DNA of 64,000 nt. Origin: Polytrichum commune (Eukaryota; Streptophyta; Polytrichopsida; Polytrichales; Polytrichaceae). The position numbers and the translations under genes are program-made. Below the pieces are notes generated by a model. That model worked only from the letters and a program-made list of their open reading frames with translations. It was not told the DNA's origin and did no database searches. The DNA lies in assembly GCA_950295325.1 (NCBI GenBank), contig OX485806.1:57283169-57347168 (forward strand), in the 5' to 3' direction. Shown here piece after piece: positions 1-64,000 of this stretch; the first letter of the stretch is position 1; the number at the start of each line of letters is the position of its first letter.

Positions 1-668
1 CTCGGATCCGAGAGGGTCTTGGGGTAGGACATTAGGACCAGATTTTGACTTCAACGTTGTGAAGTTTGTATGGGTAAATAGGTTAAACTTGTGTGAAGTA
101 GTTTTCTCGATACGTTCAAATAGCTGTGTATGGACTAGAAGTTGACCCTAGCGGGTCTGGGAAGGTCTTGGGGTAGGACATTAGGACCAGCTTTTGATAT
201 CAAGTTTATGAAGTTTGTATGTGTAGATAGGTTCAACTTGTTTGAAGAAGTTTTCTTGATATGTTTAAATAATTGTGTATGGACTGGAAGTTGACCCTCT
301 CGGGTCCGGGAAGGTCTAAGGGTAGGACATTAGGACTAGATTCTGACTTGAAGGTTGTGAAGTTTGTATGTGTAGATAGGTTCAACTTGTGTGAAGTAGT
401 TTTTTTGATACGTTCAAATAGTTGTCTATGCACTAGAAGTTGACCCTCTCGGGTTTGGGAAGGTCTTGGGTTAGGACATTAGGATCATATTTTGACTTCA
501 AGGTTGTGAAGCTTGTATGTGTAGATAGGTTCAACTTCTGTGGACTAGGTTGGTTGATATGTTCAAATAGTTGTGTATGGACTGAAATTCAACCCTCTCG
601 GATCTGGGAAGATCTTGGGGTAGGACATTAGGACCAGATTTTGACTTCAAGGTTGTGAAGCTTGTATG
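1..668. repeat. 149-bp tandem satellite, about 4.5 copies
   Basis: A unit containing GGTCTTGGGGTAGGACATTA recurs with anchors at 15, 164, 313, 462 and 611, exactly 149 bp apart each time. Copies differ by scattered point changes but not by length. The array runs off the left edge, so its true size is unknown. It breaks at 668, three bases before the first giant LTR begins. No frame stays meaningful across units, so it is treated as non-coding satellite DNA. Confidence 0.95.
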
Positions 669-671
669 CGG

Positions 672-1221
672 TGTGGGAGCCCAAAAATGCACGGAAATCC
701 GGATTGGCTTCTGAACTGGATTAATACCTGTCTAATACCCTGAGATTGTTATTAAAGTAGGGTTTCCTAGGGTAGGTTAGTTGTTTTAGGAAATAAGGTT
801 CTAGGCATCCGCCTCACTCGTTAAAATAGTTAAAACGGATACTTTGGCCGGACCGGATATTAACCGGGTAAGACCGTTTAGGAACGGTCCGGTCCGGAGC
901 GTCCGGACCGTGAGACGGTTACAACGGACTCCGAACGGTTGCGGGGTGTGGGAGTCCAAAAATCCACGGAAGTCCGGATTGGCTTCCTAACCGGATTAAT
1001 ACCGGGATAATACCCTGAGGATGGTATTAAAGTAGGGTTTCCTAGGGTAGGATAGTTGTTTTAAGAAATAAGGTTCTAGGCAATCGCCTTACGCGTTAAA
1101 ATGGTTAAAACGGATACTTTGGCCATAACGGATATTAACCGGGGAAGACCGTTTAGGAACGGTCCGGTCCGGAGCGTCTGGACCGGGAGACGGTTACAAC
1201 GGATTCCGAACGGTTGCGGGG
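672..1221 (+). repeat. 275-bp tandem duplication of the A1 5' end
   Basis: The first 275 bases of the LTR occur twice in a row, 672-946 and 947-1221, each starting TGTGGGAG. A2 and A3 have a single copy. The two copies differ at several positions, so the duplication is not brand new. Only the second copy leads into the ORF region. Confidence 0.9.
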
Positions 1222-1442
1222 GAAGCGGTTACGGAACCAGACCCGTTAGAAGAGAGAGTACTTAAGGGAATTTTTCCTCTTCTCTGAGCCATTTGCGCGA
1301 ACGGCATTGTCGAGAGAATGAGTGGTGAGTTGTTTTTTCGAGTCACCAGCAGTTGGTTTGCTGGGATTCCGTAGTGGTTAGCAGGTAGAATTCCGGAGGA
1401 GAGAATCCGGGTATTGTTGAAGATTTGAGGTCGCGAAGCAAA

Positions 1443-2953
1443 ATGCCAGAAGCACAAGAGGAAGATGAGACGGAGCAGGTCCCGATCCCAGTGAAACTTG
1501 TATCGCCTGCCATCCCAAAGACATAATCCGAGTTAAAGGAGCTCATAGAGGACCTTAGCCGGATGGGTTGCGAGGGAGTACTCGCCAAGCCCTGGAATCT
1601 CCGGGCGGAGGCCACATTGCGTGAATTTCTATTCGAACAGAGGACTCGAGCGACACCGTGGTTCCAGAACCACCTCCCGCTTCGTCCCCTCCGAAAGTCC
1701 GGAAACCAGCCTCACCACCACCACGACAGCAAGCCAGAACCAGCCGGGAAGTTCCCTGGAGGGACATCAACTTATCGGCGTTTGATTTTCTGGAAGCCCC
1801 CTTCAAGCGCGTTCGGGAGGAATTGACAAAACTTCAGAACCAATATTTCCGGATGGAGCATATCACTCGCGGGGTGAATCGGGCCTTAGACAACTGTGGA
1901 CCCGGAAATATCCTCCGGGAATTGGCCAAGCGGACGGACCGGAAGCAGGTAGAGACCTTGGAGACGGAGAAGGCGCAGCTCGCAGCACAGGTGGCCGCTA
2001 TGACGCAGGAGCTCACCCAGAAGAGCGAGGAGATCCGGAAGTACCAGGCGGAACAAGCGATAGTCCTAAGTCGGGTCCAGGAATAAGTGGGCCATCCGGG
2101 AGAAGTCGTCAACAAGGCGCACCTCTATGACCAATTGATGGAGTCAGCGGATCCGTCTTCCGCCCGACAAACGCTCCAGATCCTGGTGAAGTACTCCCGC
2201 TCGATGAAGGATCTGCTCACGGAAATCCAGAAGGTTCTGCCTTCGAGTGGTACTCCCAGACCGGTGATCTATCCGGGTCCACCCGGATCTCCAACGGGCA
2301 CGCTGTATGAGGTTATAGGGGAGGTTGAACTAGTACTGGCCTCTCATGTGGGTGCGGGACCCAGGTAGCGAGCAGGAACTTCCAAGCCACCGGAATCCGG
2401 TAGATGTCCGGATCGGGAGAAGACTCTTGTCCTGGAATGGACCCGCTCATCCTAGGTTCGATGGAAGAGCACAGAGCGGTCAGCCAGATCCGGACAGGGG
2501 CAATCACCGAATCCGGATCGGGGCAGGGCATCAGAGCGGTCCAGAACACCGGAGAGGGCCAGAACTCCGAAAATGATGAAGACACTGGACCAGATGAAGA
2601 CTCCGGATAGGGGAAAGGCACCAATGTCACACGCCTCACCAGCTCCTACTCCAGATTGTATGATATTGGAGCAATGGGCGCCCCCACCCTCACACGCGAT
2701 GCCAGCAAAGGATCCCCGGACGTCTTAGGTTTCTTGTGGCCAAAACAGGGAACGGACCCCCGGGGGTGATGCTTCACCCATCCGGAGCTCCCAGAAGGAG
2801 AAGAAGGCTTCCGGAATAGCGTAGTCCGGATCGGGTGACGGACTGGGATAGGATCCGTCCGCGGCAGGCGATTCCGAGGATGAGATCGCCCCCTTCCCAA
2901 ACATGAGGAGGGTATTTACGAGCCTACAGGAACGGCGGTTCTTGACCCCCGGA
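1443..2953 (+). pseudogene. A-family LTR ORF in A1, 5' part, decayed
   Basis: The start ATG at 1443 opens with MPEAQEEDE, matching the intact protein of A2 (25783-27855, minus). The frame is broken early. About 160 codons of the N-terminal domain are missing near 1640, where FLFE jumps directly to the Thr/Pro-rich middle. The coiled-coil part is still readable at about 1800-2085 (NILRELAKRTDRK, then TQELTQKSEEIRKYQAEQA) and ends in a TAA where A2 continues. E1 then splits the C-terminal region. This copy cannot make the full protein. Confidence 0.85.
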
Positions 2954-3928
2954 TGTCGCGCACCTCTCCATGAGGAGTGCCCGAAACACCATGGGCACAA
3001 GGGGGACCCCGGAGTGACACCCGGGACTTGTGGCGCCGTTGGTGAGAGGGCCCAAGTGATCCTAGTGTGGGTGAGGGCCCCGGGCGTTGGGAACGCCTCC
3101 CACCCACAAAGACTAGGAGGCACAAGGGTAAGGCCATGAGCTATGCGTAGCTCATGGCGTGGTGATTCTAGAATGCTCAAGAACACCTCAATCGGAGGTG
3201 TGAGCTAGGAGTTATGGCCATTTGAGTGGGGCGCTGTCCCGGGACAGCGCCCTGGTGCAGCAGTGCCTGGGAGTGACTCCCGGGACTGCCAAGGTTCAAA
3301 GAGGCATAACGTCCTCATAACTTGCCCAAATGGGGCAAGTGAGGAGTCCATCGGCATCTACGTGAAACGTAGATGAAGATGGAGTGGTTTGTTGTTATGA
3401 TCAGACATCATACAAGGAAGTTATGATGGTATGAAGCTGCTGGGGGGTTCTAGGCCCAGCAGCTAAAGGAAAATGTCCACTTGGCCCCAACTCTTGGTAG
3501 AGAGACAAGAGGTTGGTTGACGGTGGGGTAGGGGCCCCGCGTGAAGTCCTAGAGGCTTATATGGGTGAGGTGGTGTGGCCTCACCCACCCGAGGCCGAAC
3601 GGCACGGCCTCCATGGGCATTGGCCCAATGTGAGGCCATAGTTGCCTAGTATGGTTCGGGTTGTTGTAGTGTTGCTCCGGCAACGCGATGATCAACATAG
3701 GATTGGACTTCCAGGGATGGAAGTCCACATTGGGGAAATGGGTTACCGATTAAGGGGTGAGTCCCGAAAGCAAAGTAGGAGGGTTGGTTCCCTCCTATGA
3801 ACTATTGGTCCGGGGTTAGAGGAGCTAACCATTAGCATGGCGGTATGCGAAGGGTTAGCCACTCGTAACCTTTGCTAGAATTGAAAATTGGCAAGATGGT
3901 CAAGGGGGGGCTAGCAAGGGTTGCAATA
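2954..3928 (+). repeat. E1 5' LTR
   Basis: Starts TGTCGCGCACC and ends GGTTGCAATA, where the final CA has become TA; the 3' LTR keeps CA. A TATA-like TTATATG lies at 3557-3563 and is conserved in E2 and E3. The LTR is unusually rich in perfect stem-loops, for example an 11-bp stem at 3133-3158, a 24-bp palindrome at 3229-3252, and 9- to 10-bp stems at 3355-3375, 3435-3464 and 3704-3727. Confidence 0.95.
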
Positions 3929-3930
3929 CT

Positions 3931-3942
3931 TGGTATCAGAGC
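3931..3942 (+). promoter_or_regulatory. E1 primer-binding site (initiator tRNA-Met)
   Basis: TGGTATCAGAGC lies two bases after the 5' LTR. This is the complement of the 3' end of plant initiator tRNA-Met, used by many plant Copia and Gypsy elements. It fixes the LTR boundary and the + orientation. Confidence 0.93.
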
Positions 3943-3979
3943 AGGGTTCCAATATTTGAGCTAGCACTTTGAGGTAGAC

Positions 3980-4835
3980 ATGGCTATCAAAAATGCGGGT
4001 TATGATGGTGAGCCCGGGGTTTCCAAAAGGTTGTGAGGCTCAAATTGGAACAAGGATCATGTGCAAGTGGATTTTGATCATACCATTGATTCTAATGACA
4101 ATGGTGGGCATGAGGGTGGATTTGGTGAGGAAAATGGAGGAGTGCTTTGAAAAGGCTCCCACAAACCTCGAAAAGTATTTGGGGGCTAGAATACCGAATG
4201 CACCCAAAACCTTGGAGGGCATTAATGTTGGATTGAAATTCCAATTCGAAATGCTTAGAAGGTGGTGATGTTGAAATGAACTTGGGGCACATGAGGCACG
4301 CGGGGTCTCTTAAGGCGTATACGTGCTAATTTCACACCCAAATGAATGGTACATCTAGGATGGACGAGCTTTCTAAGAAATGCATCGTTTTAGGTGGGTT
4401 TCAAAAGCGGGTGGTGAAAACCATGTTCAAGACCCCAAAGCTTCTTGAGGACGTTGTGCGAATCATAAAGATTTGAAGAGCATTGAAGCCGATGGTCCTA
4501 AGAAGAAGTTGGGCGGCACATCACCACAAAGTGGGTTTAGCCGAAAGAGGTCCCAAGGAAATGAGCGCAAGTAGTTTGGCCCATTATACCAAGGCAAATC
4601 ATGCTAGCTCGTGCCGCGGATGGAATGTGAGAAGGTGGCTTGGTGGTACCAAGCTAGATCATATTTGTGCCACGGACGGAGTGTTAAAAGTTGGCCTTGC
4701 GGACCAAGCCAAACTCATGGTGTTGTCGAGGACCAAATGTTAGACGATGGCTTTGTGGCCAAGGCTAGTAGCCTTAAGCCGAGGCCAAGTCTTTTGTATC
4801 TTGAGGCTCAAATGAATGGGAGAAATGTCTCATGG
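3980..4835 (+). pseudogene. E1 gag remnant
   Basis: Begins at an ATG 38 bases after the PBS (MAIKNAGYDGEPG) and hits a stop 18 codons later. Further gag-like pieces follow in other frames, for example the helical stretch with VRKMEECFEKAPTNLEKYLG near 4120 and the segment around 4360-4480. The same pieces appear in E2 (18444-19040). There is no recognisable intact CCHC zinc knuckle. Position between PBS and protease supports gag; the sequence alone would not be enough. Confidence 0.6.
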
Positions 4836-5215
4836 GTGACAAAGAGGCAAGCCATTTCTTCTTGAGCCCGAAACTCATAAGGGAGTTGGGGCTTGCCGAT
4901 TGATAGAGCAAGCAAGCCCACCAAGGTGCGGTTTGGAAAGGGCGAACCACATGAGACAAAGGAGGCCGCGATGCATGTAACCTTTCAATGTGGGACATTG
5001 GATTTTTGTCAAAATTTCACACCAAGTGAAATACATGAAATGCATGTCATTGTGAAGGCCGCCTTCTTTGAAACTCACATGATAGATGTGAGGTGCAAGC
5101 CGGTGTGCTTGCGGTGCATTATGATGTGTCATAATGGCAAAGAATTGAAGTTCAAATTAACAAAAACTCCTATGGTAGGAGGACCTAAGTTGAATTTGGT
5201 CTTAATGGACCGAAT
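4800..5215 (+). pseudogene. E1 aspartic protease region, active site lost
   Basis: The frame from about 4893 gives PIDRASKPTKVRFGKGEP, then CGTLDFCQNFTPSEIHE and VIVKAAFFETHMIDV, the layout of the second half of a chromovirus protease (substrate flap and the ILGxxFF-like strand). At the catalytic position the codons at 4838-4849 read GAC AAA GAG GCA (DKEA), where the family has D-T/S-G-A. E2 has the same DKEA at about 18312-18322. A protease without the DTG/DSG triplet should be dead. The frame is also shifted just downstream of the site. Confidence 0.7.
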
Positions 5216-5379
5216 GAAAAAAAAAAAAAAAAACATAATTGTTGTGGTTCAATTGGAGCAACTCCAAGGAACGTATGGGGAGGCGAGGAAAGATGGGCCT
5301 CCCCCAAACCACATTGGTGGGATGTTGGTGAGATACAAGGATGTATTCACCAATGTGTTGCCCAGAAAGTTACCGCCAA

Positions 5380-6620
5380 GGAATAAAAAAATAACTTTGC
5401 TCAACGAGATATTGAGTTCTTAAGGTATGTGGTGACAAAGGAAGTTGGTGGACGAACATGAAAAATGTCAAAGCAATCCAAAAGGAGAATTGGCCCTTCA
5501 TTCAACAAGGGCTTAGGTCATTTGTTGGCCTAGCCAACTACTACCACCACTTCATTCGAGAGTTTTTGAAGGTTGCTAGGACCTTAATCAACTTATTGAG
5601 GAAAATGGCTATCCCAAGAGTGGGATGAGCCTTGTCACCAAGCGTTTGGGGAGCTCAAGAGCAAGTTCTCTTCACAAGATGTGGTTAAGTTTCCGGATTT
5701 TAGTAAGCATTTTGAGGTGCACATGGAGGTGAAGGACTTTACCTTTGGCGGATGTTGATCCAAGATGGATGACCATTGCTTATGGGAGCATAAAGCTCCA
5801 TGGTTGTCGAACCTTGTCCGGCGTGTGTAAGAAATGGTTATCCCAAGAATGGGATGAGCCTTGCTACAAAGCCTTTGGGAAGCTTAAGACCAAGTTCTCT
5901 TCGCCGCCCGTGCTCAAGTTCGTGGAGTTGACAAACCTTTGAGGTGCATACGGGGGCAAGTGACTTTACCATTGGCGGATGTTAAGGCAAAATGAATGGC
6001 CATTGCATATAAGAGCATGAAGCTCGATGGTTGTTCGACCTTGTCCAACGTGTGCAAGAAATGGCTATCCCAAGAGTGGGATGAGCCTTGCCACCAAGTC
6101 TTTGAGGAGCTTAAGACGAAGTTCTCTTCGCCACCCGTGCTCAAGTTTTTGGAGTTTGACAAACCTTTTGAGGTGCATACGGGGGCGAGTGACTTTACCA
6201 TTGGTGGATGTTGATGCAAGATGGATGGCCATTACATATGAGAGCATGAAGCTTGATGGTTGTCCTACCTTGTCCGACTTGTGGAAGAAATAGCTATCCC
6301 AAGAGTGGGATGATGTTTGTCACGAGTCTTTGGGGAGCTTAAGACCAAGTTCTCTTCGCCGCCCGTGCTCAAGTTCATGGAGCTTGACAAACCTTTTAAG
6401 GTGCATACGGGGATGAATGACTTTGCCAATGGTGGATTATGTGTAAGATGGATGGCCATTGCATATGGGAGCATGAAGCTCGATGGTTGTCAAAGAAGAC
6501 AACCAACTCATGACAAAGAACTTCTTTGTCGTAGTGCATTGCTTGAAGATGTGGCGACACTATTTGGGGTCGCACAAAGCAAAGGTCTACATGGACAATG
6601 TGCCCTAAAAGAATTTTGAC
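5380..6620 (+). pseudogene. E1 RT remnant with tandemly repeated RNase H segment
   Basis: The protein reading passes from a pre-RT linker (NVLPRKLPPR, near 5355-5385) almost directly into the segment after the RT core, GLRSFVGLANYYHHF (near 5515-5560). The RT catalytic core is therefore missing. Next comes the start of RNase H, EWDEPC..AFGELKTKFSSPPVLKF..DKPFEVHT, repeated four times. The repeat anchor ATCCCAAGA(G/A)TGGGATGAG lies at 5611, 5840, 6067 and 6296, a 227- to 229-bp unit. The last copy runs on into THDKELLCRSALLEDV. Stops and frame changes are present throughout. Confidence 0.85.
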
Positions 6621-6839
6621 ATACAAGCGTAAGTGAGCGCCAAGTCATTGCGGTGGCATGATAGTTTGGCGCTTATGTAGGTGGATTTGATCCACAAACC
6701 GGACCGTGGAAATGTAGTGCCGGATGCGCGAAGTAGACCGGAAGAGTTCCAAGCAATGAGAACCATCCAAACCTTGTGGCTAATGTGTGCCGGCGAAGGA
6801 AACTTGTGATGCAAGATACGGGAGGGGTAAATTAACTAC

Positions 6840-7839
6840 CCCAAAGCACAAAAGCTTTTAGGTGAGCGTCGCAAGAGCACGGTGCTTAAAGAGGTTAAGT
6901 TGGTGGACGGATTGTTCAAGTGCAAGCAAAGTTGGGTGTATGTGCCACAAGGCAAATTGAGGCTATCGGTTTTGAAGGAGGAATATGATAGTCCTATTGC
7001 CGGCCATAGAGGAGAAAGAAAAAACCGCCATAGAATGGTGTCTTGGAGGTACCATTGGCAGTGCATAAAGGAAGATATAGCCCACTTTGTGAAGGCTTGA
7101 ATCAAATTGCCAAGTGAACCGAGCCTCTTACCAAAAGCAAGGCGGTTTCTTGCAACCGTTGCCTATCCCGTCGGCGCCATGGCATAGTATGTGCATGGAC
7201 TTGATCACAAGTTTGCCGAAGTCACATGGGTATGATGCCATCTTGTTGATGGTTGAGCGGTTTGCCAAGTTGGCACACATGGTGCCGATTGTGGGAACCG
7301 CAACCGCGTTGGAGACCGCATAGCCTTTTCTCAAAGGATGGTTGAGGCACCACGAGTTGCCAAGAGTGATTGTGTGGGATCAAGATCCAAAGTTCACAAG
7401 TGCATTTTCAATGCATTTCTCTAAGGAGGTCGGAATGAAACTAAGGTTTAGCACGGCCTTGCATTCCCAAATGGATGGGAAAGCGGAGTGTGTGAATGGG
7501 TTCTCGAAGCAATACTTGAGGAACTTCGTGGGGGCGGACCAAGGAGATTGGGCGGACTATGTGAGTCGAGCGGAGTGTAATTGCAATGTAGCCACGCACT
7601 TGGCTACCAAAAGGTGGTCTTTCGTGGTGGCTTATGGAGTGGATGCACTCCAACCTATTAACCTAGCTCTCGAGGGGGCACATTCAACACTAGAGTTCAA
7701 CCAAGATGGTGAGGACTTGGCCAAGGATGGTAAACAAGTCTTGGAGATGACCAAGTTGTTGGTGGAGAAAGCCCGAAGGTGCTACGGAGTGCAAGTCAAT
7801 GCCGGAAGACGCGAAGTGGAGTATGAGGTGGGCCAATAA
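6840..7839 (+). pseudogene. E1 integrase (zinc finger plus DDE core), disabled
   Basis: An H2C2-like zinc finger region lies at about 6980-7110 (AGHRGE, then YHWQCIKEDIAHFVKA) and is followed by a stop. The catalytic core contains SMCMDLITSLP (Asp codon 7198-7200), VIVWDQDPKFTSAF (Asp codon 7378-7380) and DGKAECVNG (Glu codon 7486-7488). The last two acidic residues are 35 residues apart, the classic DD35E spacing. Stops lie at 7098 and 7321, so the triad is not in one open frame. The order after RNase H is the Ty3/Gypsy order. Confidence 0.85.
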
Positions 7840-8099
7840 GGTGTTGTCGAATGTGGACAATTTCACCTTGCCCAAAGGCCTTACTCCAAAAGTTCATGTC
7901 CAAAATTGGAGCTTCGTTTTCCATTGTGGAACAAATGTTCAAGGACATGTATAAGTTAGAATTACCGCCGGAGATCAAAGTGCATCCGACATTTCATGTC
8001 TCATTACGAAAGTCATTTTAGGACGACACCTTGTGGCCCGAACACAAGCAAGTGATTAATTAGGCCACGTCCCGACCTTGTGGAGGTCATTTGGAACAT

Positions 8100-8262
8100 G
8101 AGGTAGGAGGGCATCCTCAAGTGTAGGAAGCCCAAATGAAAAGGAAAGAAAAATGTACAAAGGAGTACTTGGTGAAATGGTGAGGATACCATGAGAAAGA
8201 AACCGCTTGGGTGGCGGCAAGAGACATGGTGAACACCAATGAATTGGTGAAGAACTTTGAAT
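8100..8262 (+). pseudogene. E1 chromodomain-like integrase tail
   Basis: Downstream of the integrase the frame reads KEYLVKW, stop, GYHEKETAWVAARDM. This matches the EYLVKWxGYxxxxxTWE core of a chromodomain with one stop in place of a usual Arg/Lys. Chromodomains at this position define plant chromoviruses. A GPY/F-type module probably lies just upstream (near 7850-8000), but the frame is broken. Confidence 0.65.
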
Positions 8263-8339
8263 AAACTAAGGCTAAGGATTCCAATAAAATGAAGCGTAGG
8301 CATTGATGAGGACATCAATCTCCTTTAGTGGGGGAGAGA

Positions 8340-9108
8340 CGTTAGTAGCACACTTAACTTCGAGGTTAATTACTCCACAACATGAACTTGTTCTTTGGCT
8401 TGAGGGAATAAAGTCCAAACTTTAGTGGTGCAAAGAGAAAAGTATGAGATGAGTTCCTAGTCTTGTACTTGTGCTTGGTTAATGGAAGAGGGGGAATAGA
8501 TATGCCAAACTAGGTTGGGTAAGCCGAGTAATTGGGGGCCATGGCTTGGAGGGGCCTTGGATAAAACCAAGAAACTTCTTAGTTGTGGGCTTGTCCGGGC
8601 GGGGACAAGGTGATGGCGCGTGCTCATAAAAGTGCTACCCGCGAGCTAACGAAAGTTGGCGCATGGGAGTCATGAACCCATGTCTCGAAAGAGCAAAGTG
8701 GGAACCGAGTCGGGCGGGACTTGGCATCACCCCCGTGCGATCGAGGCGTGGCTTAACAATGGAAAGCCATCTCGGAGTTGCAACCGAGACAACTTAGTGG
8801 AAGCGTTGAGGTCTCGCCTAGATGTGTCATGTTAGGCTAGTGGAGCCTAACGGGGGAGGCCCCAAAGGAGGGGCAACCCAAGTGAGTCCCAAAGTAGGTG
8901 GGTCTAGTATAGGTTAGGTCCTTGGACAAGAGATCCAAGGTCGCTAACGGACCACCTAGGAACGACACCTTTGGGACTATGCCAAATTTGAAGATGCATT
9001 GTGGGGGTCGCGCCCTAAGGTAAACACAATGCCGCACCATAGAGGATGGCAACTTGAGAATTGGTGTGCCGACTACGAGTATAGTCGATGAGGGCATCGA
9101 CTCCGTTT
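8340..9108 (+). other. E1 3' untranslated region before the polypurine tract
   Basis: About 770 bp between the chromodomain region and the PPT with no credible ORF. The same sequence occurs in E2 in reverse orientation (about 14311-15080), so it belongs to the family. Confidence 0.7.
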
Positions 9109-9120
9109 GGTGGGGGTGAG
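9109..9120 (+). promoter_or_regulatory. E1 polypurine tract
   Basis: GGTGGGGGTGAG immediately precedes the 3' LTR and is the expected plus-strand primer. It contains two T interruptions. In E2 the corresponding stretch is deleted. Confidence 0.75.
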
Positions 9121-10095
9121 TGTCGCGCACCTCTCCATGAGGAGTGCCCGAAACACCATGGGCACAAGGGGGACCCCGGAGTGACACCCGGGACTTGTGG
9201 CGCCGTTGGTGAGAGGGCCCAAGTGATCCTAGTGTGGGTGAGGGCCCCGGGCGTTGGGAACGCCTCCCACCCACAAAGACTAGGAGGCACAAGGGTAAGG
9301 CCATGAGCTATGCGTAGCTCATGGCGTGGTGATTCTAGAATGCTCAAGAACACCTCAATCGGAGGTGTGAGCTAGGAGTTATGGCCATTTGAGTGGGGCG
9401 CTGTCCCGGGACAGCGCCCTGGTGCAGCAGTGCCTGGGAGTGACTCCCGGGACTGCCAAGGTTCAAAGAGGCATAACGTCCTCATAACTTGCCCAAATGG
9501 GGCAAGTGAGGAGTCCATCGGCATCTACGTGAAACGTAGATGAAGATGGAGTGGTTTGTTGTTATGATCAGACATCATACAAGGAAGTTATGATGGTATG
9601 AAGCTGCTGGGGGGTTCTAGGCCCAGCAGCTAAAGGAAAATGTCCACTTGGCCCCAACTCTTGGTAGAGAGACAAGAGGTTGGTTGACGGTGGGGTAGGG
9701 GCCCCGCGTGAAGTCCTAGAGGCTTATATGGGTGAGGTGGTGTGGCCTCACCCACCCGAGGCCGAACGGCACGGCCTCCATGGGCATTGGCCCAATGTGA
9801 GGCCATAGTTGCCTAGTATGGTTCGGGTTGTTGTAGTGTTGCTCCGGCAACGCGATGATCAACATAGGATTGGACTTCCAGGGATGGAAGTCCACATTGG
9901 GGAAATGGGTTACCGATTAAGGGGTGAGTCCCGAAAGCAAAGTAGGAGGGTTGGTTCCCTCCTATGAACTATTGGTCCGGGGTTAGAGGAGCTAACCATT
10001 AGCATGGCGGTATGCGAAGGGTTAGCCACTCGTAACCTTTGCTAGAATTGAAAATTGGCAAGATGGTCAAGGGGGGGCTAGCAAGGGTTGCAACA
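9121..10095 (+). repeat. E1 3' LTR
   Basis: 975 bp, TGTCGCGCACC to GGTTGCAACA, followed by target duplication CCGGA. Read side by side with the 5' LTR, I see no difference except the terminal CA versus TA. That implies a recent insertion or recent gene conversion. Confidence 0.95.
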
Positions 10096-10178
10096 CCGGA
10101 GGATGCTCCTCCGCCATCAGCAGGCCCGCAAGTCATTCCAAGGATGGGACGGCTTCGAAGAAGCATCGTACCACTTAG
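10096..10178 (+). pseudogene. A-family LTR ORF in A1, C-terminal end
   Basis: Resumes after E1 with the coding end of the A-family protein. The text around 10125-10178 corresponds to the final residues KKHRSS of A2, here ending KKHRTT-like and a TAG at 10176-10178. It confirms that E1 landed inside this ORF. Confidence 0.8.
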
Positions 10179-10410
10179 TTTAGACTTAAGCATGCGGCTA
10201 TAGGCAGATCAGAATTAGGTAGATCAGAATTAGGCATACAAGTTTTAGGATACTTTTGAGTTTTGGCAAACTGTAAATTCAAATTTTCTATCAGTGCAAA
10301 AAGCGGATCGAGATCCAGAAATTCTGCGAAGGATGTGTTTTCGAATTTCTCGCTGCGTGGGATTTTCTGGCGGCCAACTGGGCCGCCACCCGTAGTTAAG
10401 GATTACAATC

Positions 10411-10490
10411 TCTACTTAAGGCTGAATAAGGAGCTTGAGAAGGGTTCTCTTCTCCGATGTTGTATTTTGTCGCTCCCCACTCAATAAAAC
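10411..10490 (+). promoter_or_regulatory. A1 LTR promoter / polyA block
   Basis: A TATA-like TCTACTTAAGG at 10411-10421 is followed about 65 bases later by AATAAA at 10483-10488. The same pair lies in A2 (minus, 25571-25563 and 25500-25495) and partly in A3 (TATTTAAG at 62235-62242). A TATA box and polyA signal this close together are what an LTR U3-R border looks like. This places the ORF in U3. Confidence 0.6.
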
Positions 10491-10639
10491 TCTAGTTCTC
10501 AATCTATTTTTACTTGTTTTGTGATCAAACTGTTAGGAGAATGTTGGAGATCTAGAGGGAATGAATGAGTAGGAAGGACGGATAGGACAAAGGAGAGGAA
10601 ACCCAGATCGGATCCAATTGCAGTACTATGGACCCTTTC

Positions 10640-11200
10640 TGAGTGTACTGGGAAGGAAACCTCATAATTCCGGATGTCTGGGTAACGTCTACGTGAGATA
10701 GCTGTCGTTAGGACTGGGTAAGATTAAGGGGGTGCCGGACTTACGCCATCCGACCTTCTGAAGAGGTCTCACAGCCCCTGGGCGGGGCAATCCGGAAACT
10801 GGTACGGATCGCTCAGTTATCTCAGATTTAGTAGAGCCTAAGTTCATTGTATTCGGATCGGTCTGTCGGAAGGAGAGAAACCGGAGCGATTAGGATTCCG
10901 GTCCGGAGGTCATTTCCGGGGTGTAGTGGGAAGGAAACCTCATTATTCCAAATGCCTCGGTAATGTCCATGTGAGATAGCCGTCGTTAGGACTGGGTAAG
11001 ATCAGGGAGGTGCCGGACTTACGCCATCCGACCTTCTGAAGAGGTCTCACAGCCCATGGACGGGGCAATCCAGAAAGTGGCACGGATCACCCAGTTATCT
11101 CTGGATGAATCTTGACGTTTCTGTCGTTGTAGTTCCGGGGAACCATCCGGATTCTCTGTGTGACCTGCCAGGAAAGATTAGGCCGATCCGGACTGGTTGT
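10640..11200 (+). repeat. A1 U5 tandem repeat, about 280-bp unit
   Basis: Two diverged copies start at GTACTGGGAAGGAAACCTCA (10645) and GTAGTGGGAAGGAAACCTCA (10923), 278 bp apart. Both continue through GTGAGATAGC, GCCGGACTTACGCCATCCGA and TGAAGAGGTCTCACAG. A2 and A3 carry the same doubling. Confidence 0.9.
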
Positions 11201-11549
11201 GATAGAAATCCGGATTTTGACCATACAGGGACGTCTTCACCGGATGAACCAAATCATCATTGGAGGTAGGATATAGATAGGTATGTATTGAGGAAAGAGG
11301 CACGTAGGAGTAAGACGTAGTTATAGAGGTTCAATCCGGAAAGCAAGTCCCGGAACAAGGACTTCCAAGGGACCATCCGGATCCTCAAAGCCGATCCGGC
11401 CGGTGGTCGATTTTTCAAGCAGGAAGAGAAGGTCCTTGACATCCTACAGTTCACAGAATCCTTGGACGATACTCGGATCATCCGGACAAACCGGATTAAG
11501 CATTGAAAAACACCTATCCGGAAACTTTTGGTGTTCGTGTGCTCCCACA

Positions 11550-12065
11550 AAGCATCATTTTGGGGAGCCGGAATCCAAATTGGACCAAATCATCCAATTT
11601 ACCCGAAAGGATTCCTAGCCAACTTCCTGAATTTACCCACTCACCTTCAAGACAAGATTTTGGGAACAATCTGGAATGAGGGTGAGGGTTCAATGAAATC
11701 ATTATTAACAACGGATATCCTAGGTTGAGAGTTGACTTGAGGTTCTTGTTTCTCATTTATAACCAACATAAATTTCCCAATTTCCCAATTACCAAATTTG
11801 GTTATGGATGTTGGAATGGAGGGCTTTTTACTAGAAATGAAGCTCGTTTCTACTATGGACCTTTTGACCCTTGTGTAAGCGTTCACATACCAGATTTTTC
11901 AGATTTTTCACTCCAGGGCAAGAATTTTGTAAACTTTGCAAAATTGTGCTTAAATGGAAGAAGGCGGATGGTGAAACACGATAGGCAAGGTCGGACATAG
12001 GGTTTGTTTACGTATGATCCCATGCAACTTCCATACTGGAAACTGCACATGAAAGATCACACGCA
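11550..12065. other. Unassigned spacer between A1 and L
   Basis: Lies between the end of A1 and the end of L. A 91-codon open frame (11725-12000, +) has a TTG rather than ATG at its open end and resembles nothing I know (FPNFPITKFGYGCWNGGLF, FDPCVSVHIPDFSDF). It may be a fragment of an unrecognised element. I see no RNA gene or repeat here. Confidence 0.4.
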
Positions 12066-13619
12066 TGTCAGCCCTAAACTCCCACCCTTGTGCGTCGTAG
12101 TCCGGGTGAGAGCCTGTGGCGGACATGTGATTGATCAACCCTCTTGGCCTTAGGATTCAACTTCCCAGGTTCCACACCGGAACTTTAAACACACATTTCT
12201 TTATTCCAAGAACACAAGGTTACAAGTATTCACAAATACTGTTTTCCTTTGTGGGTATTTCCAAACCCCTCATTTCATAAACCTTCAGCACACCACACTT
12301 AAACCTTTAAACCTTAATACAATAAGTTACCCTGCGGTTGGTTGATACCAATCCAAGTTAGCAGTTGGGTTTAATCACCCTTCCCGCTACACATTCCAAC
12401 TTGGCTCACATCCACACAACTAAAACACTTATTAATGACTTAGCCTCTACTCTACGGAATACTCCAATCTGACTATCAAACTCTCATGTCACTACCCCCT
12501 ACATTGACCATGTGATCAATTAGTGCCTAATCATGTTCGGTGAGTAAGCCTTATTTCCCAGCCCAAAACCATAACAACCAACGGTAATCACCCCCCTGCC
12601 TCCTAACGGCTCCACAGTACCTTCCGACCTTGCTGATCCTTGAATATGTTCTCTGCCGCCATACTCCCTCGCTTCCAACTACCTGCATTGCAGCAATGGC
12701 TCTGTATATTGCCGAGACAGGGGACTGTGGGGCGTTCCTACCCTCAGTTGTCTCGATCTCACCGAGCAGTCAAGAGGCAACCCTGCCGCAAAAGCTCAAA
12801 ACTCCCAACCCCGAAGTTGGCTGCCCTTTCGCAGCTGAGAGTTATCCTTCGAGAGGAGACTGAATCAGACCATTTTCTTCTCCCAGCAATATCAAAATTT
12901 ACAGCCGAGGTATTCACCTCCGACCTGAATCACAACCTCTCAACTGAGCATGCCATTGCCCTTCCAGATGCCAACATCAGGAGCCCAGCTGCGATTGTTG
13001 GGTCGCTAATTAACATTGATCATTTAAGATTCCTGCACCGAATTCCAGCATGATACCCACCTTCCCCAAATGTGCAGAATGTGGCCTAGCAACCAGACCG
13101 CTCCTCGAATGTGTAGTTTTTTTCCTTGGCACCCAGCTTCTCACAGTGCCAGCAGAAGAGTTGACTGCCTTTTTCCTCTCTGCCACAGGTGTTGCATTCA
13201 ATTGAGCCGCAGGTGCTTCTTCGGGCCCTCCCGCATCCTTCTCAACTAGCCTCCACCATACTAGTGCGTCTCAAGAACCAGGGAACCCTTTGAGCTCTTC
13301 CGAATTCCATGTGCACAACCGGGCTTATGCCGCCAGCCCTCCGTCTGTAGCCACATTACTCCCACAGCATCCTTCGCCTCTCCCCCTCCTATTCCTATCC
13401 TTGCACTCCCGCTTCCGCTTGCTGGCCGATCATTCCCTTGCCCCCTGTTATTGCCCTTGCACTTCCCCGAGGAGAGAGAGAAGAGCAGCCACCGAACACC
13501 GAACAGGGCCCCTGGATCTGATATTCCGGAACCAATCTGGAATTTTTGAAAGGACCCCCCTTTGAATGAACAATTAACTTACCCTACTCGCCCAACTAAC
13601 CTTGGATCAAGGCCATTCA

Positions 13620-14310
13620 TGTCGCAACCGTTGCTAGGCCCCCTTGACAATCTTGCCAATTTTCAATTCTAGCAAAGGTTACGAGCGCTAACCATTCGCA
13701 TTCCGCCATGCCAATGGTTAGTTCCTCCTACCCCGGACCTTATAGTTCATAGGAGGGAACCAACCCTCCTACTTTGCTTTCGGGGCTCACCCCTTAATCG
13801 GTAACCCATTCCTAGATGTGGACTTCCATCCATGGAAGTCCAACCCCATGTTCATCATCGCGTTGCCGGAGCAACACTACAACAACCCGAACCACACTAG
13901 GCAACTATGGCCTCACATTGGGCCAATGCCCATGGAGGCCGTGCCGTTCGGCCTCGAGTGGGTGAGGCCACACCACCTCACCCATATAAGCCTCTAGGAC
14001 TCTACACGGGGCCCCTACCCCACCGTCAACCAACCTCTTGTCTCTCCACCAAGAGTTGGGGCCAAGTAGACAATTCCCCTTAGCTGCTGGACCTAGAAGA
14101 CCCCCAGCAGCTTCAGACCATCATAACTTCCTTGTATGATGTTTGATGCTAACAAGCGACCCCTCCATCTTCATCTACGCTTCACGTAGATGCTGATGGA
14201 CTCCTCACTTGCCCCATTCGGGCAAGTCTTGAGGAAGTTATGCCTGTTAAAACCTTGGCAGTCCCGGGAATCACTCCCAGGCACTGCTGTACCAGGGCGC
14301 TGTCACTTGA
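13620..14310 (-). repeat. E2 3' LTR, 5' part of U3 deleted
   Basis: Matches the last roughly 690 bases of the E LTR, ending TTGCGACA at 13620. At about 14310 it jumps from the middle of the 24-bp palindrome straight into internal sequence (CGACTATACTCGTAGTCGGC). The first roughly 285 bp of U3 and the polypurine tract are gone. Because the outer target duplication is intact, the deletion happened after insertion. Confidence 0.85.
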
Positions 14311-15080
14311 GGGCATCGACTATACTCGTAGTCGGCACACCAATTCTCAAGTTTCCATCCTCTATGGTGCCGCATTGTGTTTACCTTAGGGCGCGACCTC
14401 CACAATGCATCTTCAAATTTGGCATAGTCTCAAAGGTGTCACTCCTAGGTGGTCCGTTAGCGACCTTGGATCTCTCCTCCAAGGACCTAACCTATACTAG
14501 ACCCACCTACTTTGGGACTCACTTGGGTTGCCCTTCCTTTGGGGCCTTCCCCCGTTAGGCTCCACTAGCCTAACATGACACATCTAGGCGAGACCTCAAC
14601 GTTTCCACTAAATTGTCTCGGTTGCAACTCCGAGATGGCTTTCCATTGTTAAGCCACGCCTCCATCGCGCGGGGGTGATGCCAAGTCCCGCCCAACTCGG
14701 TTCCCACTTTGCTCTTTCGAGACATGGGTTCATGACTCCCATGTGCCAATTCTCGTTAGCTCGCGTATAGCACTTTTATGAGCACACACCATCACCTTGT
14801 CCCCGCCCGGACAAGCCCACAACTAAGAAGTTTCTTGGTTTTATCCAAGGCCCCTCCAAGCCATGGCCCCCAATTACTCGGCTTACCCAACCTAGTTTGG
14901 CATGTCTATTCCCCCTCTTCTACTAACCAAGCACAAGTACAAGACTAGGACCTCATCTCATACTCTTCTCTTTGCACCACTAAAGTTTGGATTTTATTCC
15001 CTCAAGCCAAAGAACAAGTTCATGTTGTGGAGTAATTAGCCTCGAAGCTAAGTGTGCTACTAGCGTCTCTCCCCCACTAA
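14311..15080 (-). other. E2 3' untranslated region
   Basis: Counterpart of E1 8340-9100 in reverse orientation. No credible ORF. Confidence 0.7.
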
Positions 15081-15149
15081 AGGAGATTGATGTCCTCATC
15101 AATGCCTACGCTTCATTTTATTGGAATGTCTAGCCTTAGTTTCTTCAAA

Positions 15150-15320
15150 GTGCTTTACCAATTCCTTGGCGTTCATCATGTCTCTTGCCGTTATCCACAC
15201 GGCTTCTTTCTTATGGTATCCTCACCATTTCACCAAGTACTCCTTTGTACATTTTCTTTTTTTTTCATTTGGGCTTCCTACACTTGAGGATGCCCTCTTA
15301 CGTCATGTTCCAAATGACCT
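15150..15320 (-). pseudogene. E2 chromodomain-like tail
   Basis: Reverse-strand counterpart of the E1 chromodomain segment, with KEYLVKW-type and WVAAR-type pieces between about 15180 and 15260. Several frame breaks. Called by homology with E1. Confidence 0.55.
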
Positions 15321-15710
15321 CCACAAGGTTGGGAGGTGGCCTAATCACTTGCTTGTGATCGGCCACAAGGTGTCGTCCTAAAATGACTTTCGTAATGAGA
15401 CATGAAATGTCGGATGCACTTTGATCTCCGGCGGTAATTCCAACTTATATATGTCCTTGAACACTTGTTTCACAATGGGAAACGAAGCTCCAATTTTGGA
15501 CATGAACTTTAGAATGAGGCCTTTCGGCTAAGTGAAGTTGTTCACATTCAACAACACCTTTTGGCCCACCTCATTCTCCACTTCGCGTTTTCCGGCATTG
15601 ACTTGCACTCCGTAGCACCTTTGGGCTTTCTCCACCAACAACTTGGTCATCTCCAAGACTTGTTTACCATCCTTGGCCAAGTCCTCACCATCTTGGTTGA
15701 ACTCTAGTGT

Positions 15711-16560
15711 TCAATGTGCCCCCTCGAGAGCTAGGTTAATAGGTTGGAGCGCATCCACTCCATAAGCCACCACGAAAGACCACCCCTTGGTAGCCGAGTG
15801 CGTGACTACATTCCAATTACACTCCGCTCGACCCACATAGTCCGCCCAATCTCCTTGGTCCGCCCCCACCAAGTTCCTCAAGTATTGCTTCAAGACTCCA
15901 TTCACACGCTCCGCTCTCCCATCCATTTGGGAATGCAAGGTCGTGCTAAACCTTAGTTTCATTCCGACCTCCTTAGAGAAATGCATTGAAAATGCACTTG
16001 TGAACTTTGGATCTTGAACCCACACAATCACTCTTGGCAACCCGTGGTGCCTCAACCATCCTTTGAGAAAAGGCTATGCGGTCTCCAACGCGGTGGCGGT
16101 TCCCACAATCGGCACCATGTGTGCCAACTTGGCAAACTGCTCTACCATCAACAAGATGGCATCATACCCATGTGACTCCGGCAAACTTGTGATCAAATCC
16201 ATGCACATACTATGCCATGGTGCCAACGGGATAGCCAACGGTTGCAAGAAACCGCCTTGCTTTTGGTAAGAGGCTCGGTTCACTTGGCAATTTATTCACG
16301 CCTTCACAAAGTTGGTTTTATCCTCCTTTATGCACCGCCAATGGTACCTCTTTGACACCATTCTATGGCGGCTTTTTCTTTTTCTTCTATGGCCGGCAAT
16401 AGGACTATCATATTCCTCCTTCAAAACCGATAGCCTCAACTTGCCTTGTGGCACATACACCCAACTTTGCTTGCACTTGAACAATCCGTCCACCAAGTTA
16501 ACCTCTTTGAGCACCTTGCTCTTGCGAAGCTCACCTAAAAGCTTTTGTGCTTTGGGGTAG
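15711..16560 (-). pseudogene. E2 integrase, disabled
   Basis: Reading leftwards: a zinc-finger region (HRRKRKSRHRMVSKRYHWRC, around 16440-16330), the first Asp in SMCMDLITSLPESHG (around 16200), then VIVWVQDPKFTSAF and DGRAERVNG (16030-15890). The second catalytic Asp of E1 (WDQD) is Val here (WVQD), an extra lesion. The Glu in RAERVN is kept. Stops separate the pieces. Confidence 0.85.
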
Positions 16561-16775
16561 TTAATTTACCCCTCCCGTATTTTGCATCACAAGTTTCCTT
16601 CGCCGGCACACATTAGCCACAAGGTTTGGATGGTTCTTATTGCTTGGAACTCATCCGGTCTATTTAGCGCATCCGCACCACATTTCCGCAGTCCGGTTTG
16701 TGGATCAAATCCACCTTCATAAGCGCCAAACTATCATGCCACCGCAATGAGTTGGCGTTCACTTGCGCTTGTATG

Positions 16776-17720
16776 TCAAAATTCGTTTAGGACACATTGT
16801 CCATGTAGACCTTTGGTTTGTGCGACCCCAGATAATGTCGCCACATCTTCAAGCAATGCACTACGGCAAAGAAGTTCTTTGTCATGAGTTGGTTGTCTTC
16901 TTTGACAACCATCGAGCTTCATGCTCCCATATGCAAGGGCCATCCATCTTACACATAATCCACCATTGGCAAAGTCACCCACCCCCGTATGCACCTCAAA
17001 AGGTTTGACAAGCTCCGCGAACTTGAGCACGGGTGGCGAAGAGAACTTGGTCTTAAGCTCCCCCAAAGACTCGTGACAAACATCATCCCACTCTTGGGAT
17101 AGCCATTTCTTTCACAAGTGGGACAAGGTTGGACAACCATCGAGCTTCATGCTCTCATATGCAATGGCCATCCATCTTGCATCAACATCCGCCAATGGTA
17201 AAATCACTCACCCCCATATGCACCTCAAAGATTTGTCAATCTCCATGAACTTGAGCACGGGCGGCGAAGAGAACTTGGTCTTAAGCTTCCCAAAGGCTTT
17301 GTGGCAAGGCTCATCCCACTCTTGGGATAACCATTTTTTGCACAAGCCGGATAAGGTTTGACAACCATGGAGGTTAATTCTCCCATAAGCAATGGTCATT
17401 CATCTTGGATCACCATCCACCAATGGTAAAGTCCTTCGCCTCCATGTGCACCTCAAAATGCTTATGAAAACCCGGAAACTTAACCACATCTTGTGAAAAG
17501 AACTTGCTCTTGAGCTCCCCAAAGGCTTGGTGACAAGGCTCATCCCACTCTTGGAATAGCCATTTCCTCAATAAATTGAATAAGGTCCTAGCAACCTTCA
17601 AAAACTCTCGAATGAAGTGGTGGTAGTAGTTGGCTAGGCCAACAAATGACCTAAGCCCTTTTTGAATGAAGGGCCAATTCTTCTTTTGGATTGCCTTGAC
17701 ATTTTTCATGTTCGTCCACC
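16776..17720 (-). pseudogene. E2 RNase H segment, three tandem copies, RT core missing
   Basis: The segment with EWDEPCHKAFGKLKTKFSSP is repeated at about 228-bp intervals; CACTCTTGG(G/A)AT anchors lie near 17090, 17320 and 17550. E1 has four copies. Upstream in sense (17650-17720) is GLRSFVGLANYYHHF, preceded by the pre-RT linker near 17790-17830, so the RT core is absent in the same place as in E1. Confidence 0.85.
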
Positions 17721-17878
17721 AACTTCCTTTGTCACCACAAACCTCAAGAACTCAATCTCTCGTTGAGCAAAGTTGTTTTTCACTCCTTGGCGATAACTTT
17801 TTGGACAACATATTGGTGAATGCATTCTTGTACCTCACCAATATCCCACCAATGTGATTTGGGGGAGGCCCATCTTTC

Positions 17879-18335
17879 CTAGCCTCCCCATACGTTCCTT
17901 GGAGTTGCTCCAATTGAACCACGACCATTATGTTTTCTATTTTTCATTTGGTCCATTAAGACCAAATTCAACTTGGGTCCTCCTACCATAGGAGTCTTTG
18001 TCAATTTGAACTTTAATTCTTTGCCATTATGACACATCATAATGCACCGCAAGAACACCGGCTTGCATCTCACATCTATCATGTGAGTTTCAAAGAAGGC
18101 GGCCTTCACAATGACATGAATTTCATCTATTTCACATGGTGTGAAATTTTGACAAAAATCCAATGTCCCACATTGAAAGGTTACATGCATTGCGCCCTCC
18201 TTTGTCTCATGCGGTTCGCCCTTTCCAAACCGCACCTTGGTTGGTTTGTCCGCTCTATCAATCGGCAAGCCCCAACTCCCTTATGAGTTTTGGGCTCAAG
18301 AAGGAATGGTTGCCTCTTTGTCAACCCATGAGACA
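17879..18335 (-). pseudogene. E2 protease region, DKEA in place of DTGA
   Basis: Frame from 18268 leftwards reads PIDRADKPTKVRFGKGEP, CGTLDFCQNFTPCEIDE and VIVKAAFFETHMIDV, close to E1. The catalytic site at about 18312-18322 encodes D-K-E-A, as in E1. The shared change indicates that it predates the separation of the two copies. Confidence 0.7.
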
Positions 18336-18443
18336 TTTCTCCCATTCATTTGAGCCTCAAGGTACAAAAGACTTGGCCTCGGCTTAAGGCTACTAGCCTT
18401 GGCCACAATGCCATCGTCTTACATTCGGTCCGCGGCACAAGTA

Positions 18444-19040
18444 TTATTTGGCGTGGTACCTATCTCCCCTCAACGTCCATTGTTGTAAGGCACCGCCAAA
18501 TTTCTTATTGGGGTCATCGGCCTTAATGCTCATGGCAATTTTGATGATCCCCGCCACAACCTCAATAAACTTTGGAAATTTGAACTTGGTATTCACCACC
18601 CGCTTTTGAAACCCACCTAAAACGATGCATTTCTTAGAAAGCTCGTTCATCTAAGATGTACAATTCATTTGGGTGTGAAATTCGCGCATATACGCCTTAA
18701 GAGGCCCGGACGCCTCATTTCCACCAAATTCATTCCAACATCAATACCTTCCAAGCATTTTGAATTGGAATTTCAATCCAACATTAATGCCCTCCAAGGT
18801 TTTGTGGGCATTTGGTATTCTAGGCCCCAAATGTTTTTTGAGGTGTGCGGGAGCCCTTTCAAAGGACTCCACCATTTTCCTTACCGAATCCACCATCATG
18901 CCTACCATTGTCATTAGAACCAATGGTAGTGTCAAATTCCATTTACACATGATCTTTGTTCCAATTTGAGCCTTACAACCTTTTGGGAACCCCGGGCTCA
19001 CCATAATAACCCTCACATTTGATCGCCATGTCTCCCTCAA
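18444..19040 (-). pseudogene. E2 gag remnant
   Basis: Two open stretches (19040-18741 and 18650-18444) correspond to the E1 gag region. The first contains the helical VRKMVESFERAPAHLKKHLG. They are in different frames and no zinc knuckle is seen. Confidence 0.6.
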
Positions 19041-19066
19041 AGTGCTAGCTCAAATATTCGAACCCT

Positions 19067-19078
19067 GCTCTGATACCA
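19067..19078 (-). promoter_or_regulatory. E2 primer-binding site (initiator tRNA-Met)
   Basis: The plus-strand text GCTCTGATACCA is the complement of TGGTATCAGAGC, two bases inside the 5' LTR end at 19081. It confirms minus orientation. Confidence 0.93.
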
Positions 19079-19080
19079 AG

Positions 19081-20056
19081 TGTCGCAACCCTTGCTAGGC
19101 CCCCCTTGACAATCTTGCTAATTTTCAATTCTAGCAAAGGTTACGAGCGCTAACCATTCGCATTCCGCCATGCTAATGGTTAGTTCCTCCTACCCCGGAC
19201 CTTATAGTTCATAGGAGGGAACCAACCCTCCTACTTTGCTTTCGGGACTCACCCCTTAATCGGTAACCCATTCCTAGATGTGGACTTCCATCCATGGAAG
19301 TCCAACCCCATGTTCATCATCGCGTTGCCGGAGCAACACTACAACAACCCGAACCATACTAGGCAACTATGGCCTCACATTGGGCCAATGCCCATGGAGG
19401 CCGTGCCGTTCGGCCTCGGGTGGGTGAGGCCACACCACCTCACCCATATAAGCCTCTAGGACTCTACACGGGGCCCCTACCCCACCGTCAACCAACCTCT
19501 TGTCTCTCCACCAAGAGTTGGGGCCAAGTAGACAATTCCCCTTAGCTGCTGGACCTAGAAGCCCCCTAGCAGCTTCAGACCAATCATAACTTCCTTGTAT
19601 GATGTCTGATGCTGACAAGCGACCCCTCCATCTTCATCTACGCTTCACGTAGATGCCGATGGACTCCTCATGTGACCCATTCGGGCAAGTCTTGAGGAAG
19701 TTATGCCTGTTTAAACCTTGGCAGTCCCGGGAATCACTCCCAGGCACTGCTGTACCAGGGCGCTGTCCCGGGACAGCGCCCCACTCAAATGGCCATAACT
19801 CTTAGCTCACACCTCCGCTTGAGGTGATCTTGAGCATTCTAGAATCACCACGCCATGAGCTACGCATAGCTCATGGCCTTACCCTTGTGCCTCGTAGTCT
19901 CCGTGGGTGGGAGGCGTTCTCAACGCCCAGGGCCCTCACCCACACTAGGATCACTTGGGCCCTCACACCAATGGCGCCACAAGTCCCGGGTGTCACTCCG
20001 GGGTCCCCCTTGTGCCCATGGTGTTTTGGGCACTCTTCATGGAGAGGTGCGCGACA
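19081..20056 (-). repeat. E2 5' LTR
   Basis: 976 bp; on its own strand TGTCGCGCACC to GTTGCGACA. It differs from the E1 LTR at many positions but keeps nearly all stem-loops, including the GGGCGCTGTCCC palindrome arms. The TATA-like motif is conserved (ATATAAG on the plus strand at about 19446). Confidence 0.95.
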
Positions 20057-20487
20057 ATTCACCAAGGTGCATCCAATTTCACTTAACCTAACCCACTGCT
20101 TTAGTTTCTTTTTCACTTTTAATAACAAGAGTTTCTCAATCAACCCCACTAAATCCAATTAGCACCTAACACCCTTAACTAATTCTAAACTTACCCCCTT
20201 TAGCTACCCACTCCCACCAATACTAAATTTCAATAATTTTAATGATTAAAAAGACATGGGGGCATAATATCGGGCTCACACTCACACAATTACCCTTAAA
20301 TCCCTTAAGGCTAACTTCAAGAGCTTTAACGGTCTACACTTACAACTTAACTTAACTGAAACACAATTCCATCGGCTGGGGAGTTGTTAATGCAACATAC
20401 AAGTGTGGGCATCATATTGGGCTCACATAACTGGCGACCATCTCGGATTGAATCTAGAAATCTCTTGTTCCGCATGCAAGTGTCTCT

Positions 20488-20925
20488 TCATGCCCTGTAT
20501 TCCTTACACCGACTGCCTGCCGTACGTGTCGGGAAGCTCTCACCGTTTAGTGTCTCCAATTGCAATGAGTTGTTTGAGAACGCCTCACGAACAAGGTACG
20601 GCCCCAACCAAACTGCATCAAACTTACTTGGAAACTCAAGCTTCCGTGCATCTTGAATCATCATCATCATACCTGGCTTGAGTGCCCTCTTCTTGTGTTG
20701 TTTGTTGAAGGTGATCTTCCTTCGCCTTTGGGTGGCCTCGAAGTGTTGAGCTGCCATTCTCCTCCTTTCATCGAGCTCCTCTAAGGTTGTCAGCCTATTC
20801 TTCAATGATTGACTATCCGTGAGACGCAAACTTACTGCAACTCGTAATGACTCCACCTCGAATTCAATGGGTAGTGTTGCCTCCATCCCATACACTAAGG
20901 AAAATGGAGTAGACTGTGTCGTCAC
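20488..20925 (-). pseudogene. Gypsy integrase C-terminal fragment
   Basis: Open frame with TPFSLVYGMEATLPIEFEV (the end of the integrase core), a helical LEELDERRRMAAQHFEATQ segment and a GPY/F-type module WLGPYLVREAFSNNSLQL. This is the standard C-terminus of Ty3/Gypsy integrases without a chromodomain, and differs from E1/E2. The codon at the open end is GTG, so the piece is cut off at its N-terminus rather than starting there. Sequence to its right does not continue the integrase. It probably belongs to the element whose 3' LTR is L. Confidence 0.85.
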
Positions 20926-20989
20926 TATGGCCTTATTAACTAAAATGAGCTAATTGGGCCATTATGAGACAATTCGTACCGATGGGACC

Positions 20990-21600
20990 GTGCACTGGGA
21001 ACGTGGTTCACAAGTAAATACCTGTGAATTGCCATCATTGACAAGGTTTAGTAGAACAAGAGGAAGGTCATCAAGATAGACTAACACACTATTTCATGCA
21101 CATTGGTGTATATATATAAACTACAATAATGCATATTCTTGCCCAAAGAAAAATTTAGCCCAGTTGTAATCATGGGTGTTCACTCGTGACCAACCAACAC
21201 CCCGCAACAGATGAGCATATATCCATAACACAACATAAGTCGACACCACTAAGGAACAACCATGCGCATGTCAACAAATGTATGCAAATATAATGGGTCT
21301 AATCATAAAAGCCATCATGGGCACTTAATACTACTCAGAGAATACAAATACATCTAACCACGAGTGAACGCCCGTGACCAACCAACGCCATGCAACACAC
21401 AATGCAAGATCCATAACACATGCAGGAAGGTCTACAAGTCATACCCGACTACACAACTGAGGGTCAAAAAATCATTTGGATGAATCATAGATGCCACAGT
21501 GGGCACAAAATATGTCACAAAGTAGATGAATTGTTGTATCCACGGGTGAACACCCGTAGACAATCTATAACCATAAAGGTCTGGCTATCTACAAGAGGAG
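20990..21600. repeat. Degenerate tandem repeat of about 180 bp with CACGGGTG palindrome
   Basis: Three to four diverged units. Each opens with a variant of CACGGGTGAACACCCGTG (about 21185, 21360, 21540) followed by ACCAACCAAC, CCATAACACA and a later CCATCATGGGCAC-type segment. The opening motif is an inverted repeat CACGGGTG/CACCCGTG with a two-base loop. A further copy of the palindrome lies at about 22374. Confidence 0.75.
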
Positions 21601-21947
21601 TATGAATCAGTAATCCTTTTCAACATCTTGTCATGAGGTTCTCTTTGAGCTATAGTACATTGCTTGCGCTCGACTTCTTCAAGCCGTTTTTTCTCCGTCA
21701 TCAAAACTGTAGCTTCTCGAAATTGTTTCACCATTGCAACCACGTAATCAGACATGGATGAGGTGGTATTGGGTGAACTACACCTCCAACATCCAGAACT
21801 ATTTCCCGAGCCCGTGGGCTCACTGGGGTGAGTGGTTTGGAGAGAAAGGTGTCTCTTCACCCAAGCGCGTGTGACTGGAGCTGCAACCGCGACTACGACC
21901 GGAACAGCCACCGCAACCGCAACCGCAACATCGCGTGTTTGGAGCAT
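21585..21947 (-). CDS. Unrecognised exon-like ORF with charged helix
   Basis: Open frame on the minus strand. It starts with an Ala/Val-rich run (VAVAVAVPVVVAVAAP), continues with a Ser/Thr/Pro-rich middle, and ends in a charged segment likely to be helical (VKQFREATVLMTEKKRLEEV) before a stop. A TGTGTTAG/AC acceptor-like site lies just upstream at about 21958. A possible preceding exon at about 22140-22037 (minus; QCAPDANADFAEVTSPCPK then GT) would splice to it. I do not recognise the family. It could be part of a transposon accessory gene or a broken host gene. Confidence 0.35.
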   Translation of the reverse strand: MLQTRDVAVAVAVAVPVVVAVAAPVTRAWVKRHLSLQTTHPSEPTGSGNSSGCWRCSSPNTTSSMSDYVVAMVKQFREATVLMTEKKRLEEVERKQCTIAQREPHDKMLKRITDSYSSCR

Positions 21948-22259
21948 ATGTGTCTAACACAACAAAGGACAAAATCATATTAGAATCCCTAGGATGCAAC
22001 ACAACTACAAAAAATGGGATTCATGTGGAAAATGAATTACCTTAGGGCATGGAGATGTCACTTCGGCGAAGTCGGCGTTAGCATCCGGAGCACATTGTCG
22101 ACGAGGTGGAGTGGCAATATAGTTCTTACGTCGCGTTTGGAATGGGGAATGTTGTTAGGATACAAGAACATAAGAGTCCATGGAAGAAGGACATTATGTG
22201 CAAGAGGAGCCTGTGGGTTGGCCCGTAGTAAAGTTGAACATGTTCAAAAAGAATGAATT

Positions 22260-22710
22260 ATAGCCGACTAAGTCCTACATATTAAAATTCACCATAACAA
22301 CCATAATTTCCAAGAACACAACTAACACTATCCAAGTGGTCTGATACATTCATTGAATCAACTACCACATTGCCACGGGTGAACACCCGTGGGACACTGC
22401 TTGACGACCACTGTGGTTGTAAATAGTCGGGTATTCTCTAACACCGCAGTGTTGCAAAGTAGTAGAATCCTAGTGGGATACATTCATGACCATAACATGT
22501 TTGCATGAACAAAATCCACAAAACCAAAAAAAGTTTCAAATGAAGTTGAAAGCCAACAAAGTTTCAGTTCCACTTATTTCAAATACAATGTACACTAAGT
22601 GCACATGTGCACTATCGGCGGCCCCAATAGGGGATCTACATAGACATCTGCGCCTCTGGAACCATACGGGCAGAAGTCGGTATTTTATGTCTAGCTAATG
22701 ATTGCTTATA
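22260..22710. other. Unassigned spacer
   Basis: AT-rich, with one more CACGGGTGAACACCCGTG palindrome near 22374 and no ORF I can support. Confidence 0.5.
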
Positions 22711-22713
22711 AAT

Positions 22714-23420
22714 CTAAGAACTTGGCAGCTCTAGATTGAAGGGTCCCTGGCCTGATGGATAAGGGTTGCTCCCCACAAAATCTGGCACATACTGTTGAGA
22801 ACTCAAGAGCCTTTGTAGGTAATTATGCAGAGTATCCAAGCTTTGGGTTGACAAAAATGGGGGAGGGTTAACGTAGCTCCCAGGAGGGTTTGGGATGCAT
22901 TTGTAAGGGGAGTCATCAACAAGTAATGTAGTTCTATGAGAGGGTTGCTTTGTATGCGGCACTGGATGCATCCGGCTCCACTCAAAAAATGCGCACATGT
23001 CTTTCATAAAGAAGCTTGAATCAACATTCATAGGACTAGGAAGAACTTGTCTTCTCTCATCCTTTAGAGTGTGACACAATTCTTGCCCAAACACATACTC
23101 TGGATGTCTACAACCATTGAAGAAGTGTTGGACAATTGGATGGAGATTCTTCATAAGCTTTGACGACCAGATGACAACATGGAAGTTTGAAAGAACAAAA
23201 CGCAGAAAGCGTCTCAGTCCTTTCCTAGGTATGAGGGCAGTATATGGGAGAAACAGTGGAGCCAACTCCCGAGTTATCAGAGGGCTATGTTGTGATTCAA
23301 GAGTCTTCCTGGTGTTGACATTGTGGCACTTTGTTGACCTCACAAGGATCCCGTTGACATCCAGCACTAACCATATCTTCTCTCTCCGATGGACAACAAT
23401 GCTTGAAGAGGTGAGGATCT
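22714..23420 (-). CDS. Orphan exon of NIF/FCP1-like HAD phosphatase
   Basis: About 235 codons open on the minus strand. It contains the landmarks of the NLI-interacting-factor/FCP1 phosphatase fold in order: KIWLVLDVNGILV (motif I position, DxN instead of DxD), LRRFLRFVLSNFHVVIWSS (motif II) and TTLLVDDSPYKCIPNPPGSY (motif III/IV with paired Asp). It ends in a Ser/Pro-rich tail and stop. An acceptor-like CGCCAG precedes ATC at about 23421, so this looks like a 3' exon. The 5' exons are not in view; the neighbouring sequence is a truncated retrotransposon. The Asn at the second motif-I position, as I recall, also occurs in some plant members, so loss of activity is not certain. Confidence 0.65.
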
Positions 23421-23492
23421 GGCGATGACAATATTGAAAGTCATTCTAAAGGATTTTTATCTAAGGAAACAATATATTCTAAAGGATTTTTA

Positions 23493-24330
23493 TCAAAGGA
23501 AACAACAGATTGGATAGACATGAGTATGTATCAGGATGAGAAAATGCATTGCACCTCTAATTGTTCCCGACTTAAAGAAACCTTGAATGAAGAATTGTTT
23601 TAGTGTGTCATCATTGAGCATAGTGCCCACCAATCGTGTACACACTAAATCAAACCTCCTAATGTAAGCCGAGATCTTTTCTTCCCTTCCTTGCTTCAAT
23701 GAAGCCAATGCCCTCAAAGCCGTGCTTTGGCCGACCTCCGGCCTAAACTCATTCAACCCCCGCTTCTTGGAAGGTCTTCAGGAATAGCCGGATGAAATCC
23801 ACCCAGTCATCCCTGGTCTCGTCTGGGACATCTTGGTACCATTTCAATGCCTCCCCTTTTAACAGTCCTTGGAAGATCCGGCCCTTGGCATCCGCATCCT
23901 CTTCGTTGGCGGTGGCAATGGACTCGAACTCACAATACCAGTCATCCACATCCTGACTTCCGTCTCCTCGGAATCGACTATACTTGAGTCGAGTTGCTGG
24001 GGCCATCCGGGCGGCGGGAATCCCCTCCTCTTCAGACTCCGCTCCCGTCCCCCTTGATCCGTCTGGAGTGGAAAATCCGGAGAATCCGGCGGGATTCGGA
24101 CTGGGTGGGGCGGACTCGTCCAAGGATAATACTATAACATCCCCTTCCTCTCTCGAGGTGGTCCGGGCCCTTCGGTCCGAGTTGGTGTCGGGTAAGGTGG
24201 GCGTTATCAACCCTCCTCTTAGATTTTCGAGCCGGGCGGATCTCCAGGGCGCTGTACCAAACGTCTGGGATCTGCTCATCCCAGCGAGAGACACATTGCA
24301 GAACGGAATCCACCTTGCGACAGTGTGCAT
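23493..24330 (-). pseudogene. gag of the A2 retrotransposon, one frameshift
   Basis: The reading frame is open from just downstream of the PBS; candidate starts are ATG at 24330 (MHTVARWIP) or 24279 (MSRSQTFG). A disordered Ser/Pro/acidic region is followed by a Retrotrans_gag-type domain: LKYSRFRGDGSQDVDDWYCE, GLLKGEALKWYQDVPDE, WVDFIRLFLKTFQEAG. The frame ends at 23749, but continues one base over as NEFRPEVGQSTALRALASLK and ISAYIRRFDLV down to 23493. The shift lies in a run of five C (G on the coding strand) at 23757-23761; four would keep one frame. Nothing of pol follows, so the element is truncated at about 23.45 kb. Confidence 0.85.
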
Positions 24331-24371
24331 CAGCAGGTCCAAAGCGTCTCCTCCCCCCTACAGCTTTAGAA

Positions 24372-24389
24372 TCCCCGGCAGCGGCGCCA
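24372..24389 (-). promoter_or_regulatory. A2 primer-binding site (tRNA-Asp)
   Basis: Minus-strand text TGGCGCCGCTGCCGGGGA, six bases after the LTR end. It differs at one base from the complement of the plant cytosolic tRNA-Asp 3' end as I remember it. This PBS is typical of Athila/Tat elements. Confidence 0.88.
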
Positions 24390-24899
24390 AAAACGTGTGG
24401 GGACACGCGAACACCAAAATGTCCGGATTGGCGGTTTTAAGTGCCTAATCCGGGTTGTCCGGATGACCCTAGTATCGTCCAGGGATTCTGTGAAGTGTAG
24501 GAGGTCTAAAACTCTCCGTACCTGCTTATTTCTTCTTCCTTAGCCAAATTTCCGGAAATCCTAATTTCCGGATATTTGGTCTTTGGGGACATTCTTAGCC
24601 TTTTTTTTCGGAGGGTACCTCTCCGGATGTTATTTCTAGGTCCTCTTTATAATACTTACCCACCCCTTTACGTCTACGCTCTAGAATAATTGGTTTCTTC
24701 CGGTGAAGACGTCCTTGATAAGGTTAGAATCCGGGAACTCCCTCACAACCAATCCGGATTGATCAGGTCCGTCCTGGCAGGTCACGCAGAGAGATCTGGA
24801 TTGTTTCTTGGGACCATAGTGGCCAGAGGAGTCCGGATTCCAACCGGAGATCTAACTCGACGGGATGAGTAGGTGACCCGTACCACTTTCCGGATTACC

Positions 24900-25440
24900 C
24901 CGTCCAAAGACTGTGAGACCTCTTCAGAAGGTCGGATGGCGTAAGTCCGGCACCTTCCGGATCTTGCCCAGTCCTAACGACGGCTATCTCACATGGACGT
25001 TACCCAGGCATTCGGAACAATGAGGATCTCTTCCTACTGCACTCCGGAGGTGGCCTCCTATCGGAATCCTTACTGATCCGGACCTCTCCTTCTCCGTCCG
25101 ACGGATCTGTCCGGCTACCTTTACCTTGGATTCTACTCAATCTGAGATAACTAGGCGATCCGTACCACTAATCCGGGCAGGTCCGTCTAAGGACGGTGGG
25201 ACCTCTTCAGAAGATCAGATTGGCGTAAGTCCGGATTCCTTCCGGATCTCACCCAATCTTTCCAGCGGCTATCCCACCTAGACGTTACCCAACCTACCGG
25301 ATTAGTGAGGTTTCCCTCCCACTACACTCAGAGAGGATCTACAAGGCGGTAACCGGATTTGATCCGGGTCTCCTCTCTCATGTCCTATCCGGAACTCCTA
25401 TCCCTCATGCCCTCCCTTTCTCTTCCACTAACGATCTCCG
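24900..25440 (-). repeat. A2 U5 tandem repeat, about 280-bp unit
   Basis: Two copies with anchors near 25045 and 25325. Each contains ACTTACGC(C/A)A and the GTCTCACAG-like, GATAGCC and CCTCA segments seen in A1 and A3, read on the minus strand. More diverged than in A3. Confidence 0.8.
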
Positions 25441-25494
25441 GGTCATTCATACACACATCAATCAAGAGAAGTCAAGGGGTGAGAAGCAAAGCCA

Positions 25495-25571
25495 TTTATT
25501 CAGGGTAGGAATAACCACAATACAACAATGGAGAAGGAACCCCCCTCAAGCTCCTTATTCAGCCTTAAGTA
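25495..25571 (-). promoter_or_regulatory. A2 LTR TATA-like box and polyA signal
   Basis: TACTTAAGG at 25571-25563 and AATAAA at 25500-25495 on the minus strand. They lie downstream of the ORF and upstream of the PBS, where an LTR promoter and polyadenylation signal belong. Confidence 0.6.
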
Positions 25572-25782
25572 GAGGCTCAAAAATCCCTAAACTGAGGGCG
25601 GCGGCCCAAACGGCCGCCGCTCAAGAAAACCCTAACTACCCCCGGTCTCCCGGATTTCTCGGATCCAGATCCGGGTTTTCCGCTGACACTACCAAAGGAA
25701 AATTTTATTAATCGTCTTCAAAAACTCCTAAGTCCTACCTGCCTACCTCCCTTCTGCCTAACCAATCTAGCCACTCCCCTAA

Positions 25783-27855
25783 TTAAGAAGACCGGTGCTT
25801 CTTCGGAGCCGATCCCTCCTTTGAGTGACTCCCTAATCCGCTGACGGCGGATGAGCCCCCGGCCGGCGACGCCTTCTGCAGCCGCGTGAGCATCCTCCTC
25901 ATGTTCGGAGACGGAGCAACCTCGTCCTCCGAATCCGCTGCCCTCTCGGTCCGTGGGGTAGCGGTCCCTGGTGTCCCGGAGACTGTCCCTGGGGTTCCGG
26001 AAGCTGTCCCCATCCGGATGCTTCGGACTGGAGAAGGATCGCTTCCGGTGCCCTGCTCCGGATTCCGTCCACCCGAGAGTGAAGCCGTCCGCGGATCCCT
26101 GTTGGAGGCCGCTCTCAAGTGTGGCGGAGGAAATGGACTCACCACTTGGCAATCCCGTGGAGACGATGGCGAGGCGTGGGTCATAGGAGCCTTGCCCCTA
26201 CTCGGAGTGGCCTCCCGATCGGAAGTCTGGTGCCGGATCGGCGTCCGAGCCCTATCCGGAGTCCGGGACCTATCCGAGTTCCGCGGAACAGGGGACTGGC
26301 CCCTTCCGGATCGGACCGACCCGGTGCTCTTCCGCCTCACCTGGGGAGAACGGACCCTTTCCGGAGCCCCTCCGGAATTACCAGGCCGAGAGCCGCCTCC
26401 TTGCTGGCTGGGTCCTGCAGAGGCCGGCGGATTCTGAACCAGGGCTACTTCACCAACCACCTCGTAGAGGGTTCCGGTTGGTGACCCTGGCGGACCCGGA
26501 TAGAGCACCCTCCGCGGTGTTCCGCTTGGCGGGACCACCCTCTGGATTTCCGCCAGGAGATCCTTCATCGTCCGTGAATACTTCACGAGGATGGGGAGGG
26601 TCTGCCTGGCGGAAGCCGGTTCTCCGGACTCCATCATCCGGTCGTAGAGATGTGCCTTGTTCACGATCTCCGCCGGATGACCCACCAGCTCCCGGATCCG
26701 GCTGAAGAGCACTGCCTGCTCCGCATGGTACTTCCGGATCTCCTCACTCTTCTGACTCAGCTCCTGGGTCATAGCTGCTACCTGTGCGGTGAGGTGGGCG
26801 TTCTCCGTCTTGGCTTGCTCCAGCTCCTTCCGGTCCGCCCTCTTTGCCAATTCCCGGAGAATGTTTCCGGGTCCGCAGTCGTCCAGAGCATGGTTCGCCC
26901 CCTTGACGATGTGCTCCAGTCGGTAATACTGGGTCTTGAGGTCCTCCATCCCCTCCTGGAACCGCTTGAATGGATTCTCCGGGAAGTCCCAAGCGGATAG
27001 GTCCACATTTCGCCATGGGGTCTCCCGGCTGGGTCCGGCTTCCGGATGTTGGTGCGGGGGAGGGGGAGAGAGTGGCCTCGAGACGGTTGGTGGCGGGCTT
27101 CCGGGTGACGAGGGAGGTGCTTCCGGAAGAATAGGGTCGCTGGAGGTCTCCGTCTCGACGTCTCCGGCTTCCGGGAGCAGCTTGTAGGTGACCTCATCCG
27201 CCGCTATTGTGAGCAGGTCCTCCTCCTCTGCCGTGATGCAGTCGAAATGCTGGTAGAGGTGCAAAATGAAGGGGGAGAGGAAGGAGGGTTTCCGGCCAAT
27301 ATGGGGGAGGGCCCGTCCGACTATCTCCTGGATGATCAGGCCCCAATTCACCGGCCGGACTCCGGACATTGCACCAAACAGCGTGTTAACCATGGTGAGG
27401 CTAATCCGCTTCGGCTTGTCCGGATTGAGAATGGGCAGGAGAAACTCTAGCACTCTCCACTCCCTAATATTCCGGCAGTTCCCTGGGTGAAACCCGTCCT
27501 TTGGATCCGCGTCCCCTCTGAACTTCCCGGCGAACAGGCCGTCGCGGCGGCCGGCCCACCCCTCCGTGATTCCCCTGGGAAACCCGTAGACCCTGTTCCA
27601 CGTATCCGGAGTCCAATGTTCTGGATCCCTCCTCTTTGTGCCTAGCCACTGATTTCCCCTCTCGAATTTAAACTCGCGGAGGGTATCTTCCGCTCTGAGA
27701 TTCCAGGGTTTGGAGAGCAATCCCGCACAACCCATGACCCTGAGATCCTCCGCGAGCTCCTGCAGCTCTCTATCCTCCCTCGGAATTGCAGGGGTGAGGG
27801 CTTTCAGCGGAATCGGGATGGGTTCCCGCTGATCCTCTTCCCGTGCTTCCGGCAT
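25783..27855 (-). CDS. 690-aa protein encoded inside the A2 LTR
   Basis: Intact ORF from ATG at 27855 to a stop at 25783. Residues 1-230 form a probable folded domain. The stretch around 150-205 (SLTMVNTLFGAMSGVRPVNW, then IIQEIVGRALPHIGRKP and SPFILHLYQHFDCI) resembles the 'putative plant transposon protein' domain of Athila/Tat-type accessory ORFs, as I recall it; this is an inference. Residues 241-280 are Pro/Ser-rich. Residues about 333-390 form a strong coiled coil (NILRELAKRADRKELEQAKT, AAMTQELSQKSEEIRKYHAE). From about 445 the chain is basic, Ser/Pro/Arg-rich and likely disordered. No membrane segment, protease or nucleic-acid polymerase motif is seen. It is transcribed in the same sense as gag and has its own TATTTAAG box upstream. 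Homologous ORFs in A1 and A3 are broken. Function unknown. Confidence 0.85.
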   Translation of the reverse strand: MPEAREEDQREPIPIPLKALTPAIPREDRELQELAEDLRVMGCAGLLSKPWNLRAEDTLREFKFERGNQWLGTKRRDPEHWTPDTWNRVYGFPRGITEGWAGRRDGLFAGKFRGDADPKDGFHPGNCRNIREWRVLEFLLPILNPDKPKRISLTMVNTLFGAMSGVRPVNWGLIIQEIVGRALPHIGRKPSFLSPFILHLYQHFDCITAEEEDLLTIAADEVTYKLLPEAGDVETETSSDPILPEAPPSSPGSPPPTVSRPLSPPPPHQHPEAGPSRETPWRNVDLSAWDFPENPFKRFQEGMEDLKTQYYRLEHIVKGANHALDDCGPGNILRELAKRADRKELEQAKTENAHLTAQVAAMTQELSQKSEEIRKYHAEQAVLFSRIRELVGHPAEIVNKAHLYDRMMESGEPASARQTLPILVKYSRTMKDLLAEIQRVVPPSGTPRRVLYPGPPGSPTGTLYEVVGEVALVQNPPASAGPSQQGGGSRPGNSGGAPERVRSPQVRRKSTGSVRSGRGQSPVPRNSDRSRTPDRARTPIRHQTSDREATPSRGKAPMTHASPSSPRDCQVVSPFPPPHLRAASNRDPRTASLSGGRNPEQGTGSDPSPVRSIRMGTASGTPGTVSGTPGTATPRTERAADSEDEVAPSPNMRRMLTRLQKASPAGGSSAVSGLGSHSKEGSAPKKHRSS

Positions 27856-28085
27856 TTTCCTCTCCTCTCACCCTTTCTGGCTTGCAACCTCTCTCTCTCT
27901 CTTCCGGAGTCCTTCTCTTCCGTCTAAGTGCCACAAAGTCCCGGCAAGCCCACTGCCGGTGACTGAAAAGTGCTGAGTCCCAGCAATCCAACTGCTGGCG
28001 GCTCGAAAGAAGGAACACCTCACCACTCGTTCTCTCAACAGGTTGCCTTTTTCCAGAAAAGAGTGGGAGGGAGAAGGAAGGGACC

Positions 28086-28093
28086 CTTAAATA
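28086..28093 (-). promoter_or_regulatory. TATA box upstream of the A2 LTR ORF
   Basis: TATTTAAG on the minus strand, about 230 bp upstream of the ATG. A1 and A3 have TACTTAAGGGA at the matching place (about 1259 and 59760). It suggests the LTR ORF has its own promoter, separate from the genomic LTR promoter. Confidence 0.5.
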
Positions 28094-28522
28094 TCCTTCC
28101 TCCCTCTTCCTTCCCCTGTTACTGTTCGGTTTAACGGAAAACGGTTACCAACCGTTTTCCGGCGGTTCCCACCAACGGTTTTACTAACATTTTCACCAAC
28201 GGCTCTCTTTTCCCCCAACCGCCATAAGGCCCGTTGTAACCGCCACTTCCGGGCCGTTGGGTAATCTTGGCGCGTCCGTCACTTGGTCCGGACCAAGGGT
28301 TTGGACCATGATTACATGGTCCGCCCATCCTATTTGACGGACTGGTCATAGTACTTATTTAAAGTCGTTTTACCGCACAAGGCGGGGCTAGACTACTCTA
28401 TTTCCTAGTACCATTAATTTTGTCCTAATAGACCCTATTATCCTCAGATAAGCAAGGTAAAATACGGAAATTGAATCCGTATTTACGTATTTCCGTCTTT
28501 CCGTCGAATTTGGACTCCCACA

Positions 28523-28894
28523 AAACTCAAAATTCCCTAACTCGGAGACTCACCCAAGGTGAGTGTCAAAGTTGACTCTTCCTCAATTTAATTACCCCTC
28601 TAAGATTTAGTGGACTAATGCTCGTAAAATTAATGTTATGTCCTTATGTCATTTCCAAGGAAGTTTAAGAAATTACCTTAAGCCGCGCTCCTCCTTCAAA
28701 ACAAAAATGCATAAAAGAAACTGCAATTCATTCCAAGGAAAGAATTTAAATGCCACTAATCTAATAAATTCAAAAACCCAAAAACCAATGTGAAACACTT
28801 ACCATGCACCAAGTGCTCCTTCCTCTCTATCAAGTTCGTGCCTCCAAGTCTTGATCCTCTAATCCCGCTTTGCTCCCGGCGGACACACCATTTA
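28523..28894. other. Spacer between A2 and R
   Basis: 372 bp, AT-rich. If R is a 5' LTR on the minus strand, this would be its leader; minus-strand TGGTGTGTCCGCCGGGAGC, five bases from R, could be a primer-binding site, but I cannot name a matching tRNA. Confidence 0.4.
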
Positions 28895-30654
28895 TGTCAG
28901 CCACAAACCCCACCCCTGTGCGTCGTAGTCCGGGTGAAGGTCCGTAGCTCACATGAAGTCCCGCATTTTAATTAACCATTGGGATTTGAATCCGAACCAA
29001 TTTATGACTTGATTTAATGGACTCCCCTTTCTTTATTAATCAAACCAAAAGTGTTCATAAACACCTCAGTCACACGCCACACTAAAGTCACACCCAAATC
29101 CAACGTTATTCTAAACTACTTTAGCCCACATTCACACTACCCTTAATGTGGGTTTCACCACGTGAGTTCTCATCATTTAATCATGCTTATTGACTGGGTT
29201 TGAACCCCCGGCCTAAGGCCATGGTCAACCAACATGATCAATTCAATTCATTATACTACCCTAATGAGTTGCCACCAATGCTACAGGCAATGCATGCTCC
29301 CTGCACTAATATTCTCAATGTTGGCAGTCCTCCAGACTTCGGCCAACAAGCTATGTCTCCGACCTCACAACACTGGTTCGGCCTAGAATGCAGGCTGCAC
29401 CCTTCTCGCCTAGCGGCCACCTCATTTCATGGCTTCCCACCAGCCATGGTTGCTACAAGGTCTTCTTGCGGCATCCATTCCCAGGTGCTGGGTGGAAGTC
29501 CCCTGTTTCCTCAATTGTCACCCAACCAGCGAGGGAATTGCTAGCTTCTTGCGAAACCTAAGTCCCTTGTCAAGGCTGTCTCGTCTCTCAGTCCCCCGGG
29601 CAACCTCAGTCATCCCTGCATCTCATCCGCTCCCAGCACTCCTTGCAATTTCTGTTTCCTCCCCTGCCAAAATTCAGCAGCCTACAAGCATTTTGGTTGC
29701 AGCTCACTGCCACAGGTGCTTATACTCCCTTACACCCAACAATCAGCACACTCAACCTCCGAGGTCCAAGCTTCCCGGGCTGGACCCACATGCTTCGCAA
29801 CTAAATCCGGCTAATTCTGAGATCAATCTAATACTGCAGCCAGCCACTCTTGACAGCTTGTCAAGCCGTAGTCATGCTCTCCCTTCAATCCTGACCCATT
29901 TCTAGCCAGCTGCCGCTTGAAGAGTGAATTCAATTGATGAAGCATTTCCGCCTGAATCCCCTCAACCTAATCTCAGTTTGATAGCGTCTTGAACTGTTAC
30001 AGTTCCCTTCGCATCACTTCCACACTCGCATTTTCCCAACAGTGTGTGACATCCTCCCAACAGCCCAGTCCTCCTTCTTGCCTCCGGCTCCGAACCACCT
30101 TATCACACCTCCTCAACTCTTCCTGCCCGTTTCCTACCTTCCTGCTGCCCTCGCCGAGAGGCTTCCAGAATGTTGGACCAGCAGCTTTTATTCACCCGAA
30201 CCGGCCACTGGCTACCCTGAACAGGGGCATCAAACTACCCCCTTCGGCGTTGAATTCCCACACACCTTCCAGCAACTCTCTGCCTTTCATCTTCACCTGA
30301 AAACCCACACCCCTCGAGGACCAGAGGCTCTGCCTCCTTGCAGCGCAGCCGTCATATCCTCAAAACCCCGGGAACACCCTTGAATGGATAGTGAGGGTCC
30401 CAACTCGAACTCTAAAACCCTGAATTGACACCCCTTGTCTCTAACTTCACATTTTTCCCTTTCGTGACATAGCTTTCTAAGCTAATGTTTGACTTCCCTA
30501 ATTAACTCAAAAACCCAAGCCTAATGTAACTTTGATCTACACTAATAAACATCACCCTTTTTTATGTTTTAAAATTTGATTAACAAATCCAAGACCAAAT
30601 TGTAATGACTTTTAATGTTCAAGAACATGTGTAGGAACAATTTTTGGGCTCACA
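28895..30654 (-). repeat. R: LTR-like unit of 1.76 kb
   Basis: On the minus strand it begins TGTGAGCCCAAAAATTG (30654) and ends GTGGCTGACA (28895), giving TG..CA termini. The last 45 bp (on the plus strand TGTCAGCC, then CACCC, then TGTGCGTCGTAGTCCGGGTGA) match unit L; the interior is similar in style but too diverged to align by eye. ORFs in it are Pro/Ser/Leu-rich and look like composition artefacts. No target duplication is evident. Confidence 0.45.
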
Positions 30655-30655
30655 A

Positions 30656-33231
30656 CGGGCATGCATTCATCTTGGCAATCATCGCCACCCCATCAAGGTC
30701 GGCAATTGCAGGGATAGCCGCCAACGCATCAACGCCCTAATCGAGGAGCACGTCGAACGAACGCCCCAAGCCACTCATAGAAAAATCGTCCTTGAAGCAA
30801 AAATGACCTTGTGGGTGAGTTCCTCCTCCGCAATGATAGTGATCCTCATCAACTTCCTTCGTTGGAAGAACTTAAGCCCGTTTTTTTATCATTGCAAGGA
30901 GTTGAATTCCCCCCACCTCCAAAACAAGGTTACCACCTTCAAATACTTGCGTAGGCTAGGAGTTATGGATGGCATCACCAAGCTTAGAGGTGTCAGCACC
31001 TGGGCCTATAACCAGCGGAATCAATTCCCAGGCCAGCGTGACGAGGCAGACAAAGTTTTTGTCTTCAAGATGTCCGAGGTTGGCCCTGGTAGTGGGGTTG
31101 ACTTGGTTAAGCGCACGCAACCTGGCGGGGATCTCAAGCATGCTTGGATCATGTCCGACCATGTCAAACGCGTCGCCAAGTGGACCACCATGGCTTGCCA
31201 CGTATACGACGGAACCTACCAGCGCGTCATGACCATCACTTGCTGCGATTTCCAATCTGAGGACAAGGATGCTCAAGTGTTTTTCTGGCATAACCTCAAC
31301 CACGTCATGGCTTGCCATGGAATCCCCAAGCCTTACTTCAAAGGCTTCATGGCGGACAGTGCGCAAGCCAATTGGAATGCCGTCAGGATTGTCTATGGGT
31401 CCGGAGATCCAGAGGTTCCCATCGATGGGCGTGAAAGAACCTGCTACTTCCATTGGAACCAGTCTTTGGAGAAACACACCAAACTCTATATTAAGGACGA
31501 CTTGCAAGACCAACACAAGCGTCTCTGCCTCCAGTATTGCGACGCATCCTCTATGCTGGAGGCTGAGACGAGGTACCTCGCCATCAAGGCCTGGTGGGCT
31601 TCATCTAACTGCACCTCCGAGGATGGACTGAAACACCTTCAACTTTGGCTAGCTTCTGGCACTTCCGATATCAACAATGGGGTGGCTTCATGGAATTGGT
31701 GCGTTTTTTGTATTATTACTTTTTGTTCTTTGTTTTGTCTTTTTTTTCTTCCAAACTTTGCTTATTCCTTTCACTGCCATTCCATTTCCCTCGAGAAAAT
31801 CATGACCACCGAGGAATTTGCACAAATGTCCAATTGCAACCTTGCCAAATTCATTCACAATAAATGGCTTCAAGTGTCCGGCAACAAGGGTGGCGATCTA
31901 TACGTGGCCACTATGGATGACTATATTCAATCGTTCCTCCAAGTTGTGGCGTACCATCAATTTCTAAAGGGTGGCGTTGGGGGCGATGGCCCTAGCAAAG
32001 AAGAACTCAAGCTTCGATGCGCTCAATGTCGTGCTCAACGTACTGGTGACCCCGTTGTTCTACAGAAGGTTCTTGTCGACATGCTTGGCGGGGACGAATT
32101 CTGCACCAATAATCCCCACCTCGGCTTGCAAAAACGCAAGCCCGACACCCCCATTGGAGCTCACAACGATACCCACCGCCCCGACACCGTCAATTTTTCT
32201 CGCCCTCGTGTTGCTCAGAGAACCACAAGATCTCATGTTTTACCTTTGCCTACCATCGTCGAGGAGTCCTCCCCGTCAATGCTCAAGGTTCCACCACCCC
32301 CTCCTACTGGTCTAGATTTCCATCGGGTCTCTGCTGTACAAAAATCCAAAGTGGATGAGAAGCTCTGGCATATTGCTCATGTTCTTTACAATTCCTCCAA
32401 AGCATGTTGGGCCATGCATGCTATCACCAAGAAGAAATGCACTACAAAAATTGTCTCCAACTCCAATAGCGCTCTTGCCCGGCATACCTTGGAGTTTGGA
32501 ACTATTACAAATTCACAACACCTAAAGTCGAGAAGTTCTTTTTTTGCCCGGACGACATTGAGCGTTGTGTCAAAGGTTCACGTCGCAAGTGGGTCAACAA
32601 ATTCTCTACTGACCAAGAACGACCTCCAATCCCGCCCGTGTGGCGTGTCAAGCTTGGTACCAACCTCACTCGTCCGGAGATCCTAAAGCTTGAAAATGCC
32701 GGCTTTCAGATCCCGCAGAAAGAACACATCACGTCCACTCGCCTCTTTAACACATTCGCTCCTCCCCTCGACCCTTGTGGAATGGACGTTCTTGCCAACC
32801 CAAACTTTTGTCCTTCTTCTAGGCAGTCCAAGTCTATGAGATGGTCTGCCATCGCACCATCAACAAAACAAATGCAAATGGTGGCATCTGTATGAGCTAT
32901 GGACGGGACCATCTTGAAGGTTATCATGATTCCACGCCCTAGATTTGGTTGTGTGATCATGTTGCAGTCCAAACCTGCACCTACACAATCGATTTACCAA
33001 CTCACAGTGAGTTCTCTGCCCGAGTGTAATTATCCGGCCTTCAAGGATATGATATCAAAGTTTGGCCGCAAACGAAATTCGTTCATGTATTGTAAACACC
33101 TCTACTTCATCTTTGTCAAGGTCTCTAATGTAGACCCCGACGTTGACTTGTTCATTCACGCCCCGACATTTATCTTCAATGAGGTCAAATTCATATTTGA
33201 AGGGGGCCTCTTGACACAATCTACTTCATAG
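30656..33231 (+). pseudogene. MULE-type transposase gene with SWIM-like end, nearly intact
   Basis: A long frame (to about 32490) continues in the next frame to 33231 with one TGA at 32893-32895. The only ATG-type starts are internal (for example KMTLWVSSSS), so the 5' end is unclear. Recognisable parts: YDGTYQRVMTITCCDFQSED (first Asp region), FKGFMADSAQANWNAVR (second Asp), TCYFHWNQSLEKHTK (CxxH typical of MULE transposases), GTSDINNGVASW, then a disordered linker. The tail RNSFMYCKHLYFIF resembles the second half of a SWIM finger (CxCx..CxH); the first pair reads CNY instead of CxC. A T-rich in-frame stretch at 31699-31795 looks like an intron, but no frame-keeping GT-AG pair was found. 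A second dead copy lies at 57.1-58.1 kb. Confidence 0.6.
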
Positions 33232-33447
33232 AATTTTGCTCAGCCTAACACTACATTATACCCTAATAGATGTGGCCATTTGTGGACCTCATATGAACTC
33301 AGAATTGTTTGCTATAATAAATATAATCTCATAGAGTATTTTTATTCCCTTCCAAATGTTGTATCACAATACTAAATTGTGTCATGTGACTCTCTCACCG
33401 TTGAACACTACATGTTCAATTTAACATGCTTACTATGTCTATCAACT
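33232..33447. other. AT-rich spacer
   Basis: No gene or repeat recognised. Confidence 0.5.
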
Positions 33448-33965
33448 CTACTTCCGTGTTACCAACCTCCTAGATTCTTCGGACTTATTTTTGTTGTCCC
33501 TTCTTGATGGAGGTGGACCCGGTCGAAACAAATCAACGTAGGAAGTCGTTTTATTCCTCATCCGTTCCTTCAATGAACGATGATACGGCGATAATCCTTT
33601 CATCCTCTCGCGAAACGACAAAGACCTCAAAGATTCGCCTACTACCTTCACCTCCTCCTCCGTGTTGATTGACTTGTTTTCATTCAAACCAGCGTCTTCA
33701 TTCAAATTTGCGTCATTTTCCGGCACATCCGCTCGCTTCTTATCATTTTTTGCATATCGTTCTGCTCCTCCTCCATCCTCCACCTCCATGCTTTTGTGGA
33801 TTGCAAAAATGGCGTCAACTCGTAGTCATTACTATATCGATTTGCAACATCTATGTCATGTTCCGGCGATGGATTAAAGGGAACATGGGGATCTCCTAGA
33901 CTTCTAATCTCCTTCTCCCATCCTAGGCCAGCAAACATGTCTTTCTCCTCTCCCATTATGTGCAT
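33448..33965 (-). pseudogene. Unrecognised charged ORF in two frames
   Basis: On the minus strand a frame from 33965 (MHIMGEEKDMFAGLGWEKE) runs to about 33790, and a second from 33789 (ATG, MEVEDGGGAERYAKNDKKR) to 33448. Together they could be one highly charged protein interrupted by a frameshift near 33785. The second half includes FRERMKGLSPYHRSLKERMR. No domain is recognised. It may be the remnant of a transposon accessory gene linked to the MULE gene on its left. Confidence 0.35.
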
Positions 33966-34580
33966 GTGTATCTACATTCATATTGGATATGAGTCTAAAT
34001 TATGTTCTCATATATATTCAGCTCATGATAATCTCTTCAACCACAAACAATAATTGTTGCAGTCCAAGCTCTAGAGTTGACTCACACATAGGACAAAGAC
34101 AAAAGTGATGGAATAAAAACGAAACAAGTCGTCGTCCTTTGTATTTTGATTGACTCATTCTTCAATTATACCAATCTCGATAAACTTATTTTCATTTATT
34201 CTTTTTTGGGATCATCCTTGGTTTTAATCATATACTTATATATTATATGATAATTTTCCTATCATTTTAGCACTTCACGGTTTTCAAACTTAATGAGACC
34301 ATTTCAAATTCAGGGCCATTTTATTTGATTTTGGACCTATACATTCCACAAAAATAGGTAATAAATTTTTACTATTTTTGGAAGAATCTAGAATATTCCG
34401 AATATATTCAAAAATTTGATATTTACAAATTTAGTCTAAGAAGTTTGCTATTTTTACTTCCTTTCCGCTCTCCGCTCTCCAAATCTCTGCTCTCCGCTCA
34501 CATAGGAGTGTCGTCCAGTGTAGTATTGTATGTTTTTTTTTCTTTTTGGGATTTTAAGGTGTGTGTGTGTTATGTAGTAT
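33966..34580. other. AT-rich spacer
   Basis: Low-complexity T/A-rich sequence with short TATA-type runs (34230-34260). No gene seen. Confidence 0.5.
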
Positions 34581-35060
34581 ATGTTGCCTATGAGGTTTGT
34601 ATGAGTATGGGCGGTGTTGGGGAGATTATTTTGTTTTGAGTTTGGTGTTTTGTGTAGTAGTGTATGTTATATCTATAGATGTCAACGTGATATATGGAGG
34701 TGATGGGGGACTTGTGGTTGTATGTTTGTGTGAGATGTCGGTATGATGTTGGTATGGGGGTAATGGGCATAAGGGAATCTCGGTGGCGCTAAGTTGGCCG
34801 CGTTGTTGTCACCTATGTGTGTATTGGCCAAGATGGGGCCTGGTGCGAGTGGTGGGCGAGCATTGGGGGGGTCCCGGTGATGTGGCGGCGAGGGCTTGCA
34901 TAATGTTGTGGATGCGGTGGTTCGAATGTTGGAATTCCATGGTGTGGTACTTTTGGGCCACCCCCTTCCGAGGGAGCCTAAAAGTATCACACAAGCCCTT
35001 CGGTGAAGGTGGCCTGCACTTGCATGTGCCCAAGCCGAACCCGGATAATAGGTGTATAAC
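34581..35060. other. G/T-skewed block with hairpin
   Basis: The plus strand is G/T-rich, as in 40.6-43.2 kb. Near its end TACTTTTGGGC (about 34948) and GCCTAAAAGTA (about 34976) form a nearly perfect 11-bp stem. The C/A-rich minus strand gives a Pro/His/Thr-rich ORF (34990-34682) that is probably compositional. Confidence 0.4.
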
Positions 35061-36300
35061 GTGAGTACTTAAATTTTTTAGGGAAATTAAATATGCGTTG
35101 TAGTACCTCCGGAGGTTGGAACTTCGTTTTTATTATTCTGGCTCTAAACTCCACTAATCAATTTCATATCTAGTTCTAACCTTAACCTACAACCTATTAT
35201 AAGCGCAAACGCATTAGTCTTGAAACCAAGATGACCTAACTTGTGAACTGGGATGGTTATGATCCACACCAACCGGGTGTGACTCATACCACCCTAATTC
35301 AATGAACGGAATAACGACGATTTGATGAACCATTCAATTCTTCATATTTCTTTACTTAGTTATATTTAATTTCCTAAGCGGTAGGACTTGGCATAAATTC
35401 CACCCTTTACACAAATTCCTTCTTAATTACTTAATTTTGTTTGCACATTCTACCTCAATACATTCATATATTAGGCATCTTCCCTTACCTGGTTGATGTA
35501 CCCCTTAGTTCGGAACCTTCTAAGGCATTGTGCAGGTCCTTTGAAGGTCGAGTGACATCTCAAACCCTTCGGACTTCAATGATTCGAAGGGTGGTGTCAC
35601 TCTATCAAATTAAGTTTCTGATTCGGGTCTCTTGCCAATAAGGGTTTACAAATTGTTTTAAATGTTTTTAATTGTTAAGTGTGGTTACATTGGATGGACC
35701 ATGAAATGCAACTTAATGGGACTAGAGTGACGGACAACCTGTTGCACAATCTTTATAAATTGGGGCCATTACTCCCAATCTATGGGGCCAACAACATAAT
35801 AGTAGATTTGCGGGTCATTAATCCCACATTTCCACCAACAACATTCAGAGTGGTCGTGTCGGTAATTAATCTGACTTACCACATACGGAACTTGTTAATA
35901 AATAAAGCTACTACCACAAAAAATACCAAGGGGCCCAAGAACAATGGAGTTGGATATTCCCTTGGCGGTGAAGTAGTCGAGCCACTTGACCTTACGAGAT
36001 AGGTGAATGAGTTTAGATATGCATACCTTAGCCGCGCTCCCTTCAACTCTAAATGAAAGGCTAGGATTAGTTGATTTACCTCAATTCTCCTCGGTTGATT
36101 GGGCTCAATGTATGCCGAGCCACTACCTCCATCCTTGCTCTACTTCCCGGACGTCGACCTTGCCTCATTCATTGTAACTAGTTTGATTTTAAAGCGTACA
36201 TTAGTTAATAATTAAAATATAAATTATTTCTTTTGCACTATAATTTAGGCCTAAGCATAATAAATTTATTTAGTGCATGTAATTATCTTTCCAACGATCT
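35061..36300. other. Unassigned spacer with one compound hairpin
   Basis: No credible gene. At 35552-35600 an outer stem GTGACA/TGTCAC encloses an inner stem ACCCTTCG (35564-35571) / CGAAGGGT (35585-35592). An ORF at 35679-36002 has a usable frame but no recognisable motif. Confidence 0.4.
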
Positions 36301-36479
36301 AAAAATCATTTTAATCGGATAAGAAATGCAAAAGTTATGAGGGTTGAAAGTGCGAGGTCAATTCAACCGATCTATCCAACCCACCTATCAAATTTCCAAC
36401 TTCAAAACTTCATAGTAAATTTATTACTACTTGGATTTGGGCTTTCTTTACACCATTGGAAAGCTATTAACAAGATCTA

Positions 36480-37030
36480 ACTAGGAAAAATATAATATCA
36501 GCAAGTTAAGCCAATATGAATCCAACAGACTCCTTGTAACACAGTAGTCAACTAGGAAATCTTAGACTATGTATCCTTTTTTTAGAAATTCGTATCTAAT
36601 TCATTTCTTATTCAAATCTAACCTTCTAAATAACTATGGAAATATATTAAATATGTATATTTGAGAAAAATATATGATTAGCAAGTTAAGCCAAGATGAA
36701 TCCAGGAGACTCTTTGTAATGTAGCAGTCAACCAAGAAATCTCAAGCTACATATCATGCCTTTAAAAATTCATATCTAATTCAAATCTTAGTGAAATCAA
36801 AATTTCTAAACAATCTTAGAAAGCTAGACAAAAAATGTATTTGGGAAAAAATACAAATTTTCAAAATAAAAACTTTTAGTAGACTAGCAGGTATGATTCA
36901 GCAGGTGCTACCCAAAGGACCACCTAGTTTTTCTGTTCCATCTTTGAAAATTCTTACCTAATTGCTACCTTAACCAAATCACAAATGGCAAACGGCTATG
37001 GATAGCTATAGGAAATCTCTCTAAGGAAAA
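36480..37030. repeat. 180-bp tandem repeat, three diverged copies
   Basis: GCAAGTTAAGCCAA(T/G)ATGAATCC occurs at 36501 and 36681, and TTGGGAAAAAATAC at 36841 aligns with TTGAGAAAAATAT at 36661, so the unit is 180 bp. Each copy carries CAGTCAAC(T/C)A(A/G)GAAATCT and a CATATCTAATTCA(A/T)-type segment. The third copy is strongly degenerate. Confidence 0.8.
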
Positions 37031-37199
37031 ATTGAGAAGTATTTTGTTCTAGCTCATGAACTAAGCTTTCAAGGCATTGGCAACTGAGGTCTACAATGCC
37101 TCCACTTGCAATCCTACAATCCAACCTACCTCTACAAAAGAAAGGAAGAAATTTTTGGTGTGTTAATAAACACACATTCTAACTAGGAAAGAAAGTAGA

Positions 37200-37560
37200 G
37201 GAATTTTTGAAGTCATCTATTAGGCCATTGAGAATGTACGCTAAAGATTTTTTTTCCTTAATTACATTGAAGCAGGGCTTCGCCCAAGTATTAGAGAAAG
37301 AGAGAGATCCTACACGATGGAAGGAGGGGTTTTTAAACCCTCTCAAAAAAAGGTTGGACCCCTCCGCCACCGGCTTCATTTTTTTAACTATTTTCCAAAA
37401 TTTTGGCTTGGGGGTTTTTCCGGTTGAAGTTGCCACCCTCTCGCCGAGGTGGTTTCGACGGGAAACCTAATTTTTCGCCATCAAGTTTGCAAGGGGGCTA
37501 GTGGGCAAGTAGCCCCCTTACTCTGTTTCTTTTTTTCCTTCAAAAGTCTTCAAGCCGATT
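37200..37560. other. Low-copy block with GC-rich hairpin, possibly organelle-derived
   Basis: An 87-codon open frame (37207-37470, +) includes FAQVLEKERDPTRWKEGFLN and FPVEVATLSPRWFRRET. It is followed by a hairpin AAGGGGGCTA / TAGCCCCCTT at about 37487-37517. The mix of a GC-rich hairpin in AT-rich DNA recalls organellar intergenic DNA, but I recognise no organelle gene. Confidence 0.3.
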
Positions 37561-37815
37561 TTGTCTTCTTACGCCAAACACCTCTAATAGTCTTGTGTGG
37601 CCCCTATTAACTAATAAACTAATATTTACTTAACTAGCATCTACTAACTTAAATCTTAGCTAGTTGTTTTTACTAGTTAGCATGTTTTTTCTATTCGCTA
37701 TTTTCTAACACTATTTAGTTTTCATTTTGATCTTCTTTCTTCTAGGCTAAATGCTAAATGAACTAATTTTCCCTAATTTTCCTATTAATTTTAACTTTTA
37801 ATGCTAACATTCTAA
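37561..37815. other. AT-rich spacer
   Basis: Nothing recognised; repeated TAACTAG/CTAGTTA-type words only. Confidence 0.4.
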
Positions 37816-39662
37816 CTAAAAGTGATCCCGCGAAATAGTGGACCACTGAAAGGGTTCACACATGGTCATTGCACTCATGATGTTGTGTATGTTTGTTGCG
37901 TGTGTCTTGAACGTGTCCGTGGAAGCTTTGATCCTCATAGCCGTGTTGAAGTTTATGTTGTTGGTGAGCGTGGTGAGCTTGTCATCCATTGTTTTGGCAA
38001 GTTTTTTCATGGCTTTGTTGAAGATCTTCTCCTATACAAGTGGGGAGGTGGCAGCAGTGTTGCTCATGGCTTGGGCTTTTTAGGTGATGACCTCCAGTAC
38101 GGATGCATGTGCTAGTCGGATGGTGGTTTGGTTGGGTTCCTTGCTATCGATGCTACCTTCATGTGGTATGAAGTCTACACGTCTCCCGAGGATGTAGGTG
38201 GACTTGTATAGCCACTCCGTGTAGACCGCCGCATTGAGGCATTGGATGTGGCACCATCCGACTTGCCAATCATCTTCTTGGTTGGTGTTGTATCGAAATG
38301 TGACTCCGGCAATGTTGTCCTCCTCGAATAGTCTCTTAAGGGTTATGATGATTGTTGATTGAGATTCCCATTGGGGGAGGTTGTTCACGACAAGAGTGGT
38401 GTTAATTCTTAGCTCCGATGTGTTGCCCATTTCTTTACCTTTTGGTGATGCTTACTTTGAGTCGTTCGGAGTGGTATGTGAGGCCATTGTTGAGGAGGTC
38501 GTCCCTAGATTCTTTGGTGGTGAGTGTGATGAAGATGAAGTCCTTCTCGATGTCTGCTTTAGTGAGGGATAAGATTTTGATTTGTCGACCATCGTAGTAG
38601 GAGTCCCTCATGAGGGCTCTAAGTATGTCTAAAGCCGTGTTGTTTCGGAGCACTTCGCCTTTAAGGTGTAGCCTCATGTTTTTGGCTTTGGTGATGAGTT
38701 CAAAGCCTTTCTACACCTTGCCAATGACCCTTTTTCCATCCCCCATTGTCATGACGAATGCTCTCTCACCCCGAAGCAATGCCAATCCGTCTCTCTTTGG
38801 GTATTGGAGGCGGATCTTGATGAATCCAACCCAATTTCTTGTGACCGTGTTGATACCAATATCTATGGGGTTGGAGTATGTGTCGCCTAGCGGTATATTC
38901 ATGAGGTTTAGCCTTTCTTTACATGCGATGTTGACCTCCCTTCGGTTGAGTTTCTTGTATTCTCCATCAAATCGTATGGTCGCGTGAAAGCCTTTGGTGA
39001 GGCCCGTGTCTTGGGAGATCTTCTCGTACATGGGGATTTGTGTAAAGTGTAGGTGTTGCCCCGGCACCGCATCCGGTTGTTCGGTGGGGAAGAGGATTTG
39101 TTTGGTGTGTGGGAATGCCCTTCGAAGTGTTCAGATTCTTGTATTTCCCTTGTGGGGGTACCTATGGTGATGAATTCTTCGTCGGTGCGTCTCTCCTTCA
39201 AGTCCTTCATGCCTCTTTGTGTGGCTAGGGCCTCTTGCATTTGGAATCCTAGCCACATTTGACCAATCATGTCTATGCTTAGGGTAGTTGTCCGCTTTGT
39301 TCTCCCACGTGAAGGTGTTGCTGTTGGTTTGTTTGGCGCTACGGGTGTGGATGTTGCGGAGTAGTCCTTGGCTTTCCTTCTTTTGGTGGTTTGGCTCTCC
39401 GATGCATCTTCCATTCTTGGGTTGCAATATTGTAGCGATTGTGGTATGCTCTCAGTGGTGTGGGTGGGCTTGGAGAGTGTTGTTTGGGCAGCTTGTTTCA
39501 TGTTGTGATCGTAGGATAATTGGAGTGAGTTGCTCCCATGTTCCGCGGACACATTCTCTAGCTGGGCATCCATCTCTAGGTCTTCTTCGGCTTCAATGTC
39601 ATGAATTGGAGTGGTATGATGCGACAGTTGTGAGTGAAGTGGGGTTGGCGGCTGCGCCTGTA
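37816..39662 (-). pseudogene. Broken minus-strand ORF with two RRM-like segments
   Basis: A chain of open stretches on the minus strand, in changing frames: 39662-38908 (Thr/Pro/Gln-rich with basic TKRRKAKDYS), 39067-38711 (MPGQHLHFTQIPMYEKISQD..., KGFHATIRFDGEYKKLNRRE), 38677-38435 (LDILRALMRDSYYDGRQIKI, DFIFITLTTKESRDDLL), 38430-38080 (TLVVNNLPQWESQSTIIITL, QVGWCHIQCLNAAVYTEWLY) and 38010-37816 (helical). The second and fourth resemble beta-alpha-beta RNA-recognition folds. A retroelement ORF1 is possible; a host RNA-binding pseudogene cannot be excluded. E3 is inserted at its upstream end. Confidence 0.4.
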
Positions 39663-39667
39663 CTTTT

Positions 39668-40590
39668 TGTCGCAACCCTTGCTAGTTTTCCTTCACTTAG
39701 CTTGACCGCCTTTCCAACCTAGCAAGTGCCACGAGCGCTAACCTGCACATCCCATGCACATGCATGGTTAGCTCCCAAAACCGCGGACCTTCAAGCTCAT
39801 GGCTAGGTCACCAAACCCTCCTACACATGCATTCGGGACTCTCCCCTTAGTAGGTAGCCAATGGCTAAGCTGGACTTCCACTCTTGAGTTGATCATCGTG
39901 TTGCCAAAACAACACTACAACTACCCGGAGCACATTGCCAAGTATGCTCCGGGGGGGTCGGTCGGCTAAGCCGCCTCACCCATATAAGCCTCTAGGACTT
40001 TGGGCGGGGCCCCTACCCCACCATCAAGTATCCTTTTGTCTCTCTACAAGGGTTGGGGCCAAGTGGACATTTTCCCTTAGCCGCTGGGGCTAGAACCCCC
40101 CCAGCAGCTTCAGACGACCATAACTTCTACATATGATGTCTGATGCATTAAGAGACCACTCTATCGTCACCTACTCTTTGCGTAGATGCCAATGGACCCC
40201 TCACTTGCCCCATTCGGGCAAGTATTGAGGAAGTTATGGCTCTTCAAACCTTGGCAGTCCCGGGCACCACTCCCAGGTCACTGCTGTCCCAGGGTGCTGT
40301 CCCGGGACAGTGCCCCACTCAAATGGCCATATCTCCTAGCTAGCACCTCCGATTGAGGTGTTCCTTAGCATTCTAGAATTCCACCGCCATAAGCTACTCA
40401 TAACTTATGGCCTTACCCTCATGACTCTTAGTCCCCGTGGGTGAGAGGCGTTCTCAACGCCCGGGGCCCTCACCCACACTAAGAGTACTTGGGCCCTCTC
40501 ACCAATGGCGCCACAAGTCTCGGGTGTCACTCCGGGGTCCCCCTTGTGCCCATGGTGTTGCGGGCACTCCTCATGGAGAGGTGCGCGACA
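39668..40590 (-). mobile_element. E3: solo LTR of the E-related family
   Basis: 923 bp with ends TGTCGCAACCC (39668) and GTGCGCGACA (40590) on the plus strand, and a perfect 5-bp target duplication CTTTT at 39663-39667 and 40591-40595. It is homologous to the E1/E2 LTRs in reverse orientation, but with many substitutions and small deletions. No internal sequence lies beside it, so it arose by LTR-LTR recombination. Several stem-loops persist, including a palindrome with GGGTGCTGTCCC as one arm. Confidence 0.93.
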
Positions 40591-40595
40591 CTTTT

Positions 40596-43200
40596 TGTCA
40601 AAATTTGTTGTACTCTGTGGTGAGTGCAGGTGGATGTGACAAGCCTGCATGCGGGCTGAGGTGAGTCAGGGGGCGAAGGGTCTGTTTGGGGGATTGCCTG
40701 ATTTATATGCTTGTTGGTTGTGAGTTGATTGTGGTGTGGTCGCAAGTTTGCTGTGAGTTTGTTGGAGATTGGTCTTGGCCGAATGTGCTTTGTTATGGGA
40801 GTGTGTGGGCGGGTCGAGGTGTGCTTGTTGAGGTTGTGTGGTTGTTGCCGTCCATGGTCATGTGTTGGTTTGGTGTCAGGGTCCCTCGTGTGGCTTGCTG
40901 TATTCGGTGTTCAAGGCAGTAGTGTCTTGGTGTGTGTTGGTCGAGGGCGTTGTCTTGGCTGCGATGTTGATTTGTAGGTGTTGGTGTGCAGGTAGTGCTT
41001 GTGTGGAGATCCGCTGGTGGAGTCGCTTAGGAGGGTTCGACCATGTGTGGTGGTGGCGTTGGTGTCTTGCGAAGTGGGTCGCAAGTAGGTGTTGGGCGGT
41101 CGCAGGCCTACTGTGAATTGCCACTTCTCTGCTGATTGCGGGCCTCCTGTTGGTGCGGCGGTTGGCGTTGGTGCGGTGTGTTGGAGGCTGTTGCAGGTGG
41201 TGTACCTGTCGATGTAGTGGGGTGTGTGGGTTGAGAGCGGAGTGGGGAGGAGGGGGTCTGAGAGGGGGAGTGTGTGTGAGGGAGTTTTTTGTGATGTTGT
41301 GGGAAGATTGTTGGGGCAACTCTGGGGTGGGGGGGGGGTTGGTAATGGGGATGAAACTATGTAGTCTAATTGTGGTGTTTTGTAAGAGGGACAAGGGGGG
41401 AATGGGATTGAGAGGGGGGTGTTGAATGCAGGTGCTCTCTAGAGTGTGAGATGGGGGCTGCGGTGAGGGTGTGTGGTGGAGATAGCCGAGAGAAGGGTTG
41501 GAGAGGAATTTGTGCTGCTAGAAGTTGGGGGTGTTGTGGGATATGATGGTCTGAGGAGTGTGTGTAGGTACTGAAAGGAGGGTGTGGGTGAGTGTTGGGA
41601 GAGGTATGTGTGTGAATGCTGAGAAGGTTATGTTGTGGGCAGTGGGAAAATTTGGGTTAAATAGTGAATTGTGTAGGTTGGCATGGTATGGTGGGTGTGT
41701 ATTTCCGTTAATGGCTGCCATTGTGGTGGGGGTCATCCAAATGTGTTGATGGGTATTCTTTGGGGGTACAGAGGGGGGTGTGTGTTTGGCGGGGTTCTTG
41801 ATTTGGTCAGGTGTAGTTTGTGGGGTGTTTCTGTGGGTGGTTGTGAGGGGTTTGTGTGCTGGTTGGATATCTCTCTGTGTTGTTTGTAGGGTGGTCTTGC
41901 CGGTATTGTTGTTTATTGTGCTGGAGTTGGCATTTTTTGGTGTCGCTCCGTGTGGGTGTATGTATGTATTGCATATCAGGCTTGTTTTTCTTTGTGTTAG
42001 TTTTGTCAGTGGGTAAATTTGGGTTTGGGTGCAGGGTGGATTGTCTGTGCTTGGGGGTGAGTGGTCGTCTTAGGTTTGTGTGGTGTTTGTATGTTGTATT
42101 TATGGTGTATGATGAGGTTTGTGTGGGATGTGTGGGATGTGTGGGAGTTGTGTGTGTGGAGGGTGAGAGTATTGTGTGTAAGGTTGTTGGTGTTCGGCAG
42201 TGGGATTTGTGGTTGGGTTCGGGTTATTTTTTGGTTCTTTGGTGTTGGTATATCTTCATTGATGGGTGTGGGCAACCTCTTTCGCCTAGTTCCAGGTGAG
42301 TACGGTGGGTATTTGTTAATGTGTGTTTTTTAGTTTGTCCAGGGTTGGGTTATGTGGGAAGCGTGTGGGTTTGTTGTAAGTAGAAGAGGGTGTGGAGGTA
42401 TGTTGTGTGTGGTCAAGTGTGTGTTCAAGTGTGTGTTAGGTGTGTTGGTGTATAGTTGTATGTGTTGTGGGGACCGAGTTGTAGGCTGTCCAGGTGTGTT
42501 TTCTTGTGTATGTTTCTTTGTGTTTCTGTTTGGGTTAGGGTTTGGGGGTGGGTTTTGTAGATCGAAGCTATGTGTATGCTGTTGGTGTTGTGACTATGTG
42601 AGGATTTGAGGTGTTGTCTGATTTGTGTATTGTGGCGATCAGCGGTTGGTCGGGCAGCGGTGGCTACTGGTGGTATGTATTCCAACCCCTTTCGTGTGTG
42701 TTTTTTGATTTGTTTGAGTTTGTGTGAGATCTCTCTTGTTGATGGTGGTTATTTGAGTTGTCTTTGTATGGTGTTTGTGTGGAAAAAAAAAGGTACGCCG
42801 TGTAACCTTGCATTGTATAAATATGGGTTGGTGTGTGGGGATAAGTAGTACCTTATTGTGAGGTGATGGGCGTTTGTTGACGTGCGCTTGTTGGGTGTGT
42901 GTTGTGCACACTTGCTGGGGATGCTTGTGGGGCATGCGACTGGGGGTGGTTGGTCTCCTGCTCTGTTGGTGTGGTTGCACTTGTGTTCGGTTTGTCTAGT
43001 CCTTTGGCTATCCTTGTGTTGCATTTCGGTGTTGCGGCGGGTCCTGGTCTTGTGTCGATAGCTCCATCTGCTCGTGCAGGGAGATATTTGGGCAGTGGTG
43101 GTGCAGCAGCTCCGGTTCTTGCTTTGGCGACTATTTGACCTGGTAGGGGGGCAGTTGGGCAGTGTGCAGGGAGTGCGGGAGACGGGGCTTTGGATCTGGT
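40596..43200. other. 2.6-kb tract with extreme G/T strand skew
   Basis: The plus strand is dominated by TGTG, GGTG, TTGT and GTGG words, with A and C scarce over the whole tract. All six frames have moderately long ORFs, rich in Val/Cys/Gly/Leu on one strand and His/Thr/Pro/Asn on the other, which is what such skew produces. None resembles a known protein. Codon structure and a conserved motif are both missing, so no gene is called. Confidence 0.75.
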
Positions 43201-46200
43201 TGGAGGGTGGAGGAGGTGTCTGCTAGCTTAGTTTTGGATCTAGGGTTAGGGTGTTGGAGACATGTAGCAAATAGAGCATACCGTTTGTGATCGAATGCTC
43301 TGTTGAGGCCGATTAATGTCCATAACACTAATAAAATTGTTGTCTGCGGGAACTGATTGCTTCGACCCTAGTGTTTGTTCCATCTTGGTATAGTGGTAGG
43401 GACTCTTGAGATCCGTGCAGATTTTCACATTGACAAGGACCGAGAACTCATGAGTTCACCTTGCGGATACTACCAAGCCTCACATGGACACACCGTCTTG
43501 CTCTTGCCATGATAAATCCCCTTTGTAGTGTAAACAATCAAGTTGTTGCACAAAGCAAAAAGGTGAGCATTGAAGTGTCGGTCGGAGATGCTACATGTAT
43601 TGATGGATTCCAATGATAGCCAACCACAATTGAATCTAACACCACCAAACATCATACAACTCCTAGAATGTACCTATTATCATGATAGATTCCATGGCAT
43701 AGCCATCAGAGAAAGATATACCATGTACATCTTGCTCATCCAAACGCCTTCGTCACTAATACTACATGTGCACCATCCACAAATGTTCAATCCATCAATT
43801 AAATTACCTCAAAATATCCCCATATAAGATCAAAAAAATCATGAGACACATACACCAAATAACCATATAATATCTAACATGCTTAGTATTAAGCATAAAA
43901 AAGCTAGACAACAAGCAAGCCGCGTGGAGCCACCATAGAATACCACCTCCCCCCTCCCCTCGTTTACTATATCATATCCAACTTACGCAAAGAAGCCCAC
44001 CTTCCCAAAGGAAGGAAGTAAACTTACCTTGAAGTTTGGTAAAACATGATCAAGGTAAGGAAAATAGGCTCCCACTTAAGTCGGTGTATATAAACATTGA
44101 GGTTGCTTTTATTTTATATTATTTTGTTTAGAGCCAACAAGAAAGTGGCCACATGTGGGTGTCATAGCCATGTCATAGTAAAATATTATATTAAATTAAA
44201 TTAGAAAAGATGACACAAGATTATTCTTCACTTGATGAATTTTTTAAATCCATCCCATGTATGTGCAGAGGACTCACTTACTTGGGTAGAATGACAGAAC
44301 AAGCCTCCCAATCATACTAACTAGAGCTGTCCATTCTACCTATGTCAAAATTTAGTAATCCACTTCTATCAACTTCTAAAAATATATTTTGGGGGAAATC
44401 AGATGCATATGAGAATCGCTTACTTTCAGTTGTGACTTTGTTTGATAAAAGAAGAATATGGTTAGTTTCTTGAAGATATAGAGGTCAAAGATACACAAAA
44501 ATCTCTCATTTACCATGAGTGAGGCATTGTCTAGCTTTGTTACAAAGAAGTGCAGTTGCTTGGGTTCCTTCAAATAAGAACACACTGCAGGTACTATATT
44601 ACACTTGGAAATCTTGTAGTCTTTCCTTGATGTATGTTTTGGAAAATCAAATTTGTTAGAGCGTGTACCATTGGCTTCATGTATGGTCCATATGATTTAC
44701 CTTGGACCATAGTATATTTGAGACATTACTCAGCACTTGGTGCTTGTTTAGTGGGCCGTTAAATATAACAAAGGATGTTCAAAGAGCTATGCAGGGAGAT
44801 TCAAATTTTAAGTGAGCTCCCAACATCATATTGTTATATTCCGAGGGCCCACATTGATGAGTAATGTTATAAAATGTCAACATGGACATACTAGAAATTC
44901 AAATTGGCTCACATGTGAATATAAATTAGATAATTTGATTGCATGTCATTCTATAATGCTCCACATCATCATGATGAGGGGATCTCTTGGTCATTTACAT
45001 ATGGCTTTGGATAAGATGGGTTCTAATTAAAATTCAAAAACTTCCCAAACAAATTATGGAGTGTTAGATCTTGCGACCAACAATATATACAATTCATGTT
45101 TATTTTAGAATTTAATTAGTTTAATATACAAAACCAATTATGGTATTTAGTGTGATATGCATAATAGTGTCACTTATCCTATTTTGAGGCTTATGCTATG
45201 TTACATTAATGATCAACAACTTCACCATAAGTATCACCTTACGACACTTGGCATTCAAGTGTGCTTATTGATATCTTGGCATGAGTATGTTCAATAGTGT
45301 CATAAGGTGTATGCATATGTTATAGAATGGTGTACATTTGGTCTAAAGTATACATAAATGACACTTGGCATTAATATGCTCGAGAACATCATCCTCTTGC
45401 AAAATAAAATATAAACTCATAACATTTGCCATTAGTATGCTTTATAATATCATTTTTGCATATTAAATTGCAACACTAGCATCTCAAGTATCCCAATGTC
45501 CTACACTAAATGTGATAATGTAAACAAGTTTTCACTTAAAGAAGTTACTTATGTTGATGAACAACATTATATTGGCAATTAGTGGATGTGACACTTTGAG
45601 ACCTCTAGACATCTAAGTGTAGGCCCTTCACATATAGTGTACTTGACACTAAATATCATAAACATTGTAGTTTGGGCCCATGCTAGCATGGCCCTTCGTA
45701 CTCAGGCATGCCAATCATGAATTGGTAAAAATTTTAGACTAAAGGTCAACTTCCATATGCATACCAAAATAGACTTCACCTATTTTGGTATAGATCCGCA
45801 AGGATTTTGTTGATCAAACTACAAAATCTCACCGTGATGTCAGCTCATGCTTTGTGGAGATCACTTCAAAATCGATTTAATCACCAAACAAATAGTATTT
45901 TGACCAAAGGCTTGTTATGATTGGATACATCATCAACTTTCAAATTAGCCACCCATAGCTGAGTATAATACCGATATGTATAAGATAATATCTCAAATAT
46001 CTTTGTATGATAAACCAATTGACAATGTGCATATAATAGAAAAAATTCAATCTATGTTTCATGTTGCTAATATGGTATTGGCTCAATAATATCAAACATG
46101 TGTTGTATAAAATACTATATTCTCATGTCATTATTATTTTTGGTTGAGAAGAAAAATGAACCCTTGTTGAAGACCCATGGAGAACAATATGTTGAAATTC

Positions 46201-46226
46201 TTCTCATGCACTGTCATGCAACGTAG
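43201..46226. other. Unassigned AT-rich region
   Basis: No gene is supported. Loosely repeated (G/A)ACA(C/T)TTG(G/C)CATT words occur at about 45243, 45361 and 45422. The last kilobase may be the leader and gag start of the Copia element on the right, but is too decayed to call. No RNA gene is seen. Confidence 0.4.
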
Positions 46227-46391
46227 GTGTTGAGAAGTAGACCAAAGCCAAGAAAAAAATTATATATATATATATATGAAAGGAAACTCAACAAACACAA
46301 AAGCATTAGACTCTGCAATCTTAGTTATTGTTTATTGGGGCCTTCACCCACACAATTTTTTTCCTGTGATACAAGTGCAAAGACTCCTACT

Positions 46392-46433
46392 TGTTCTAGA
46401 TGTAGAATCAATGATCATATTGCCAAGAATTGC
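46392..46433 (+). pseudogene. Copia gag zinc knuckle
   Basis: The frame encodes CSRCRINDHIAKNC, a perfect CX2CX4HX4C nucleic-acid-binding knuckle. Flanking gag sequence is not recognisable. Confidence 0.75.
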
Positions 46434-46589
46434 AAGACAACCCATCACTTTGTCAAATTTTACAAGGTACATTGTAAGTGATATGACACCAATGTTACAC
46501 TTGTGGAGCACACGGAAACTTCACACGACAAAATGGCTCCAAACCCATATGGAGTTTTTGGAATCTCATACTACCTCTAATGGCACCGA

Positions 46590-46668
46590 ATACGATATTT
46601 TGAATGTTTCTTTGTTGTTAGATAGTGCTACCCCTAAAATTATTCTTCATGACAATAAAAGCTTTTAA
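46590..46668 (+). pseudogene. Copia protease remnant
   Basis: VSLLLDSATPKIILHDNKSF corresponds to the Copia protease start LDSGA(S/T)xH; the Gly after DS is missing, so the active site is broken. Confidence 0.6.
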
Positions 46669-47099
46669 TCTCTAGGTCCTATGATCACAAAGCATATCAC
46701 CACCATCATTAGTAGTAGTTGTTTGGTATACCAAACTGTTGAAATTGTCTTGTTATGTCTAATGGTACACGCATACATGTCTCTAGAGTTTTCAAGATGA
46801 TCGATGCAACGGTTTCATTTGCGTATAGATAAAGATGATAATCAAGAGTCATTGCAAATTTTGGATGGTGATGAATATCCCTAGCACATATGGACATGAA
46901 CTTCAAGTATCGAATTTACTAAAGGGTATGAAACCTTGTGAATTTTGTGCTTTGGAGAAACTTGTTATACGACCTCATAGATGGAAATTGCCACACAAAC
47001 TCCCAATTGTGCTTCAGAGGTTTTAAGAGGAAGAGGCCATGATATTTGAATTTGAGCTCTTAAAATTATAAAGGTGTTACAGTTGAGACTACGACAAAA

Positions 47100-48240
47100 A
47101 TAATTAACCTGCTGAGTTGTAATGTGATGTTTTTGAGGAGATGAAACAAGTTTGAAAACGCCTCAAGTACAAAGCACGGGTAGTGGCCCAACATCTAGAC
47201 ATTGATTTTAAAGAGACATATTCCATGTGATAAACCCAATTATGTAATTAATGAGGTTTGTGCTCATTAAATGGACCCACATAGGGTTAGTTATTGTAGC
47301 CATATATGTTAATGATCTCAACCTCATAGGCATGGCCAATGCCATCTTTCATATCATTTTCTAACTCAAAGGTGAATTTGAGATAAATTATCTTGAGGAG
47401 CCCAACTTATGTTTTGGTCCATAATTTGAAAATCTTGCATATTATGTTTTTCAACATTGATGTTTGTACATTCAAAAAATACTCAAGTGTTTCACCATGG
47501 ATGCACCTCACTCACTAAGTTCCTTGATAGTGGCACAAACATTGGACCTAAAGAAGAAGGAATGTGGGCCATGTGATGAGGGGGAAAAATGTTTGGGACT
47601 CGAGACTCTATATTTGGCCAATTGTGCTAGGCTCGATATTGTATTTCCTGTCAATTTATTGGCTAGATTTAGTGCTAAGCCAACAAAATGGCATTAAAAT
47701 GCCGTCAAATATATCATATAATTGCTCAAGGGCACAATGTATCTAGGATTGTTTTATAAGGTTGGAGAAGAAAACAACATCAAAGGATACATGGACGCAA
47801 ATTACCTCTTTGATTTACATCAAGAAAAATCTCAAACAAGCTACGTTTTCCTCAAACAAAGTGCAATGATATCTTTGAAATCATTGAAGCAAAGTCATGT
47901 AGCCACATCTTCAAACCTTTCGGAAATTATAGCCTTGCATGAGGCTTCACGTGAATGTGTTTGATTGCAATGGATTGATAGCTTCATCACAAGTTCTTGT
48001 GGATTTTCAAACGTTTTGTCATCCCCAACACTGATTTACAAAGACAATGCAACATGCATTGCTCAGATTAAGGTGAACTACATCAAAGGAGACCAAATCA
48101 AACACATCTTAGTGACATTTTTTTTCACTTGTGAATTATTGGGATCAAATTTAGATGTGAAACAAATTAATTTTTTTAATAACCTAGTGGACTTTTTTAC
48201 TAAGTCATTACCAACTGCTAGACATAAACAAATTGTTTAA
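47100..48240 (+). pseudogene. Copia RT C-terminus and RNase H
   Basis: An RT piece with VVAQHLDIDFKETYS (about 47185-47220) and a catalytic-site region read as VNDLNLIG (about 47308) where the family has VDDxxxxG. RNase H follows: YLANCARLDIVFPVNLLARF (47612-47670), IKGYMDANYLFD, HVATSSNLSEIIALHEASRE, LIYKDNATCIAQIK, DFFTKSLPTARHK. Stops at 47695 and 47962 break it. The DVNL/D-Y, E and D residues of RNase H are partly kept. Confidence 0.8.
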
Positions 48241-48420
48241 AAAATAGGGATGTAAAAGCTTTCATTCAAATTTGACATGTAAACAATCATGTCCTTTCCA
48301 CGCGTTTTTCCTCCACTCATGAGTTCTTACCTCAATAATGAGGATTTTTTTATCACTGCAAGGCTTTTAACAAGGAAAGGTAATGGTGTCTAAAGTAAAA
48401 CTCGTTGAGTCCAAAAGGAG

Positions 48421-48721
48421 TGTTAAGACACCACCGTGGACAACGAGTAAGTGTCAATAGACCCAACTTCGTCGTCATAGCTTGTTACTTTAGAAATATG
48501 ATCATTACCAACTAGACATATTATTTTGGAACTATAGCCATCACTGTCAACAAGGTATGTTGCCTTGCAAGTATAGTCATCCTTACAGTTGAAGCATAAT
48601 ACCTTAAAAGCATCAAACCTTCTATATGGACCTGAGTAGAAGGTTCATAAAAATAAGTGAACCCTCATCCTCACGCTCACTCATAGAGTTTTACCCATCA
48701 TTACTTTCATTTTTTGTAACA
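48421..48721 (+). repeat. Copia 3' LTR (probable)
   Basis: Preceded by the purine-rich GTCCAAAAGGAG (PPT), it starts TGTTAAGACACC at 48421. TTTTTGTAACA at 48721 gives TGTTA/TAACA inverted ends and a 301-bp LTR. The right end is inferred, as no partner LTR is available. Confidence 0.55.
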
Positions 48722-49454
48722 ATACACAGTAACTCAGGCTTTTAGTGGAGGGTGCACCCGCAAAGTTATTTGGGAAAAATTAAGTGCCGGTGTTCATGAC
48801 TATTGTAGTCCGGTTCCTCACCACAATAATAATGCACAACCACTGAGATCAAATTGAGATATTGCAAGTTGAGATTCAAAACTTTGAAATCATATCACGA
48901 CTACTATTTTTAGGGTCCATCAGCAACATCTTCAAATTTCTCAACTATTTAATCTTCCAAGTTTTGCGCTACCTCACCAAACTCATATCCTACGCTGGAT
49001 CTCCTGGCCAATTCTTGCAAACTGACCATCAATTTGTCAAGGTTGGTTATTTGTATTTGACATCAGAGCATCGAAGTTAAAATCCTTGCAACAGAAAATA
49101 TTTGGTATGCCTCAATTTGCCGTTCCAGTAACCCAACTGTAGGAAGTTGACACTGGTTGGACTTCCACCAAGCTGGAGAGTTGACTTTCTCACTACCACC
49201 ATCCACTTGGTTAATGCCAGAGAGGAGCCAACTCTCAACAAACACTCTTTTGGGTGGCCTCTACAAATGTTTGGGAACTATCGTAGAGGCGTCAAAGATT
49301 CAAAAATGGATCAGATTTGATCGTGTCTTCCCAAAGTGCCTAAGAACAGTTTCCCTCCTGATGCACTAGTCACTTGCTTGTACAGCTCTGATGTTTGGTC
49401 AAGATTTAAGTCAACACAATAAGCTAGAAAACTGAGTTCTTCAGAACAAAGTGT
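48722..49454. other. Spacer left of the OTU gene
   Basis: No supported gene. It includes the 3' flank (and likely the 3' UTR) of the OTU gene on the minus strand. Confidence 0.5.
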
Positions 49455-52400
49455 TCAAAGAGGATGCGAGGGAATCACTGAATTGTAGTGTTCACCCAAT
49501 CCAAACGCGTGTCTATGAAATGAAACCCTGATGCTTCCAGCACCTGATAATCTGGCCTCTTCACTTAGATACTCCTTTCCCATCTCTATTTCAGGTCCTG
49601 TCGCTGTATACACAATGACGTGCTTCTTCAAAGCCTGCGCAAGAGCCCCAAGCTCTAGCTGTCCGCCCCAGGATGCTGTTGACTCCATTTCTCTGTCAGC
49701 AACTCTAAGTTAGAGACTCAAAAAAATATGATTTACAACGACGAAATATGGTTGCACATCTCAGACCCAATCCATCCTCGACAGAAAGGAATGAAAAATA
49801 TGCAACGAGATCTTCTACGACCGCACCAACCAGGCTTGCCAGTAGACTGAGCAATCTGTTCAATCCCACAAATGAGCACCTGAAACCAAAGAAACCCTGC
49901 ATCTTATTTTCTCATCCTTGCCATAGAAGATGAAATTCAAGTCTATGGTAAGTCAGTGTTCCTTATTGAGCTGGAATCAGGGAAGAAAAAGAGAAACATT
50001 GAATATAAAACATCAACCCTTGTAATGGCCTAAGAAACTTGCACTGAAATAGTATAATGTTACAACAAAGTAGCACGGACAAGTCAATATATTGGATTCA
50101 GAGTATTGCATTCAGTGACCAAAAAATATGGACTTTTGCTTTTGAAGACCAGGCGACTGTCATCACAGGACAACCTTGAACAGAAAACTTTGTAGGTTGA
50201 AGCTTACCTGCAATAAGTTTCGAACTTTGACTGTGGGTCCTTGCCTTCAATTTCTTTCTCAAGATCCCCACCAATAAAAGGCATGAAATCTTCAACATGA
50301 TTCAGCATATATCTAGCTGCCAACTCCCTAAGTTGTTGATAGGAATATACATGACAAGAATCTTGGTATAAAATAAGCTGGTCCTCAACTGCCCGGTACA
50401 GGCAGTGCCCATCAGGCTTAATCTCCTTCAGGCCTAACCCAAGGGGATTAAGTTTCTGTAGAAGATGTCGATCTTCAACCTCTCGTTGACTAACCAGGGT
50501 GTTCTGTTCCTCCTGTATCCTTTGCTCCCTTTCAGCATCTTGCTGCGCACGTTTTTCTCGAAACTTCTGACCTTTGGAGGGCCGTGCTCGTTGGTGGGTT
50601 GCTGCTGTAGTAACTCCTGCAATGGTATTCACCAGTGTGTGCATACTCGCTCTCTCCTCCCTTTCTTCACCCTGAAAAACTAGAGAGGCAAGTTCATTTG
50701 CCTGCCTCGCCTTCATCTCTGCATCCAACTTTGCGACCTGTTTCCATGGCACAGGTTCATAAGGATCAAAGATTTATTGCAAGCAGCCTGCCCTATATGT
50801 TTCAAAGCAAACTGTCTGCTTGACAAACCCGGAGCCATCAGTACAACAGTCTTGCCCTAAACTGAAAGGAAGATGTCCGGATCCCATCACACATTCAAGT
50901 CCCATCAATGCGTGGATTGAAACTGGAACTAGATGCTGTACACCTATACAACCAACAGGACTAACAACAAATCTAATCCATCCAAACTCAAGTAACACCG
51001 AGTATGTCATTGACTCATGAACCACTTGATTCGTGTTGATTCGTGAGACTTATTACTGTTCCAACTCCATAGCTGACAAGTTAAATGAGAAGACCTCCGG
51101 TTCCATAATGAGGTACCTTAATACTAAATCGGTCATAACTTGTGCCTTTCACAATCTCCTACTTGAAAGAAGGAAGAATGTTTCATACCTTGGATAACTG
51201 CCAAAATAACTAAAGATAACTAGATTTTTTTCAATACATTTTAGGGAACAACTAAAGTTAACTAGAAAAATTTCAAACCGATTTGAAGAACAATTATAGT
51301 TAACTAGAAAAATTTAAGACCATATTCAAGAACAACTATAGTTAACTAGAGATTTTCAAGTATTATCATATACTAAAAGAAGTTCACATGTTGATTTGCT
51401 TCAATTGAGGGTCTTTAATATGCTCGGGCCACCGAGGACCATCAAGAAATGCCTACACGATATTTAGAGTGTTGGGCTTTGGAACAACCTCCATGTAAAC
51501 CACCAACACAAATAACATGGTAATGACGCTACAACACTACAACAAAATTCTGTGACTAAGTTGCACTCAACCTTAGTTAACTAGATATAACTATAGCTAA
51601 CTAGATTTTTTGGCAGACCGAATTTAGAACAACTATAGTTAACTACATTTTTTGGCAAGTCAAATTGCAAACAACTATAATTACAAAGGCAACTAGTTAA
51701 CTAATAGTTGAATTAGTTGGTTAGTTGTCCAAGGTCTGGAATGTTTCAAATAGAATTTAATTTCCATAGGTGGGACTTAGACTTGTGTTAGCATTATCCG
51801 TCGCACTTATCCTTAAAATTAATCGACAAAACTTGATCCAGAAATTTCCAGAGGAGAAACCTTGGACTTCCCAGTTGAAATCTACCGGCACTCTGAAACC
51901 TTGACTGCTTACGTTCGAGATAGACTAACTCATTTTTCCTCACCTCTTCCTCAGCAGACTTCTTCTTAGCTTTTTGATCAGCTTTGCTACCCTTTGCGGC
52001 TGCTTTCTTCAACGCTATCTCCTTGCATTGTAATTCTTTAATTTCTTTCCTGTCGATAAAGCCGTGTCAATTGGTAGTCAAAGAGTATCTAATCCAGCAA
52101 TAACAACAAGGGAATGGAACATAAGATAAGACTGTTTCTCATCGCATGCTTGCTAGACTATGAAAACCAGCAAAAACCAATGCATTCCTCCTATTTCTCC
52201 AAAATCTTGGGTCAAACACCAAAGCACAATCAGGCACACAAATCAAACATATTCAACAGAATCAGGTCAAAAACTCAAGAAATCTGACCAAACACGGGAG
52301 AAGTGTAAATCTGCGGCGAGAGGACATTCAACTAATTTAATGCAATGAAGGCCGTGGGGGCGGGGGGGGCGGGGGGGTTTTGAAGCATACGTATGGCGGG

Positions 52401-52479
52401 AGAGCATCTCGGAGCGCGTTTCTTTCGGTAGGGCGTCGTCGTCATAGGTCATGGCTGCTTCTATTCTGACGGAGTCCAT
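49455..52479 (-). CDS. OTU-family deubiquitinase, OTUD6-like (plant OTU5-like), 4 exons
   Basis: Exons (minus): 52479-52391, 52049-51944, 50737-50208, 49692-49455. They sum to 963 nt (320 residues plus stop). Introns are 341, 1206 and 515 bp, all GT-AG (GTATGC, GTGAGG, GTAAGC donors; CAG acceptors), and every junction keeps frame. Residues about 20-150 are a charged helical region ([45 protein letters not shown]), as in OTUD6 proteins. The OTU domain spans about 165-318: [16 protein letters not shown] gives Asp174 and catalytic Cys177, and [14 protein letters not shown] gives catalytic His310. It should be a soluble ubiquitin-cleaving cysteine protease, intact. Length is close to that of land-plant homologues (about 320 aa). 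It is the one clear host gene here. The start is the only ATG before the conserved N-terminus; 5' UTR extent is unknown. Confidence 0.93.
51200..51660. repeat. 42-bp tandem repeat in OTU intron 2
   Basis: The unit GAACAACTATAGTTAACTAG followed by AAAAATTT recurs at 51246, 51288 and 51330, with a diverged copy at about 51204 and scattered copies near 51590 and 51640. Each carries the palindrome GTTAAC. It lies inside intron 2 (50738-51943). Confidence 0.85.
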
Positions 52480-53200
52480 ACGAGAGCTAGTTTGCAAATC
52501 GAAGGTAGTATTTTGAAGGTTGGAGCTTCCGGGTTATTCTTCAAGACACAGTCGATGGAGGCGGAGAGCTTACTGTGAGGTCCTTGCGACAAAATGAGAT
52601 TTAGGTCCCTCAATTTGCCAAGAAGTAAGAGAGTGTCCTACGCCCCTCCATTAACTAAAGTCCAAACCCAAGCAAATACGACAGCTATTCCGGGGGCAAG
52701 GCTTGGAGGCAGAATGGAACTGTCCTGTCTGCCGGCCCTCGGAAGTCGGCACTATCTGCAGCACTATTTCCATTGCTCTGGGGGAAGGGTCAGGCTGCAG
52801 ATGTCATTGGGTCCTACCGAGCGCAGGCCATGCAGGGAGGGCCGTGGCATCTCAAACGTCCATTGTGAACGGTGGGGATCTTCGGTATATTTCTTTTTTT
52901 ATACGACAAGGCTTTTTTTGCACCCATCAAAAGAAAAGGGAGAATGAAAAAATGTCCATAATATCGAAAGGCAAAGAAAACAATCAGCCGTCAACCACAC
53001 CTCATAATTATGATCAAACAAAATTGTATCTCATAATATATAAGCCATGCCTTGATATCACATAGACTTAGAGCTACTTCACACACGAGACTGAAGGTCT
53101 CTGACGATTGCACTTAAAGCACTTTAATTGATGGAAAAGGCAAAGCCAATCCAAGTTCGCTTCACACTACACTCAAGGCACACATGGAGTAAGTGAATGC
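52480..53200. promoter_or_regulatory. Upstream region of the OTU gene
   Basis: Contains the presumptive promoter and 5' UTR of the OTU gene, which reads leftwards from 52479. GC content is higher in 52560-52880 than further right. No TATA box in a convincing position. An open frame at 52594-52947 (+) has no recognisable feature. Confidence 0.35.
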
Positions 53201-55360
53201 AAGATCGATGAAAAGTCTACATGGACTCCTACTTGGCATCAAATGGATCACGTTTCGTAGTCATTTGGACTATTTTCAGAAACCACCTCTTGGAGGTAGG
53301 CCTAACACAAAACTTGAAGACCATGGCATTTTGCAATCTCACAAGTGGTGATTTAGTATATCTTATCATGAGTGAGGACCCTGTATGTATAGAAAATCGT
53401 TGAAGGCCGGTCGCATATGACTTCACAAAGTACTTGAGGGCCCATGACCACGCTACATGATTTTATAAGTGTTTTGGGACGGCCTTTGGGCACTTCGTTT
53501 CAACTCACCTAAAGTCATGGTCACGGCTCTTAGCTTGTGTATGAAGTGGCCCCATAGGGTACACAAGTCAATTTCTACACCTTTTATTCAAACAATAGTT
53601 CCTTGCAATCTATTGACCTACCACTCACTAGACAAATCCTATTTCTAGGATTTTCACATCCACTACAATCAATGGTATTGACCAAGTAGAGTTTGGATCA
53701 ATTTGTGCATTTAGTGTTAAAAACTAAATATTTGTCTAAGAATGTGCTTGCAAAGTATTTGCAATTATTTTGATATAGCTACTGCACTTAGTGCATTTTA
53801 CAAACAATAGGCGGCATAAGATAGGGAGGATCAAATTCATTTGAAATAAAAAAATACAAAGGACCTCCAAAGAATAAAATGTCCATAAAAAAAATCAATC
53901 CCATTACCAGTAAAGTAAATAGCTATAAATGTGGGTCATTACATTATGATATAATTAATATAGGGATTGAATATTAGAACTATAGGGTTAATGTTTGGTA
54001 CGATTTGTTTATAAGCATGTTGCACATTGGTTGGATTAAAAATGCGTTTGATGTACACAGAACACATACATGTGTTATTGTGTTTTGTGATATGATCCTC
54101 AAACATAAGTTTTATGCAATGGCTTGTACGAAACCATGTTTGCAATAGTTGTATGTATGGACATGGATTATTTTTTATTACTTAAAAATAATATGGAATA
54201 CAATAAATTGCATTGGCATGGGGAATATAAGTAATGATAAGGTAAACATGTCATTTTAGAGATTTGAATTATTACAAAGAACCTTTAATTCATGTTTTGG
54301 AAGTAATAAACCCCTAAACAAATACCCTATTGCAACACGTGGTGCAAAAAAATCCTATAGAATGTCCCACCAAATATTTTGTTTTAGAACCAAATGTATG
54401 CATATTATTTTTCATAGTGAATAGGTCAACTTCTATGAAATTTTGATCTTTCTTAGGTGTAATGGTTCTATCATTGGTTAGATGTTTAGTTAGTTAATAA
54501 TTGTTTTCTTTTTTTGTTGCATTTGATGTGGGTGTGTACATGTCTTTGTACACATAGAAAATTAATATGTGTGTTTAATAGCTTGTCATTCGATGTGACA
54601 AAAGTATATTATCATGAATTAAAATGGTTTTTCAATATAGTTGTCAATCTAAATAACTTGAACAATGGTTGTATCTCACCAAGAAATGCAAAAACTTGAA
54701 TTAATGTTAATTCCAATGCAATCCCTTCATGCCCTTGTTTAATATCATTGGAACGTAGCATATCAAAAACCGGCACTCCAATTCTATCTTGATTGGGTAT
54801 AATTATGGCATAAGAAAACAAACCATATTGATTTGTCTTGGATGTGGAGGCCAAGGTCCAAGAATTATTACCATAAAATCTAGATGCTATATTTTTATAA
54901 AATCATCTTGAATAATAACCACAAAAAACCTCTTTGAGGATATTCTTGCGTTGGTGTATATGATTGGTAATAAATAACCTTCCCTTGCTCTTGCAACCTC
55001 TCAATCTCAATTTGAATAAATCTCCAAACCTCTCAAATAAGCCTCTTAACATTCAAGAAACTGAAATTACATGCTTTTACAACAAACATACATTCAAGTA
55101 AATACCAAAAACAAAGAAAATACTTACAACAACCAAATACACCCTTGGACACCTCCAACGCCCCGAGGCTTAAAAGCGCCAATCCTTCAAGATCCACTTC
55201 CCAACCTCATGTTTTTTTCTTCATTGATTCATACAAATAATATGGGATAATTCTTATCCTTCTTTGGATTAGTTTCGTAGCTTTATTCTAACCTTATTTT
55301 TTATCATGCCACTTCCATTATATTTTTATTGACTATGAGTAATCTAATGTTCTACCTTCT
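53201..55360. other. Unassigned AT-rich region
   Basis: No gene supported. The best frame (53221-53403, +) has no start context or family match. No repeat longer than a few units. Confidence 0.4.
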
Positions 55361-55800
55361 ATATTGAGGTCATTTGAGTGCCAAGGAGCTTAGATGTGCT
55401 CCTTTGAATGATTCCTACATTCTTTGGGTATTTTTAGGTCATTTGACTGCCAAGGGCTTAGATTTGCTCTGTTGAGGTGTTTAGAAAGATATTGCATCAA
55501 TTTGGACTGTTTAGATGTTGTGTTGAATGATCTTTATATTTTTTTGAGTGATTTGAGGTCATTTGAATGCCAAAAATTTTAAATATGTTTCCTTGATGGT
55601 TTTGAAGGTTTTTGTATGAATCGGGAGTGTTTAGGTGTTGATTTGAGTGATTTGAGGTCATTTGATTGCCAAAGAGCTTAGATTTGATTCTTTGAAGGCT
55701 TTGAATGGTTTGCACCAATTTTAAGTGTAAGGTGCTAACTTGAATATGGGACGACCTTGAGTGAGTAGTTTGAATTTATTTCATGTCAAATGGCTTAGGT
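55360..55800. repeat. Irregular repeat with GAGGTCATTTGA core
   Basis: AGGTCATTTGANTGCCAA recurs at 55367, 55436, 55556 and 55655, usually followed by a GAGCTTAGATTTG-like word. Spacing is 69, 120 and 99 bp, so the units expanded or lost parts. Confidence 0.75.
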
Positions 55801-56093
55801 TTGCTAACTTGAAATTTTTGAGGGACTTTGCTTATTTGTGGAGTATAAAGAGTTTTTTTAGGAATTTGAGATTTTTTTAGTATTTTTAAGGGGAGGTTTC
55901 ATCTTAGTCTCCAAGCATACAAATGATGATTTTGCCTTCAAGAGTGATTTTCACAAAGTTTTATGCGTAACCAAATTCTATTGAATGTTTTTCAACCCTC
56001 GTGGTACATTGATGGAGTGGGAGCTTGCATTTGATTCATCAAATGGCTTCAAGTGAGGGCGAGGGACTTACAATGGTTGATAAGTTCAATGGT

Positions 56094-56150
56094 GTCATGA
56101 CCCTTGCTAGTTTTCTTTAACTTAGTTGGACCGCTCTCCAACTTTAGATA
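56094..56150 (-). repeat. Fragment of an E3-type LTR end
   Basis: TGTCATGACCCTTGCTAG and the next 40 bases match the left end of E3 (TGTCGCAACCCTTGCTAG, CTTAGTTGGACCGC versus CTTAGCTTGACCGC). Only about 57 bp remain, with no second end. Confidence 0.7.
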
Positions 56151-56309
56151 TAATGTTGCGCATTGGGGGAAAACATATCAACCTAAAAGGGTATTCCAAT
56201 TCAGATTAGGCTGGCGATGTTGAAAACCATAGGCCCACCTCCGGATACGTTTTCTTTGTTGGAGAGTGTTTGTGTTGTGGAATAGCAAACAACAACAAAT
56301 AATAATACA

Positions 56310-56680
56310 ATCTACAATGAAGGCGGAATACATGGCAATGAGCCGATGCACAAAGAAGGTTGTTTAGCTTAGGCAACTCATGAAGCATGTAGGTTGTGTG
56401 CAACAGGAAGCAACTACAATCATGTGCGACAATCAAGGCTTTATGGATCTTGCCAAAAACCCCACAAACCACAATATATCAATACATATTGATTTGCAAC
56501 ACCATTTTATTAGAGACAAAATTGAAAACAAAGTTTAAGAATTAGAATATTGCCCAATGCAATATATGGTAGCGGATATTCTAACAAAGGCTTTAGCCAG
56601 ATACAGGCATGAATTATTGAATGAAATAATGAAGTTGGAATACAATGCCACCTCGCAAAATGGGAATATTGGAGGATAGT
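56310..56680 (+). pseudogene. Copia RNase H fragment
   Basis: The plus-strand frame gives KAEYMAMSRCTKKVV, stop, LRQLMKHVGC, then TTIMCDNQGFMDLAKNP, ISIHIDLQHHFIRDKIE and MQYMVADILTKALARYRHE. This is the C-terminal half of Copia RNase H with two stops. Upstream RT sequence is not seen. Confidence 0.85.
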
Positions 56681-56859
56681 ATTAGGTTGCATTGGTGACA
56701 TTGTCCCATATGGGTTGCCAACACCAGTTGTAACCTAGTTATATAAATAAAAACATAAAAGGAGGAGCTAACCATTCATTTTATTGTATGCAATCAACCC
56801 GTGTTGTGTACTATCATTCTACGTTAGTTTCTTTATTTTCTTTTCTCATTTTCTAATAG
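56679..56859 (+). repeat. Possible LTR end of the Copia fragment
   Basis: After the purine-rich ATTGGAGGATAG the sequence TATTAGGTTGC could be a TGTTAG-type LTR start with G changed to A. TTTCTAATA at about 56859 could be its CTAACA-type end. Short, and no partner copy, so tentative. Confidence 0.35.
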
Positions 56860-57119
56860 TTGCAAGATCAAAAACAACAGTTGGGTTACATATTGTAAGA
56901 ACGAGGATATTTACAACAACCTTGTTAGGCCTCCAAGAAGTTCCATCTAACTTCCTCTTAATAGCATTGAAGCATACATCTTCATAAAGTCTAATACATT
57001 TCCCATGTAAAGGTGTTCTCACAACATATGTCTTTATTGCATATGATATAGTCTTCGGATCTCCCGATCAATGTGCAGCACAAAGATGCAATTCAACCTC
57101 ATCTAGCCCCATTCCAAAA

Positions 57120-58110
57120 AATCTTATTTCAATGAAATACATGAGCTTGGACTACTGGATAATGGTGTAAATTGGGTCATGGTTGGTAGCAACAAACAAA
57201 TCTGTTATATTTTTTTCACATATCATGCTGAAATCCACCAAGATGAATGGACGACCATGTTGAGATTGGTTGTAGATATGGTAACATCTTCAACAATTGT
57301 CATCTCTTCTTGGATTCATTGTTGATAATGAAACTGCCACCAATCCAACCATGATTGAAGAGCAGATTATGAATGATCAGTTGTAGCACCAACAATAAAC
57401 CATTAGCCTTGAATATGAAAAAAATATGTTTCAACAAGTTCCAAAGATTTTGTCTTCTTCCAATCGTGATGCATTTGGTAATGAAGCGTTTTGAATTGCA
57501 GAAAAATATGTTCCTCAGTGTGTTTGCGCAATCTTTCTTTCCAATGAAATTTACACATTTTTTTTTGTCTTCCATAGGGACATTAGGATCTCCCCCATAA
57601 ACCTATTGAAGTACAAGTCAATTTGCTTGAGCAGCATCAGCCATGAAGCCTCGAAATGAAACATTCTCCACACCATGTTGTTCACATGTGGAATTCAACA
57701 TGATCCAAAACAACACTTGAGATTTTGTATCTTCTGTTTTCATATCACATATTGCAATGGTCATCATAGAACGCATGGCAACCTCATAGATATTTGATGC
57801 AAGGATTGTCCAATTCTAAATGCTCTTTACACTATCAAAATCCATCCAAGAAGATTGAAAATCTCTTGAGAACATTGTCCTTACCAAATCAACACCATTA
57901 CTTGGGCCATGTGTGGACATCTTAAAAACATGACAAGGCACATAAGCATATTGGCCTAGAAAATTATGACTATGAATAAATTTGTAGAAACAAAATTCTC
58001 TTGAGATCCAAAATGGATGTGATGCATCCATCTTGCATTCCTTAATGAGGTTCTTTGTTGTTGGTTTGGTGATGTAATACACTTGGTCCAAAAATTCAAG
58101 TAAAACATCA
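57120..58110 (-). pseudogene. Second MULE-type transposase copy, dead
   Basis: On the minus strand, pieces align in order with the gene at 30.7-33.2 kb: PCHVFKMSTHGPSNGVDLV (about 57930-57880), MMTIAICDMKTEDTKSQVLF (about 57770-57710), SFRGFMADAAQAN then a stop (about 57650-57620), and CKFHWKERLRKHTEEHIFLQ (about 57555-57500), followed by helical sequence. Several stops and frameshifts separate them. The shared GFMAD(S/A)AQAN and CxFHW show it is the same family, older than the first copy. Confidence 0.65.
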
Positions 58111-58121
58111 CATAGTAAAAC

Positions 58122-58753
58122 CTATCCATTGGTTTCTTCCGGTCGGATCACCTTGTCAATGATGATTTGTTGGGCATCATACAAAAAAATGGCGTTAGGA
58201 GAAGCAAACGGTGTGAGTTTCACTTGAGAGCGTATGATAAATTTAGAAACTTGCATAGACTCCCTACAATTACCATTGGCTAAAGCATGCTTATGGTGAT
58301 CAATGTGAATCAAAGCTCTTGTGTGCAAAGCATGTTTACTAGCAACTTGGTATATTTTCGCTGCATATTTTGCAATACAAAATAGAATAGACCTACAAAC
58401 AACACACTGAATGGTATTGGATGGGACTTGCGTGCTAGAAACCACCACAATAAACAATATTTCCTATAAAAAAATCATTCCAAACCCTTTCTCTTTTGAA
58501 GTACAAACAAATGTTGTTAGTGCACCTCAAAGTTTCCATTCACAATTTTTTTCTGACAACGTACAATTTTTGGTATATCCACTTTGTTGTAAGCATTTGA
58601 CTTTGTTCGAAGTTGACCATCAATTTTTGTATTCATGCCCTCCGTTGCACCAATGTTGGTATCGTTTCCAATCAAATGATTTATTAGAAAAAACTCGAAA
58701 ACAATAGTTCCATTGTAATTTCTTGGAAGATGTTGTACTTTGTGGTGTTTCAC
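58122..58753 (-). pseudogene. Probable N-terminal region of the second MULE copy
   Basis: Two open stretches lead into the recognisable part: 58753-58517, and 58457-58122 (MFIVVVSSTQVPSN, FIIRSQVKLTPFASPNAIFL). They sit where the transposase N-terminus should be, but I could not align them confidently with the first copy. Confidence 0.35.
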
Positions 58754-59415
58754 AGTGGTCTAGCTCATAGAAACAAGGTCAACATTAGCTCTATGACTTT
58801 GTAGTTTTTTTAAACAATCAACAACTAACTTGACATCTTTGGGCCACTCAAAGACAATAGATAATGAATATTTGAGATATATTGGTGTATGATATTGTTG
58901 AATAACATCATCAAATTTATCAAATATTCAATGTATTTTTGAAACATTGGATTTTTGAACTCAAGATATTGAGGACCTAATTTCATAGGTGTATGTTATG
59001 ATTTAAAAGGCTCAACTTGAACATCAACAACAATAGGTCATTGGAGAATTTATTGTGTTTATCATCATCTTCAATCATACGAGGCAATTCTGATGAATCT
59101 AGAATACTATCCATAAGAGAAATAAAATTAGTTTGTTGTGAAGAAGTTAATAGAAATTGATGATTACCTCATATTGTCTTATAATGCAATAATGATGTTG
59201 AAAAAAAATGAATTGAAGCAGAAGACACAACATTTTGAGAGTTATAACTAAAGTGAGTTAACTTGTCATATACAACGTTGCACAAAACTTGTCATACATG
59301 TTTATCAACTAAGAGCTACAAATGACCATAAATTGGTGGATAAAAGAAAAATCGATAATATATATTTATATAGATATATATTTTGGTGTCAATACTAAAT
59401 ATGGTAAGGTGTTAA
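58754..59415. other. AT-rich spacer left of A3
   Basis: No gene recognised. Ends in GTTAA, the left target-site candidate of A3. Confidence 0.5.
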
Positions 59416-59639
59416 TGTGGGAGCCCAAAAATCCACGGAAGACCGGATTGGCTTCCTAACCAGATTAATATCCGGATAATACCCTGGTATTGGTCTCAAA
59501 GTAGGGTTTCCTAGGGTAGGTTAGTTGTTTTATGAAATAAGGTTCTAAGCATCCGCCTTACGCGCTAAAATGGTTAGAACGGACCCTTTGGATGGACCGG
59601 AACTTAATTCGGGGAGACTGTTTTTAAACGGTCTTGTCC

Positions 59640-59735
59640 GGAAAACGGTTACACCGGAATCCAAACGGTTACACCGGAACCCGAACGGTTGCAACGGAAT
59701 CTAAACGGTTGCGGAAGAAACGGTTATGGACCCAG
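59640..59735 (+). promoter_or_regulatory. AACGGTT motif array in A3 LTR
   Basis: Five AACGGTT heptamers within about 90 bp (AAAACGGTTACACCGGAA, AAACGGTTACACCGGAA, GAACGGTTGCAACGGAA, AAACGGTTGCGG, AAACGGTTATGG), about 210-300 bp upstream of the ATG. AACGG is the core of plant MSA elements bound by MYB3R proteins. A1 and A2 have similar but fewer copies (A1 about 1190-1240; A2 minus strand about 28185-28135). Confidence 0.6.
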
Positions 59736-59942
59736 ACCCGTTAGAAGAAGAGGGGAGAATACTTAAGGGAAATTTTCTCCTTCTCCGAGCCATTTGCGCG
59801 AGCGGCATTGTTGAGAGAACGAGTGGTGAGCTATTTTTTGAGTCACCAATAGTTGGTTTGCTGGGATTCCTTAGTGGTTAGCGGATAGAATTCCGGAAGG
59901 AAGAAGCCGGGGATTGTTAAAGGATTGAGGGTGCGAAGCAAA

Positions 59943-61994
59943 ATGCCAGAAGCGCGAAGAAGATGAGAGGGAGCAGGTCCCGATTCCCGTGAAACCGGTA
60001 TCGCCGGCCACTCCGAAGAGAGATTCCAAGCTGAAGGAGCTCATAGAGGACCTTAGTCGGATGGGTTGCGAGGGATTACTCGCCAAACCCTGGAATCTCC
60101 GGGCGGAGGCCACATTGCAGGAATTCCTGTTTGAGAGAGGCAATCAGTGGATTCGGACAATGAGGCAGGAGCTGGAGAAATGGACGTCGGAGGTCTGGGC
60201 TGGGGTTTACGGATTTCCGAAAGGAAAGGGTGAGGGCTGGGCTAGCCGCCGGGATAGTTCTAAGGTAGGGAAATTCCAACCGGACCCGGATCCGAAGGAC
60301 AGATTCCATCCCGGGAATTTCCGGAACCTTAGAGAGAGGAAAGTCATAGAATTCATTCTCCCCATCCTTAGTTCGGAAAAACCCAAGCGGCACAACATTA
60401 CCATGGCCAACACCATGTTGGGGGCCATGTCCGGAGTCCGGCCTGTAAATTGGGGTTGATTAATTCATGAGTATGTGGAAAAATTCATCCCCCACATTGG
60501 CCGGAAACCCTTTTTTCTTTCCCCTTACATCCTCCACCTCTACCAGCACCACGGCTGCATCAACGAAGAGGGGGAGGACATGCTGACAATAGCGGAAAAT
60601 GAGGTGGTGTACAAGATCGGTCCGGAAGTCGAAGTTGCGGAGACCAGAGCAGAGGACTCAAGCGACACAGCGGTTCGGAACCACCTCCGGTTTCGTCTCC
60701 TCCGAAGGTTCGGAAACCCGCCTCGCCATCGCCCCGACAGGAAGCAGGACTCAGCCGGGAAATTCCCTGGAAGGACATCGACCTCTCCACCTTTGAGTTT
60801 CCGGAAGCCCCCTTTAAGCGCATCCGGGATGAGTTGACGGAGCTCTAGAACCAGTACTTCCGGATGGAGCACATCACCCGGGGAGTGAACAGGGCCCTAG
60901 GCAATTGTGGACCCGGAAATATCCTCCGGGAGTTGGCTAAGCGAACGAACCGGAAATAGGTGGAGACCCTGGAGACGGAGAAGGCACAGCTGGCGGCACA
61001 GGTGGCCGCTATGACCCGGGAGCTCGCCCAGAAGAGCGAAGAAATTCGGAAGTACCAGGCGGAACAAGCTGTGGTTCTGAGTCGGGTCCGGGAGTTGGTG
61101 GGCCATCCGGGAGAGATCGTCAACAAGGCACACCTCTACGACCAGCTGATGGAGTCAGCGGATCAGTCTTCCACCCAGAAAACGCTCCCAATCCTGGTAA
61201 AGTACTCTCGCTCGATGAAGGATCTGCTCAAGGAGATCCAGAAGCTGCTGCCAGGTGGTACCCCCAGGCGGATGCTCTATTCGGGTCCACCCGGATCTCC
61301 GACGGGCATTCTGTACGAGGTTATTGGGGAAGTGGAACTGGTTCCGGCCTCACAGGCGGGTGCGGGGCCCAGTCAGCCAGCCGGAACTTCCCAGCCACCG
61401 GAATCCGGAAGAGTTCCGGATCGAGAGAAGACCCCTGTTCCGAAACGGCCCCGCTCATCCCTAGTTCGACGGAAGAGTACATAACAGTCAGCCAGGTCCG
61501 GACGGGGACAATCACCGAATCCGGGTCAGGGTAGGGCGTCAGGGCGGTACCGAACGCCAGAGAGGGCTAGAACACCGGAAAGGATGAGGACGCCGGATCG
61601 GACGAAGACTCCGGATTCGGTGATTGTCCCGAATTCCCGTCCCATCCGGACGAAGACTCCGGATTCGGTGATTCGCCCGTTCCTGCTCTTGACTGCATGA
61701 TAATGGAGCCGTGGGCTCCTCCACCCTCACATGCGATGTCCGCCAGGGATCCACCGGAAGGAGAAGAATGTTTCCGGTGCAACGCGATCCGGATCAGGTG
61801 ACGGATCGGGAGAGGATCCGGCCGCGGCAGACGATTCCAAAGAAGAGGTCGCCCCCTCCCCTAACATGAGGAGGGTATTTACGAGGCTGCAGGAGCGACG
61901 ACTTTTGACCCCCAGGGGAGGCTCTTTCGCCATCAGCAGGCCCGCGAGTCAAACCAAGGAAGGGACGGCTTCGAAGAAGCACCGCACCACTTAG
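59943..61994 (+). pseudogene. A-family LTR ORF in A3, multiple lesions
   Basis: Start ATG at 59943 (MPEARR), then a frameshift within 20 codons. The main N-terminal domain is open from 59989 (LIEDLSRMGCEGLLAKPWNL) to a TGA at 60457 just after GVRPVNWG. It continues with FIPHIGRKPFFLSPYILHLY, shifts frame near 60690, and has a TAG at 60846 and a TAG at 60957 before the coiled coil (TRELAQKSEEIRKYQAEQA). Frame shifts continue in the basic C-terminal part to the TAG at 61992. All domains of the A2 protein are present, but the gene is dead. Confidence 0.88.
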
Positions 61995-62234
61995 ATTAAG
62001 CTTAGGCATATTAACATTAGGCAGATAAGGAGTAGGTAGTTCAGAATTAGGTAGGTAGAGTTAGGAAATCTTCTTTTTGGGTTTTGACAAAACTGTAAAT
62101 TCAAATTTTTGTCAGCGCAAAAAGCGGATCGAGATCCAGAAATTCTATGAAGGACGCGTTTCCGGATTTCTCGCCGCTTGGGGTTTTCTGGGCGGCTGCC
62201 TGGGCCGCCACCAGTAGTTAGGGATTGTGGCCTC

Positions 62235-62320
62235 TATTTAAGGTTGAATAAGGAGTTTGAGAAGGGTTCTCTTCTCCGATGTTGTATGTTGTTGTTCCCT
62301 ACTCCATAAAGCTCTAGTTC
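62235..62320 (+). promoter_or_regulatory. A3 LTR TATA box / polyA position
   Basis: TATTTAAG at 62235-62242 lies in the sequence matching the A1 and A2 promoter block. The polyA hexamer of A1 (AATAAA) reads CATAAA here (about 62306). Confidence 0.55.
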
Positions 62321-62459
62321 TCCATCTATTCTGACTTGTTTTGTGCACGGACTGTTAGGAGAATGTTGCAGATCTAAAGGGAATGAATGAATAGGAAGTA
62401 CGGATAGGACAAAGGAGAGGAAACCCGGATCGGATCCGACTACAATACTATGGATCTTT

Positions 62460-63010
62460 TCTGAGTATAGTGGGAAGGAAACCTCATTATTCCGGATGTC
62501 TGGGTAACGCCTATGTGAGATAGCCGTCTTTAGGATTGGGTAAGATCAAGGAGGTGCCGGACTTACGCCATCCGACCTTTTGAAGAGGTCTCACGGATCC
62601 TGGGCGGGGCAATCCGGAAAGTGGTACGGATCGCCCAGTTGTCTCAGATTTAGTAGAGCCTAAGTTCGTTGTAGCCAGATCGGTCTGTCGGAAGGAGGAG
62701 AGAAACCGGAACGGTTAGGGTTCCGATCCGGAGGTCATTTCCGGCGTGTAGTGGGAAGGAAACCTCATTATTCCGGAAGCCTGGGTAACGTTCATGTGAA
62801 ATAGCTGTCATTAGGATTGGGTAAGATCAGGGAGGTGCCGGACTTACGCCATCCGACCTTCTGAAGAGGTGTCACAATCTTTGGGCGGGGTAATCCGGAA
62901 AGTGGCACGGATCGTCTAGTTATCCTGGATTAACAGATCTCCGGCCGAATCTTGACCTTTCTGTCATTGTAGTTCCGGGAACCATCCGGATTCTCCGTGT
63001 GACATGCCAG
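62460..63010 (+). repeat. A3 U5 tandem repeat, about 281-bp unit
   Basis: TAGTGGGAAGGAAACCTCAT at 62468 and 62749 opens two copies. Both include TTCCGGA, GGATTGGGTAAGATCA, GTGCCGGACTTACGCCATCC and a GAAGAGG(T)-type word. Same arrangement as in A1 and A2. Confidence 0.9.
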
Positions 63011-63385
63011 GAAAGATTAGGCCGATCTGGACTGGTTGTGAGAGAAATACGGATTCTGATCATATAGGGACGTCTTCACCGGATGAACCCAATCATCAAT
63101 GGAGGTAGGAAGTAGGTAGGTAGGTATTGAGGAAACATGCATGTAGGAGTAAGACTAAATATAGAGGTTCATTCCGGAAGGCAAGTCCCGGAATAAGGAC
63201 TTCCAAAGGACTATCCGGATCCGGAAAGCCAACCCGGCCGGTGGTCGATTTTCAAGCAGGAAAAGTGTATCCCTGACATCCTGCACTTCACATAATCCCT
63301 GGACGATACTCGGATCATCCGGACAGACCGGATTAGGCATTGAAAAACGCCTATCCGGAACTTTTGGTGTTCGTGTGCTCCCACA

Positions 63386-64000
63386 TTTAAGAACTTAAGT
63401 AATTAGAGTTCACAATATTATGTTAATAGTTATGCAAAAAATATGATAATTACATATATGATTAAAATTTATATGTTAGGCAAACAATATAGATCCCTCA
63501 TATATATGAAATGACAATGGTAATGTCGTGATTTTTTTCAACTTTACAACCAAGTTTAGGATTAACAGAGGCCATAGATCAACTGAACTCGAACAAAATT
63601 TTGAATAGGTCTAAAGGATGAAACAAATATAAACATAGATGTGAACGAAACAATGTTTGGGTAACATATAAATTATGGATAGTATGAGGTGTCGGACAAA
63701 TCATTTGGTAAACTTCAACTTATAGGCAAGTTGGAGAGTTATGTGCGTGAGAGGTGTTGGCTTGTGTAAGAGAGGTTATGCCTTGTGTTAGAACATATTA
63801 AATCATATTTGTTGGGATTTCTTGTGCACTAACGCACAAACGCTAAGGAAGGTATGTGTGAGGTGTGATCTACTAATGGCTTGGATCTAAGCATTCAAGG
63901 TTTGTTAAAAGCTACATAGATCAAGCTAGTTGATTCAAGCGTTAGGATTGTTGTTGGAGGGTGTTTCTTTGAGTATGTTGTTGGAGTATTTTACTGGAGA
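63386..64000. other. AT-rich spacer right of A3
   Basis: Continues the low-GC flank that A3 interrupted. No gene or repeat recognised. Confidence 0.5.

Follow-up and report, generated by a model that had tools for sequence, protein, structure and literature searches.

A moss Ty3/gypsy-order retrotransposon family that probably carries an accessory gene inside its long terminal repeats

Long terminal repeats (LTRs) are usually viewed as regulatory sequences, and a solo LTR as a scar. We ask here whether one LTR (A2) in a 64,000-nucleotide stretch of the Polytrichum commune genome (the whole stretch analysed, hereafter the window) instead contains a gene of its own. An initial annotation had read 24396-28522 as a 5′ LTR with TG..CA ends, a primer-binding site (PBS), and gag, and had placed an intact 690-codon open reading frame (ORF) in its U3. 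Our results bear out both the LTR and the open frame and suggest, with a probability of roughly 70%, a Ty3/gypsy-order LTR retrotransposon family with a complete accessory gene in U3, the ORF being expressed from its own promoter.

Table 1. Features of the window, with putative functions for promoter-like and poly(A) motifs.
Feature	Position	Strand	Remarks
A1, older LTR	672-11549	+	Duplicated head (672 and 947); decayed ORF 1443-2932
A2, 5′ LTR	28522-24396	-	4127 bp; ends TGTGGG..CCCACA
P1, TATA-like core TATTTAAGGG	28084-28096	-	5′ of ORF; putative promoter core
Hairpin-like CCAGCAGTTGGATTGCTGGGA	27978-27998	-	Presumed 5′ UTR
690-codon ORF	27855-25783	-	LTR positions 668-2740; gag-sense orientation
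First AATAAA	25704-25709	-	3′ of ORF stop; candidate poly(A) signal, ORF mRNA
P2, ACTTAAGGCTGAATAAGGAG..GGGTTCCTTCTCC	25530-25574	-	Presumed genomic-RNA promoter and start region
Second AATAAA	25495-25500	-	Candidate poly(A) signal, genomic RNA
Two ~180-bp direct repeats	24864-25329	-	3′ part of A2 LTR; also in A1 and A3
PBS TGGCGCCGCTGCCGGGGA	24389-24372	-	Directly beyond A2 end
gag 5′ fragment	about 24357-23753	-	PF03732 just below cut-off; truncated
A3, older solo LTR	59416-63385	+	TG..CA; decayed ORF 59947-61991

A2 starts with TGTGGGAGTCC and finishes with GTGTCCCCACA, and the frame that it encloses runs uninterrupted through 690 codons to a stop (Table 1). The PBS is the only match in the window at up to three mismatches (shuffled mean, 0.04), and it is putatively of the tRNA-Asp type, as the initial annotation had proposed. 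The gag fragment, read at 24357-23749, scored 23.0 bits against PF03732 (E 9.4e-5; cut-off, 24.1), and its similarity to other long gag copies ends near 23753; of the span originally proposed (23493..28522), the LTR, PBS, and gag down to about 23753 were retained, and 23493-23753 lies outside the matched element. Eight of the 12 gag DNA matches in the host genome, A2 included, have an A2-type LTR end joined directly to PBS-gag; the A2-style junction was found again at locus L031, and a diverged version at L033. Given that these eight adjoin the same type of LTR end, a chance join between LTR and PBS, which the initial annotation had named as a way in which its reading could fail, is ruled out. 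An Rfam scan of 24000-28700 gave three matches, all under gathering scores, which we took as chance.

A one-time acquisition of the ORF by A2 is likewise ruled out, as the older A1 and A3 and a wider A3-like group have it too. A3 is flanked by GTTAA/TTTAA, a 5-bp duplication with one mismatch; A1 is split by a nested element (2954-10096), and no target duplication was seen at its flanks. Across the four copies compared (A1, A2, A3, and L028), the P1 core is kept as TA(T/C)TTAAGGG, and the hairpin-like stretch shows few changes among A1, A2, and L028, being more altered in A3. The first AATAAA is present in L028 and absent from A1 and A3, and the second also occurs in L028, with an AATAAA nearby in A1. 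The P2 core is common to all four copies, and its 3′ part recurs in the LTR at L041, which lacks the ORF. Because the ORF is thus flanked by its own promoter-like core and by a second core common to an ORF-less LTR, it reads as a U3 gene, in line with its original placement. Under this model, the ORF would be transcribed from P1, ending in A2-type copies at its own poly(A) site, and genomic RNA would begin at P2. Both LTRs would then receive the gene through reverse transcription, and a stand-alone copy of it would remain wherever recombination deleted the element interior.

A full-length relative, spanning L033 and L041, has gag and pol between two LTRs, with the target duplication ATTGT on both sides (a 21-bp gap between the loci was unread). 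It encodes RVT_1, RT_RNaseH, rve, and Integrase_H2C2 domains, with RT-RNase H preceding integrase, which is the Ty3/gypsy order, and its RT frame is broken. The paired LTRs differ at 15 of 1028 sites, and both lack the ORF; the element may be a decayed oddity. TG..CA repeats, a PBS, a purine tract, and short target duplications identify the family as LTR retrotransposons. A DNA transposon was rejected, since the ORF has no transposase match and PBS and gag adjoin these TG..CA ends. The perfect duplication around the ORF-less element fits a protein supplied in trans.

Of 1404 first-look candidates in the host genome, the 64 best-scoring ORF copies were scored (94-100% amino-acid identity), and 42 of these have no internal stop. 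The whole 4.1-kb unit was repeated in all 20 copies fetched from the 64, and 16 carry a perfect 5-bp duplication at the unit ends; these 16 are solo LTRs that retain the ORF gene, as the initial annotation had foreseen. Nine close integrase copies (at least 82%) were found. Downstream of four, ORF protein sequence is present in three 3′ LTR regions, and the fourth 3′ LTR extends to the ORF start; a purine tract and TGTGGGAG were read before the 3′ LTR in three of these four stretches. Recurrent units, duplications, and 3′ LTR copies all speak against an ORF outside the LTR, the other outcome that had been set as a refutation. Among gag-linked 5′ LTRs, the ORF is borne by A2 and, by coordinates, by L030 and L037, with the end of the ORF present at L031 and L034. 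The 5′- and 3′-LTR ORFs were observed at different loci, not as one element's pair; at the L030 element, the integrase match ends at residue 199, and the adjoining 4.9-kb stretch contains no LTR.

Two other accounts of the LTR were weighed. The ORF might lie in R rather than U3: genomic RNA would then begin at the TATA-like P1 core, and its R/leader would be very long, with the ORF as first cistron. Conservation of that core in four copies, the two AATAAA motifs 3′ of the ORF in A2, and a precedent in Retrosat2 of rice, for which available excerpts propose an R of 2023 bp (PMC3485330), are in keeping with such an arrangement. However, the ORF-less LTR of the mobile element retains the 3′ part of P2 but not P1, and we consider a location in R rather improbable. 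The 4.1-kb unit might also be mobile itself: solo units would then be gene cassettes bounded by TG..CA and mobilised in trans, not products of LTR-LTR recombination. Gag adjoins none of the 20 fetched ORF-bearing units, although 14 of 20 units (A2 plus 19) differ by 1.0% or less from their nearest neighbour within the set; there are just 12 gag matches and nine close integrase copies, compared with at least 64 ORF copies; and 12 of the 20 share a U5 end unlike that of A2. Yet ordinary solo LTRs, too, have TG..CA ends and perfect 5-bp duplications, and at L020, 16 nt of PBS region follow the newer U5 end, implying that complete elements of the newer type existed. We know of no mechanism that would move solo LTR units in trans, which counts further against their mobility, as does the rise in the ratio of solo to complete LTRs with LTR length that is reported in available excerpts, where Physcomitrella is named as high (PMC7251063). 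We accordingly give solo mobility little credence, and are as doubtful that solo LTRs are the main working form, as selected self-contained genes that depend on scarce gag-pol partners for their spread in trans.

Codon comparisons, including those with copies not picked by protein score, show a pattern of purifying selection on the ORF; the dN/dS check proposed at the outset gave values below 1. A neighbour copy picked without regard to protein score (L025b) has 73.5 synonymous and 16.5 nonsynonymous differences from the ORF over 312 codons (pN/pS 0.07); it is stop-free in the compared codons, with 10 gap positions, and its own frame is possibly broken. Between A2 and pieces of A1 and A3, dN is 0.25-0.31, lowest in the coiled-coil part and highest in the tail, and dS, which is close to saturation here, is 1.33-1.59 in three comparisons and saturated in the fourth. 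The 20 copies, whose selection by protein similarity biases dN downward, gave dN/dS of 0.05-0.39 against A2 and a pooled pN/pS of 0.17. Among A2 and these copies, singletons comprise 133 synonymous and 104 nonsynonymous changes, and shared changes 37 and 13; the weaker skew in singletons would be expected if new copies drift. Short gag-adjacent pieces gave synonymous/nonsynonymous counts of 3/1 (L031), 4/0 (L030), and 2/2 (L037); the L034 piece gave 17.5/8.5 with one stop, and the ORF comparison at L032 returned no match.

The encoded protein has an unclassified N-terminal region of ~235 residues, without a match in the libraries searched (Pfam and PDB), followed by a coiled coil and a Pro/Ser-rich basic tail. 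Pfam searches with the ORF, 12 aligned relatives, and eight distant ones gave only weak matches, mostly to coiled-coil models; a PDB search with the ORF gave nothing convincing (best E 0.91), and a further PDB search gave none. The protein family numbers 51 relatives among 8000 scored candidates, with 32 more added by a profile search, and no relatives were confirmed in prokaryote and virus contigs. A putative nuclear or silencing role is read from its composition.

What the ORF does can be weighed against these observations. Young best-scoring copies and stops in 28 of 32 rows of the older A3-like group would suit a neutral passenger kept by recent copying alone, a view that we find very hard to reconcile with purifying selection in comparisons not picked by protein score and with seven relatives of 680-705 residues that share 53-91% identity across 95-100% of the ORF. 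A structural partner of Gag, as RNA chaperone or capsid accessory, would account for the coiled coil, the basic tail, the sense orientation, and the encoding by the element, but seems unlikely: the gag frames of L033 already contain zinc-knuckle-like motifs, the promoter-like core of the ORF suggests expression separate from gag, and the ORF has no gag-like Pfam match. We tentatively favor a multimeric nuclear factor, which may act in trans on the LTRs or RNA of the family, most likely in anti-silencing or in driving transcription, and mainly from dispersed solo LTRs.

The closest parallel in placement is the Sag protein of MMTV, an accessory protein that, in available excerpts, is encoded within an LTR of ~1.3 kb and hence carried twice, its transcripts starting in the 5′ LTR or env and being spliced to an acceptor preceding the ORF in the 3′ LTR (PMC3026287). 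In both cases, the accessory ORF lies wholly inside the LTR; the A2 LTR, however, is 4.1 kb long, with a promoter-like core inside it, before the ORF. No Sag family appeared among the Pfam and PDB matches in these library searches. In plants, Grande, RIRE2, Retand, and the env-like ORFs of Athila/Bagy2 provide conserved extra ORFs of unknown role, described in the excerpted review (PMC7264820) as lying in the internal region, mostly between pol and the 3′ LTR, unlike the ORF of the A2 family; a search of that text with five phrases for an ORF within an LTR found none of them. Retrosat2/FRetro3 of rice resemble the A2 family in combining long LTRs (>3.2 kb) with an extra ORF (ORF0), which, compared by description in excerpts only, lies upstream of the gag-pol ORF, is confined to grasses, and is not described as an LTR gene (PMC3485330). 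Among titles and abstract openings, subscription papers and preprints aside, we found no LTR-borne ORF in a plant element.

If the LTR holds a seemingly whole and selected gene, loss of the element interior spares that gene. Insertions and leftover single LTRs would disperse additional copies of it genome-wide, and solo LTRs could stay sources of an element protein able to act in trans, be it on related elements or on those that remain. Counts of solo LTRs would need a different reading where the LTR carries a gene, and the family offers a testable case of a retrotransposon that may scatter its own helper or anti-silencing gene.

The 4-kb A2 repeat recurs in the Polytrichum commune genome as a unit that holds its open reading frame (ORF). 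A search of the host assembly (G000, 408 Mb, 64 contigs) with the ORF protein gave at least 64 matches at 94-100% identity, a lower bound on copy number because only 64 of 1404 first-look candidates were scored. We fetched 20 of these 64 with flanks, and the whole LTR unit, not the ORF alone, was matched in all 20 (from unit position 19 in L009, and split by an insertion in L025), with perfect 5-bp duplications directly outside TGTGGG / CCCACA in 16. The flanks of L024 carry a duplication with one mismatch and those of L017 have nothing in common, while L020 is a solo-like LTR followed by 16 nt of the primer-binding-site (PBS) region (oriented 7809-7824) and then unrelated DNA, without a target duplication; L009, mis-anchored, counts among the 20 but stands outside the flank comparison. 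No gag was found beside the unit in any of the 20, and in L023 a match to the non-gag tail of the gag query lies upstream of the unit, over 3 kb away. The fetched units are solo LTRs retaining the gene, and the initial annotation of a 4-kb LTR holding the ORF is upheld by this recurrence and by the duplications.

Features of the A2 LTR and its surroundings, in window positions
Feature	Position	Strand	Details
A2 LTR unit	28522-24396	-	4127 bp; ends TGTGGGAGTCC and GTGTCCCCACA
ORF	27855-25783	-	open, 690 codons; positions 668-2740 of LTR unit
First core	~230 bases before ORF in A2		TA(T/C)TTAAGGG
Second core	after ORF		CTCTACTTAAGGCTGAATAAGGAGCTTGAG..GGGTTC(T)CTTCTCC..TGTTGTATT
AATAAA	25709-25704	-	after ORF, in A2-type copies
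Direct repeats	1-745		four, 149-bp spacing, adjoining A1
Doubled A1 LTR head	672-1221		first 275 bp in tandem; both copies begin TGTGGGAG
Nested element in A1	2954-10096		two 976-bp repeats, 99.9% identical
Inverted relative of nested element	~13620-20059
ORF near gag break	22714-23445	-	NLI-interacting-factor-like phosphatase domain (PF03031, E 2.6e-10)
Open frame	30635-32686	+	683 residues; distantly similar DNA (~65%) adjoins L020 LTR

The older window copies, A1 and A3, share ~70% DNA identity with A2, each with a decayed ORF copy; A3 has TG and CA ends flanked by GTTAA and TTTAA, and no target duplication was seen at A1. The element nested in A1 was recently inserted, given the near-identity of its repeats. 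Given the similar DNA beside L020, the 683-residue frame seems to belong to a repeat family, perhaps a Mutator-like element.

The A2 PBS, the only match in the window, starts six bases past the LTR end and is followed by the start of gag (PF03732, slightly below the family cut-off). The PBS-gag stretch has 12 matches in the host genome, and in eight (A2, L030, L031, L032, L033, L034, L035 and L037) the LTR end is joined to it directly; hence, the join at A2 is real, the PBS belongs to an LTR element as first proposed, and a chance junction is rejected. ORF sequence lies in the LTR upstream of gag in A2, L030 and L037, the latter two assigned from scored ORF matches at fitting coordinates and the last with two stops; L031 and L034 retain the 3' end of the ORF, no ORF match was found in the portion of L032 read, and L033 lacks the ORF. 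A ~1-kb insert, whole or partial, occurs in or near gag of L030, L032, L034, L036 and L039, at varying sites and in both orientations.

At the other end, the family integrase has nine copies of at least 82% identity (among 114 scored of 3084 candidates), and the stretch behind it was fetched for four, L043 to L046, all of which matched the integrase tail of L041. In L043, L044 and L045 the tail is followed by GGGAGTGGGGTAA or GGAAGTGGGGTAA plus TGTGGGAG; L046, a divergent A3-like copy, lacks exact TGTGGGAG and has its LTR match farther on. The ORF protein begins behind integrase in L043 (97% over 66 residues), L044 (88% over 60) and L046 (64% over 110), so the ORF is present in 3' LTRs too; in L045 the LTR match reaches position 693, just beyond the ORF start, without a protein match. 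The ORF is thus in both 5' and 3' LTRs, read at different elements. Other gypsy families of the assembly (~44-51% integrase identity) include many rows with ~2000-codon open frames and may be active.

One full-length element, L033+L041 (~8.3 kb; gag followed by RT, RNase H and integrase, the gypsy arrangement), lacks the ORF from both LTRs (1028 and 1335 bp, differing at 15/1028 aligned sites), in which position 165 runs straight into position 2957; ATTGT lies on either side, and the RT frame of the element is no longer intact. Since A1, A2, A3 and relatives elsewhere have the ORF, loss is the simpler explanation. Supply of the protein in trans fits, as this element inserted without the gene in cis.

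Aligned heads and tails of A1, A2, A3 and L028 contain two conserved promoter-like cores, one on either side of the ORF. Past the first is a stretch kept in the aligned copies, with a hairpin-like CCAGCAGTTGG.TTGCTGGGA that is altered in A3. The second is likely the genomic-RNA promoter because its 3' part is common to the ORF-less LTR, which favors the suggested placement of the ORF in U3. Judged by conservation, the ORF and its own core, plus AATAAA in A2-type copies, would form a gene within U3.

The expectation of dN/dS below 1 is supported. Against A2, the 20 fetched copies each gave 0.05-0.39, with pN/pS of 0.17 pooled over all their pairs, although picking them by protein score biases dN down; A2 and the 20 together hold 133 synonymous and 104 nonsynonymous singletons and 37 and 13 shared differences. 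Three comparisons free of that choice concur: a neighbor copy within L025 (312 codons; 73.5 synonymous and 16.5 nonsynonymous differences, no stop there, 10 gap positions), and A2 versus A3 and A1 (dN 0.25-0.31; dS 1.33-1.59 in three pieces, the fourth saturated), where dN is lowest in the coiled-coil part and highest in the tail. Short gag-adjacent pieces agree or are too small to judge. Internal stops are absent from 42 of the 64 best-scoring copies, and from only 4/32 rows of the older A3-like group (63-78% identical to P0018, among 81 scored of 834 candidates): old copies decay; lineages still copying do not.

The protein has at least 51 relatives among 8000 scored candidates, seven of which (680-705 residues, 53-91% identity) cover 95-100% of it. 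Of the 37 proteins given by a profile search, 32 were new; they are 27-86% identical, all 37 taken together, to the profile's first sequence (P0051), and some lie on contigs up to 803 kb. None of the relatives has an informative name. Full-length relatives examined share the layout initially described, with a ~235-residue N-terminal region, coiled-coil middle and Pro/Ser-rich basic tail, and Pfam and PDB searches gave weak matches only, mostly to coiled-coil models.

The solo units are young: 14 of 20 (A2 plus 19) lie within 1.0% of their nearest neighbor in the set. In A2 plus 19 units (L028 left out), C>T or G>A changes make up 192/306 singleton differences, including 78 at CpG, which is the pattern that deamination of methylated cytosine should leave. 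Despite the youth of the units, the family has few copies of gag and integrase. The ordinary account is rapid solo formation via 4-kb LTRs; PMC7251063 links the solo/complete ratio to LTR length and names Physcomitrella, a moss, as high. Direct spread of the solo units is improbable. In the last 75 bp of the LTR (A2 plus 19 units) the U5 end is of two types, 12/20 having one absent from A2, and this newer type was not seen at gag-adjacent ends (A2 whole; short L031 and L033 stretches, the former too short for certainty). Units with it formerly had a PBS behind them, as L020 shows. L009 and L023 have mixed types, as though the end were exchanged.

Among known systems, as described in the portions of the sources consulted, MMTV Sag is likewise LTR-encoded, in a 1.3-kb LTR (PMC3026287), but its transcripts begin in the 5' LTR or env, whereas the ORF has its own promoter-like core. 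Additional ORFs of plant elements are located in the internal region (PMC7264820), unlike this LTR-borne one, and Retrosat2 also has long LTRs, but its ORF0 is described upstream of gag-pol (PMC3485330). Within the literature listings searched, we found no plant element reported to hold inside its LTR a long ORF that is under selection and has a promoter-like core to itself. Accessory genes borne by LTRs are as such already known from MMTV, and that a selected ORF lies inside the LTR of this element family is well supported.
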